Assembly: GCF_032854445.1 (NCBI RefSeq) | Contig: NC_088305.1 | Coordinates: forward strand, 11,579,717 to 11,643,716 | DNA: 64,000 nucleotides | Direction: 5' to 3' | From: Liolophura sinensis | Taxonomy: Eukaryota > Mollusca > Polyplacophora > Chitonida > Chitonidae | In this document: positions 1-64,000 of the stretch, piece after piece | How the letters are laid out: each line of letters begins with the position of its first letter | Position numbering within the stretch: position 1 is the first letter of the stretch | Notes under the pieces: generated by a model | Database searches by the model: none | What the model was told of the DNA's origin: nothing | The model's input: only the letters and a program-made list of their open reading frames with translations | Translations under genes and position numbers: made by a program

Positions 1-489
1 GAACCACATATCTACGAAAGTACAAGACTTAATTAAGTTTATGTTATTTCTCCAATTTATTTGTACTACGTCGGAGTCTATTAACTCATTTACGTTAATT
101 CCAAAGGTTTGTTGGTTGCAGATGTGTTAAACGTCTATGAGATAGTATATACATGTGAACTACCACAAAACGTATAAAACGTCTAATTGAAGATAAATTT
201 AGTGAAAAGAACCTTATAATCAATCCATAGGAAAAATGAATATATTTTACATCTCGGTCAGGTGAATTGAAAACAGACGTTAGGTTTCGATCATTAAAAC
301 AACATGAGCTTACAAATACTTTACTTGTCGGACATCTGCATTTGTTATACAATTTTCTGCAGTACTAATGAATAAATATATACAATACATTATTCTGCAA
401 GAGAATGCTCGCGTGTTTTAGTTGTGTATCATTTAAAAATTTTCCAAGTGTCATTGCTTGTGGGTCCTTAAAGACAATAACAAGTCAGC
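1..489. other. AT-rich stretch, nothing recognised
   Basis: No splice-consistent exon, RNA gene or repeat could be recognised here. Short open frames lack any recognisable motif. Confidence 0.5.
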
Positions 490-640
490 AGGGCGCTCGT
501 GTGTTCATTTGCACATTGTGTGCATATCCGTGCGTCATGCGTTGGGAAGTTCATCAGTGAGACACCAACTGTCGGTGGTTTACGCCAAGCACTCCGGTTT
601 TCCTCCACCTATGAAAATGGCCGTTGGCGACAATAAACAC
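490..640 (+). mobile_element. SINE family 4 (tRNA-like, diverged fragment)
   Basis: This stretch matches the reverse complement of 51832-51900. Both read as a GGGAAGTTC-like block, then CGGTGGTTTAC-like, then CGGTTTTCCTCCAC. The same family occurs at 43135-43375. It probably derives from a tRNA-headed SINE whose head is not clear in this copy. Confidence 0.45.
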
Positions 641-1284
641 CTTGACATATACAGAACAACGATGCTAATCGGTTAATGCAATTAGTATATATGTTTATGT
701 ACTTCTGGTTTTGATGTTCAGACGCCGCATTAATGGATACACCACTTATACAGTCACGGCCAGGGGTTTAAGGCCTGTGGCCACTGGTCCTCGACTATCT
801 TTACATATGTATACTAAAAAAACATACTTTACATATATGTACAAAATAACTGCTCATTTTCACAAAGATGTCATACATCTGCGATAATCGCTCATTTAGG
901 ACAATGGTACTGTAATGGTGATGTATAAAATATTGTACGACAAATGTACGATAAAAAAATATTGGCGTATAGCGCTTTGTGAAAGTGGGCCCTGGACAGT
1001 GGGAATATTTTCCTGCCAATCTCTTTTTTTATATATATATAACGTCATAGTTTCTTTGTAATTGTGCTCGTAAAGGAAAGACGTAGTTCACAAGGACTGC
1101 AATGTAACAGCAGAAAATAAAATGTTTTACACCGTGTGGAACTGGATTCTTTAGGCCGGAATGTACATAGGCCTATACACGTATAACTACAGAATCAAGA
1201 CCACAACGGATTTTCGTCAGCACCACTTAGATGGTTGCTAGAACTGTCTGTGTGGTAAAATAGCCGACAAGGTCTGGATTCGAC
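641..1284. other. Unannotated AT-rich stretch
   Basis: I see no gene or recognisable repeat. A short (TA)n run sits near 1030. Confidence 0.4.
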
Positions 1285-1390
1285 TGATTGATTGATTTAG
1301 ATACACACCATAGACCTTTTACCGGAATTCAGTTATTATGGTTGGAGGAAACCGTGTGCCCTGCATTGTGGGTAAACTGGACCGAAAATT
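1285..1390 (-). mobile_element. SINE family 1 relic (very diverged)
   Basis: A TTGATT-rich tail is followed by a block like TTATGGTTGGAGGAAACCG, the reverse complement of the family 1 central domain. Tail and body are strongly eroded. Confidence 0.4.
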
Positions 1391-1617
1391 AACATCTAAA
1401 GAGAAAACTGATCAACCATCCACACTCACTATTTTCCAGACTTTCACTCATTTGGTTGTTGTGATAGGAAATCAACATCTCGAGGAAACTGGAAAATGCA
1501 CTAGGAAACTGGAGTTTTAAGCTGTAAAGCTGTAAAAGCCTGAAACCTTGTGTAGCGATTTGGTCACGAAATAATAATAAATCTTGAAATTAGTCCAAGA
1601 ATCCATTATTTGATTGA

Positions 1618-1768
1618 CTGATTGATTTGATTGGTGTTATACACCATACTCAAGAGTAGTTCACTCGGATAACGGTGGCCAACATTATGGTGGGAGGAAA
1701 ACAGGACCAACTGTAGGTTGCTGACAGCCCTTCTCACGTAGGACCTGAGAGGAAGTCAGTTTCAGCTG
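1618..1768 (-). mobile_element. SINE family 1 fragment
   Basis: Read on the minus strand it has the core block CCTCCCACCATAATG, the AGTATGGTGTATAACACC-like end and a CAAAT tail. The tRNA-like head is missing. Confidence 0.65.
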
Positions 1769-1835
1769 GGCACAGCAATCTTATTGGTGATAAGTTTCTG
1801 AGTTATTATGCTGCGCTAGCATGTCCAAAGTTTGA

Positions 1836-2110
1836 TTTACTTACTTTACTGAAGTCATACGTCGTACTCAAAAATATATCACTTACACCTTGTATACTTA
1901 TTTGATTGAAGTTATATGTCCTACTCAAAAATGTATCACTTATACCCTGTATGACAGTAGCAAGTATTATGGTGAGAAGAAACCGGGACAGAGCGCCAGG
2001 GAAACCCACTACAATCCACAGGTTTCTAGTAAAAACGACCAGAGAGGAAGCTAGCATGAGCTGGACTAGAACTCACAACGGCCACATTTTTGAAAAGCTC
2101 ATGGGCCAAT
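1836..2110 (-). mobile_element. SINE family 1 copy with duplicated tail
   Basis: The core and part of the tRNA-like head are present (1950-2110). The 3' end motif occurs twice in succession (about 1845-1890 and 1905-1960), which suggests a local duplication or two nested tails. Confidence 0.6.
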
Positions 2111-3233
2111 AAACTTTCAACCCCCTATCACACCCCACCCCATCTCACCCAACCCAATATTTCATGTCAAGGTATCTAACACATCAGACACATATGTACG
2201 GTATGATAGGAGTATTTTATTAAAATATTTTATATAAGGAAAAGGATATGCGGTTACCATGACAACCGCGGAAATTAACAAATGTGAGTCGCGACAAATC
2301 GTCATCTACGCATCCACCAAGAATTAAAACTCTTTGTGGAAAACAACAGGAGGTATAGTCCGGACACACATACGGACGGACAGAGGGACAAAATCGCTAT
2401 AACATAATACGCGTCGCTCAATGGCGTGGGCGTATAAAAATTGAACATCTGGATTTGCATCATTTAATCTTATATCTCTGACATATATTAATGAGTATAT
2501 ATTCATAAAAATCAGACTTCTTACAGGAGAGTACAATTTATGCATACAAAGTTAACAGTCACTAACAACGAATTCGTATTAATTTTTTTTCTGTTTTTTT
2601 GAATTAAAAATTAAATGCAATAATCCTCATCCACTAATCCTTTCCAAATTTCTCAGTGCTGAAAAAAAAATGCTTTTAAAAACTTTTGACGTCCTGATAT
2701 TTTGTGCTTTCAAGCAGGTTCAAGAACCAGAGTTAAGTATGGACCTCTAATGTGGAGACAAACGGACACTATGTGATAGTTTATTTAACAGCACATTCAA
2801 GATTTAATGCAATATGACATTATAACAAAATCAAGTACACTCATACTTACTTATATCCAAATTTATTTAAAAATTCAAATTTTTAGCTGAACCTGGGCTG
2901 TTCAATAAATTTTTCATGGTGTACGTTGCAAGGGAGACAATATCGTTTTGATGCCTGGTATACAGTATGCAGTAACTAAGAAAGAGACTTCAGATGTATT
3001 TAGCTTATTAAAAGAACAAGAAACCTTTACAGATCTTCATCAGTAGCCAGTAAAAAAAAAATTCGCGTTACAATCAATGGCAAGCCACTGTGGAGCAAAA
3101 TATTCAAATGCATTTCATTTTTTTACATCTGGCAAAAAAAAAAAGAAACAAAATAAAAAAACCCCACAGAAAAATAGCACAATAGAGTATGTATATACGG
3201 AGGTACGAGTATAATGTACAAAGTTGTATATTG

Positions 3234-3296
<63 letters not shown>

Positions 3297-4590
3297 TATA
3301 CGTGACATATGTATTATATGCTTAAAAGAATGTAGTTTGTCGTATATTTATGCCTAAGGGGGTTTGTTGGGGGGGGGGGGACACTTTAACCAAACCGAAA
3401 GCAATCCTGACGTGTAATCTCCTGTTTTGTTATGTAATATCAAAAACTTCTGAGTAGTTACAGTGTTCGGTAAAATAATATCCCGAGGGTTCAAATATGA
3501 CAATAGAAGCCAAACAAGAGCAGCACATCTGGAACAGATGTTTAGATATGGAAAATATTTCTACCTTAAATGTACATTTATAGCTTGGGAACTCTTAGAT
3601 GATGTTCACTCTAAAAACAAGGCATTCAGAGAACACCGGTGGCTCACCTGATTGAGCAGGTGATAAAAATGCATAATGTTCAAGCCATGTGATACGCTCA
3701 AACACTGACCTCGAAACCAAAATGAAGAAGAATAATGGACATTGTCATACATAGATATTATTATCTAATTAGACAGTGTTAAGATCTTGCCATTAAATCA
3801 ACAAGAAAGGCCAAACATTACCCTGTTACAGATATGATGGTCTACAGTATGTGTAAGGATTGCAGAGCAGAGACTTCGTCTGTTATGGAGTCGTTAATCA
3901 TTGCAGTGGTAAAAGACACTGTGGGATTTCACGCACAAATTTACCTCAGAGGTCTTCAATACGCAAATTGCGCACTGCACTTGGCAATTGGGTATGGGTG
4001 GTAACTGCAACCCTATGACTGGCCAAAAACTTCAACAAAACTGGACAACGCCACCGCCAGCCTCTGATCTCCCTCTCACTATACCTCTCCTTGCATCGTT
4101 CAAGTGAGCTAAAAAATTGGCACTTTAAAGGCTTCTCTTGACTGGATTCAAGACTTTTAAAGTTTTTTTGTGATCCAGTATTAATACAAATACCTGATGG
4201 CCGCTAAGTTTGGCTAGCTGCACCCTGAACTCTTCAGACTCAGGGGGTAATATTGTATAACCTTCAGTAAATTTCCGTACAATGTATGCATCTCGCTCTC
4301 TATGCCTACTGCGATGTGATGGCCAACAGGGGGTGTTGTGTAATTTGTGTATACGAGTCACAACCAATAATGTCATTGTATTTCTCGGAATTCTGTCCTC
4401 TCACTAACAGAACACAGATCTAATTATTGTTTCTGAGTTTCTGATCAAAAACTCGTCAAAAAAGCAAACTTTTCTCGTCTACAGTTTACAGACACTGGAC
4501 TTTATATTTACGTTATGGCTGATCTGACAGTTTCCTTCTTAATTTGTTTATTTATATGTATTTAAATGCAAGTTGAGTGCATTCATGAAT
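2111..4590. other. Gene-free stretch
   Basis: Apart from the (TA)n tract at 3238-3292 and a poly-G run near 3369-3380, I see nothing I can name. No candidate exon has both splice sites and a recognisable motif. Confidence 0.45.
3238..3292. repeat. (TA)n microsatellite
   Basis: About 55 bp of uninterrupted TA dinucleotides. The tyrosine-isoleucine frames read across it are artefacts. Confidence 0.95.
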
Positions 4591-4591
4591 G

Positions 4592-5865
4592 CAGATAGCA
4601 CATCCCAAGAGTGAAAAGTAATTACAGCAATTTTCTGTGTATAGTAAACGAGCCACCATAGGCGTAAATGTATAGATGTGTTATGTAGAGCAAATGAGCC
4701 AACATGGGCCCAAATGTATACAGTTGTTATAAATGAGTTATCATAGGCCCATATGTATACAGTTGTGTTATGAGGCGTACATGAGCCATCACAGGCCCAA
4801 ATGTATACAGTTGTATTATGAGGAGTAAATGAGCCATCACAGGCCCAAATGTATACAATTGTGTTTCGAGGAGTAAATGAGCCACCATCGGCCCAAATGT
4901 ATACAGTTGTGTTATGAGGAGAAAATGAGCCATCACAGGCCCAAATGTATACAGTTGTGTGATGAGGAGTAAATGAGCCATCACAGGCCCAAATGTATAC
5001 AGTTGTGTGATGAGGAGTAAATGAGCCATCACAGGCCCAAATGTATACAGTTGTGTGATGAGGAGTAAATGAGCCATCACAGGCCCAAATGTATACAGTT
5101 GTGTGATGAGGAGTAAATGAGCCACCATCGGCCCAAATGTATACAGTCGTGTTATGAGGAGTATATGAGCCACCATCAGCCCAAATGTATACAGTCATGT
5201 TATGAGGAGTAAATGAGCCATCATAGGCCCAAATGTATACAGTTGTTATGATGAGTAAATGAGCCACCAATGGCCCAAATGTATACAGTTGTGTTATGAG
5301 GAGTAAATGAGTCACCACAGGCTCAAATGTATACAGTTGTCATGTAGATAGCACATCCCAAGAGTGAAAAGTAATTACAGCAATTTTCTGTGTATACTAA
5401 ATAAGCCACCATAGGCCTAAATGTATAGTTGTGTTATGTAGAGTAAGTCAGCCACCATCGGCCCAAATGTATACAGTTGTTTTATGAGTAAATGAGCCAT
5501 CACAGGCCAAAATGAATGGTTGTGTTAGGAGGAGTAAATGAGCCAGCACTGGCCCAATTGTATACAGTTGTGTTATGAGGAGTAAATGGGCTGCCATCAG
5601 CCCAAATGTATACAGTCGTGTTATGGGCAGTAAATGGGCCATCATAGGCCCAAATGTATACAGTCCTATTATGAGGAGTAAATGAGCCACCATGACTCAA
5701 ATGTATACAGTTGTGTTATATGGAGTAAATGAGCCACCATAGGCCCAAATGTATACAGTTGTGTTATGAACAGTAAATGAGTTATCATAGGCCCAAATGT
5801 ATAAAACTGTGTTATGAGGAGTAAATGAGCCACCATCAGCCCAAATGAATACAATTGTGTTATTG
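4592..5865 (-). repeat. 48-bp minisatellite, open in two minus-strand frames
   Basis: About 24 units have a period of exactly 48 bp over most of the array (for example 4991 to 5039). Because 48 is divisible by three, the minus strand reads a 16-residue repeat such as TTVYIWACDGSFTPHN over 4548-5318. A second minus frame reads MVAHLLLITQLYTFGP over 4727-5176. A unique 55-bp flank starting GATAGCACATCCC occurs both at 4592 and at 5346, so the array was duplicated together with its edge. I see no splice sites, family motif or promoter that would make it a gene; a repeat-protein exon cannot be excluded. Confidence 0.85.
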
Positions 5866-5984
5866 CATTAAAATAACATGTAGAAAAATAAGGAAAGCAT
5901 TGTTTTGGAGGTAAATTACATAGTTGCCATGTCAGCATTAACATCTTTCATGATATTTGTTTTTCAAATATTCATACCCGTAAT

Positions 5985-6165
5985 CCACATGTTGACATTT
6001 TGTAGTCAATATTTTACCACCTGTAGTCTGTATGTTGACATCTGTAGTTTGTATTTTAAGACCTGTACTTCACATGTTGACACCTGTAGTCTGCATGTTG
6101 ACACCAGTAGCCTGCATGCGGAAACCTGTAGTCTGCTTTTTGACACCTGCAATCTGCAGGTGGTC
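5985..6165. repeat. 21-bp minisatellite
   Basis: About eight imperfect copies of a 21-bp unit close to GACACCTGTAGTCTGCATGTT. The period is seven codons, so the plus strand reads a Cys-rich heptad (VDTCSLH) that is probably fortuitous. Confidence 0.8.
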
Positions 6166-6324
6166 CCTCCGCTCCCCCTCCCCTCCGTTCCTCTAGCTCT
6201 GAGCCTAGTTGGTCGTCTCCAGTTCACAGTACTTGGCACTGGCTGCCCACAGGCCCTTCTGTAACTCCATATCCTGGGATTCTTCGGAGGACACTGCTTC
6301 CTTCATGTCACGGAAATACTTCCC

Positions 6325-6510
6325 ACTTACACCTGAAAGGACACCAACACTTCTGAGATCTACACCTCAGCCCCTCAGGGAAAATATCCCACTGACACCT
6401 GAAAGGACACCAACACTTCTGAGATCTACACCTCAGCCCCTCAGGGAAAGTATCCCACTGACACCTGAAAGGACACCAACACTTCTGAGATCTATACCTC
6501 TGCCACCATG
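6325..6510. repeat. 66-bp tandem repeat, three copies
   Basis: The start ACACCTGAAAGGACACC is repeated at 6329, 6395 and 6461. Units are nearly identical. The period is 22 codons and the plus frame stays open, but nothing else supports coding. Confidence 0.85.
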
Positions 6511-6819
6511 GGTCTCAAAAGTTGTACATATGGTTATCTATCTGGAACTTTTCATTTACATCCAAAAAAACTTTCCTAAATTACCTCAAAGTTCGTCCAT
6601 AACTACGTTCCTCATTTCTAAGAGTTATACTAATTTTATAAAGTTGTTTTTAGGTTTGTCTGGAAGGTAAGATGATACGGTATTGGGAAAATATTTAATT
6701 AATATGTTGTAGTACTTTAATTTCTCTAATTTTGCACTTTTGTGTTCAAAATTTTAGGGTGTCTTTTCATATTTTTGCAGAATTATAGGTAATCTGGTGA
6801 AGTATCAATGAAACCAAAA

Positions 6820-7330
6820 ATACACACGATTCAGAAAAAGCACTTTTTTCAGTGGAATTTATACATACAATTATTATCAAAATTAGGCTAACACGATTTG
6901 TTTGTGTCACTAAGGATGCAAGCTTTGTAAAACCTATGCAAATTATTTCTCCATAACCCATAGTTCTCTCAATAATGTTTGGGGCCTCCGTGGTTCAGTC
7001 GGTTAGCGCGCTAGCGCAGCGTAATGACCCAGAAGCCTCTCACCAATGCGGTCGCTGTGAGTTCAAGACCAGCTCATGCTGGCTTCCTCTCCGGCCGAAC
7101 GTGGGAAGGTCTGCCAGCAACCTGCGGATGGTCGTGGGTTTCCCCCGGGCTCTGCCCGGTTTCCACCCACCATAATGCTGGCCGCCGTTGTATAAGTGAA
7201 ATATTCTTGAGTACAGCGTAAAACACCAATCAAAAAACAAAAAAAACAAAAAATCAAGAATGTTTAAAACTACTGGTCGCAGTGGTGGTTGAAACGCTTC
7301 AGGAATTAAGGTACATGTATACGGAAAAGA
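6820..7330. repeat. Dispersed repeat split by a SINE
   Basis: The left part (6830-6978) matches 7650-7775, and the right part (7247-7315) matches 7775-7835 and 50815-50875. A SINE at 6980-7246 interrupts it, flanked by TCAATAATGTTT and TCAAGAATGTTT, a likely 12-bp target-site duplication. Confidence 0.65.
6980..7246 (+). mobile_element. SINE family 1, full-length reference copy
   Basis: The head is tRNA-derived, with an A-box-like TGGTTCAGTCGGTTAGCG and a B-box-like GAGTTCAAGACC. A conserved central domain follows (around CCGGTTTCCACCCACCATAATG). The 3' end is ATTCTTGAGTACAGCG...AAACACC and an A-rich tail. The layout resembles the Meta-type SINEs described in invertebrates, but the family assignment is from memory. 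It is probably mobilised by a partner LINE. About 28 copies or pieces lie in this window, in both orientations. Confidence 0.85.
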
Positions 7331-7639
7331 AAAATGAAATGAGTTTTCCAAATGTACAAGTCACTGAATGAATATGAGGTCTCCAAAACTGGGCAATTTG
7401 TGTACTACGACATTTTTGAGTACTCTCTGTTAAAAAAAGGTGTGTACTACATTACACAAGACTAAAATACTATTGCTCTGTTGGTGTACTTGAGAGTTTC
7501 TTTGTTTAATTTACTTTACATGATGCTGGCCAATGTTCCATGGGTGTTGGAAACAAGAGTGCCTTGAGTCAAATCTCATACAAATTATACTGGTACACTT
7601 TTCCACATGTAACATACTGTAAATCTTCAACCTCTTCAA

Positions 7640-7840
7640 CCGCTAAATCACATTTCTCAGTGGAAGTTATGAATACAATTATTACAAAAATGATTTGTTT
7701 GTGTCATGAAAGATGCAAACTTCTTTAAACTTTGCAAATTATTTGTCTCTGCCTCATAGTTCCCTCAGAATATTTCAAAATATTGGTTGCTGAGGTGTTT
7801 GAAAAGGTTGAAGAATGAGGGTATGTGACATGTCATATTG
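7640..7840. repeat. Second copy of the dispersed repeat at 6820-7330, without the SINE
   Basis: It aligns with 6830-6978 and continues into the part found at 7247-7315, so it represents the unoccupied site. Confidence 0.6.
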
Positions 7841-7952
7841 GTGTGTGACAAGTAGTCTCAAGAGAACTTCATGTAAGGCCAAATAATAGAACAAGGTTGA
7901 CCCAAGCATGGTATTGAACCCACGTCATGTGTGAGCAAGCAATTTATTCATT

Positions 7953-8213
7953 TATATAATTCGATTGGTGTTTTATGCCGTACTCAAGAATATTTCACTT
8001 ATATGATGGCAGCCAGCATTATGGCAGGAAGAAACCGGGTGGAGTCCTTGGGAAACCCACGACCATCCGCAGATTGCTGACAGACCTTTCTACATATGGC
8101 CGGAGAGGAAGCCAGCATATACTGGACTTAAACTCACAGTGACTGCATGGGTGAGAGGCTCTTGGGTCATTGCACCACACTGATGTGCTAACCACAGCCA
8201 CAGAGGCCTGTAT
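7953..8213 (-). mobile_element. SINE family 1, near full length
   Basis: Tail, central domain and head are all present in reverse orientation. The head carries substitutions in the A-box region. Confidence 0.75.
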
Positions 8214-8594
8214 GGCTAAACAATTAAATACTAAACTAAACCATTCACTCAAGATCCGCTCCCTAAAATGGATGCTGAAATGATGTCAGACAAGCAAACC
8301 CTTAAGAGAAAAGATAGCATCAGACTAAACATATTTACTCATTTGACTGATGATTTATTTCACTTCTACCACTGCCGCCAGCTTTATGGTGGAAGGAACC
8401 TGGGCATATGCAGCAATAATGTACCTCAAATAAAGTTTACAAAAGCATACCTTTATAACTTTGTGATGTTAGCATAGCCAAGACATTGCTGTTCAAAGTA
8501 AGACAGAAAATCAAAAGCCCAATCATGTAATTTCTAAAACCCGAAAACAAATCTCTTTCCGCTGACATCACGCAAACCCAGTTTAGATTTTTAG

Positions 8595-11500
8595 CTACAT
8601 GGGTGCCAATGAGGCAACATCATGTTCCACTTTCTCTAACATGGGCGTGTCAGGTAGTACAGACTCACCTTTCAGACTCTCATTAGTAGCCAGGTCTTTG
8701 ATTGCTGTAGCTCCCTGTTCCACTGTACGCGTTGTGTTTTTCAGCCAGAAAATAGGCTTCAGAATAGTGCGCAGCATAAACTTTGCGAACCCATTGGCGT
8801 TACGGATAAAATTGGTGTCGGGAATAAATCCTGGATCAGAGGAAAATTCATTTAGATCACCAGTAAAGAAATCAGTGATAAATTTGCTAAGCCCACCTTA
8901 AAAAGTTAAAGTTCTCGCTACCAACTTATTACGTCACTATTATCTATTTATATATTTGATTGGAGTTTTACGCCGTACTCAAGAATATTTCACTTATACG
9001 GCGACAGCAAGCATTATGGTGAGTGGAAACCGGGCAGAGCCCGGGGGAAACCCACGACCATCTGCAGGTTGCTGGAAGACCGCCCCACGTACGGCCGCAG
9101 AGGACGCTAGCATGGGCTGGACTTGAACTTACAGCGGCCGCATGTTTAAGAGGCTCCTGGCTCATTATGCTGCGCTAGCGCGCTAACCAACTGAGCCACA
9201 GAGGCCCCCGCCCCCGTCACTATTATGAAATTACCTGCAACTTGCACTGTCCAGCTGATGAGCTATCACCACTAGCTTCCTATTTGGTCGTATGTGAAGA
9301 AGTCTGGCGTTCTGCCTGGTTTCCTCCCATCATAAAACTGGCAGGCGTCGTATAAGTGAAATCTTCTTGAGTACAGCATAAAACACCAAATCAAATTCAA
9401 TACAAAATGATGAGCTAACTCACATGTAAATATGACAAAAGTCAGTTTGTCTTACCTGGACAAACATTTGACAGTGACACCTGTACCTTCCAGCTGACGA
9501 GCCAACTCACAGGTAAACAGAACAGTTGTCAGTTTGTCTTACCTGGACTCAGACAGTTGACAGTGACACCTGTACCCTCCAGCTGACGACCCAACTCACA
9601 GGTGAACAGTAGTCAGTTTGTCTTACTTGGACAAGGACAGTTGACAGTGACACCTGTACCCTCCAGCTGACGAGCCAACTCACAGGTGAACAGAACAGTA
9701 GTCAGTTTGTCTTACCTGGACACAGGCAGTTGACAGTGACACCTGTACCCTCCAGCTGATGAGTCAACTCACAGGTAAACAGAACAGTAGTCAGTTTGTC
9801 TTACCTGGAAATAGACAGTTGACAGTGACACCTGTACCCTCCAGCCGACAAGCCAACTCACAGGTGAACAAAACAGTAGTCAGTTTGTCTTACCTGGAAA
9901 CAGACAGTTGACAGTGACACCTGTACCCGCCAGCTGACGAGTCAACTCACAGGTGAACAGAACAGTAGTCAGTTTGTCTTACCTGGACACAGGCAGTTGA
10001 CAGTGACACTTGTACCCTCTAGCTGACGAGCCAACTCACAGGTGAACAGAACAGTAGTCAGTTTGTCTTACCTGGACACAGACAGTTGGCCGTCACACCT
10101 GTACCCTCCAGCTGACAAGCCAACTCACAAGTAAACAGGACATTAGTCATTTTCTCTTACCTGGACAAAGACAGTTGACAATGACACCTGTACCCTCCAG
10201 CTGACAAGACAACTCACAGGTGAACAGAACAGTTGTCAGTTTGTCTTACCTGGACACAGACAGTTGACAGTGACACCTGTACCCTCCAGCTGACGATCCA
10301 ACTCACAGGTGAACAGTAGTCAGTTTGTCTTACCTGGACACAGACAGTTGACAGTGACACATGTACCCTCCAGCTGACGAGTCAACTCACAGGTGAACAG
10401 AACAGTAGTCAGTTTGTCTTACCTGGACGCAGGCAGTTGACAGTGACACCTGTACCCTCCAGCTGACGAGTCAACTCACAGGTGAACAGAACAGTAGTCA
10501 ATTCGTCTTACCTGGGCAATGACAGTTGACAGTGACACCTGTACCCGCCAGCTGACAAGCCAACTCACAGGTGAACAGAACAGTAGTCAGTTTGTCTTAC
10601 CTGGACACAGATAGTTGACAGTGACACCTGTACCCTCCAGCTGACGAGTCAACTCACAGGTGAACAGAACAGTTGTCAGTTTGTCTTACCTGGACACAGA
10701 CAGTTGACAGTGACACCTGTACCCTCCAGCTGACGAGTCAACTCACAGGTAAACAGAACAGTAGTCAGTTAGACACCTGTACCCTGACAAGCCAACTCAC
10801 AGGTAAACAGAACAGTAGTCAGTTTGTCTTACCTGGACACAAGCAGTTGACAGTGACACCTGTACCCGCCAGCTGATGAGTCAACTCACAGGTAAACAGA
10901 ACAGTAGTCAGTTTGTCTTACCTGGACACAGACATTTGACAGCTATACCTGTACCCTCCAGCTGACGAGTCAACTCACAGGTAAACAGAACAGCAGTCAG
11001 TTTCTCTTACCTGGACACAGACATTTGACAGGTATACCTGTACCCTCCAGGTGACGAGTCAACTCACAGGTGAACAGAACAGTAGTCAGTTTGTCTTACC
11101 TGGACGCAGGCAGTTGACAGTGACACTTGTACCCTCTAGCTGACGAGCCAACTCACAGGTGAACAGAACAGTAGTCAGTTTGTCTTATCTGGACACAGGC
11201 AGTTGGCCGTCACACCTGTACCCGCCAGCTGACCAGCCAACTCACACGCAAACAGAACAGTAGTCAGTTTGTCTTACCTGGGCACAGGCAGTTGACAGTG
11301 ACACCTGTACCCGCCAGCTGACAAGCCAACTCACAGGTGAACAGAACAGTAGTCAGTTTGTCTTACCTGGACAAAGACAGTTGGCCGTCACACCTGTACT
11401 CTCCAGCTGACAAGCCAACTCACAAGTAAACAGGACATTAGTCATTTTCTCTTACCTGGACAATGACAGTTGACAGTGACACTTGTACCCTCTAGCTGAC

Positions 11501-14500
11501 GAGCCAACTCACAGGTGAACAGAACAGTAGTCAGTTTGTCTTATCTGGACACAGGCAGTTGGCCGTCACACCTGTACCCGCCAGCTGACCAGCCAACTCA
11601 CACGCAAACAGAACAGTAGTCAGTTTGTCTTACCTGGGCACAGGCAGTTGACAGTGACACCTGTACCCTCCAGCTGACAAGCCAACTCACAGGTGAACAG
11701 AACAGTAGTCAGTTTATCTTACCTGGACAAAGAAAGTTGGCCGTCACACCTGTACTCTCCAGCTGACAAGCCAACTCACAAGTAAACAGGACATTAGTCA
11801 TTTTCTCTTACCTGGACAATGACAGTTGACAATGACACCTGTACCCTCCAGCTGACAAGACAACTCACAGGTGAACAGAACAGTAGTCAGTTTGTCTTAC
11901 CTGGACACAGACAGTTGACAGTGACACCTTTACCCTCCAGCTGACGATCCAACTCACAGGTGAACAGTAGTCAGTTTGTCTTACCTGGACACAGACAGTT
12001 GACAGTGACACCTGTACCCTCCAGGTGACGAGTCAACTCACAGGTGAACAGAACAGTTGTCAGTTTGTCTTACCTGGACACAGATAGTTCACAGTGACAC
12101 CTGTACCCTCCAGCTGACGAGTCAACTCACAGGTGAACAGAACAGTAGTCAGTTTGTCTTACCTGGACACAGACAGTTGGCCGTCACACCTGTACCCTCC
12201 AGCTGACAAGCCAACTCACAAGTAAACAGGACATTAGTCATTTTCTCTTACCTGGACAAAGACAGTTGACAATGACACCTGTACGTTCCAGCTGACAAGA
12301 CAACTCACAGGTGAACAGAACAGTAGTCAGTTTGTCTTACCTGGACACAGACAGTTGACAGTGACACCTGTACCCTCCAGCTGACGAGTCAACTCACAGG
12401 TGAACAGAACAGTAGTCAGTTTGTCTTACCTGGACACAGGCAGTTGACAGTGACACCTGTACCCTCCAGCTGAAGAGTCAACTCACAGGTGAACAGAACA
12501 GTAGTCAGTTTGACTTACCTGGACTCAGACAGTTGACAGTGACACCTGTACCCTCCAGCTGAAAAGTCAACTCACAGGTAAAAAGAACAGTAGTCAGTTT
12601 GTCTTACCTGGACACAGGCAGTTGACAATGACACCTGTACCCTCCAGCTGATGAGTCAACTCACAGGTAAACAGAACAGTAGTCAGTTTGTCTTACCTGG
12701 ACACAGACAGTTGGCCGTCACACCTGTACCTTCCAGCTGACGAGCCAACTCACAGGTGAACAGAACAGTAGTCAGTTTGTCTTACCTGGAAATAGACAGT
12801 TGACAGTGACACCTGTACCCTCCAGCCGACAAGCCAACTCACAGGTGAACAGAACAGTAGTCAGTTTGTCTTACCTGGACAAAGACAGTTGGCCGTCACA
12901 CCTGTACCTTCCAGATGACAAGCCAACTCACAAGTAAACAGGACAGTAGTCATTTTCTCTTACCTGGACACAGACAGTTGATAGTGACACCTGTACCCTC
13001 CAGCTGACGAGTCAACTCACAAGTAAACAGAACAGTAGTCATTTTCTCTTACCTGGACAAAGACAGTTGACAGTGAGACCTGTACCCTCCAGCTGACGAG
13101 CTAGCTCGTAGGTAAATAGAATATTAGCCAACTTGGAGTCCTTGTAAGCTTGGCCACCATTATAAGTGCCTTCTTCATCAAGCATCAAGTTGTCAAGGGA
13201 CATGGGACGCAATTCTAATGCAAAAAAAGCAGAAGAAGATTAATCTGATTTGTGTGATTCGTGCTTTAGCATTAAGGCATCCACAATGTACTTCAAAAAT
13301 AAAGTTTTGAGAACTTTTGTCATAAATTTTTATGCTATAATTTATACATATATTGTTACACTGTAAAAACTAGTTTGAAAAACATTCTTGCTGAAACTTT
13401 TAAAAGTTTCCATATTCAAAATTTTGGGAATGTGGCCCCTTCTCCTTTTCATATTTGTTCACAATAAACCAGAACTAATAACTTTGACACCAGGGTCTGT
13501 ACAAGCCATGTGTGGGGGATTCAATGCCATCAAGTTGATATCACAGGTGCATAAACAAAGATATTTGTGTAAAAACATTTGAGTCAAAGTTTTTGTCACA
13601 ACCCTGGATGAAATGTATTAAATCTGTCTGTGTTTAATGTATGTTTGAAGGGAGTCTAAATGGAATCAGTGAGGGAGGGAAGGATGGGGAGGGGGTGTGA
13701 AAGGGGGGGGGGGGGGGTGTTAGGGGGGGGGGGGGTATTAAGCAGTTCCTGCATTTCCACTGAAGTTCACCGATAACAAAATTACTGACAATATTCAACC
13801 ACTTACAGAAAATATGCATAAAAAAGATTAGTTGATTTATGGATTTAAAAAATGCCTCCAACAGGAAAACAAGATTTCCATTTCTTTGGCATAACTATCT
13901 ATTTCCCTTAAAATCAATATCCTTGTTTTAGACTTCCTTTTCATGTCTCACACTCTTTTCTGATTTGCTCACGGTTGGGTGCTATAACTGAAAAATTGTC
14001 TTCATTTCACAGAGGACAGATCTGTTGTAACAGTTACCAACCCTTCCTCCCCGATCCCTTCATCTTGATATCATGCAGGCCGGAGGTGACAACCACAATT
14101 CTGATGTCCTGTGTCTCCTTCGCTCGATCCTTCAGTGCTGGTAACAGGAGGTTGGTCAACAAGAAATGACCTGAAAGATTGAAAGACAAAGATTGGTTGA
14201 GTTTGTTCTGTGTCTGATTGGCTCACTCCTTAAAGCTGGTAACAGCTGACTGGCCAACAACCAATGACCTGAAATTACTAGACATAGATTAGTTGAGTTA
14301 GAAATAAAATCAAATAAAATAAACAACTGGATTAACTTATGTCGTTGCTTCTCACTGTCATAAAAAAAGAAGTACATGTAATATGGTTCTCAAAATCTTT
14401 TGGTTAACGAGAGGAAATGCGTGTATATACATGGCCACGGGGTAAAAACACAACAAAACAAAACAGAACACTTCTTGGGTTTACCTAAATGATTTGTTCC

Positions 14501-15887
14501 CATTGTCATCTCAAAGTTGTCCTTTGTCACATGACGCTCCGTGTCGGCAAAGTCCTTGGAGAGGCCAGCATTGTTGATGAGGATATCCAGAGGTTTGCCA
14601 GACGCCAGGAATTTTTCCACAAACCCTCTGATAGAGGACATGTCAGCGAGGTCAAGCTGGAATACAGCCAATCAGTGTCCAGTCATATCACGCTCGTGCC
14701 CTTAGAGAGCTACTCCCAACTTTACAATCCTTTATATTGCTGTATAAAGCCAAGCAAACATTCGAAATATGTTTGTTGGTGGTAATCCCTCTGACAAACC
14801 AAAAATTCCAGTTTTTATCACGTTATTCATGGAATATTTCTTTCCTTTTTGTTTCTTTTTTTTATTTGCTCAAAGTTACTTTATTTAGAATCTCTCTTTT
14901 TCATTAGGGGGGCAAAATGTTTTTTTCGTTTCTCGTGTCACATGGGATTCGTACTGATATTTGTTGCCTGTCCTTCCAGAATTTTATCTGTGCCAGTTCA
15001 ACATTTTTATTAAATACCAGTTTATTGTGCAATTACTGAAAATCTCCCCCATAACTGCACATTAACGCTGAAGAAATGGTATCTGTATGGTCCGTATTTG
15101 TACTGTTACTTTGCAATAAATAAGGACCCTGTTTTCAATAAACAATTTGTTTATTTTTTATACTTACGATCAGAAGGTTACGACTTGCAGGTTTACATGG
15201 ATACTCTAAGTTATTATTTTCCTTAATTCTGGCTAATGGAGAAGATATAGATTTTAAAGAAATTAACATTGAGAAAAATATAAATGATTTATCAAAATCC
15301 CCCCCCCCCCCCCCCAAAAAAAAAAAAAACTTTAGGCCACCTTTATTTGGAGGGCCAGTTGGATTAAGCCCTAGGAACATATTTTTAGATGGTGAACCAA
15401 ATATGACAGCATGTCAGGTTTGTGCAATGGGAGAAGGTTAGATTTACTGAGATTGAGAGTGATTATGGTGAATATAGAAAGAGTAACAGTGTTGTGATGT
15501 CAGAGTACCTTAATTGCCACTGACAGTATACTCCACACAGCTCAATACAATTCAAAAATTTGAATTTAAAAAAAAATCCCAAAAGTAAGTATTTAGTAGA
15601 CATAATTTTAGAGTGGTTTCATTGGTTATTTCTCCTGATGTTCATTTTCAATTTCACACTGTCTTTTCCTTTAATGAAAAGAGCATTTCAATCGTGTGTA
15701 CCTGCATAAATGTAGCCTTGGCTTCAGGAAATTCTTTGATTATTTTCGCCACCGCGTCATTGCCATTCTTCTCTGAGCGACAGGCCAGTATAACATCATA
15801 CTGTTCAGCACACAGTAACTGGCTGACTGCAAACCCCAGTCCACTATTGGCACCCGTGACGATCACCACTTTTTCCTTGCCTGACAT
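8595..15887 (-). CDS. Short-chain dehydrogenase/reductase, retinol dehydrogenase 11-14-like
   Basis: An NAD(P)-dependent oxidoreductase of the classical SDR fold, closest in layout to the retinol dehydrogenase 11-14 group. Substrate cannot be told from sequence. Five coding exons: 15887-15702, 14656-14485, 14170-14042, 13214-13053 and 8830-8595. Phases agree at every join and give 294 residues plus stop, a normal family length. Visible motifs are the cofactor loop TGANSGLG (11-18), NNAG (90-93), the helix Asn (117), the active-site Ser in VVTSG (149) and YKDSK (Tyr186, Lys190). The last exon continues the post-PG loop [15 protein letters not shown]. The ATG lies just inside an exon whose acceptor is at 15901-15902, so a 5' non-coding exon is expected upstream. 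The exon 3 donor (GTTGGT) is weak. The last intron is 4.2 kb and mostly an 89-bp array copied from exon 4. The gene is head to head with UNG. Confidence 0.93.
8945..9208 (-). mobile_element. SINE family 1, full length, in dehydrogenase intron 4
   Basis: All three segments are present, the head ending at 9208 with GAGCCACAGAGGCCC on the plus strand. It lies between the last exon and the 89-bp array. Confidence 0.85.
9272..9395 (+). mobile_element. SINE family 1, 5'-truncated
   Basis: Central domain and 3' end only, ending AAACACCAAATCAAATTCAA. It abuts the start of the 89-bp array. Confidence 0.7.
9430..13052 (-). repeat. 89-bp minisatellite made of an exon end plus its 5' splice site
   Basis: About 40 head-to-tail units; donor landmarks fall at 9538, 9622, 9711, 9800 and so on, giving a period of 89 bp with some shortened units. 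On the minus strand a unit is 70 nt homologous to the 3' end of dehydrogenase exon 4 (frame ...[18 protein letters not shown], equivalent to residues 194-217). It then has CCAG, a GTAAGA donor and 19 nt homologous to the start of intron 4. The true exon (13053-13214) is continuous with the array. Units lack the catalytic YxxxK segment, and 89 is not a multiple of three, so they are not substitute exons. Most keep the donor; a few carry changes (about 9625, 11188, 11544). Confidence 0.93.
13700..13738. repeat. Poly-G tract
   Basis: G-runs of 10-13 bases interrupted by TGTTA. It lies in dehydrogenase intron 3 and is low-complexity. Confidence 0.9.
15299..15330. repeat. Poly-C/poly-A junction
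   Basis: A run of about 16 C bases followed by about 14 A bases, in dehydrogenase intron 1. Confidence 0.9.
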
Positions 15888-15974
15888 TTTTCAGGCTCTT
15901 CTGCAAATAAAAAAAGAAAAAAAAAGAAAGAAAACAGTACACTAAAAAATTAAGAATTAAATCAATTTAACCAC

Positions 15975-15976
<2 letters not shown>

Positions 15977-16004
<28 letters not shown>
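15977..16004. repeat. (AAT)n microsatellite
   Basis: About nine AAT triplets just upstream of the dehydrogenase coding start. Confidence 0.9.
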
Positions 16005-16005
<1 letters not shown>

Positions 16006-16417
16006 CAAACCTAACATACAAAAATGTATATCAAGAACAACACAGTCAAGAACGGACGGGAGGTTCAAATCATCAAGGTATTATTCCACCCAATTATAAC
16101 GTTGTATAACAGATAGGCCTAGATATTGACATCGACTTGTGACTCGATTACTTTGAGGTGTCCAGTTTTCGATGCAAGTTACGGTAATGCAGGGATGTAA
16201 CTTGTCAAGTTCTCAACAAACAATGCATTGTCACCGCGAACAAAAAGTAGAAAGACAATAACTATGAAAAACACCAGTTGGAGCATACTTGCAACGACGG
16301 AAGCAAAATGGAAAAACGAGACACACCTGTGTTAGTCTTCCTTTATGCCGTTGTGCATGGAAAGCGTCGTCTGTTTCGGGCAAAATGGGAGTTCGTGATG
16401 AGCTGAATACCGAAATA

Positions 16418-16425
16418 TGACGTCA
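16418..16425. promoter_or_regulatory. CRE/ATF-type site TGACGTCA
   Basis: A perfect 8-bp palindrome matching the cAMP-response element consensus, inside the divergent promoter region. Binding is inferred from the motif and position only. Confidence 0.45.
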
Positions 16426-16960
16426 CACATTTTTTGCCATGTCTGGAAGAAGATGCGATTAAAGAAATTTGCAACAACAGGATTCGACTAAACTTATGTC
16501 ACCCGCCATGTCATTGAAATTTGTTTCTAAATTTCCAGTAATTTTAATTTGCTAGCAAGATGTGTCGAATATGGGCCCATTTCAACTCGAGATTACCCAT
16601 TTCACTTTATTTATATCGCCACACCCGGGTAAAAATTTAAACTGTCTTATTAATGAAACGTTTTAAATACCTTTGTTGGTTTGTATCACCTATCGCTGTG
16701 ACTACCTCGGAAATATTTGTAAGTCGTTTAGTCTGGTTAATCAGTATTTAAATATCGAATTCATTTTTTATGTGTCACTCGACTAGCTGGTTTGTTTACA
16801 TCCAGTGACAGCTTCCGGTTTAATTTGACAGGCTGGTGGTGTGTTGTTGTTGTCACGAGCTGTCGTTCTCAAATATTTTGATCGTACATGTCCTGTCTGC
16901 AGCTTTCATTGACAGTGTGACGCTAAATCTTCGCTCCTTTGTGTCAAACAGCACCACGTC

Positions 16961-19900
16961 ATGCCTAAAAGAAAATCCACTGGAAATACACCAGAAAGCC
17001 CGAAGAAAATTCGGTTTTCAGAAGATTCTAAGTTCCAAAAACCGACGAAAGACAAGCCAAAATCAGGTGCGCAAGGTGGATCAACTCACTGTCCGGTGTC
17101 ACACTGGTCATTACGGCCCCAGGATCGGGGAGCTAATTAGACTTATGTTCAACTTAACGTTCACTTCAGAAACAGTTTACTGCTTTAATATTGTGACTTA
17201 ACTTAATTATTTTATTTAAACACTTAAGAGTTGTCTCAGATTTTCATGATAAAATTCAGTATTAGTGTTTATACGTTCAATTACAATTTCAGGACTAGTA
17301 GTGTTAACCATAAATTAACACTTAATCTGACATATTTCTAGTTCAACAGATATTTGATCCTATAGATTCATGCACTACTGGCCCTAAATACTTTCAGCAA
17401 TGATTCAACTGTAACACTTGCTACATAATTATTATGGTGCCTTTTGTAAGCCAAAATGATCTTTTTATGCGATTCTTGATTTCATCAGTCTTCCAGTCAA
17501 CAAAGTCATGTCCATGTATTTACTTTAATAGCATTCATGTTCAGATCAAAAACTTTCGCATGGCAAAGGGGGTTAGCACGCCATCAAGGCACAATGTGGC
17601 CAAGGGGATTAGCACGCCATCAAGGCACAATGACCCAGGAGCCTCCCACCAGTACCAGTCACTTGAGTTTCAAGTGACTTGTACTGTCTTGTGCTGGCTT
17701 CCTCTCCAGCTGTACGTGGGAAGGTCTGCAGCAGTTAACCTGCAGATGGTTGTGGGTTTTCGCCGGGCTCTACCCAGTTTCCTCCAACTGTAATGGTATA
17801 AGTGAAACATTCTTGAGTAGGGCATAAAACACCAATCAAATAAATAAATAAATGAAAAGTTCTACAGCTCCCTATAAAACATTTCCAGAAAAATTGCTGC
17901 ATTGAAAAAAGATGAACTTCAGGGGAGGTAACCATTACAATTAAATATACTTACACTGCAAAAATTCCAGAACAAGTGTTGGGACTACAGTCTCTGTCAG
18001 TTGATGGCTTGATCCTAACAATATTTCAAAGCAAAATGGAGTACAGCACATTCTGCCATGACATCCTGACTAACAGTTCAGAATACCAGTACATTTCAAT
18101 GTGCAGATTTACAGCTAATTTACAGCTTTCATGGAAAAATAAGTTTATTTAATAAATTATTCTCCCAGCCTACATGAGCGTCTGCATGCAGATTAAGGGG
18201 AGACAATCTGTCTGTCACAGAGCAGTTTCACTGTCACTTTGTTGTACATCAAGAAAATTATTTCCCACAGTGGAAAAGGTACCATGTAAAAGTAAAAAAT
18301 AACAGTAAACTCCATGATTTAATATGTATCGAATATAAGGAAAAGGCTAGGAAAATTTTTTTGTTTTGTTTCTGCATTAACTTAATGACATTTTGAAAAA
18401 TGTCAAATACCAGGAGGAAGACAGTTCACCAACTGTACTTTAAAATGGCATAGTTGTATGCTGAAGTATTGAATGCCACTTTAAAATGGCATAAAGCTAA
18501 TGATGAAACCAAAATATTGAATATTGTGATATTATAAAATTATAAATGTCAGCATATAATGTAGTCCAACTGATTTTCTCTGTATGAAAAACCTTCAGCC
18601 AAAGAGTTTTTTTTATCTTCATGAAAAGCTCCAAAGCCAAGATATTTACATTTTACTTATGGATCTTTCTACTTTAGCTCTTTCTCAGGTCGTAAGTGGG
18701 AAGGTCTGGCAACAACCTGCGGATGGTCATGGGTTTTCCCCAGGCTGTGCCTGGTTTCCTCCCACCATAATGCTGGCAGCCATCGTATAAGCGAAACATT
18801 CTTGACTATGGCGTAAAACACTATTCAAATAAATAAATAAATACTTTAGCTCCTCTTTGTGATTTATCAGGTGCAGCTGAGAGGGATCTACATCTGTCAG
18901 ATCTGATACATGAACCATCCTGGAACGAGGCTTTAAATGAGGAGCTACAGGCACCGTACTTCAAAGAGCTTGAGAAAAAACTAGCCGCTGACTATGAAGC
19001 GGGAAAAAAAATTTTTCCACCACAGAAGTTGATTTTCAATGCATTCAACACAACACCACTTGATAAGGTTTGACGATGCTTTACTTGGATAACCACAATG
19101 GGCATGTAATTCACATGTGATTAGTTTTTGTGGACTTTGCAAAAACAACATTAGCAATTGAAAAGCCAAGCTCAAATGTAATGATGATAAGATGACATAT
19201 ATAGCCTGTATGACAGATATCAAAGTTTGACAGCTTTTATCATTATTATGATATAAAACTAAATGTGATATTTGGTCTTTAAAAAATAAACTAAAAGAAA
19301 TATTTAGTCTTATTGATTTATTTAGTATTTGTTTTGTGTTTAACACTGCACTCAAGAATATTCCATTTATACAACAACAGACAGCATTATGGTGGGAGAA
19401 AATGGTGCAGAATCTGGGCGAAACCTACAACCATCCGCAGGTTGCTGGCAGACCTTTAGTATTAAAGAGATATGCTGAGCACAAACCCATATCCCCCAGA
19501 ATTATTTGTTGTCTAATAAGTTATCTCCCCTTTAATACTTACAAGGGTCCAGTTATTTATGGTTTTAAGGATGAATTGCACTTTGATCTCTTTATCAACT
19601 TTAGTGGGAGATCTTTCCTTTCTTTTTTCCGGCAGGTAAAGGTGGTTATTCTTGGTCAGGATCCGTACCATGATGACGAACAGGTGAGTCAGCTTTCTGA
19701 TTGGATACGAAGAAACGTAAAATTTTGAAAACATTTTCAGTGAATTGTCAACATGCAGTGTCATTGGTAAACCAATTTAGTTGTGCAGCATGAGAGGTGA
19801 TGGACAAGATAATTGGAAATTGCCTTTTTATATAAGAAAAGGTTTGAGGAAATAGGGTATCTCCGGTTTCCTCTAAACCATGAAACTGGCCATGAAAATT

Positions 19901-20823
19901 CCTGTGTATGTGGTTAAACAGCAATGCAGTAACAACAATTTTAGTCAATTATGAACCTAAAAAAGTGCACAAATGCGGCCATGTAGCAAAATTTAGTACT
20001 AATTTAACCCTTGTTCACCCCTTCCTAGGCTCATGGCTTGTCCTTCTCAGTGCCTCGAGGAGTTCGCGTCCCTCCATCTTTGAAAAACATCTACAAAGAG
20101 TTGGCCACAGACGTGCCTGGGTTTAAGGACCCCAGCCATGGCTGTCTGCTAGAGTGGGCAGAGCGTGGAGTGATGCTACTGAACGCAACTCTCACAGTAG
20201 AGTAAGTAGAGATGTATACTTCTGGACTTTTGTATCACAAAGTTGAAATTTAGCTGTTTAACGAAGACAGTTAATTACAAATGTATGTGCATAATGTAGT
20301 AACGTTTTTAATATCCAAATACAGACGACAAGAATTGGATCCCATTCTTTAACGAATTAATTTTTCATGAATCTAATGGATTTGTCTAGATGAAGGTGAC
20401 CCTTAACCTATAGGCTCACCTGTTCAAAGCAAATTCCCCATTATCAGAGTACATTACAACAAACACTTCTCATTATCAGTGTATATTTCAATGTTTGTTG
20501 TTGTTCACTGTTTAGTGTACGTGTATACATGTATTTCTCACAGAGCCCACCAACCAAACTCTCATGCCAAATATGGCTGGCAGAAGTTTACCGACAAGGT
20601 CATCAAGGTTATCAGCGACTCCTGTGACGGAGTTGTCTTTATCCTTTGGGGAGGCTTTGCTCAGAAGAAGGACAAACTGATCAATGGCAACAAACATACG
20701 ATCATCAAGGCCGCTCATCCGTCCCCTCTGTCGGTCACAAAGTTTCTTGGATGTAAGTGTTTCTCTAAGGCCAATGCCGAGCTCGCAAAGAGAGGGAAAT
20801 CCCCAGTGGACTGGACCTTGTAA
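16961..20823 (+). CDS. UNG: Uracil-DNA glycosylase (family 1, UNG)
   Basis: Removes uracil from DNA by cleaving the N-glycosidic bond, starting base-excision repair. Exons: 16961-17066, 18871-19067, 19636-19683, 20029-20201 and 20544-20823. All phases fit and give 267 residues. The water-activating loop GQDPYH is at 108-113 (Asp110), LLNATLTV is at 167-174, and the leucine-loop motif HPSPLS is at 233-238 with catalytic His233. The C-terminus reads SPVDWTL. The start MPKRKSTGN is followed by KKIRF, a short basic stretch typical of a nuclear form. No PCNA-binding box or mitochondrial leader is visible, so an alternative upstream first exon is possible. Intron 1 carries two SINEs, one ending only 18 nt before exon 2. 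The last exon and 2 kb downstream are duplicated at 30.2-33.6 kb. Confidence 0.96.
17562..17850 (+). mobile_element. SINE family 1 in UNG intron 1, head partly duplicated
   Basis: The segment GGGGTTAGCACGCCATCAAGGC-like occurs twice (about 17569 and 17605) before the body. The rest runs to AAACACCAATC and an AATAAATA tail. Confidence 0.75.
18681..18841 (+). mobile_element. 5'-truncated SINE family 1 next to the UNG exon 2 acceptor
   Basis: Flanked by an 11-bp target-site duplication, TACTTTAGCTC at 18670-18680 and 18842-18852. The insertion lies inside the pyrimidine-rich region feeding the acceptor at 18869-18870. Confidence 0.85.
19322..19464 (-). mobile_element. SINE family 1 fragment in UNG intron 2
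   Basis: 3' end and central domain on the minus strand, without a recognisable head. Confidence 0.65.
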
Positions 20824-23030
20824 TTGTCTCATTAATAGTTTAACACAACATTTTCTACTTTTTGCAGAAAATGAGGTGAAACATACTCTGTTCAGGGCAC
20901 TTTGGAAAATGTGTCAAAAGCAGATATGTTCAGTACACTTGCCTAGATTTGGCGTGCGTTGTTTAGTTGTTTACTCTGCTTGGGAGATAAAGTGGTCATT
21001 TCTACATTAGAATAGTTACTTTTTGATTTTGACTGATGCTTTTCTTGGAGCATCTTTCTGTTGTAATACATACACCTGTATGATCTTACATAGTGTAATG
21101 TTTGACATGTATACATGTACTTGAATAGGCAGCGATACTTTAACTCTCAGACAATTCTGTTAGAACAAAGAAAAAAAAACAAATTTAGACATATTTATTT
21201 TGTTTTGATATTATCACTTTTAGAGTTTTAGTCAAAGTCTTATTAAAATGTCAATGTTGGTATTTTTGATACACTTTTGAATTTCAGAAAGCAGTAATAC
21301 AAGTTTGGCATTGAGAATTAGCAACAAAAAAATGCAACTTTCCATACAGTTTTTTAATTTTGATGTACATGAAGCTCTGACCACAGTTAAAGCAGTCATT
21401 ATCATTTTTGATATGCTTTTTCTTTTAGATATATACTTGTAACTGTATTACCAAAAAACAACAACAACAACGTATGTCACATATCACTGTTTGAACTCTG
21501 TCGCACTTCCATCACATTTTAACTGGTTGTACTCAACTAATTATAGCGTATTTCTAGCTGAGAAGAAATGATCACCACAGTGTTTGTTCCCATGGGTATA
21601 TAATACATAGGGTAAGAGAGGGGATAATATAGTTTTTTGTCAACTGAACTCAACAATGGGGACAATATAGGTAGATTTGCCTCATGTTTTTTGGTTCCAT
21701 GCCGTGGAATATTTTCTTATTGACTTGTCAGTGAAGCGCCTCCGAAAGTAATTCTTAGCGTATATCTTGCTTCGAGCTTAGCTTAAAAAGTACGGCATGT
21801 TTTGAGCGGAGGCTTTGCGCACATGCGGAGCACAACAGGGATGCCGGGATTTGCGTATTAAATACCGTAAATTACAAAAATTCATGACTCAGTGCATTCT
21901 GTGTGAGAAACAGTGTTGAGCAAAATATTAGCGCTGGTATCTCAAAAAGAACTGCATGTATTGACCTGAAAGATCCATCAGTGATTTTCTGAGTGCATAT
22001 TAATTACCGTAAATTACCAAATTTACACCTTTACTACTTTATGTGTTGAGCAGAAGTTGGGCATTCATGTGTCTTGACCTCTTTGGCAGACTCAGTATCA
22101 AATCTAAGGGGTGAAACTTGGCAGATGTGTTGAGGAATATATGTACATGTTTGTGAGGTGATGTTTGTTTTGTGCTGTGGTATTTCAGTTAGCGGGCAAC
22201 TCTAAATATCTGTATGTCAGCGTTTGAACCATCCTGCTATAAGGGCACACTGTTCAGATATGATAAAAATTATAGCTGACAGCTGGTGTTGAAGTGGAGA
22301 AAAGAAAGGCATAAGCTTTAACCTGACACATTGTCAGTATCTGTGATCTTAAGACCCCAGACCTTTTACAGATTGTACGTGACGTGATTTGCTGATGCTG
22401 ATAGGGATTTTCTTTTTGTTTTTTTGTTTTTTTTAACAACATTCCAATGTGTGAAAAAAATGTTGAGATAATATATTTATGGTTTTATTATTTTGGTACA
22501 AAAATGGTTACCTGAGGACTGTCATAATCCACACCAAAGATGTAGACGTTTGCCAAATATTTCAACTCACAATAGCATTTTCTCCCCTTTATCTTTGGGA
22601 TATTGTGGGCTTAATTTGCAGTTTTGCTTTGTTGTCGATAATCATGGTGAGCTTTACCCCTGATTGCTGTTGTTCTGTTATATTTTGTTGACAACTAAAT
22701 TCTGTATTGTTGAGAAAGTAAAACGTGGTAAAAAAGTATTTTCTTGAGAAACTAATGCTTGGTCTGTTGTATTTCTTTGAGAATGTAGCACTGGGTGAGA
22801 AACACCTTGTTGAGAACATTGCCATCATCATACATTGCCCTCCCACTATAATGCTGGCTGCTGTCAAATATGTGAAATTTTGTTGATTTCAGCGTAAAAC
22901 ACCAATAATAAATAAATAAACATACGTGGCTAGTTACAATTTTTGAGAATGTAAAACTTGATAAAAATATTTTCTTGAGAACACAATACTTGGTCAGTTA
23001 TATTTTCTTGACAATGTTAAACTTGGTAAG
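20430..23030 (+). repeat. Source copy of a segmental duplication (UNG exon 5 and downstream)
   Basis: Aligns in direct orientation with 30215-33600 over exon 5, its 3' flank (20824-21600) and the stretch at 22370-23020. Spacing differs because of deletions and a transposon in the other copy. Confidence 0.8.
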
Positions 23031-23275
23031 AAATATTTTCTTGAGCATTTAAAACTTGGTGAGAAATATTTTCTTGAGCATTTAAAACTTGGCCAGTTAT
23101 GTCTTGTTGACAGTGTAAAACTTGGTAAGAAATATTTTGCTGAGAACATAATACCTGGCCAGTTATGTTTTGTTGAGAGTGTAAAACTCGGTAAGAAATA
23201 TTTTATTGAGAAAATAAAACTTGGAAAGAAATATTTTGTAAAGTAAGTCATACTCAGTGAGAAATATTTAATTTA
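22715..23275. repeat. Short interspersed tandem repeats, 30-40 bp
   Basis: Repeats of a unit like AACTTGGTAAGAAATATTTT followed by CTTGAG and variable bases, about a dozen imperfect copies, interrupted by a SINE tail at 22833-22920. A shorter version occurs at 33400-33600. Confidence 0.7.
22833..22920 (+). mobile_element. SINE family 1, 3' end only
   Basis: CCCTCCCACTATAATGCTGG through AAACACCAATAATAAATAAA. Confidence 0.65.
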
Positions 23276-23494
23276 GGCAAGCATAGAGCAGGTATAGAAT
23301 GTTTTGGTTAAATTTTCATCTCGCTTCACCTGGTAATCAAATTTTAAAGGCAAGTAAATGTCAGCTTATTTATGTGTAATTGTAATGAGCTGAATTTGAA
23401 GATAAAGAAATCAACAAAAAATGAAGAGTTTTGTAATCAGAAGAAAACTGGTTGACATGTGAAAGGGATTTCCCCCAAAACAAAAATTTCCCCC

Positions 23495-23580
23495 AGAACT
23501 CACAGCGACCGCATTGGTGAGAGACTCCTGGGTCATTACGCTGCGCTAGCGCTTTAACCGACTGAGCCACGGAGGCCCCC
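23495..23580 (-). mobile_element. SINE family 1, head only
   Basis: Only the tRNA-like head is present: on the minus strand GGCCTCCGTGGCTCAGTCGG through GAGTTC. A poly-C run follows on the plus strand. Confidence 0.7.
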
Positions 23581-24207
23581 CCCCCCCCAAAACTTACAGG
23601 AATGTCTGTAATAATGTGTAGGGATGAAACTATTTATAGCTTTGTGAATGGGAAATACTAGTTTAATGGTTTCTTCTACATTTTTTGATATACAGTAGTT
23701 GCACAAGAAGTGATTTTTAGACTTGAACACATCAACCATTAAACTGTCCTTCCAGTGGCGTTATTTTCGACATATTTACATACAGATTTACATAGTTTTA
23801 AATTTTGATAATATTTAATTTTAATTATATGTATAATTTTAGTTCATGTACTATGTATGTACATATATTTAGTCTGAACAGTCGTGATGGCGCAATAAAA
23901 AGAGCTTTATTTACCTACATCACATCTTTTCTGCTTTGTTTGTTTTTCTTAATTAAGTTTCATCAGTTGAAATGTTGTATTCAGTTTTCCACATAAGTCT
24001 GTATCTATAATGAGGTATCGATTATAAACTGAACAGAAATATAAACTCAATATTTTGATAAAATTAACTGGGTATCAAATTTCTTTAAATGCCGCTTTTT
24101 CAGGTAGTCATAAAATGCACTCTTAGCAATACATTTCCATGACTATTGACTAATGGAAACGAACAACCCATGATGACGCTGAGGCAGGTTGGGAAAGAGG
24201 GGTGGGG
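23581..24207. other. Gene-free AT-rich stretch
   Basis: Nothing recognised apart from low-complexity AT sequence. Confidence 0.45.
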
Positions 24208-24600
24208 TCAGGTTTGGAAATTCCACAAATCAGTACCGAATATGTCTGCCATTTGCCTGCTGTACTGCTGCACATCGTCGACGCATAGACCTGAAGAGAT
24301 GGTCAGTTGTGACTTACGGAATGGGTTCTCACTCTTGTGTGAGGGCAAACACAAATTCGCGATGTTATTCGGAACTGAAAGTGGCCAACGGACGCGCCGG
24401 TCGAGGCCACCCCACAGGTGTTCAGTTAGGGACACAGGTGAATACGCTGACCAGTCAAGCATTGCAACGTTTTCAGCCTGTAGAAATGCTCTACCTACAT
24501 CAGCAACATGGGGACGGGCATTGTCGTGCTGTAGTGTTACCCCAGGACGCTTGACAAATGAGACGACTATTGAACGCAGGATTTCGCCACGATATCTTAC
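24208..24600 (-). pseudogene. Tc1-like transposase C-terminal fragment
   Basis: A minus-strand open stretch reads RYRGEIL, then VTLQHDNARPHVADVG (second catalytic Asp), then MLDWSAYSP...TEHLWGGLDRRVR (third acidic residue). This is the C-terminal half of a DD34E Tc1/mariner transposase. The SPDLNPIE-type motif has decayed to SPVSLTE. The N-terminal half, the first Asp and any terminal repeats are absent, so it is a dead fragment. It is a different subfamily from the copy at 31.2 kb. Confidence 0.8.
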
Positions 24601-25631
24601 CGACTGGGTGTCGTGCTGAGATTTTTCATAACGTCTTCTGAGAGGACTAATCGTTGACAGCCCTGGGGGTCATGCCAACACTGTGAATTGTAGTCCTGAT
24701 TCACAGGGCATGTTACTAAACGGTGTCACATCACTAACTCTTTTATGGTAACTCATATTGTGTTCAATCATACGTCAGTTTTAGTTGTAAATCATAATAT
24801 TGCATTTATCTGGTTTCATGCAAAAATGCGGTCAACTGGACGTTGGAAAGTCGACCCAAAAGTTACATCGAAGGGTATATGTCCACTGAAAATCAGTCCG
24901 GAAAAAACAGTTGCTTATAGGCAAACATTTTTCTGCCTCCGACCATGGCTGGGACCACTTCAGCATTCAAATGTTAGACACGATTTATCCCTCTTCAAAG
25001 GATGCTGTTTCCGATGTCAAACTTGGTTTAGTTTTTCCTTATGGTTTCAATGACAATGCTATGGGGATTGGCAACGTAACATCCAGTCAACCCCACGATT
25101 CTAACATAACGCAACTATCCTAAGAGCTAATCAAAGAGCCATCAAACAAGTCAACGCAGCCATAATAGGATAAAGTTTAATAAGGTGTCGATTCACAGCA
25201 ACATAACTTTCAGCCATCTGGTAGGTATGTCTAAAACTAATAATAGCATGCACACTATACGCACAGTATTATATGCACTTCCTCTTAAAATATTGAATAA
25301 AATGGCTACAGACGTAACTACACGTGACTTCTACACTTTCTGCACCAACCCATGTGATCTGTGTGTGTCAAGACATATTCTGCTTTCGACTATACCATCC
25401 AGACAGAGCAGTCCAGACAGTCAAATATAGACCGTTCCTAACATTAAAGTACCAAACGCTTACAAGATATGTAATTACGCGTGGAATAAGTTTCATGTAC
25501 CACACTATAAATTTTTCTCCGCTTGGATTCATCTGCACAATAACAGTTTATATGTGCCGACCAGGATGGTATCCATGTTCTAGCATTATGCGGGCATGTC
25601 CTAACATTATACCGACATGATCCTACATTGT
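24601..25631. other. Gene-free stretch
   Basis: No exon or known repeat recognised. Just before the next SINE, short units like TCCTAACATTAT plus a CGGGCATG-like segment repeat two or three times (about 25575-25630). Confidence 0.4.
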
Positions 25632-25915
25632 GGGGGCCTCCATGGCTCAGTCGGTTAGCGCGCTAGCTAGCTAGCGCAGCGCAGTGACCCAGGAGTCTCC
25701 CACCAATGTGATCGTTGTGAGTTCAAGTCCAGCTCATGATGGCTTCGTCTCCTGTCGTACGTGGGAAGGTCTGGCAGCAACCTGCGGATGGTCGTGGGTT
25801 TCCCCCGGGCTCTGACGGGTTTCCTTCCACCATAATGTTAGCCGCCGTTGTATAAGTGAAATATTCTTGAGTACGGCGTAAAACACAAATCAAATAAATA
25901 AATAAATAAATAAAT
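25632..25915 (+). mobile_element. SINE family 1, full length
   Basis: Complete copy with an expanded CTAGCTAGCTAGC in the head. It forms the first member of a tandemly duplicated SINE pair. Confidence 0.9.
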
Positions 25916-25947
25916 CCTACATTATGTGGGTATATGTTCTATCATTA

Positions 25948-26165
25948 TATTTTATTTGATTGGTTTTTTACGCCGTACTACACTTATATGATGGCCTTCA
26001 GCATCATGATGGGAAGGAACCGGGTAGAGTCCGGGGAAAACCCTCGACCATCCGCGGGTTTACGGATAGACCTTCCCAATTACGGCCAGAGAGGAAGTCA
26101 GCATGAGCTGAACTTGAACTCTCAGTGATCGCGTTAGTGAGAGGCACCTGGGTTCTCTGCAGTAT
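25948..26165 (-). mobile_element. SINE family 1 in opposite orientation to its neighbour
   Basis: Begins with the family 3' end (TTTGATTGG then TTTTACGCCG). It faces the copy at 25632 tail to tail and was duplicated with it. Confidence 0.8.
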
Positions 26166-26288
26166 ACTGATATGGTGAAATACAGCATAGAGAGCAATAT
26201 CAGTGCAGCGACGTGTGTTTTGCTTGCATGGGTCAGGAAGTTTTCATATAAGAAGTTGCTCTACCCAAGGTGTGGCTGACCCATATGC

Positions 26289-26563
26289 AGGGCCTCCGTG
26301 GCTCAGTTGGTTCCCACGCTAACGCAGCGCAATGACCCAGGAGTCTCTCTCCAATGCAGTCGCTGTGAGTTCGAGTCCAGCTCATGCTGGCTTCCTCTCC
26401 GGCCGTACGTGGGAAGGTCTTGTAGCAACCTGCGGATGGTCGGGGGTTTCCCCCGGGCCCGCCCGTTTTCCTCCCACCATAATGCTCGCCGCCGTCATAT
26501 AAGTGAAATATTCTTGAGTACGGGGTAAAACACCAACCAAATAAATAAATAAATAAATCCTAC
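26289..26563 (+). mobile_element. SINE family 1, duplicate of the 25632 copy
   Basis: Followed by the same 35-bp spacer (CTACATTATGTGGGTATATG and onward) as the first pair. Confidence 0.88.
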
Positions 26564-26599
26564 ATTATGTGGGTATATGTTCTATCATTATATTTTATT

Positions 26600-26845
26600 T
26601 GATTGGTTTTTTACGCCGCACTACACTTATATGATGGCCTTCAGCATCATGATGGGAGGAAACCGGGTAGAGTCCGGGGAAAACCCTCGACCATCCGCAG
26701 GTTTGCGGACAGACTTTCCCACTTACGGCCAGAGAGGAAGTCGACATGAGCTGAACTTGACCTCCAAGTGACCGCGTTGGTGAGAGGCACCTGGGTCAGT
26801 GTGCCGTGCTGGCGTGCTAACCCCCCTCGACCAAGGAGGCCCCAT
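26600..26845 (-). mobile_element. SINE family 1, duplicate of the 25948 copy
   Basis: Shares private variants with 25948-26165, such as CTTCAGCATCATGATGGGA, and retains a longer head. Confidence 0.85.
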
Positions 26846-28168
26846 GTAGCATTATATGAACACATTCTAACATGACCCGACGAGCCTAGCGAAGAATATA
26901 TCTATACTCCTAAAATATTGATTATCTGCATGACACAACATATTATGCGTAATGCCATCAAAAGTCGCAGGCTTGTTTTACTCAAACCGAAAATAAGTCA
27001 GACACGGGTTAAGATGCTACAGGAATGCACCCGTGCCAGACAATATGTAGTTTTACACACAAAAGCATAACCTCTGAAACACCGCGTTAGTTTTTAACAT
27101 GCAACACCTTTAGCTCAGCAATTGTTGAAAGACAGGCAATTTGCTTCAGGTGACGTGACGTGGCCAAACAGGTTCCAAGATGGTGTAGAACTCAGCATTG
27201 ATAGATTACTGAATGTCGGATGCGAAGGTATGAGTTCAAATCTCGATCAGACCTACAATTACATGCACAGATTAATTCCTTAAACCAATACATCTGTAGA
27301 TATTTTTATCCATATCTATAGGATGAGGTTGTCGTAGTCTTGTGACCTACAGCTGCATTTCAATAGAGCCATCAGTCGTTTTTCCGTGTGTTTTAAGGAA
27401 ATTTATGTATAAAAAAATACATTTTTCGTGAAACAAATATATGGTGTACAGGTAGTACTTTAGTACGTAAAATCTCGGCTTCATTTTACACAAATAGCTT
27501 TATCCTTCACATCACAAACTTGAAGTCTGACTGAAGACTGCAAGGAAACAATCGGGGAGACCCACGGCTATCCGTAGGCTCCTGTCAGACTTTCACACGT
27601 ACAACCGCAGAGGAAACGAGCATGAGCTACAAGGTTTAATGTGAGTCTAAAAGATCTTGAGTTTCAATTTCAGTTTTGTAAGGATATACAATGTACTAGT
27701 AATTTCATTTTCATCTTCACAAATGCAGGGAGACGTATCAAGATGTCAAAGAAAAGCATGTGAAAAATTGAAAACGTCCTGCAGTTTACTACTAAACTAA
27801 ACTAATGCACCTTGTAATCTTGCTTGCGCAGTAGCCTACGTAAATTTCATTGTTGACTGAACAAGGTTTGAGAAGAATGCCTGTGTTGTAGGCTGTTATT
27901 TAATAGGCCGTTATGTCTTAACAGGGAAGAGGTTTCTATAGACTAACAGTCTGTTATGTAGACTATCACCGACGCACAATACTTCCAGGCGCTTTATTTT
28001 TTTCAAAGGAGTTTTACAAATGCCAGCGCTCCAGAGACAAAAATGAGGCGTACAAGACATGCTCATCTTACCACTGATTCAATTTCCTGGGACGACACCA
28101 ACCATCTAATTCCTAGGCTGGTTTAGCTCCGCAGTTAGGTATGTGGGTCAGTTTGACATTGATTAGAA
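26846..28168. other. Gene-free stretch with a weak SINE relic
   Basis: At 27545-27635 a minus-strand SINE family 1 remnant is visible (CCCACGGCTATCCGTAGGC on the plus strand). Around 27190-27270 a tRNA-like GAGTTCAAATCTCG occurs without a convincing partner. Nothing else recognised. Confidence 0.4.
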
Positions 28169-28300
28169 CACCCAAAACGCGGATATAAAGATTAGAACAC
28201 GCAAAACGCGGATATAAAACACGCAAAACGCGGATATAAAGATTAGAACACGCAAAACGCGGATATAAAGATTAGAACACGCAAAACGCGGATATAAAAT
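28169..28300. repeat. 29-bp tandem repeat, about five copies
   Basis: Unit CACGCAAAACGCGGATATAA plus AGATTAGAA; one internal unit lacks the GATTAGAA part. Confidence 0.85.
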
Positions 28301-28402
28301 ATAGCAGACTACAGCATCGAGATGAAAACCAGGTCAGCGACGACATGTCTGTTCTGATGTACACAAGTCAACTTGAGCACATTAGAGGAGAAGAAAACAT
28401 AG

Positions 28403-29035
28403 AAATGATGCCAAAATTAGATGAAAGAGCATCAAAACTTATTTGCAGATATGGACTTTAATGATTTTCTATTCGTTTTTAAGGAGAAAAGGGTATTTGT
28501 AAATATTTTTGTATGGTGGATATATGGGATCACTTTTTGGTACTTATCGTGGTCGTTGCATAAAATCGTTCTAAATAAGGATTTAGAATAAATCTCCATG
28601 TCTAATAAATTTATTGTTGATATTCAAACACATGCATTTAATGTGAATTATGACAATAATTATGAATATATGAAAAATAGTGAGTGCTTGGGGTTTAACG
28701 TCGTACTTAACAAGTTTTCAGTCATATGACGACGAAGGAGACCTTAGAGTTTCTTTTAAGGTCTCAGGTGTGACTCGGACCAGGATTGACCCTGGATCTA
28801 CCGCTCTCGAAGTGGACGCTCTACCTAATGTGCTGTCGGGACTGGTTTATATATTAAAAATATAAGTATGATCAAAATCCAGGCTGAACACATTTGTTAG
28901 CCAAAAAAGACCTGATTCTAGTGCAAATATAGTTATTTTATGTGTTTCATCCTCATTTATAGCATTATTATACAAAGAGTAGATATACCAAGAGATAGTA
29001 CCAAAGACTCACCATGTAAAAATTATTTTCAAGCG
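28403..29035. repeat. Dispersed repeat R1, copy A (SINE-filled)
   Basis: Aligns with 35938-36395 across the ATGAAAGAGC, GTATTTG and TTTTTGTATGGTGGATAT blocks. It is interrupted by a SINE at 28679-28852 that copy B lacks. Origin unknown; no coding capacity seen. Confidence 0.75.
28679..28852 (-). mobile_element. SINE family 2, internally shortened
   Basis: On the minus strand it has a tRNA-like head (AGCACATTAGGTAGAGCGTCC-like), then GATCCAGG and GAGTCACACC motifs, then the 3' end TCATATGAC...TTAAACCCCAAGCAC. About half the internal body is missing relative to the copy at 61684. Flanks ATATATGAAAAATA and ATATATTAAAAATA look like a target-site duplication. Confidence 0.8.
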
Positions 29036-29042
29036 TCTAATT

Positions 29043-30112
29043 TATATACAGGGTGCCAAAGAAAAAGTAACGGTTGAATTTTCACCACTAAAAATCTGTT
29101 TTGTACAAAGATTGCTAGTTAATCTAATACACTGTCATTTTCAACAGTTCGGTTAGCCCAGTTTCATTCAATGACTTAAGCAAGTTTGCTTCTCGTCTTT
29201 TAGGTACAGGCGAACAGAGGTTGGTGGAATACTTCCTTGTTACATCACTAATATCCACAATGTAACGAAACTAAACTAAACAATGTCACAAAGCTAAAAT
29301 ATGATCTGAGAACAACTAAAACCTATGGTAAACATTAGCACTGGGTAACTCAAAACATTCATAAATGAATTCAGTTAAGTGAGCTAATACTGGTAGTAGG
29401 TCCTATTTTATTATCAAACTTTTAGCCTCAGCAACCAGTGCAGTTCTCCAGTCAAACAGCAACGGTTTTAATTCATATTTAATATACTAGCACACAATTC
29501 ATTTGAGGCTAAGTACAAAATTAAATAATTGAAGTTAAATCTGCTATTAAGTCTTAAACCAGTTTTGAACAGCCTGGCCCCAAATCTCATTTAGCCGTGA
29601 CACCAAGTGACAAAAAGGACGTTTTTCTCATCAGTATCTTGTGAAACCAACATGTTCGGTTTATGCGTTCATTGTTCTCATCAGCATCTGGTGTAACCAA
29701 CATGTTTGGTTTATGCGTTCATTGTTCTCATCAGCATCTGGTGTAACCAGCATGTTCGGTTTATGCGTTCATTGTTCTCATCAGCATCTGGTGTAACCAA
29801 CATGTTCGGTTTATGCGTTCATTGTTCTCATCAGCATCTGGTGTAACCAGCTTGTTCGGTTTATGCGTTCATTGTTCTCATCAGCATCTGGTGTAACCAG
29901 CATGTTCGGTTTATGCGTTCATTGTTCTCATCAGCATCTGGTGTAACCAACATGTTCGGTTTATGCGTTCATTGTTCTCATCAGCATCTGGTGTAACCAG
30001 CATGTTCGGTTTATGCGTTCATTGTTCTCATCAGCATCTGATGTAACCAGGATGTTCGGTTTATGCGTTCATTTTTCGGTAGAGTAATGGTATCTAATTC
30101 AAAGTTTGTTTC
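29043..30112. repeat. Dispersed repeat R2, copy A, possible non-autonomous DNA transposon
   Basis: Begins TATACAGGGTGCCAAAG and matches 43942-44622 nearly throughout. In the other copy an inverted ACCCTGTATA is seen at the right edge, suggesting short terminal inverted repeats. This copy lacks that right end and runs into the UNG-derived duplication. It contains an internal 50-bp array. Confidence 0.6.
29625..30075. repeat. 50-bp tandem array inside R2
   Basis: About nine copies of a unit containing CATCTGGTGTAACCA and TTATGCGTTCATTG, with anchors at 29661, 29711, 29761, 29811 and so on. The R2 copy at 44.5 kb has one unit only. Confidence 0.9.
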
Positions 30113-30323
30113 TGCTTGCCCGGGCAGTCGGGCAGCTGGGCAGTCGAACAACCGATAAGTTACATCACTGCATACATGTATTTCATTATCAGAGTATATC
30201 TGGGTAATTTTCAGGGCAAATTCCTCATCATCAGAGAAAAAAGGTACTTTTCATTATCAGTGTATATTTCAATGTTTGTGTGGTTCACTGTTTAGTGTAC
30301 ATGTATACATGTATTTCTCACAG

Positions 30324-30563
30324 AGCCGGCAAACCAAACTCCCACGCCAAATATGGCTGGCGGAAGTTTACCGACGAGGTCATCAAGGTCATCAGCGACT
30401 CCTGTTATGGAGTTGTCTTTATCCTTTTGGGAGTTTTTGCTTGCGGGAAGGAAGGACTGATCGGTCGTTCAAAAAGTTCCTTGGATGTAAGTGTTTCTCT
30501 AAGGCCAATGCCCAGCTTGAATATGAAGGGATATCACCAGTGGACTGGACTTTAACACCTTAA
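30324..30563 (+). pseudogene. UNG exon 5 relic (no catalytic His)
   Basis: Preceded by the same TTTCTCACAG acceptor as the true exon. The reading begins like exon 5 (N-S/T-HAKYGW region). A deletion near 30460 then removes the stretch matching [18 protein letters not shown], including catalytic His233. After that the C-terminal SKAN...SPVDWTL reading resumes in another frame. No other UNG exons are nearby, so it cannot encode an active enzyme. Confidence 0.88.
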
Positions 30564-31216
30564 GGTGATGTTTGCATTTACTATGTAACTTTTCACCTCA
30601 TTCTCTGTTCAAGGCACTTTGGCAAATGTGTCAAAGGCAGATATGTTCAACACATTTGCCTGGATTTGGCGTGCGTTGTTTACTCTGCTTGGGAGATAAA
30701 GTGTTCATTTCTACATTAGAATAGTTCCTTTTTGATTTTGACAGATGCCTTCCTTGGAGCATCTTTCTGTTGTAATACATACACCTGTATGATCTTACAT
30801 AGTGTAATTTTTTTACATGTATACATGTTTCTGAATAGGCAGCGATACTTTTAACTCTCAGAAAATACTGTAAGAACAAAGAAAAGAACATTATTTGCAT
30901 ATATTTTTGATACACTTTTGAATTTCAGAAAGCGGTAATGCCAGTTTGGTATTGAGAATTAGCAACAAAAAAATACAAATTTCCATACAATTTTGTAATT
31001 TTGATGTACATGAAGCTCTGTTAAATCAGTGGTTAAAATTTTTGATATGCCTTTTCTTTTTGACACTTGCAATTGTGTATTGCAAAAAAAAAAATTCACG
31101 TCACTATATGAACTCGCAATTCTCATCACATTTTAACTGGATGTACTCAACTAATTATAGCGTACTCTAGCCAAGAAGAAATGATCACCACAGAGTCTGA
31201 TATATATAATATACTA

Positions 31217-32747
31217 CCAGGCAAAAGAAAGGTTTCACCGTATTTTTTGTCATAAAAAAAGTAAAAGCGCGGTTCCGGGTTTGATTCTAAGCAGGACTTA
31301 GTGTATGACTGCATCGTTTCCTCTACCAGAACGCATCGTCACGAACGCAGCAATTTGAATTGTGAAATTGCGACCACATGCAAAACGTCCTTTTGAGGCA
31401 TGGCTCGTGATGCGCGTGCGGTAATGTTGCATAAATACTCTTGCTCGAAAGAGCAGACATTCAGTGACCGAAAAAACACCAACAGTATGCCAAGACTTAC
31501 GCAAGCGCATCGAGACCAGGCCATCAGTATGTCCACCATGGGAGTCTCGCAACGTCACATTGCAAGAACGTTCAACTGCAGCCAAACCACCATCAGGAGG
31601 TTGTTGATACGCTATCAGCAGACAGGCCAGACCCAAGACAGACCAAGATCGGGAAGACCGAGGGTAACAACTGCGGCTGAAGATCGCTACATCCGGCAGA
31701 TCCACCTTCGAAACCGATTCGTCACGGCGGCGTCAACAGCGTCGACGGCACTAGGCCATGTCATCAGCCCAAGAACAACACTGCGTCGTCTTCGTTCAGC
31801 TGGTTTACGACCTTACCGCCCCTTCCGTGGGATGGCCTTGACCCTTTTACACCGTCAACGCAGATTGCGATGGGCACGTATTGTACGTCGGTGGCAGCGA
31901 CGTGACTGGGCAAGAGTGCTGTTTACAGGCGAGAGCAGGTTCTGTCTATTCAGGAACGATGGCAGAGTTCGAGTTTTCCGACGAAGAGGCGAGCGTCTCG
32001 CGCCAAACTGCGTAAGAGAGGTTTATCCGTTTGGAGGCGGAGGCGTCATGGTTTAGGGACCAAATGAAGACGCAGCTGGTTATTGTGTGAGGTAATCTGA
32101 CTGGCCAGCGATACGTTGATGAGGTACTGAGACCTGTCGTCGTTCCTTTCTTCCAACGACAGCCAAGAGGATCGATCTTGCAACACGACAACGCAAGACC
32201 TCACACTGCCCGCATTGTTACAGACTACCTCGAGACCGCAAACGTCATCGTGTTGCCCTGGCCAGCCAACTCACCAGACATGAACCCCATTGAGCATCTC
32301 TGAGATCACCTTGACCGCCGTTTGAGACAGCTGGTGCCTCCTCCAACTAACCAACAGGAACTTGAGCAAGCTCTGTTAAACCTATGGAACCTTATCCCTG
32401 TTGGCGTCATCCGGCGACTGACGACGTCAATGCTGAGGCGTGTGCTTGCTTGCATTGATGCCCAGGGTGGCCACACTCGCTACTGATGACTGTAGCCCTT
32501 CATTTCTGTGGATACTGTGACTTTACACGCACTTGCCAGTTAACTTTATTTTTGTGTAATTTTTTCTTCTGACCCCTTGTCTATTTCATTGTGTTTTGTG
32601 GCCAATTGAATGCCAATATTTTAAAGCCTTTTTGAGAGAATATTTCACTATGATTCCTGTTTATAAACCAATCTTCTTAATTCTTATATCTGCCTTTGTT
32701 TTTCTTTTATGGGCTCAAGAAGTGGGTGAAACCTTTCTTTTGCCTGG
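31217..32747 (+). mobile_element. Tc1/mariner element with terminal inverted repeats
   Basis: Ends are CCAGGCAAAAGAAAGGTTTC on the left and its inverted complement at 32725-32747. TA flanks both sides (31215-31216 and 32748-32749), the Tc1/mariner target duplication. Length is 1531 bp. It is inserted into the UNG-derived duplicate, so it is younger than the duplication. Confidence 0.9.
31487..32486 (+). pseudogene. Tc1-type transposase, inactivated
   Basis: The start MPRLTQAHRDQA leads an N-terminal helix-turn-helix region (GVSQRHIARTFNCS) and a linker RPRSGRPR. The catalytic core is LFTGESRF, where the first Asp has become Gly, then ILQHDNARPHTA, then SPDMNPIEHL. There are 34 residues between the second Asp and the Glu (DD34E). 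A stop replaces the Trp codon after GGGVMV (32054-32056) with a frame change just after. Two further TGA codons interrupt the C-terminal half, one at the Trp position of the HLWD motif. Length without breaks is about 333 codons, normal for the family. Confidence 0.9.
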
Positions 32748-33557
32748 TAGTTTACATAGGGTGGGAGAGGGATGATATAGTTTTTTGTCATCTCAACTCA
32801 TTATAAGGGACAATATATGTAGATATGCCTGATGTTTTTAGGTTCCATATCGTGGATTGTTTTCAAAGCTATTGTCTTCTCATTAGAGCTTCTCCGAAAG
32901 TGCTTGACAAAGTTTTAGCGTATGTCTTGCTACGAGCATAGCTTAAAAAGTACTGCATGTATTAGTCTCAGGTTTTTGCACACGTACACCCCAAACCTTT
33001 AACATACTGTACGTGACGTGATTTGCTGATGCATGTGTGGATTTGTACGTCTCCTTTTAAGTCTTTATTTATGGGATAGGGATCTTTGTTGTTGTTGTTT
33101 TTTAACAACATTCCAATGTACTATAAAAATGAGTATGCTGACGTGGATTTCTGTTGAGATGATATATTTATGATTTTATTATTTTGTTGGTACAAAAGGT
33201 TAGTACTGTCATAATGCACACCAAAGATGAAGATGTATGTCAAATATTCCGGCTCACAGTAGCATTTTCTCCTCTTTATCCTTGGGATATTGTGGACTTT
33301 CTTTCCAGTTTTGCTTTGTTGTCGATAATCATGGTGAGCTTTACGCCTGATTGCTGTTGTTCTGTTGTTTTTTTTGTTGTTGACAGCTAAATTCTGTATT
33401 GTTAGAAAGTAAAACGTGGTAAAAAGTATTTTCTTAAGAAAGTAAAGCTTGGTCTGTTATATATATATTTTTTTTGAGAATGTAACACTTGCTAAATATC
33501 TTGTTGAGAACATACAAGAAGTAAAACTTGGTCAGTTATATATATTATGACTAATGT

Positions 33558-33598
33558 AAAACTCAGTAAGAAATATTTTCTTTTTCTTACTGAGTTTT
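33558..33598. repeat. Perfect 16-bp hairpin
   Basis: AAAACTCAGTAAGAAA at 33558-33573 and its exact reverse complement at 33583-33598, with a 9-nt loop. It lies at the downstream end of the segmental duplication. Confidence 0.9.
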
Positions 33599-33600
33599 TC

Positions 33601-34587
33601 TTAATTATATGCTCATTGTTTAATATGTATTCTAGAGTTACCTCCCGTTGCTGACCATTAACTACGTATACGCAGAACATGTATTTCTAAATAACTCCTA
33701 CACACACTTTCAATATTTGCATACATTACGTAATAGACTATACATTCCGTGTAATTTTAACCGTATATATACTAAGTATACGAATGATCCGTGTATTGAA
33801 CGTGGGCTTGCTCATGTGCATGTTGAGCTTTGCTTCCAATAAAAGAAATTACTAAAACTACAAATGGTGTTACATTATGAAACTAAAAGAATTAAGTCTT
33901 GAATGGGTCAGTTAGAATTAACTAATTTACATATTTGTACATGCTTATTGCTAGCTAATGTTTTCATGTCCCACACACTACGTTTCTACAGCTTGTGTGA
34001 CAGGAGCGATGTGCGAGTAGATTTAACAAAGAATCATCAATTTACCTTCATTAGAGAGTTATCAGAATTTAGCACATATCATTCTTATGCATGTTTATGA
34101 TATAACAATCTAGTTTGCTGCGGTATACAATACATGGAACTGCTGACCAGGAGAAGAGACAAACAAACTACATGCTGGTGTGAATCGTGTATCATCCGGG
34201 AATATGGCGAGAGGGCGACCATTTCAAGCCACTCATCAGCATGCGACGAAACACCGAATGCACAATGATAACTATTTCCACAGGCACAAATTAAATCATA
34301 CTATTTGCAGTAGATAACTGGCACAATTAAACAACTTTAACATTATAACTAAAATACGCAAATCACTCTTTTCAAAGCGTAGACAATGAGGGTCCCAACG
34401 GGAGTCCCACACTCACCCGAACACCTGGTGGCAGCCATACATCGTGCTAACCATTTATGTTTGGAACATAACAACTCGACAAGTGTCATTCTTGACGTTA
34501 ACCTCTTAAAATACAGTTGTAGGTTCACAAAATGACGTACGATGGGCCCCACCATATATATCACCACTTATGTTTAAAGCAAGAACA
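33601..34587. other. Gene-free stretch
   Basis: Nothing recognised on either strand. Confidence 0.4.
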
Positions 34588-34728
34588 AGTCCAGCTCATG
34601 CTGGCTTCCTCTCCGGTCGTACGTGGGAAGGTCTGGCAGCAACCTGCGGATGGTCGTGGGTTTCCACCGGGCTCTGCCCGGTTTCCGCCCACCATAATGC
34701 TGGCCGCCGTCGTATAAGTGAAATATCA
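34588..34728 (+). mobile_element. SINE family 1, missing its head
   Basis: Runs from GTCCAGCTCATGCTGGC to GTATAAGTGAAATAT, then stops before the usual AAACACC end, so it is broken on both sides. Confidence 0.8.
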
Positions 34729-34987
34729 CAGATTAAACGGATATTTTCGAACACTTTCACAGCACACAGTTCAATACCATTGTCACTCAGATTTTGTGGT
34801 TAAGCAACCTTTCAGAATCATTTGCAGATTATGAAACCCACTGGTAGTGGAAGGTGCTCAAATTGGAAACAGTCCAGAATACAGTTGAGCTGGGATATGT
34901 TGAATAAGCCCATTCGGAATTATCACAGGATTCACCCTGACGTCATAACGTTGGAATTCCGGATGACCTAATGTAGGATAGGTGAAC

Positions 34988-35485
34988 CTAGGATCGGAGG
35001 CTCTTGAAGGGAGATCTCTCACCTCTTCCTTGTTTGTCATCGCATGGTTGATCATCACTTTCATGTCTCATATCATCAGCATTATCGATCCCTGTTGTCA
35101 TATCTGTGGAAGGGTTCTGTTCGTCCAAGTCGGTTGCTTCAGGTCGACCAACTGGGGTATCAGAATCAGACAGAGGCATCTGAGCTAAGCTGCAGGTGAC
35201 TTCGACGAAGTATCCTCCTTGATCATCGTCGTCGTTGTCTTCGTCTGATCCAGGTGACAATCCATAACAGGTAGTACAACGCCTACTTGTGTTTGTCTTT
35301 TCATTTTGTCGGTTGCTTCGCTTTGCTTTTACTTGGGGAATGTCTAAGGGGAGTCTTCCACAGGGTATGGGCAGAATGCGGTGAAGGACTCTCCTCTTTC
35401 CAATTTGAGATTCTGGTTGAACTTCAAACACAGGATTGTGACCAACCTCCCTTATGATCTTGTAAATGTCCCCCCCCCCCACCAA
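34988..35485 (-). pseudogene. Ty3/gypsy-type integrase C-terminal tail (relic)
   Basis: The open frame reads YKIIREVGHNPVFEVQPE, then RRVLHRILPIPCGRLP, which resembles the end of integrase in Ty3/gypsy polyproteins (usually YxVxPE...LHRNLLLPC). An acidic tail (DEDNDDDDQ) follows. No protease, reverse transcriptase or RNase H part and no LTR are visible nearby, so this is a 3' remnant. It is bounded upstream by a poly-C/poly-A tract at 35469-35492. Assignment is by motif memory only. Confidence 0.55.
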
Positions 35486-35519
35486 AAAAAAAAACGCCCT
35501 TATTTTCCCAGGGTCTCCG

Positions 35520-35660
35520 TACTGATACGGGTTGACCCGTATCAGTATATTGGCTCGGGCAGCTTACTTGCCTTCGGTAAGTTGTATTTGTGAAGCAGCA
35601 CTAGATAAACGAGCGGTGGAAATCCGTCCTCCAACAAGGAGGTACATAACATGTACTCTA
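35520..35660 (+). mobile_element. SINE family 2 fragment
   Basis: Middle segment only: TGACCCGTATCAGTATATTGG, then the CTTACTTGCCTTCGG region, then GTGGAAATCCGTCCT. Confidence 0.7.
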
Positions 35661-35937
35661 TGGACTCACCCACTCTTAACGGGGTATTCTCCCCTGAATA
35701 GATGGAAAATATCCATATATATACAACAACCCGTTACCATTAACGGTGAATAAAAACAATGACAATAATAGGATATGAGAGTCAGTTATTAATAATTATA
35801 ATGAATGAATGATGAAAATTTCCAGGCCTTGTCCTAGAACACTTTCCACAACCAACAATGTTTCATAAAACTGTAGCATGTTGGCGATATTCTCGATGAC
35901 TGAACAATGTCTGTCATTTTATAGGACACTAAATGAT
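35661..35937. other. Unannotated spacer
   Basis: Nothing recognised. Confidence 0.4.
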
Positions 35938-36395
35938 GCTAAAATCAGATGAAAGAGCGTCAAAACTTATTTGCAAATATGATTTTTAATATTTTTCCAT
36001 TTGTTTTTAAAGAGAAAAGGGTATTTGAAAATATTTTTGTATGGTGGATATTTGGGATCACTTTTTGGTACATATCGTGGTCGTTGCATAATATTGTTCA
36101 AAATAAGGATGAGATGCATGTCTAGTAAATTTATTCAAGTGTAAATTTATTGTTGATATCCAAACATATGCATTTAATGTGAATAATGACAATAATTATG
36201 AATATATTAAAAATATAAATATGATCAAAATCCAGGTTGAACACATTTTATAGCCAAAAAGACCAAATTCTAGTGCAAATATATTTATTAAACATATGCT
36301 ACGTCCTCATTTATAACATTATTATACAAAGACTAAATACACCAAAAGATGGCCCCAAATACTCACCATACAAAAATTAATGTCTAATGAAAAAT
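35938..36395. repeat. Dispersed repeat R1, copy B (empty site)
   Basis: Uninterrupted version of 28403-29035. TATGAATATATTAAAAATAT at about 36196 is the pre-insertion form of the SINE family 2 site in copy A. Confidence 0.75.
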
Positions 36396-37315
36396 CGAAA
36401 AAGAATACTGAACACCACAATTACACATATATGTATGCCTATAAGTCTAAACTGGGAAGTCTAGATTCTTCATGTTGATAAAGTCGAGCAAGTAGAGCTA
36501 CTTCCCATCGTTTGTTGAGATCAGACAGTTTGTTCCTGCTTGTCTGTATAGAAACCTGTACGTCTGCCACGTCGTATGCATCAGTGATACACGGTCTGTG
36601 TCCACTCTTACGCAATAATTACCCTTTACAGAGTAATTATGTCGCAATTTATAGATCAACAACGCGGAAAGGAAATGTAAGCCACTTAAAACAATATCGG
36701 TGTTTCACATCCATCGTTTTTATGCCATTACACCATATATCATTCTCCTATGGAAGTCGGATTGAGGACGCGAGAACAGTACCGTCCTCGTCCCCTTGCG
36801 CGTTCCCGCCCGCGGCACGAGAACGGTACCGTTCGGGTGCGATTTGTGTCGTCCTCGTGCCGCGGACCGAGAGGCGAAATCTCATCATCCGGCTTTCATA
36901 TTCTCCGGAACGTTTTTGTCAGGAGCAACTGAGCTCTATTTTCAAAACTTCAAGATGCGTTTACTGACTTAAACGAAGCGGAACATGTAAATTTAAGGAA
37001 AACAAATATCAGACTGGCATATCGTTTTTAAACAGTGAACAACTCCCTTGTGCTGTGCATTATCTAGGTGATTTGAACATGGCAAACTACGTTTTATCCC
37101 TAAATCAGTGGTACACATTTCGTGTACATTTTGTACATTGTATGTTTCTAAGATTCTAATTCACACAAACAGTGTCGATTAAGCGTGTAAAAATTATAAA
37201 ATGAAGAAAAAAAACTCGGATAACTGTTCCACCTCATTTGCTGTTGTACTGTGTATAGTCATTGCTTACGTTTAAGTATATACATCATATATCAGTGAAC
37301 TACATGTATACAGTG
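36396..37315. other. Gene-free stretch with a GC-rich inverted repeat
   Basis: The only notable item is the palindromic block at 36810-36865, listed separately. Open frames around it have no recognisable motif. Confidence 0.4.
36810..36865. repeat. 12-bp GC-rich inverted repeat with a palindrome in its loop
   Basis: CCGCGGCACGAG (36810-36821) and CTCGTGCCGCGG (36854-36865) are exact inverted copies. The 32-nt loop starts with the perfect palindrome AACGGTACCGTT. The GC content is far above its surroundings. Confidence 0.85.
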
Positions 37316-37450
37316 AGCAACCTGATCGTGAGTTTCCCTCGGGCTGTGTCCGTTTCTTCTCACCATAATGCTGGCCGACGGCATATAAGTGAAATATTTT
37401 TGTGTACGGCGTAAACCACCAAACAAACAAATATATATATATATATATGT
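37316..37450 (+). mobile_element. SINE family 1, 3' half
   Basis: From CGTGAGTTTCCCTCGGGC to GTAAACCACCAAACAAAC, followed by a (TA)n tail at about 37431-37449. Confidence 0.75.
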
Positions 37451-37659
37451 ATAGGGGTCTACTTTTCTTTAAAGAATAAAGGATAAAAAGGTGCGTGCAA
37501 ATGATGCGAAACTTTAATAAAAGCAGACTTGTGAATATACATGCGCTGTTTGTCACATTTATTTAAATGTTTGGATTGCTGAAATGTTCGCGACTTTTCC
37601 GTATAGAGACTTCTTTGATAATATGGACGTCACCCTTTTTTTTGTACACCACAGAAATA

Positions 37660-37848
37660 CTATAGACACAATACAGACATACCACAGGCACACTAGAGAT
37701 ACATTGTACGCACACCACAGTCACGCCACAGGCTCACCGCAAACACACCACAGGCACACTAGAGATACACCGTACGCACACCACAGTCACGCCACAGACT
37801 CACCGCAGACACACCACAGATACACTACAGGCACAACGCAAGCGTACC
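37660..37848. repeat. 11-bp-based repeat leading into the 19-bp array
   Basis: Units such as CACCACAGGCACACTAGAG and CACGCCACAGACTCACCGC. The 11-mers match those of the array at 40.9-42.4 kb. Confidence 0.75.
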
Positions 37849-38905
37849 ATCATGTCTGGTGCCTTATCACGTCTGGTGTGTTCCATCATGTCTGGTGCCT
37901 TATAACGTCTGGTGTGTCAAATCATATCCCGCGTGTCCCAACACGTCTGGTGTGTCCCGTCACGTCTGGTGCCTTATCAGGTCTGGTGTGTCCCGTCACA
38001 TCTGGTGTGTCCCATCACGTTGTTGTGTCCCATCACATCTGGTGTGTCCCATCACGCCTGGTGCCTTATCAGGTCTGGTGAGTCCCATCACGTCTGGTGT
38101 GTCCCATCATGTCTGGTGTCTTATCAGGCCTGGTGTGTCCCATCACGTCTGGTGTGTCCCATCACGCCTGGTGCCTTATCAGGTCTGGTGTGTCCCATCA
38201 CGTCTGGTGTGTACTATCACGTCTGGTGCCTTATCACGTCTGGTGTGTCCCATCACATTTAGTGTGTCCCATCACGTTTGTTGTGTCCCAACACGTTTAG
38301 TGTGTCCCATCACATTTAGTGTGTCCCATCACGTTTGTTGTGTCCCAACACGTCTAGTGTGTCCCATCACGTCTGGTGTGTCCCATCACGTTGTTGTGTC
38401 CCATCACATCTGGTGTGTCCCATCACGCCTGGTGCCTTATCAGGTCTGGTGTGTCCCATCACGTCTGGTGTGTACTATCACGTCTGGTGCCTTATTAAGT
38501 CAGGTGTGTACCATCATGTCTGGTTGGTCCCATCATGCCTGGTGCCTCATCACGTCTGGTGTGTACCATCATGTCTGGCGTATTCCATCACGTTTGGCGT
38601 GTCCCAGCACATCTGGTATGTCACGTTATATCCTCATCACGTCTGGTGTGTACCATCATGTCTGGCGTGACCCATCACGTTTGTCGTGTCCCAACACATC
38701 TGGTGTGTCCCGTCACGTCTGGTGCCTTATCACGCCTGGTGTGTCCCATCACATTTAGTGTGTCCCATCACGTTTGTTGTGTCCCAACACGTCTAGTGTG
38801 TCCCATCACGTCTGGTGTGTCCCATCACGTCTGGTGCCTTATCATGTCTGGTGTGTACCATCACGTCTGATGTGTCCCATCATGTCTCGTGTGTCCCATC
38901 ACAAT
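37849..38905. repeat. 19-bp minisatellite
   Basis: About 55 copies of a unit close to GTGTCCCATCACGTCTGGT, with variants carrying GCCTTATCA. Since 19 is one more than a multiple of three, each frame cycles through the same three phases. The long plus-strand open frame (37859-38758) is explained by period alone. Confidence 0.92.
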
Positions 38906-40914
38906 GATCACAATCATCAAAATGATTTTAAAGTTTGAAAAACTTGCAATGGGAACCGCTTTAAAATTTTTAGGAACTTGATTGCACAGGCTGATGTTTT
39001 GTGGCATGTAACTATTTGAGCTATTCTATTATAACAGTACAAATTAAGCTGGATTTCTGCTGATGTTTTCGGTAAGTAGCCGTTTTAACTGATAATGTAT
39101 ACTAATGATAACACAAAGGCAAGTTGTTATTTCCTGATAAAATATTCCATGAGATCAACAGGTGGCACATTTTCAGCATTTCCTGCCGTGCAGAGAAAAT
39201 CCATGCAAACCGATTAGCCAGTTCAGCGGAAAGTGTTACTTACGCTTTCCGGTGATAATGGCGAGGGATTTGACAATGGCGCTAAGTGCTTGACGAATCC
39301 AACGTCAGTTGATGTAAACCATCTACTACTGAGCCATTAGCAGTTTTATATCACACACAATTAATATCGAACAGGCTGTTTTTGGATTTTGGCCACACGT
39401 CTCTTTCAACAGAATTTCAGTTATATCACAACAGTATCTGCTCGTAAAAGGAGACACTAGGCACGACAAAAACATTCTACGCCAAGAGTAGAATCTTTAA
39501 AGTCACATGAGATTGACGTAGACTCTGTATCGTTTTGGTTTAAAACACACTGAGCTAATCTAAATACAATTATTCCAACGAACGTTCCGTTCGCAATCGC
39601 CATTCCAAGGAGTTTTATGCATGCAGCCTGTTTTAAACTCGTTACGCTTTTTCTTTCAATGCACCTTTTTTGAAACACAGAATGTACTATGGCAAACAAG
39701 TTGTGCCTTATGAGAAAAATGTTGTACAGTATAATATAATTTTCTCCTCGATAATTTGATAATCGAGGATTCCAGAGATAAAGGACGCCATACTCAGCCG
39801 AGAGATTTTTATAGTAAAATCAATACCGTGTATAATAAACAGAGAAAAAATATAACCCAGACCAGTAAACTCTGAATTGCAGCATTATTCAAACAACCCT
39901 TAACCTAACCTCCACCCCACCATCCGCCCAAACCACTATAACTTTAAGGTTCGGTTCCTAACTGATTGGAAAAAAACCCATTAGATTTTAAAAGCTCCTT
40001 GTATGTATACAGCTTACGGACGAGTGAAACTATTTTTTTTTACATGGTTGTCCATACTCTCGGATGTTTTGGGATGACATTAGACAGTTTATATGATTCA
40101 CATAAATTGCATAATTGTTGCTTGTAGCCTAATATCTTCCTAGCTTTGATGTATCATTTTATCATATTTAATTCAAATTTCTTAAGAAGTCCCGCAATCC
40201 TTTATTTTTTAATGGCCTGACGTCAGTATAATTAGAGACCTACATGTATGATTAAAAGAATCAATGAATATTATAGCTTATAACAGTACGGCAGCCCTGT
40301 TATGGCCAAAACTAATCAAATGAACGAAAAGATATGTTCAGCGCAGGTCGTGTATCTCTACTAACTGATAAAACATTCTAGGAGATCAAGAACTGTTTGT
40401 TTTCATGTTATTGTTTATTAAATGTAACGACAACAAAGCATTTTGGGGTAATATTCTGTGCGTGCAATATATTACTGTTTACAGAATAGACTACACACAT
40501 ATAGAAACCAAAACAATGTGATGTTGGTAAATGGCTCATTAAATATACTGACAAATGGCCAACAAATGCTTGGGGTATATCTGGCTCTATACTGAGTGCT
40601 AAGTCAAATGCTATGTGACTGGAACACAATGACGAGGACACCAAACAGCTTCTTTTAATTCATAGGTAAAATATACGGTCAATGGGCCAGCAAATGCTAG
40701 GTTCATCCCTCCATGCTGGGTGCCGTTTTACGTAGCAGTCGCAACATGTACCTGGCGTAAATTCCAAGGCAACTTACAAGAAAAACATCAGCATGGAAAA
40801 TGCGTTTGGAGTGATGTTGGGACAGCTTTGTACAGTCGGTATTATGTTTCACTGAGGCGACAATTGGCTTTTCTCTCAGTATATTGCCGGATACGCCAAG
40901 TACTTTATGGGCGT
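38906..40914. other. Gene-free stretch
   Basis: No exon, SINE or tandem repeat recognised over about 2 kb. Confidence 0.4.
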
Positions 40915-42375
40915 CACACCACAGGTCTACCACAGACACACTACAGGTACACCAAAGACACACTACAGGTACACCACAGACACACGACAGGTACACCACA
41001 GACATACTAGCAACATACCACAGGCACACTAGAGACACATAACAGGTACACCACAGACACATGAGAGACAAATGACAGGTACACCACAGACACCCTAGAG
41101 ACACACCACAGACACACTACGGACACACCACAGGCACACTACAGACACATAACAGGTACACCACAGACACACTAGAGACACATAACAGGTTCACTACAGA
41201 CACACTAGAGACACATTAAAGACACTCCAAACACACACCACAGGTACATCACAGACACACTAGAGACATACCACAGGCACACTACAGACACATAACAGGT
41301 ACACCACAGACACATGAGAGACACATAACAGGTACACCACAGACACATGAGAGACACATAAAAGGTACACCAGAGACACACTAGAGACACACCACAGACA
41401 CACTACGGACACACCACAGGCACACTACAGACACATAACAGGTACACCACAGACATACTAGAGACACATAGCAGGTGCACCACAGACACAATAGAAACAC
41501 ATTAAAGACACACCATAGACACAATAGAGACACATAACATGTACACCACAGACACTCTAGAGACACACCACAGGCACACTAGAGACACATAACAGGTACA
41601 CTACACACACTAGAGACACACCACAGGCACACTGGAGACACATAACAGGTACACCACAGACACACTAGAGACACACTACAGGCACACTAGTGAAACATAA
41701 CAGGTACGCCACAGACACGCTAGAGACACACTACAGACACACTAGAGACACACAACAGACACACTAGAGACACATTACACACCACAGGCACACTAGAGAC
41801 ACACCGCAGGCACACTAGTGACACATAACAGAAAAAGAACAGACCCACTAGAGACACATAACAGAAAAAGAACAGACACACTAGAGACACAGAACAGGAA
41901 CTAAACAGACACACTAGAGGCACACTACGTACACACTAGGCACACCACAGGTACACTAGAGACACATAACAGGTACACTAGAGACATATAGCAGGTACAC
42001 CACAGACACACTAGAGACATATAGCAGGTACACCATAGACACACTAGAGTCACACCACAGACACACTACAGACACACCACATGCACACTACAGACGCACA
42101 ACAGGCACACCACAGACACACTACAGACACACCACATGCACACTACAGACGCACAACAGACACACCACAGACACACTAGAGACATATAACAGGTACACCA
42201 CAGACAAACTAGAGACACACCACAGGCACACTAGAGACACATAACAGGTACACCACAGACACACTAGAGATACACTACAGGCATACTAGTGACACATAAC
42301 AGATACGCCACAGACACACTAGAGATACACTACAGACAAACTAGAGCACACCACAGACACACTAGAGACACATAA
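40915..42375. repeat. 11-bp minisatellite with 33-bp higher-order unit
   Basis: Three 11-mers, ACACCACAGAC, ACACTAGAGAC and ACATAACAGGT, often follow each other to make a 33-bp unit; about 130 11-mers in all. Minus-strand frames read Cys-Trp-rich repeats such as VSLVCLWCTCY because 33 is divisible by three. Confidence 0.92.
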
Positions 42376-42391
42376 CAGGTACATCACAATG

Positions 42392-42456
42392 ATGGCGCCA
42401 TCGTATAAGGGAAATGTTCTTTAGTACGGCATAAAATACCAATCAGCAAACTAAAT
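42392..42456 (+). mobile_element. SINE family 1, tail end only
   Basis: CCATCGTATAAGGGAAATG to AAAATACCAATCAGC, directly after the 11-bp array. Confidence 0.6.
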
Positions 42457-43134
42457 AATTCTTATAATTATGGTTGGTCGCGTACGGTTTGTCTCTGGTT
42501 GTAACATAATAATATCAGATTACAAGATTTTTCAACATTTTTTATTCGGGACGCAACAATTAAAAGCTACAGGGCGTAAGACTGTTAAATGACGACATTT
42601 TCTAATTATTTTGTAAAGTGTTTAATTTTCAACACCTCCCACTCTTTTGTAAAGTGTTTAATTCCCTTTTTACGCACCTCTTCCAAAATGTTGGAGTTAA
42701 CATTATATTATATTATTAAGTTTATATAGGCCTATAACATTTCCATTTTAAGAGAATATAAGGCGCTTTTCTACAGATGTATGATCACGAATCCGTTAGT
42801 GGAAACCGGTTTTACTTTAGCATAGAAAATCATAAAGGCTTTTTCGGTTGGCGATATGCACTGATTTCATGCATAAAAGGGCATACAAATTCTGGCGAAC
42901 ACCAAATAATGTAGTTCAGACTTTTACACCCAAAAAGTAATAATTACCTATAAGGCTCCGTAATGGTACTGCACTGTTTTGCCCCTACACCAAAAAGCAT
43001 TGTAGGCCTACACCGAAAAGTATCGTTTTCCATCCAGAAAATGAACACTTATCTTGCCACTATCGACTTGAAATAATTATTTACTAATAGTTTTATATCT
43101 TGGAGGATCCAAAACGATAAACCATTCGCCTTTG
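42457..43134. other. Gene-free AT-rich stretch
   Basis: Nothing recognised. Confidence 0.4.
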
Positions 43135-43375
43135 GTAAGTTACTGGCGAACTTTCACACGTGTGGTACACATATATACGCCTTATGGGTTAAAGATGAAT
43201 GGTCTTCAACGAACGATAGACTGCGCGGGCGTCCACACAAGCGTCATCCCGAGCTCATTGTCATGAAGGCCCTACAAACAGTATTCTACAAATTCTCTGT
43301 CCAACACCGGGTTTTGAACCCGCACCTCGTGTGTCCTACAGATATAATAGTATGCTTTAACCATGCAATGCCAGC
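43135..43375 (-). mobile_element. SINE family 4, tRNA-like head at right end
   Basis: The right end reads, on the plus strand, GTTTTGAACCCGCACC, the reverse of a tRNA B box. Upstream are CATGAAGGCC, CAAATTCTCTGTCC and GAACTTTCACACG blocks shared with 51820-52150. Confidence 0.6.
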
Positions 43376-43779
43376 ATATCAAACATTAGTCATGTTTATG
43401 GTTACATGAATCAACTGTGGCAACGTTCGAAAAGGTGGGTGAATTACGTACAGTAGCGCATGTCAATGGAGAACAAGCTGGGTGGGTTGGTGCTAACGGG
43501 GTCAGTCCATGCAGGACGAGTCCGATCACCTTACCGATCGTCACCAAGGAGCTGCATAACACAACATTTCCTCCATAAGCACTGATCAAGCCGTCGTTAA
43601 GCCCGGTAGTAACTGTTTGTATCTCTACTCACGGGGATTAACCATATCCGTACAGCCCACAGCTCGAGCTCTGCGTCGGTATTACAACGCCCCCGTGGGA
43701 GATCGTATCGGATTAGTGGATTTCAACCTTCCATCACTATGGTAAGAAAACTGATCGATGATTTTTCTGATCTGATTTA

Positions 43780-43922
43780 TATTTATTTATTTCATCGGTG
43801 ATTTACGCCGTACTCAAGAATATTTCACTTATACCACCGAGCCGAGCATTATGGTGGGAGAAAACCAGGCAGAACCCGAAGGGAAACCCACGACCATCCG
43901 CAGGTTGCTGACAGACCTTAAC
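43780..43922 (-). mobile_element. SINE family 1, 3' half
   Basis: Tail and central domain in reverse. It ends abruptly at ACAGACCTTA next to R2 copy B. Confidence 0.75.
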
Positions 43923-43941
43923 ATATTCGAATCTAATTTAT

Positions 43942-44668
43942 ATATAGGGTGCCAAACAAAAAGTAACGGTTGAATTTTCACCACTAAAAATCTGTTTTGT
44001 ACAAAGATTGCTAGTTAATCTAATACACTGTCATTTTCAGCAGTTCAGTTAGCCCAGTTTCATTCCATGACTTAAGCAAAAGTTTGTTTCTTGTCTTTTA
44101 TAGATACAGACCAACAGAGGTTGGTGGGATAATTCGTTGTTACATCGCTAATATCCACAATGTAACAAAACTAAACCAAACAATGTAACAAAACTTAACT
44201 AAACTACGTATCAAAACTAGAAAAAGAACAACGAAAAATCTATGGTAAACATTAGCCCTGGCTAACTCAAAACATTCATAAATGCTTTCAGCCAAGTGAG
44301 CTAATACTAGTATTAAGTCTTATTTTAGCTTAAAATGTTAGCCAAACTCAGCAGCCAATGCAATTCTCCAAAGTCAAACAGCAACAGTTTTAATTCATAT
44401 TTAATATACTAGCACACAATTCTTTTGAGGCTGAGAACAAAATTGTTAATTGACTTGACTTAAAGTTAAATCTGGTATCAAGTCTTCAACCAGTTTTGAA
44501 CAGCCTGGCCCCAAAGCTTATTTAGTCATGACTCCAAGTGATAAAAGAACAAACATCTGGTGTAACCAACATGTACTGTTTATGCGTCCATTGTTCGGGA
44601 GAGTAATTCAAAGTTTGTTTCTGAGCACAAATCTATAAGCCTCAACTCTATTTACGCCTGACCCTGTA
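43942..44668. repeat. Dispersed repeat R2, copy B, with inverted ends
   Basis: Starts TATATAGGGTGCC and ends GACCCTGTATA at about 44658-44668. About 700 bp, no coding capacity. Carries a single copy of the 50-bp unit that is amplified in copy A. Confidence 0.6.
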
Positions 44669-44754
44669 TACATAACAAAGCCTTTGACGCCATTCCATTC
44701 TTAATATTATATAATTCAAAGTTTCTTCGTAAGAGGGAATCACATAATTCGAAA

Positions 44755-44790
44755 CCAACGACCATCTGCAGGTTGCTGTCAGACCTACAA
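44755..44790 (-). mobile_element. SINE family 1 scrap
   Basis: Only CGACCATCTGCAGGTTGCTG and a few flanking bases remain. Confidence 0.5.
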
Positions 44791-44904
44791 AATTTTGTTA
44801 ATGATAACATTTGTACAGTGAAACATGATCATTATATTCACTGTTCATTTTTACACGTCCAACTTCAGGCGAGTCATATTGTGGTAAGTCCGTCCATCCA
44901 TATC

Positions 44905-45068
44905 CGTGCACCCATAAGTGGGAAGGTCTGACAGAAACCTGCGGATTGTCGTGGGATTCTCTGGGCTCTGCCTGGTTTCCTCCCACCATAATGCTGGCCG
45001 CCGTCGTGTAAGTGAAATATTCTCGAGTACAGCGGAAAACATCAAATAAATAAATAAATAAATAAATA
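44905..45068 (+). mobile_element. SINE family 1, 5'-truncated
   Basis: From GTACCCATAAGTGGGAAGG-like to CATC AAATAAATAAATAA. CATATCCGTGCAC occurs just before (44897) and ATATCCGTGCAC just after (45066) the element, a target-site duplication of about 12 bp. Confidence 0.82.
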
Positions 45069-45724
45069 TCCGTGCACAAGTTACAGATTTAATTTTTGGT
45101 AGATGTACACAGATACAGATGTGACAATGTGCTGCGCTTCACATTTGTCCATTTCCGCGGTTGCCATGATAACCAGGGCGCCATTTTCTTCCTATTTAAA
45201 GCTAGGTGTGACTTGGACCGTGCACAGGTTACAACGCCAGTCGATTTGTATGCGAAGTTTTACTTCTACATACTTCTAGAAAAATGCATAAAGAGATCGG
45301 GTCTGTCTCATCTTACTTTATACATTTTGTCCATTTACCAGTTTGCCATGGTAACCAAGTATGTAAATAGTAAGCCCACATGCAGTTCAAATTTTTGGTA
45401 AATACATAGATACAAAGGTGATGATGTGCTTGTGAAGTCATGGTTGCCGGATTGCCAATTGTGCAATATATCTACGATAACAATAGGAATACATTTTTTC
45501 GGAAGTATGTTGAATATACCTGAGTTCTTGTTTAACGTTTCATTTGCGACCTACATATAATTACCAATTAAAGCCCATTTTTCAACCGTTTTCATATGTG
45601 CATGTTTCAGTTTCGAACGACTTAAACTTCAGTGACAAAAACGATGCCCACGTTGGCTCAGTCATACAAGGCGTTACTCTCTAAAGACGACTGTATAGGC
45701 CTACCTACCATGTCGCTGCACGGT
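45069..45724. other. Gene-free stretch
   Basis: Near-duplicate phrases (GTTGCCATGATAACC at 45160 and GTTTGCCATGGTAACC at 45340) suggest an old local duplication. Otherwise nothing. Confidence 0.4.
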
Positions 45725-46445
45725 ACACCTGTCATATTCCTGTACGGTATATACTTGTCATGTCGCTGTACGGTATAACTGTTATGTCGCTGTAATGTAT
45801 ACCTGACATCTCCCTGTACGGTATACCTGTCATGTCATTGTAGGGTATACCTGTCATGTCGCTGTACGGTATACCTGTCATGCCTTTGTACGGTATACAA
45901 GTCATGTCACAATACGGTATAACTGACATATCGCTGTACGGTATACCTTTCATGCCACTGTACGGTATAACTGTCATGTCGCAGTAATGTATGCCTGTCA
46001 TCTCGCTGTACGGTATACCTGTCATCTCGCTATACGGTATAACTGTCATGTCGCAGTAAGGTACACCTGTCATATCTCGCTGTACGGTATACCTGTCATC
46101 TCGCTGTGCGGTATAACTGTCATGTCGCTGTAATGTATACCTGTCATGTTGCTGTACCGTATACCTGTCATGTCGCTGTACGGTATACCTGTCATGTCGC
46201 TGTAATGTATACCTGTCATGTCGCTGTAAGGTATACCTGCCATGTCGTTGTACGGTATACCTGTCACGTCGCTGTACGGTATATCTGTCGTACCTGTCAT
46301 ATCGTTGTACGGTATACCTGTCATGTCGCTGTAAGCTATATCTACCATATCGTTATACTGTGTACACATTAGGCTGTTCCACGATATACCAATCATATCG
46401 TTGTACGGTATAACTGTCAGGGCGCTGTACGATATACCTGTCATC
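45725..46445 (-). repeat. 24-bp minisatellite encoding an 8-residue period
   Basis: About 30 copies of CCTGTCATGTCGCTGTACGG plus TATA. The minus strand reads MTGIPYSD repeats in two abutting open frames (45732-46073 and 46070-46444), and a plus frame is also open at 46106-46372. There are no stops because 24 is a multiple of three. I see no splice sites or conserved flanks. Confidence 0.9.
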
Positions 46446-46662
46446 TAGTTACACGCCGCTGTATGTCACGGGAAAAGGTTACGCCTTGTGCGCGATAATT
46501 AACGTTATGGTTGGCGGGACTTCTCAGAGTAATCATATACGGTTACATGGTAGGCTTGGCTCACTTACGACTTGACTAAGTCGTGGGAATCCAGCATCTG
46601 GCTGATTCATTATTCACAACCAATGGATCAATGTAGGAAAGGATACATATTATATGGCTAAC

Positions 46663-49600
46663 ATGTCCAAATTGTCTTTGAGCGAGGTATAAGGCCTATG
46701 AACGGAATATCAGCTTGTTTATAACCCATGTATACCCCAGTCCCTGCTATCCCCGACATCACCAGCTATTCTGATCGGAAATCATCTACCTGGTTCACAT
46801 ATAATTAAACTTTCCAGTCAGCTCACCAATCAATCACAGATATCACATACATGTCGTTAGACCACCCACCCCAACCACCGCCCCACCCCAACACCCTTCA
46901 ATACACTGACCAATCAGCGACAACCGTAACATCCATGCCTAAGATATACTCGCTATAGCTTTCATTTTCCAAATTTCGATTAATGAATAGATTAAGCTGT
47001 AAGATAAGAAGTAGATCAAACTTCATTAAATAGACGGTCCTGTGCATGCAATGCATATTGGCTTACTGCTTGCACCGGAGTAAATTATAGGCAAACCCGG
47101 CTGCGGTAATGTGTAAAGACAAGCAACAGACCTGATTTAACACTGCTGCAAGTCCCAGCATGCACCTCGTCAACACCCGTGAAATCATTCCCACTTCAAT
47201 GGGCGTAGAACGCGTAAAGTAATAGACATCAGGGCTCATAAAGAAATACTTCATACAGAGTTGAGCATACATATTCGCTCATAACACTATGCGTGTTACA
47301 AGTGCTATTGCTTTTGTCGAACGGGGCCAGTTAGGCAGTCACGTACAAAGAAAGGGTAATCTTAGATGTGAAAGGAAAAGAGAAAGTCAGTCACTGTCAC
47401 AAAGCTGTTGACCTTTCGGTCAGTCAAAGCAAATAAAAAATGGGCAGCGTACGAGCTTGTCCTAAGATGTAAAGCTACAAGGCCGGTTGTTCAAAACTGG
47501 TTTAGGACTTTATACCAGATTTAGTTTTATTTATTTATTTATTTATTTATTTGATCGGTGTTTTACGCCGTACTCAAGAAGATTTAGTTTTAAGCCAAGT
47601 CTGCAATTTTGTACTTTGATGTTCCAGTACATCAAAAACTGTACAGTAAAAATTGTGTACCAGTATATCGAATATATAAACTGAAACTGTTCCTGTTTGA
47701 CCTTGACTTTGGAGAACTGTTTTGATTGCTGAGTTTTGCCAAAATTTCAAGTATAAAGTAGGAGTTAACACCAGTATTAGCTATCACACTTTAGAACAAC
47801 TGGGCCCTGCATATAGAGAGTAAACCCAGAGCAGTGACGACTGTGTGATAATTGGCAAAATGGTCACACGTAACCGGTCAAATCCAGCCTCTTGTTATTT
47901 GCAGTTTATTGGACGTCACTGGTCTAGAATTATAAACAATAATATAAAAACAAAACAAAGGGACCATCGGGAATGATTAGCTCATCCGCAGAATCCTAGT
48001 GTGTGTAGGAATGCAATATAAAAAAATAAAATACAGCATGGAGACTAAAACCAGAGCAGCGACAACATTGCGCGTGATTGTTGGCATAATGGTCAAAGTA
48101 ACCCGTCAAATCCGGCCTTTTAATTTTGCATTCTTTAAATATTACATGCCATTTTGAGTATTTTACTTTGGTTGTACTCTCTCTTCTGTTACAGTAAGTC
48201 TTTTATCATATTTCAATCCTTTTCCCAATCCAGGCTGACGAAAACGAAGTAACTGAGACGACAACAGAAGATTTGCCCGAGCAGCTGGAAGAAGGTTTGT
48301 TCGGATGCGTTTGTAAACTTTTCTCTACGAGGAAACCTTTCATTTTCCTGCACAGTGTTATTCCATCATCACTGCTGCTTTTACAATGACGCCGTGTGGG
48401 CCAACGGGTGATGTAGTACTCGTGAGACCAACGGTTAATATGACTTGAACTTAAGTCGAGATCGCGCGGGAAAAGTTACCACACCACCTCTTTGATGAGA
48501 CTAGTTTTGTTTAAACTTGAACAAGCAGAGCATCAAGCAAAGTTCACTATGTCATGAATCAACAAATACGGTGCACTTTCTCGCTCACCTTGGCATTGTT
48601 TTGCTTTAGGATATCTTGGTGACAAATAGGTGATATGATATTCTATCACATAGGAGTTGTGTTGAAGTGTGTTTTTGTGGACTATATGGTACAGTGCCAA
48701 GGGGACAATGGAGTACCAGCAAATCCGAAGTTCATTTGACCAGCCGAGCAAGTTCTTGATTTTTGACGCATTGAGTACATGCGACACTTGGTGTTTCAAA
48801 CCTATCACATCAATAAAAAATACTTGGTCAGAGAAAAAAAATAAAAGGTTTCACGCACACCATGGGTCTTTCCTCTTGGTCACCTATGCGCGAAAAGCAC
48901 GAAGTGAAAGGCAGTTGGTTCCATTAACCGTAATTAATCAAACGATTACTGTTAGTAGAAATACAAGCCCGTGGATCAACTGTACACTGCCAGCAAATTA
49001 TCTAACAGAGCGGGATTACTATAGCGTTTTTGTGCTTATAATTGTGATTTATTTAATTGTTGAAATGCTTTGTAGCGATTAAAATAACTGCTGCATTGTC
49101 CAAGACTTGACTGTGAACATAGGAAAACATGTATGTTTTTTTTTAAGCTCGCGTCTGGAAGAACATTATCAGGTGTCTAATTAAAAGACATATCTTTTAC
49201 ATATCGTTAAAAATAATCGTTTTGTCTTTTAACTCTCCTCCCCCCCCCCCACCAAAAAAAAAACTGCGTACCATTACCATCAACAAGAAACCTGAAAGGC
49301 AAAAAAAAAAAAAATAAAAAATCATAGCACCTTTTGGTTTAGTAAAGCCATCTGTGACTTTTATCGCTACAGAGATCAAGGAAATTTTCCAAAAAATCGA
49401 TAAGAATGGCAACGGTTATATCGAAGCGTCCGAATTGGTGCTGGTCTTGAGAGGGCTAGGGCAGAATCCCACCGACGAAGAGGTGGCCGAGGGGCTCAAG
49501 GCCATGGACAGGAACAGTAAGTCGGCCCAGTTGTTCACAAGTGTATTAGGGCTTCTGTCCAGTAATAACGTTAGTCCAGACCAATGTGTGATTTACTTTG

Positions 49601-52240
49601 CAAAAGAATAAGAATGGTATCAAGATTTAAGATTGGATTAACTCTAATGCTCTTATGAGCAGCTGTCCCCAGGTTCGTTAGCTCCGCTATAAGGAGATTA
49701 TATGTTTTTACCGGCGTTTATCTGTTTTTCAGCAACTTTATACAGAAAAATGTGCAAGGATTTGCAGGAAATGTTCTGCATAGCTTGGCCTTGGGTTAAT
49801 GGCGAATCCATGAAATTTTGATAATGATATGCATGTATATAGGAGTTGAGGAACTTATTAAATAATTCATCACTGCTGGCAGTCAAAGAAGAAATCCAGA
49901 TCGAGTATTGTCCCCTTGTTTGCAATTGGGAGGCTTGTAAATTTAGTCGAGAGTGAATTTTGGGCTCTTAGAGTGACTTCTATATTTAGTTTGTTTTGTG
50001 TATAGCGCTCTTTTCAAAATATTTAGTAGCCTCGCTGGATTAGATGATTAAAAGCGTGGGCGCGCTGGAACTAACTGGCCCTTGACCAATGAAATCGTGG
50101 GTTTCGAATCAACTTCTTGCTGTTCCGGCTGTTTTGTTGGGTGTACCTTACGAAGGTCAGTCATTTACTCCAGACATTCCCGGTTTCCTCCAACCCAATT
50201 TCAGACTCTTTCTGTATTTGAAAATCAAGATAATCTTTTTGAACTATTTCAAACTACTATTAGTGTTTTTTTTTTCAAATTCACGATCCATTGACCAACA
50301 GCCGTTTTTTCATGATGGTACCATCATGTCACGATCATGTCACAATCTATGAAGCATTACCGAATGCATCGCCAGATTTCACAAACTGGTCTACATGCGC
50401 ATGCTATCGGCAAACAACAGTAATAGTGCACATTTTACCGTACCCATATATACGCATATAAAAAATCCAATACTTTTCATGGCATGGAATGACTGTCTTC
50501 GTTTTCCATAACTTTTCCAGTTTTCCATACCCGTGGTAACGCTGCCACCCATAACCCTGACCGTCCGTCATGTATATATCTGTAAAAACATTTCAGCACA
50601 AGTCAATCAATCAATCAATCAAAAATTACTTCAGTCATGTCCATGTTTCCTTATGGTAGGCCACGTTTCAATGTCGCCGATTTATTTCTTTACCACAGGA
50701 ACGCCACTGGTAGACAAGGTATGCCAGTGACGTGTCCTCAATAGAACTTCCATACAGAAATATCCCACTGTTTGTGGCAGATGGCAGTATTTCTCTACAC
50801 TCCATAGGTCTCTCGATTATTTCAAAATATTGGTTGCAGAGGTGGCTGAAAAGGTTGAGGAATTAGGGTACTTCATATAAATGGGGCGTTTTACCTTTAA
50901 GGTCACCGATTCATTTTCTTGTCTTTGTTCTCTAATGTGACAGATGACGATGTTAATAACCTTAGATGAGTTTCGAAAATTCATCACCGAGAATCCACTC
51001 AAGTCTGCAGAGACACAGAAACAAGATCTTCTTGACGCGTTTAATCATTTCGATCGCAACAAGGATGGATTCGTTGCAGAGGCGGAACTGCGAGAGGCTC
51101 TCAGCAAGGGAGATAACCCCATGTCCGCAGAAGACATCGAAGAGATGTTCCAACTGGTTGACAAGAATGGTGATGGCAAAATCAACATTCAAGGTAGAAT
51201 ATTTCAGACCTTTTCCACTATGAATTTTAAAATACGACCAACGACCTAAATTTTGCCCATGACTTGTAAAAATACGATTGATGACCTAAAATTTTGCCCA
51301 TGTCTAAGTTTCGCCCAATTCTGAGAGTTCTGTTCTTTGAAGGCAATTTTTTTGCCTTTTTCTGTTTGGAGGGGGAGGTGAGAGTGTTGGGTTTGATTGG
51401 CAGATAAGATGATAACATTGAAGAGTGTATGTTTCAGCCCCAATTGTAACAACATTTACCATTTATTTGCCTCTAAATTGCACACTTTTGGGCGAAATTT
51501 TAGGTCTGAATCGAAGCATGAATGTATTTGAATTAACATTTACGCAGAGCAACGTAAGAAAGGCTAAAGCTGATCGGTTACTAAATTCCGCAGATCAAAG
51601 ACAACATGGAGGCAGCAAAGTGCTGAGTACTTCATTAGATTATACATCCTTTAATGCAGACAAGGGTATGTAAACTACTGTTCTTAAAAACACCTTCTAT
51701 ATACACTGAGTATCACGTGTGCGCATGGTGTACAACATCAGTATGCAAGTATAATGGTATATAAATAATGCATTAGTGTATACAGTAACTAGAATTTTCC
51801 ACTAGTAAGATGCTGGTTAGTTTTATGTGTGGAGGAAAACCGCAGTGTTGGAGTGGAAGGCAAACCATCGACGTTTGGCACGTTACCGACGAACTTTCCC
51901 ACGTTCTTTCACATACTTTTGGTGGAAGACGAGCAGTTTTCAGCGAAGGTTAGACTTCGCAAAAGGCCATACCAGCGTCGTCGATTGCTTATTATCACGA
52001 AGGCCAGTTATCACATCGTCAAACATCGCCTCAATCAACCTTTTATTTACAACTACAAGGCCCCATGAACAATGAGAGTAGAGGAATCTACAAATTCCCT
52101 GTCCACAGCTGGATTTGAACCCTTCGTGTATGTGACACACTGGTTTTGAGATTTGTGCGGAATAATACTTAACACTTCTTTTTTTTTTCTGTATTTCAGA
52201 ATTCACACAACTATTACTCGAGCTGTCAGATGAATCCTAG
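46663..52240 (+). CDS. Calmodulin-like EF-hand protein (frame break in EF-hand 2)
   Basis: A small calcium sensor of the calmodulin/troponin C type. Exons: 46663-46686 (MSKLSLSE; this first exon is inferred), 48234-48294, 49373-49516, 50944-51193 and 52200-52240, ending LLLELSDES. Length is about 172 residues. Loop 1 is DKNGNGYIEASE, loop 3 DRNKDGFVAEAE, loop 4 DKNGDGKINIQE, all canonical 12-residue loops. Loop 2 spans the intron between exons 3 and 4. The reading gives DRN, then a junction, then ITLDEF, but the join is one base too long for the frame. A second acceptor 22 nt downstream (CTTAG before 50966) restores frame and deletes most of loop 2. Either the sequence has a 1-nt insertion or the gene has lost this site. 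Confidence 0.82.
47525..47579 (-). mobile_element. SINE family 1 tail-only insertion with target duplication
   Basis: About 50 bp: an (ATTT)n tail and the last bases of the 3' end (CGGTGTTTTACGCCGTACTC). AGATTTAGTTTTA at 47517-47529 and 47580-47592 is an exact 13-bp duplication. The surrounding sequence resembles the reverse complement of part of R2. Confidence 0.8.
49236..49262. repeat. Poly-C/poly-A tract
   Basis: CTCCTCCCC run followed by CACC and nine to ten A bases, inside an intron of the EF-hand gene. Confidence 0.85.
50027..50205 (+). mobile_element. tRNA-like SINE fragment
   Basis: An A-box-like CCTCGCTGGATTAGATG is followed by GTGGGTTTCGAATC resembling a B box, then a CCCGGTTTCCTCCAACC block. 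Diverged, in an intron of the EF-hand gene. A functional tRNA is unlikely because no cloverleaf closes. Confidence 0.4.
51820..52150 (-). mobile_element. SINE family 4 in the last intron of the EF-hand gene
   Basis: Shares CACGAAGGCC, CAAATTCCCTGTCC and GATTTGAACCC blocks with 43135-43375. The reversed B-box-like end is at about 52110-52125, followed by 50 bp to the last acceptor. Confidence 0.6.
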
Positions 52241-52794
52241 ACATGAGCGTCAGAGCAACCATACGTGTGATATACATGCACATCTACACAGTACACCTAG
52301 GCCCTGGCATCCCATCTCAGGCCCAGGAAGTTGAAGCATGGCTTGGTTACGTCAGCTACGTCTTATACAAGGACATATGCATCACATAATAGCAAAAGAA
52401 TATTTCCATCAAAATTAGCTGAATTTTTATAATTAGTTGACCCCCGTTAGTTAAGTGGTTAATTTCGGCCAATTTGGTCAAAGATTAGATTCTTTGAAAA
52501 TCCTGATTTCCCTTAAAATCAAAATCAGATAATCAGTTGAAAATTCTCATCCTTGCATATATATATAACCACCTATAACTATACGCATGTATATGACGCG
52601 CCTGACGTAGGCAAGCCTTGATTCAAGTCCCTGTGATCATGTGGTGTGTCTATATTAACTACGCACACTTGTCACAAAAATCAATAATTTCACGTCTTCC
52701 TCAAAATACACATGTACACATCAACTCTTTCTGGGTATAGTTTAGAAAAATCACACGTAATACAACTTGCGCAACATCAACTTGTGCATGTTAC
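52241..52794. other. 3' flank of the EF-hand gene
   Basis: Probably 3' untranslated sequence and beyond. No repeat or exon recognised apart from a short (AT)n run near 52558. Confidence 0.4.
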
Positions 52795-52935
52795 CACTGA
52801 CATGCATACGTTGCTACCATGGCAACACGCACGGACTTGTATACTTAACCACCATGGCAACATGCACGGACTTATACACATTACTGTCATGGCAACATGC
52901 ATCAACTTGTATACTTAACTACCATGGTAACATCC
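52795..52935. repeat. Approximately 35-bp tandem repeat, about four copies
   Basis: Repeats of CCATGGCAACATGCACGGAC plus TTGTATACTTAAC. Confidence 0.75.
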
Positions 52936-53045
52936 ATTACCACTGTGGCCTTTATTAACTGTTGCTTTTGCTACAAAAGTGAAAGGACTGTAGTAAAAAA
53001 GATGGCTTCACAAATCATCAACACATGAACTTGTATTTATTATGC

Positions 53046-53051
53046 AATAAA
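53046..53051 (+). terminator. Candidate poly(A) signal AATAAA
   Basis: The first clear AATAAA downstream of the EF-hand stop codon, 806 bp away. Assignment is by position only. Confidence 0.3.
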
Positions 53052-53134
53052 CTTTGATTTAAAATCACAAATACTTGCTATTTCTTTGTGGCATTAGTAT
53101 ATAATTCACTTTGAACACCGTATCATCTTTTCTG

Positions 53135-53295
53135 TTTTGGTTCCAATGAGCCAATGAAAAGTCAATTATCTCTTCTGTTTGGTTACAATGAGCCAATGAA
53201 AAGTCACTATCTCTTCTGTTTTGGTTACAACATGGCAATGAAAAGTCACTATCTTTTCTGCTTTGGTTATAACGTGCCAATGAAAAGTCAGTATC
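53135..53295. repeat. Approximately 39-bp tandem repeat, four copies
   Basis: Repeats of GCCAATGAAAAGTCACTATC followed by TCTTCTGTTTTGGTTACAA-like sequence. Confidence 0.8.
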
Positions 53296-53311
53296 CATGG
53301 ATTACTTATCT

Positions 53312-53560
53312 ATTTACTTATCTGATTAGAGTTTTACTCCATACTCAAGAATATATCACTTATACGACAGAAGGCAGCATTCTTGGCATTATGGTGGGAG
53401 AAAACACGGCAGAGCCTGTGAGGAAACTCGCAACCACCTGCATTTTGCTGGCTGACCTTCCCTTGTACAGTTGGAAAAGACAGCAACCGCATTGGTGAGA
53501 GGTTCCTAGGTCATTTTACTGCACTAGCACACAAACCACTAGGAGATGGAGGTCTCTTAA
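53312..53560 (-). mobile_element. SINE family 1, near full length, diverged
   Basis: Tail, core (GCATTATGGTGGGAG on the plus strand) and an eroded head ending near 53555. Confidence 0.7.
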
Positions 53561-53924
53561 ATTCTTTTACTCTTCAACTGAGTCCCGATGAGAGGGCAGA
53601 CCCACAATCAAATATCAAATGCTGCTTTGGCTGAATTAAATGCTTTTGCATGTAGTTTCATTCTCCACTTATCAATAGAACATTGAGGTCCCTTGACCAT
53701 GTCACTGTCCCGTTTCTTCTGCCAACAGCAATACCTTCAAAATACAAAAAAAAACCCAGAATAAACAGCCATAAATAATCAGCTATATTGGCATTACTGT
53801 AGTTAGAAAGCACTTTATTTACCCACAGTGGCTAGGTTAAGGAACATATCTCAGACTGGGAAACTTACTGATGTAAAGCTTTCGGTAAGATAAGGGTTAC
53901 TGGAAAGAAAGGAGAGCAGGTATG

Positions 53925-54965
53925 TTTAGGGCTGGAGAAACCCCCAAACCTTTATGTGCTGGATTGCTATGATGGAAGGTAGGATTAGACTTTCAGAAAC
54001 CCCCAAAACTCTCACAAAGAATTAAACACAAAACCTTAATGTACTGGGTTGTTAATATAGAAGCTACATGTAGGCTAGGGCTGGAGAAACACCTGAACTC
54101 TCACAAAGGATTCAACACAAAACCTTAATGTGCTGAAGTGTTAAGATAGAAGGTAAGTTTAGGCCTTAAGAAACCCCCAAACTCTGACAAAGTTTCTACA
54201 CAAAATCTTAGGGTGGTTAATTGTTCAGATAGCATGTAAGTTTAGGGCTGGAAAAACCCTCAAACTCTGACAAAGTCTTCAACACAAAACTTTAATATTC
54301 TTGATTGTTGAGAGAGCTAATAGATTTAGCGCTGGAGAAACATCAAAACCTTGACAAAATTTTTAACACAAAACCTTAATGTGCTGGGTTGCTAAGATAG
54401 AAGGTAGGTTTAGGCCTTAAAAACCCCTCAAACCTTGACAAAGATTTCAACACAAAACCTTAATATGCTGGGCTGCTAAGATAGAAGGTAGGTTTAGGCC
54501 TTAAAAACCCCTCAAACCTTGACAAAGATTTCAACACAAAACCTTAATGTGCTGGGTTGCTAAGATAGAAGGTAGGTTTAGGCCTTAAAAACCCCTCAAA
54601 CCTTGACAAAGATTTCAACACAAAACCTCAATATGCTGGGCTGCTAAGATAGAAGGTAGGTTTAGGCCTTAAAAACCCCTCAAACCTTGACAAAGATTTC
54701 AACACAAAACCTTAATGTGCTGGGTTGCTAAGATAGAAGGTAGGTTTAGGCCTTAAAAAACCCCCAAACTTTGACAAAGTTTTCAACACAAAACCTTAAT
54801 GTGCTGGATTGTTAAGACAGCAGGTAGTTTTTGTGCTACAGAAACCCCCAAACTTTGACAAAGTTTTCAACACAAAATTTTCATGTGCTGGACTGTTAAG
54901 ACAGCAGGAAATTTTAGCAATGGAGAAACCCCCAAACTTTGACAAAGTTTTCAATACAAAACAAA
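53925..54965. repeat. 84-bp minisatellite
   Basis: About 12 units with anchors AAACCTTAAT at 54371, 54455 and 54539. The central four units are almost identical; the outer units are more diverged, as expected when an array homogenises from its middle. Confidence 0.9.
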
Positions 54966-55074
54966 CAGCCCGCTTCTCGGATGCTCATCGCGAAAAAGCA
55001 GATTACTCAATGAACTGACATTCAATATCTACCACGTGACAACCATCTCACCTTTACAAATCCCAACACTTGTA

Positions 55075-55366
55075 TGTATGTATGCTTGGATTTTTATGTC
55101 GTACTTAAGTGTGGGTGTGCATATACTGTGTGTTCTCATGGCAGGGCGAATATATGCCAAGGTGCGGCTGCCACTGTAGTATCGTGCCGGAGACACCAGA
55201 CATGACACCCCCACCCATTCAAAATGTAACCTTTCGGGGCTGAGCATTAAATGAAGAGGCAACAAGGACCATATTTAAAATTACTGATATGACCCATCCC
55301 GGATTTGATCCTAGGCCTCTCGACTTTGACGCGGACACTCTGAACATTAAGCCACTGAAGCGGTTT
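55075..55366 (-). mobile_element. SINE family 3
   Basis: On the minus strand the head reads AAACCGCTTCAGTGGCTTAA followed by GTGTCCGCGTC and GGATCAAATCCGG, the same order as the split copy at 61632-62450. The 3' end contains TTAAGTACGACATAAAAATC. It lies just downstream of the last identified RING-gene exon. Confidence 0.7.
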
Positions 55367-55391
55367 CCCAACATTTGAATTGGTAACTTAC

Positions 55392-58300
55392 CTTCTCCAT
55401 CTCCATCTGTACACCACGCACAATCTCCTCCAACAAGCTCAGTTTCTTCCTCCTCTCTTCACTCCGTGCCTCCAGCTCTGTCACTTTGACCTTGTACTCT
55501 TCCTTGTGACCTCTAAGGTCATTCAGCTGTGTCTGTATCCTGGCGATCTCATTGGTCAGTTTATCCTCTGCATTTTCAATGTTCCGTAACTGTTTCATCT
55601 CCTTCTCTGTCTCCTGGGATAATTCGTTAAGATCCTTGTGTATGGTTGAACGCTCAGACATTAGCACCTCGTGTCGTGTTCTCAGATTGCTGTACTTCTC
55701 TCTGTACTTCATGCCAGCATCTGAAAAATCAATCAAACAAAATCACATTTAGCCATTAATGTGTCTTAAGGGAAAAAAGTTAACAAAGACCAAAACAGCA
55801 CAATAAAAACACCCTCCGCTTGCTTGTGGTATAAGCTACCTATTATTTCAGTCATATTTTGATGGCATGTTCTTAAAAGTATGACCGAATAAACCGAATA
55901 AAGGGAGACAACCTAGTCAGCAGACACATATAACTTCAGCTGCAGGATAGGGGAATATACATATCTCCCATGTGATCCTTACTGTCCAATAAACAGCAAA
56001 ATATTTTGTCTGATGCAGGATAAAATAACACACATACATTACGTTTACGTAACTTACCAATACTCAACATTCATGAATGCTTCCCCACACTATTATCCCA
56101 AATTATTCCAAAATACATGGAGGACTTTGGTATTACATAACAGGTCCCCTTTGTTCAAAAGTTTATCAGTAGCGCAGTTTAATAAGCTTGATATTATCTT
56201 TAGTCTGGCCTAAAGTCCCATCAGTTTTGTACTTGGTCAAAAGTGATATTAAGCCAGGTTTAACTTTTAATACAAATTGGAACAACCGGTTCCTGAGTTA
56301 TGCAATTATATAATTGTACTCGTCATTTAATGACATTTAAATGATTCCACAGTGGTCTGGTAAATGGGCCACAGGAGGAAAATTAAATGCTGGAGTAAAT
56401 CTCTGCATCCTGCCTGAAACATGACAAACCTCCTGCCAGAACTGGATTTGAACCTGTGACCTCACTCGTCAAGGGTTAGTCCAAGGATACAAACAGCAGC
56501 AATTTGTCTGCTTGATCATTACACTGTAATGGTGTTATGACCTGTTCACATGGAGTATAAATGACTTAAAGGTTTGCCAACAAAATGCATTCGTTTACAT
56601 GCAAATTAACATCACAAAATATTACTTTTGGAGCCAAAATTTACATTTTTTTCAATAGGATATCATATACCTTCCAAACTAACTTCAAAAAGTTCTAAGA
56701 TCAACAGACTCTGTATTAATCAGGCCAGATATGCAGTTTAAATATTCATGGGGTGAAATTTTAGGTCATTTACAATACTTACGTATACAGTTGTTCTCTG
56801 TGTACAAACTGGACTGGTACTGCCTGGTGTGCTCTGGTTCATTCACTTTCACTTTTGCTTTCCCCTGATAGAAGCTGTCTATGATCTGCTGTAACATTAT
56901 GTTGGCCATTATGGAGGAGATGGGGTTGTTACAGCATGGGCAGAGTTCCCTCCCCTTCACACACTGACCACACAGGCTGTGACCACAAGGGCTCAGCAAC
57001 ATGGGTATCTGGTCTGGGGACAGCTGTGCAATACAAAAAACATTAACTGAATCCAACTGATTTACATCAAAACAAAAATGTTTTTTCTTTTCTTCATGTA
57101 CAAAACTGAGATATTATCCTTTTTTTCTGAAAATGCCAGCTAAAATTATTGTTTATACATGAAAACTGCACTAGCCATGATTTTGCTCCAAAGCCTATAC
57201 AACTGTATATACAACAGGTATGTTATTTACTTCTTCAATGTGTGAGGGTTTGTACACCATCATACTGATGTGGGATGCTTTTACATACATGCCTTAGTGT
57301 TGTGAATCACTAATGCAGTTGCTGTGAGTTTCCAGCTCATGCTGGCTTCCTCGCCAGTCGTACGTAGTAAGGTCTGTCAGCAACCTGCGGATGGTCGTGG
57401 GTTTCCTACCACCATAATGCTGGTCGCTGTCGTGTAAGTGAAATATTCTTGAGTACGACATAACACACCACTCAAATAAATAAATAAATAAATAGTGTTG
57501 TCAAAATTTTAACTGACCCAAAGATATAACTTTACACGTCACATGGCAACATTGGTACATATTTCAGGCTTCAGGCGAATTCAGACAAAAATTTTGTGAA
57601 TGAATGAAGATAATCATACCATGACTTGCCGACATAAAGGGCAGTTGTGACTGGTCATCCCAGAGGAGTTGTTGGCTGGATTCTGCTCTTGAGTAGTTGT
57701 CCTGTTTGCTGCTTTGTTTTCATAAAAGTGTCTACAGGGTTTAGAGTTCAAATCCAGGTCTTGCTTCACTCTAGATATGATTTTGTCAGCTAATGTCTCA
57801 AATTGATCTGGTAACAGTATATTCTCAACTTCATTTCGCCCACTGGTCAAAGAGCATTTTGTCTGGTCTGATCTGCTCGTACTTGCAGGCCCTAGCACTT
57901 GGTCTCTGCTCCACTCGGGGTCAGGGGTTGCGCACTCCACACTCCTGGCACTATCTAACATCAACAGATTTGTCTCCCCTCCTTCTGGATGAGTAATTGT
58001 CTTGCTGTGGAGAACACCTCTCTCGCTATTACCCCTGCCAGAGTTGGATGCTCTTGCAGAGAGCCATGACTTAAACTTCCCCCGGGGATGAATCTCCGGT
58101 GAAGATGACGGACTCACATTACCCTCAACATGGCTAACGCTTCGTTCATTTGAGCCTTTGTCACAATTAGAAAGACTGGATGCTGGATGGACTGACTGAA
58201 CTATTAAATAAGTGAAATTAATGGATGTAAATGGCAGTCAAAGTCTTAAACACTAATAATGAGGTACAGTATCTATGTAAAAAAAAAATGCAGCCAACAT

Positions 58301-60127
58301 AAAGGGTCAAAATGCTTGGTCATTCATTTTTAAGAGCTCAAAATATTAAAACAATGATGTCCTCACAATGAGAGCTTGAAATATCTTATTTTTACTCCTG
58401 TATCTCTGTTGTTCTGATTGTGTCAATAGGTGATGATTGTTTATTTATTTATTTATTTGATTGATGTTTTACCCCGTACTCAAGAATATTTCACTTATAT
58501 GATGGCAGCCAGCATTATGGTGGGAGGAAACCGGGCAGAGGCCGGGGGAAACCCATAACCATGCGCAGGTCGCTGACAGACCTTCCTACGTATGGCCGGT
58601 GATCATAGTTAAACTTCAATTTGAGATTTATTAAACCATATGTTGGGAAAGCATGATGACATCTTCATTTTGTTAATCAGTAATTTTTGCCATGGACGGA
58701 ATTTAGGTCATTCAATAAACTAAAAGAAAGTTTCATATCGAAAAAAAATAATATAGAAGAATGGTGAAAAATGCCTAAAATTAAGTTTACTTAGTAAACA
58801 TAATTATACAAGTTTTATTGTAATATCAGTGCTCACCTGATGCTGATTGTACTTTACTGCCAGGTGAAAACTTGGCTTCTGAGGTTTGACCACGATGTTC
58901 CTCTCTTTGTCTCATCCAGTTCTGTTGTCTTAAACGAATCTCTCTTACCTATTAACGAGGTAAGACAGATAACTTTACAAGAATCATTATTAAATAAAAA
59001 CTATTTAATAATTAACTTTAACATGGGCAATATGTGAATGAAAAATTGATGACTGTGGTTCAAAGTAGTCCACAATTTTGTTCAGTGGTAAGATTCTACA
59101 TGTGCTACCTACCTGATCATACTGTTTATTTCCTTAAATGATGTTTCTGTGCTATATATCTAAAAATTAAGACACTTCAGCTCTCTAACAGCCTATATCT
59201 GACAAATCACCTGAATGTGTTCAGCTACAGCTAAACCAGAGCGGAAAAAAGTCCCAGGGTGTTGTATTTATTTATGAGTGAGTGAGTGCTTGGAGTTTAA
59301 CGTCACGAACAGTCATGTGACGACAAAAGAATCCTTAGAGTGCATGTAATGTGCCTCCTTGTTGCAGGACGGATTTCCACCTCTCTTTTATCTAGTGCTC
59401 CTTCAATCAGACCCCTTACCAAAGGAAAGTAAGTTGTCCCGCTCAAGCCATTATACCGATATGTGTCAACCAGTCGTTGCACCATCCCCTTCATGCTGAA
59501 TGCCAAGCGAGGAAGTTACAACTTCCTCTTTTAAGGTCTTAGGTGTGATTCAACCCAGGATTGACCCTAGATCTAATGCTCACGAAGTAGTCTCTTTACC
59601 AGCTGTGCTATCGGGGCCGGTTATTTATTTATGTATTTCATTGGTTCTTCACCCCTTGTTCAAGCACATTCACTAATACCATATTAGTCGGCAGACGGCA
59701 GCTGGTCACAGAGGACCCCAAGAGGGCGTTGTAAGGTTGTCGATGCTTTTTTGGCCTTAATTATGACTATACCGTATGAGTTATGACGTCATTTTCAAAG
59801 AATGGTTGCTCTTCACTGCAAGTTCACAATTGACAGCTTAATAACTGAGTCAATTGCAACAAATAATGACACCACAGAAAACTCCCCTGGCCAGCACTTC
59901 CCCTGGCCAGCAGTAGCAGTCTGAAATCCTTGACCAGATTTATAAAAGACATCATAAATATATGAAAAATAGGACTTCGAAAAGATTAACACCAAAAGTT
60001 CGAAAGCAACTGTTTTAAGTGCAAGTCGCAGGTAAAACTGTGATACCTTCTCTTTAACTTCAGCCTTCACTTTATCTTTTGCCACAACTCCCATCCCTCG
60101 TGGCTTTTTTTGGCTCTTCATGGACAT
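55392..60127 (-). CDS. RING (C3HC4) and coiled-coil protein, putative E3 ubiquitin ligase (3' end open)
   Basis: Five exons: 60127-60047, 58948-58837, 58200-57620, 57023-56783 and 55720-55392. Phases agree throughout and give 448 codons. The order is a basic N-terminus (MSMKSQKKPRGMGVVAKDK), a polar low-complexity region (about 65-240), a RING finger (251-289), a linker, and a charged coiled coil (about 340-448). RING ligands are Cys251, 254, 271, His273, Cys276, 279, 286 and 289, with spacing C-x2-C-x16-C-x-H-x2-C-x2-C-x6-C-x2-C. The RING is split by a phase-0 intron after Met258. RING proteins usually recruit an E2, so ligase activity is inferred. Exon 5 ends at a good donor (GTAAGT), so more sequence follows at lower coordinates. 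One possible last exon starts near 55015 and would add only FIE before a stop. I do not recognise the family. Confidence 0.85.
56435..56535 (-). mobile_element. tRNA-like SINE relic in a RING-gene intron
   Basis: ACTGGATTTGAACCTGTGAC on the plus strand is a reversed B-box-like motif with no clear body. Confidence 0.35.
57300..57497 (+). mobile_element. SINE family 1 in a RING-gene intron, antisense to the gene
   Basis: Retains CCAGCTCATGCTGGCTTCC to ATTCTTGAGTACGACATAAC and an (AAAT)n tail. Part of the central domain (the CCCGGGCTCTGCCCGG region) is deleted. Confidence 0.8.
58438..58602 (-). mobile_element. SINE family 1, 3' half, sense to the RING gene
   Basis: (TTTA)n tail, then GTTTTACCCCGTACTCAAG and the core to TACGTATGGCCGG. 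Confidence 0.8.
59274..59622 (-). mobile_element. SINE family 2, full length, in RING-gene intron 1
   Basis: On the minus strand it runs from the tRNA-like head (GGCCCCGATAGCACAGCTGG) to a GTGA-repeat-bounded 3' end at 59274-59290. The body contains the CTTGGCATTCAGCATGAAGG block. Confidence 0.88.
59622..59722 (-). mobile_element. SINE family 1 relic adjoining a family 2 copy
   Basis: ATTTATTTATGTATTTCATTGG then a diverged CACCCCTTGTTCAAG. Only the 3' end is recognisable. Confidence 0.5.
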
Positions 60128-61082
60128 TTTTCCTTATCTTGATGAATATTTACGCGACGAAGATGAGCATGACCAGCACCAGGAACGTGTTCGGGCAGCA
60201 CGCCGCCATTTGTAAACAATGTGAAATCGAGGCTGTCACTTTGCAAACTCCTCACCGGTACAGTTCCTTCCTACGCCCACGTGGTTTATGACGGGCGTAA
60301 TTCCCTATACCATTTTAAGGTGGTAAACGTTTCTTAGTTTAAACGTATATAATTCTTGGCTATAATATTCAGCTCGATGGCTGTTTTTGACGCAGAATGT
60401 ATGACGATGATTTCTAATAATCCCTCTTGTCGCTAAGGGTCTTCTGATGTCCGATATCTGCATATATTTATTTATACAGTATCTAGTCATAGCGTAACAG
60501 TGAACAGCTTAAAATAATCTTTATGAAACAGTGAATATATAAAAACATATATAAAATGACCAGTACTTAAAACTGATCTAGTTATGTGCGAAGACGTACA
60601 ATGACATGCATACTAAATCATGCAGACCTCTTTCTATTTCTCATATACACGAGTAAATTATCACGTACACTCGCTTTCTGGCATGGCTGAAACCGTTTAT
60701 TGCTTGGCTTACCTCGACTCCATCTTAATATTTTTGCGTATATTCTTAGCTATTTGTGTTGAGTATTGTTTTAGAAATTGATCTTGCGATTATAGATCTG
60801 GATTGTCATTTCTGGTTCACATGTGTTATTGTTCGCGGGTGGCATTCGCAGCGTGGACGCCTCCGTTTATCTTAGGATAGGGCCTATGCTTTCTAGGCCA
60901 TGATTTACTGTTGATGATTTGTGGGCGTGGATATGCCCTCGGTTGGAAGAAAAAACAAAAGCTGGAGCTGAAAAAGGCTGCGATAGGGCGTACGATTAAT
61001 TTTTTAATGCAGTAAATTCAGCCCAGCCAATGTTTCCTATCTGTATGTGGTTACCAATTAATTAATTCTGTAAAATTCACCA
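60128..61082. other. 5' flank of the RING gene, otherwise unannotated
   Basis: The first 150 bp should hold the RING-gene 5' untranslated region and promoter. I see no TATA box or second gene. Confidence 0.4.
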
Positions 61083-61395
61083 GTGAGTGAGTGAGTGCTT
61101 GGGTTTTAACGCCATACTTCACAATTTTTCAGTCATATGACGACAAAAGAGTCCTTTGAGTGCATGTAAAGTGCTCCCTTGTTGCAGGGCGGATTTACAC
61201 CGCATTTTATCCAGTATTGCTTTACTTACGCGACTTACCGAAGGCAAGTAAGTTGCCCCACCCGAGCCATTATACTGATACGGGGCAACCAGGCGTTGCA
61301 CTATCCCTTTAATGCTGAACGACAAGCGAGGAAATGGTTCCTCTTTTAAGGTCTTTGGTGTGACCCGCCCCAGGATTGATCCTGGATCTACCGTC
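61083..61395 (-). mobile_element. SINE family 2, head truncated
   Basis: Begins at the (GTGA)n boundary AGTGAGTGAGTGCTTGGG and breaks off at GGATCTACCG, before the tRNA-like A box. Confidence 0.85.
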
Positions 61396-61631
61396 GGCAT
61401 GTACGGATATTTTCGATAGATCAAGGAATGAAAATAAGTCAATATAGAAATGACACTGATTTAAAAAAAACGAAACAAAAAACCCCGCGATTTCTTTGAC
61501 AACAAATGTGAATCTGTATGCTGTATTTCTTTGCGTCTTTGTTTAAAGTACCGACAACCGTAAAGTGTTCTCTCTTAATAGTGGTTATAACACAGTATAA
61601 ACTGCAGTGTAAACTTGTACACTTTTAAGCC

Positions 61632-62450
61632 AAAAACCGCTTCGGTGGGCTAATGGTTAGAGCGTCCGCCTCGAAGTTGGGAACCGGCCCGGATAGCACA
61701 GTTGGTAGAGCGTCCGCTTCGGGACCGGTAGATCCAGGATCAATCCTTGATCGAGTCACACCTAAGACTTTAAAAGAGGAAGTTGTAACTTCCTCGCTTG
61801 GCGTTCAGCATGAAGGGGATAGTGCAACGACTGGTTGACCCGTATCAGTATAATGGCTCGGGCGGGGCGGCTTACTTGCCTTTGTCTCAGTGTAAGTCGT
61901 CTCAGTGAAGCAGCACTAAATAAAAGAGCCGTGGAAATCCGTCCTGCGGATGGAGGCACATGCACCGTACATGCACCCTAATGATTCCTTCGTCGTCATA
62001 TGACTGAAAAATTGTTGAGTACGACGTTAAACCCCAAGCACTCACTCACTCACTCACTCACTCACTCGAAGTCGGGATACCTGGGTAAGACTGGGATCAA
62101 ATTTGGCCAGGTCAGGTCTTACCAAAGGCTGTACAAATGGTATTCATTTTGCTGCCTCGCTTGGCACTAAGCAATGAGAGGTTAGAGCAAAGAAACCGAC
62201 CTGGTTGACACGGTGTTAGCATATATAATGTGACTGGGCGGGGTGTCATCATATCTGGTATTAGATACGATACATGTATCTAAGTGGCGGCTTCACATTG
62301 GCGGGAAGGACTGGTCATACCACAACAAAAAGAAGATAGAGTATATGTACACACCTTACGACTCCTTGTCGTAATTTGTTAAAATGTTAAAAATTGTTAA
62401 GCGCGTCGTAAAACCTCAAGCATACATGCATATACATATATAAAGCCAAA
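61632..62450 (+). mobile_element. SINE family 3 copy split by a nested SINE
   Basis: The head (GCTTCGGTGGGCTAATGG, then AGCGTCCGCC) ends at about 61682. The element resumes at 62066 with GAAGTCGGGATACC and runs to a 3' end with AATTGTTAAGCGCGTCG near 62400. The break is occupied by a family 2 SINE. Confidence 0.82.
61684..62065 (+). mobile_element. SINE family 2, full-length reference copy
   Basis: The head has GGATAGCACAGTTGGTAGAG (A-box-like) and GGTAGATCCAGG (near B box). The body has GAGGAAGTTGTAACTTCC, and the 3' end is GTACGACGTTAAACCCCAAG plus (CACT)n. Target duplication is TCGAAGTTGGGA (61671-61682) and TCGAAGTCGGGA (62066-62077). Confidence 0.92.
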
Positions 62451-63021
62451 AAATGTGTAAACTTCATATAACAAGTCATGAATTTGACCACGCGTAAAAT
62501 AACCTTACATCTGCGCAGGCTCCCTTTAGGCTACCAACAGACGACAGAAAGCACTCTTGCAGAGATGAGTCTTGTAACTCTTTTACACAAAAGTTAACTG
62601 TAATTTAGAGTTAAACACCTGCACAGCTGGCTCAAGACTTCGAATCCCACTTATGTCTTATTGGCTATTATTGTTGTTACTGCCTTGTCACATTTCATCC
62701 CTTCTAGCAGCAGTAGGCTTATACAAACTTACTTCATATAACAGAGATATACTAAAAATTTATGAGTAGTAATAGGGAGAATTAAAATAACTAAAATGTC
62801 AGGTTAAGGTCATACGTATACACTCAGAGCGTGTAACAACATTTCTGTTGTATCAGATTACAATTAAATTAAATATATATAGCAGTTAATTAAAATATAT
62901 TATTTTCCAGTATTCAGAACAGCATCTGTTTCGACCAAACTTTCAATGTCACGGTCTTCTAACTCCACTGTGTGTTCTGTCAGCCTCTTCAGTAGTTACG
63001 GATGTATCCTATACTCGTCAT
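62451..63021. other. Gene-free stretch
   Basis: Nothing recognised. Confidence 0.4.
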
Positions 63022-63085
63022 TTATTTATGTATTTGACTGGTGATTTACGCCCTACTCATGATTATTTCTTTAATACGACAGCGG
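63022..63085 (-). mobile_element. SINE family 1, 3' end scrap
   Basis: TTTATTTATGTATTTGACTGG then GATTTACGCCCTACTCATG. Confidence 0.55.
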
Positions 63086-63174
63086 CACCCCGTGACTAAG
63101 TGTTCCAATTAGAAACCTTTGTAGTTCACCTTCCTGATGAGCTACTGTTGATTTCTCCTGCTACATACTTGATA

Positions 63175-63366
63175 CGGCATCCTGGTTTCCTCTCCGGTCG
63201 TACGTAGGAAGGTCTTGCACCAACCTGCGGATTATCAGGGGTTTCCCCCGAGCTCTGTCCGGTTTCCTCCCACCACAATGCTGGCCGCCGTCCTGTAAGT
63301 GAAATATTCTTGAGTACGGCATAAAACACCAATGAAATAAATAAATAAATAAATAAATAAATAAAT
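63175..63366 (+). mobile_element. SINE family 1, 5'-truncated, long tail
   Basis: From GGCATCCTGGTTTCCTCTCC to AAACACCAATGAAATAAATA, with about ten AAAT units at the end. Confidence 0.85.
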
Positions 63367-64000
63367 ATATCAAAACAGTGTCCGCGTGACATCATGTGAA
63401 ACAGGTGCGTTCTAGGGTTATAAAAATGAGTCTTGCTTGGTTGGTTAAAACTGATAAACATGGCGGCGCTTTCGATTTTCTTTGGGCGAATTTGTCAATT
63501 TTGAACTGGGATATCCCGTTTAAGGGACTTCACAAAATTTAATGCTTTTTAAACTTTATGTGGGACACTTCATCGATGTATATGTACGTTTGGTCTGTCC
63601 TTGTCTTTTCCTTTGAAAGACACATGACAAGTAACTCAAAAAACAAAGATTACTTTTTTAAGAAAAATGAAAACAGTTATGTCAACAAAGTGAAACAAGT
63701 TACATGCATTTTAGCTGTTAAGTCATATTTAATATCTGTTAATAACCCTTCTATGTCATGCTAACCTTCTGTAAGAGGTAGGAATTTTATGGAAATGACA
63801 TCATCTATTAACTGTATGACAATGTGTCTGAGCTGAGCGCGGGTAATTCGAGCTCTTTTTCCTACTGATTTGTTCACGTCACGAATGCATCCACCGAATT
63901 TCCTGACTGACCGCTGGGGGCTTAAGAAAACTGTAGTATAAATTGTACGCACGAGAAGCTTGTTTGTACTTTCATATATTGGGATACATCCTAAAGTGCA
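63367..64000. other. Gene-free stretch at the window end
   Basis: No exon recognised. The minus-strand open stretch at 63761-63952 (KSVGKRARITRAQLRHIVIQ) could be an exon piece, but it shows neither a family motif nor certain splice sites. Confidence 0.35.

Follow-up and report, generated by a model that had tools for sequence, protein, structure and literature searches.

Tandem copies of an exon–intron junction form an 89-bp minisatellite in a chiton short-chain dehydrogenase gene, with unit ends resembling both splice donors and acceptors

The window analysed here, a 64,000-nucleotide stretch of the Liolophura sinensis genome (NC_088305.1, positions 11,579,717 to 11,643,716), contains on its minus strand (6205–15887) a gene that we modeled with six exons, five GT-AG introns (5/5) and an open frame for a 312-residue short-chain dehydrogenase (SDR). 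The protein has the adh_short domain expected of a classical SDR (Pfam PF00106; 1.1e-33) together with the classical SDR motifs TGxxxGxG, NNAG and YxxxK (the last present in the translation as YKDSK), and the gene is apparently a working one. Its exons, all on the minus strand, are exon 1 (coding part 15702–15887, ATG at 15887), exon 2 (14485–14656, also within the Pfam match), exon 3 (14042–14170), exon 4 (13053–13214), exon 5 (8669–8830, acceptor CCAG/G) and exon 6 (6205–6332, including the stop codon). Exon 4, the source of the repeat unit described below, has its true donor, CAG/GTAAGA, after 13053; the original prediction had given the exon these same coordinates, and they fit both the open 312-residue frame and the alignment of the exon's coding frame with solved SDR structures. 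Raw-frame Pfam scans covered 1–15000 on the minus strand (two of three frames), 16–26 kb on the plus strand (three frames) and 50–60 kb (six frames), while solved structures were compared with 19.3–24.3 kb on the plus strand (three frames); the window yielded no Rfam match at gathering scores.

An 89-bp minisatellite (9408–13052, minus strand) begins directly behind the true donor of exon 4, inside intron 4, and comprises 40 units whose ends can be recognised (GT donor present in 38), one unit without a donor and a partial last unit. A donor-anchored scan located 41 unit ends, the first at 13053, where the real exon ends, and the last at 9456, so the some 40 tandem copies that had been predicted to run on from the true exon are indeed present, and the proposal that the repeat unit is itself an exon–intron junction is likewise borne out, the copies lying directly behind the true donor and ending in donors of their own. 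Over the 40 steps between ends, spacing is 89 bp in 35; three steps measure 84, one 87 and one 143, the last read as a unit whose donor was lost at an internal deletion point near 10770–10783 (minus strand). Tandem Repeats Finder reported the 89-bp arrays as 9408–10770 (15.4 copies) and 10784–13121 (26.3 copies). A blastn search of the window (E up to 0.1, 9205–13214 masked) gave no further copy of the unit, and a control search with the array unmasked returned 46 matches, none of them outside it. The array extends as far as 9408 at least; there its last, partial copy is broken by a SINE-like insertion (9256–9417), which is bounded by a 10-bp target duplication (TGATGAGCTA at 9256–9265 and 9408–9417). 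This insertion encloses a tail-motif match (9349–9370; one of 17 in the window), and the sequence past it may still be part of the last unit (P = 0.009 if the target duplication is included, P = 0.28 if it is left out).

How much of the unit derives from the exon is less simple than first described. The original prediction divided the unit into 70 nt of exon and 19 nt of intron; the 70-nt exon match stands (61/70 identical between the end of exon 4 and the unit consensus; mean identity 82.4% with individual units), while the boundary probably does not, since ungapped similarity continues for 13 more bases (9/13, P about 0.001 by letter shuffling). To judge from the alignment, the unit thus probably joins some 83 nt from the end of exon 4 to GTAAGA only. 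Against this division, another of the 89 offsets likewise reaches 9/13, and when the upstream exon part is aligned locally without constraint, its score is 9.0, with shuffled sequences averaging 7.4 and reaching 15 at most. The 83 + 6 reading therefore draws on continuity with the remaining similarity; in the protein letters of the commonest units, the resemblance to exon 4 is of a coding type across ~83 nt. Identity between exon and unit also shifts along the unit, from 43/45 near the donor to 27/38 further up (Fisher P = 0.005), which points to more history than a single clean duplication.

The copied donors are, for the most part, as strong as the original, in agreement with the earlier suggestion of equivalence. 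The nine bases of the true donor (CAG/GTAAGA) recur exactly in 36 of the 40 array copies, the remaining ends being one CAG/GTAAGT, one CAA/GTAAGA and two without GT, and 37 of 40 score at least at the level of the true donor on a weight matrix (both our donor and acceptor matrices follow vertebrate consensuses and are not trained on this species). Predicted pairing with the U1 5′ end averages −10.53 kcal/mol in the array vs. −11.00 for the true donor. In sequence, the array is like a splice-donor minisatellite of the IFI6 type, in that its tandem units each offer a candidate donor (GT kept in 38 of 40) and are continuous with the true one. Eight units contain a second donor-like site, CAG/GTGTGA, within their exon-like part, and these would fall outside the exact-rescue logic set out below.

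Unit ends also look like acceptors, a point on which the original prediction, seeing no acceptor-like sequence to make the copies usable exons, is not supported. The CCAG/ at each unit end follows a pyrimidine-rich stretch (interrupted by G), and over 40 sites including the true exon end the mean acceptor score is 2.70, above those of the gene's own exon 2 (−0.80) and exon 6 (1.73) acceptors, all on the vertebrate-consensus matrix. The median unit-end AG falls in the best 2.8% of the 3,556 AG sites on the minus strand. Because the donor was copied together with CCAG, unit ends are juxtaposed AG/GT sites: at thresholds of ≥8 (donor) and ≥0 (acceptor) on the same pair of matrices, the minus strand has 41 dual sites; 38 of them fall in the array region, being the true donor plus the ends of 37 of the 40 array units, and the other 3 lie elsewhere. 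AG sites scoring ≥1.5 are about as numerous on the plus strand of the array (35) as on the minus strand (36), so acceptor-likeness by itself is not peculiar to the coding strand; only 2 plus-strand sites are both donor and acceptor. Judged by these matrices, the unit ends carry the juxtaposed acceptor and donor at AG/GT that characterise the sequence of ratchet points in recursive splicing, which they may be said to resemble.

Donor competition, U1 sequestration and copy-number-dependent expression, all raised in the original prediction, are candidate consequences of the array. What would follow for the message from use of an array donor can be computed. All 38 alternative GT donors lead to a premature stop, in line with the early stop predicted for intron read-through; the stop is a TGA in the start of the intron common to all of them, leaving a 220-residue product (ending CPGKRK in the three donors inspected) and lying 75 to 3,583 nt upstream of the exon 5 junction. 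As in tandem AGGT duplications, the copies are bounded by the GT and AG of the duplicated segment (GT-AG bounds 742 of 820 unit-boundary pairs), and 37 of the 38 alternative donors could be exactly undone by one more GT-AG splice. Open mini-exons of 27 nt (most often GVTVNCLCP) and of 84 nt are each offered by 33 of the 38 donor-bearing units, with acceptors that score poorly (means −1.11 and −3.88, respectively, vs. −0.80 for exon 2).

Units differ from one another (pairwise identity mean 0.899, minimum 0.798), and blocks of neighbouring units recur within the array (e.g., u16–18/u20–22 and u13–15/u31–33), the pattern expected of unequal exchange; the recurring blocks have differences of their own. 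Coding constraint on the units found no support: distinct exon-like variants comprise 18 synonymous, 33 non-synonymous and 0 stop changes, with 15.2, 34.4 and 1.5 expected (P = 0.23 for the synonymous excess, 0.22 for the missing stops). Parsimony places 3 steps in the 9 donor sites vs. 101 in all 89; 7 of 89 circular 9-nt windows are as low (the donor's own included), and random 9-site sets give P = 0.034. This lower variability could hint at selection on the donors instead of neutrality.

We hypothesize that the exon 4 junction was duplicated in tandem, grew as a minisatellite and has been tolerated since splicing errors within it can be undone, an account that we consider probable though far from secure. 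The final ~83 nt of exon 4, together with GTAAGA, would have been duplicated on the junction's intron side, after which the array would have expanded via unequal exchange or conversion. As the unit spans GT to CCAG, every unit boundary places a donor and an acceptor at one AG/GT. The true donor would probably be used most, because it is transcribed first and yields the normal 162-nt exon; were an array donor used instead, the message would gain whole units and an early stop. Retained units would, however, still start with GT and end with CCAG, such that a second splice could remove them and restore the exact message. An array that is largely self-cancelling in this way might thereby allow so many strong decoy donors to persist.

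The chief rival, to which we give clearly less weight, is a plain neutral minisatellite: exon definition would always pick the true donor, the 4.2-kb intron would leave in one step and splicing would be unaffected by the copies. Consistent with this, the window is rich in other tandem repeats (48 Tandem Repeats Finder rows, several for one and the same array), in most of which strong splice-like sites are few or absent, and the units vary without coding constraint while the gene stays open. Yet the true donor is matched base for base by 36 of the 40 in the array, and one extra unit would make a 251-nt exon, an ordinary exon size, so that some decoy use would be expected. Doubtful, and slightly less likely again, is the suggestion that the array is a chain of ~37 ratchet points and that intron 4 is removed at least in part in 89-nt steps or multiples thereof; if true, such stepwise removal would render dozens of equal donors harmless, and in a bolder form, drawn from the open mini-exons above, units might sometimes join the message in frame. 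We regard as improbable a regulatory array, in which copy number would set array-donor use and degraded early-stop messages would tune enzyme level: all 38 alternative donors stop early, and by the usual ~50-nt rule for decay of early-stop messages, stops at least 75 nt before the exon 5 junction are far enough, but the slight under-variation of donor sites that would also favor it is statistically weak. An assembly artefact, whereby a short repeat had been wrongly expanded or joined, is very improbable given the differences among units, the recurring blocks with their own differences and the SINE-like insertion with target duplication marking the distal end, though the number of copies may still not be exact.

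The same gene has a second junction repeat, at an acceptor: a 66-bp unit in 2.8 copies (6321–6504, minus strand) repeats the exon 6 acceptor TTTCAG/GTGT three times along with the start of exon 6, and the modeled exon 6 takes the most downstream of the three. A 21-bp repeat found by Tandem Repeats Finder directly behind the stop codon (5988–6158, minus strand) presumably lies in the 3′ UTR. With this second case in hand, the gene also suggests how minisatellites that began on splice junctions may persist within genes. The locus is in effect a natural experiment in splice-site choice, with ~39 near-identical strong donors behind one exon, nearly all of them doubling as acceptor-like sites, and would allow tests of what governs the choice of donor (position, transcription order or the size of the exon) and of whether juxtaposed AG/GT sites make splicing errors reversible in the cell.

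Several known systems bear on this array. The units of the human IFI6 minisatellite are reportedly about 12 bp, with few of them used, whereas the unit here is 89 bp, appears to be mostly coding exon and has a putative acceptor-like end. That minisatellite in IFI6 (6-16, G1P3), reported to supply multiple splice donors (Turri, Cuin and Porter, 1995, as cited in PMC4526556 and PMC2572611), shares with ours the presence of repeat units as alternative downstream donors (here candidate ones). The view that such arrays are rarely described is fair, though a precedent exists. In the model of intron gain through tandem duplication of an AGGT segment (Rogers, 1989), and in its potato RdRp case (PMC4974935), copying across an exon–intron boundary puts splice sites at the copy ends, and there as here a copy could thereby be removed as an intron. 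In potato the copy spans the acceptor, as does the 66-bp repeat of the SDR gene; that case consists of one duplication and one new intron, whereas the SDR array places ~40 copies in an intron that was already there and creates no exon. Recursive splicing subdivides long introns at ratchet points, zero-nucleotide exons at AG/GT (PMC8906543), and the unit ends are similar in having acceptor and donor juxtaposed around AG/GT repeatedly along a single intron; unlike the ratchet points of long introns, they are mostly 89 nt apart, apparently exon-derived and candidates only. Our search of the open-licence literature returned no paper tying recursive splicing to tandem repeats or zero-length exons, which is weak evidence. 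In human duplicated genes, internal tandem repeats at exon–intron boundaries alter splicing via new introns (PMC2812944); the SDR array likewise sits at an exon–intron boundary, but with an 89-bp unit in ~40 copies as compared with an average of about 30 bp and 4 copies.

The short-chain dehydrogenase (SDR) gene that hosts the array is modeled on the minus strand with exon 1 at 15887–15702, exon 2 at 14656–14485, exon 3 at 14170–14042, exon 4 at 13214–13053, exon 5 at 8830–8669, and exon 6 at 6332–6205; the joined frame is open over 312 residues and all five introns (5/5) are GT–AG. Given that the protein matches the Pfam family adh_short (1.1e-33) and that the end of exon 4 falls in its expected place against solved relatives (the three displayed alignments pair NSLYPG with NCLCPG), we take exon 4, on sequence grounds, as the ancestral form and the array repeats (9408–13052) as its derivatives. 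The array occupies about 3.6 kb of the 4,222 nt of intron 4, behind a donor (score 11.0) that is stronger than those of exons 1–3 (5.0, 5.3, and 4.3) and weaker than that of exon 5 (12.3). Directly downstream of the coding region lie a 48-bp repeat (4730–5863), in which two minus-strand frames are partly open, and a 21-bp repeat (5988–6158).

The 89-bp unit proved to be an exon–intron junction, as the original prediction held, although 13 bases that it assigned to the intron are probably exon-derived. Specifically, going upstream of the donor, the exon matches the unit consensus at 43/45, then 18/25, then 9/13 positions, beyond which agreement drops sharply (5/13 and 9/33), and the added 13 bases, read in the exon frame, encode KL both in the exon and in the majority of units. 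Based on this stepwise agreement and the shared KL, the unit probably comprises 83 exon-derived nt followed by GTAAGA. The 13-base extension is favored by its continuity (9/13, P about 0.001), whereas free local alignment of the upstream exon part lends it no support (score 9.0, versus a mean of 7.4 and a maximum of 15 in shuffles). Exon–unit mismatches are also unevenly placed, with 2 in the 45 nt nearest the donor versus 11 in the next 38 (Fisher P = 0.005); when units are compared with one another, variation near the donor is not lower, so this shift in identity has no counterpart among them. From these two observations in one genome, we infer an exchange of sequence between the coding exon's end and the array after the first duplication.

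Behind the true donor come 40 array units, whose ends run from 12964 down to 9456, and one additional unit has lost its donor. The donor reads exactly CAGGTAAGA in 36 of the 40, CAGGTAAGT in one, and CAAGTAAGA in another, and two are without GT. Across the whole window, 45 minus-strand GT sites equal or exceed the true donor in score; 38 of these (the true donor itself included) fall within the array region and seven outside it. The unit ends are also acceptor-like, as the unit closes with CCAG after a pyrimidine-rich stretch: their mean acceptor score (2.70; 40 sites, true exon end counted) is above the gene's own acceptors at exons 2 (−0.80) and 6 (1.73) and below those at exons 3 to 5 (7.80, 5.05, and 4.13). 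Acceptor-likeness alone is not specific to the coding strand, since the same array holds 35 acceptor-like sites on the plus strand versus 36 on the minus strand. Sites passing as donor and acceptor together number 41 on the minus strand, of which the array region accounts for 38 (the true donor and 37/40 array unit ends), versus only two on the plus strand of the array.

For the message, sequence logic and weight matrices of vertebrate consensus sites, which also underlie the splice-site scores above, predict that splicing from any array GT donor to exon 5 inserts whole units together with, in all 38 cases, a premature stop 75 to 3,583 nt ahead of the exon 5 junction. The truncated protein would have 220 residues and end in CPGKRK (seen for three donors), from a TGA in the intron start common to all. 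With 37/38 alternative donors, the sequence kept in the message has GT at its start and AG at its end, such that a second splice would restore exactly the normal message. A second donor-like site, CAG|GTGTGA (score 8.5, minus strand), occurs within the exon-like part of eight units with the GGTGTGACGGCC variant (e.g., 12901, 12723), outside this second-splice logic. Distinct variants in the exon-like part of units are in line with neutral expectation, and the lower variation at donor positions (3 steps in 9 sites versus 101 in 89, with 7/89 circular windows equally low or lower) is suggestive of selection at most.

The last partial unit, on the array's distal side, is interrupted by a SINE-like insertion flanked by two TGATGAGCTA copies (9256, 9408), and the array is therefore older than the insertion. 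Its tail motif, TCAAGAATATTTCACTTATACG, has 17 matches in the window at ≤3 mismatches (shuffle mean 0.00), dispersed at, e.g., 8979–9000 and 9349–9370, and is of a type that we take to be typical of molluscs.

The same gene carries a 66-bp minus-strand repeat (2.8 copies, 6321–6504) that spans the intron 5–exon 6 junction. The exon 6 acceptor is thereby present three times (6464, 6398, and 6332), each time preceded by the same 30 bases; after the junction, copy and exon match at 11/12 and 15/20 bases, and further into exon 6 at little more (17/33 ungapped; shuffling gives P = 0.0002 for the best gapped alignment). Splicing at either upstream copy would predict a protein of 280 residues versus 312. 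Two junction-born repeats in one gene are striking, although tandem repeats abound in this window. An 84-bp repeat (12 copies, 53946–54962), whose plus strand holds eight strong donor-like sites and whose minus strand holds six acceptor-like ones, may be another; a 50-bp repeat (29625–30077; 9.1 copies, 96% matches) has eight plus-strand acceptor-like sites, and a 33-bp repeat (9 copies, 22943–23237), whose consensus includes TTGGTAAGAA, has no site at a donor score of at least 8. Also on the plus strand are uracil-DNA glycosylase exons (20008–20823; best PDB match 2.1e-49, in two stretches), an EF-hand pair (51022–51189; Pfam 1.5e-12), and an open frame of 218 residues (31400–32056), presumably resembling a Tc1/mariner-type transposase.

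Searches of the open-licence literature, judged mostly by their result lists, yielded no match for a long exon-derived array in which nearly all boundaries are donor and acceptor at once. Repeats at exon–intron boundaries are known from human duplicated genes (PMC2812944), the human IFI6 minisatellite is described as a source of multiple splice donors (Turri et al., 1995, cited in PMC4526556 and PMC2572611), and the AGGT duplication model, with the potato RdRp case, provides a route to spliceable copies (PMC4974935).
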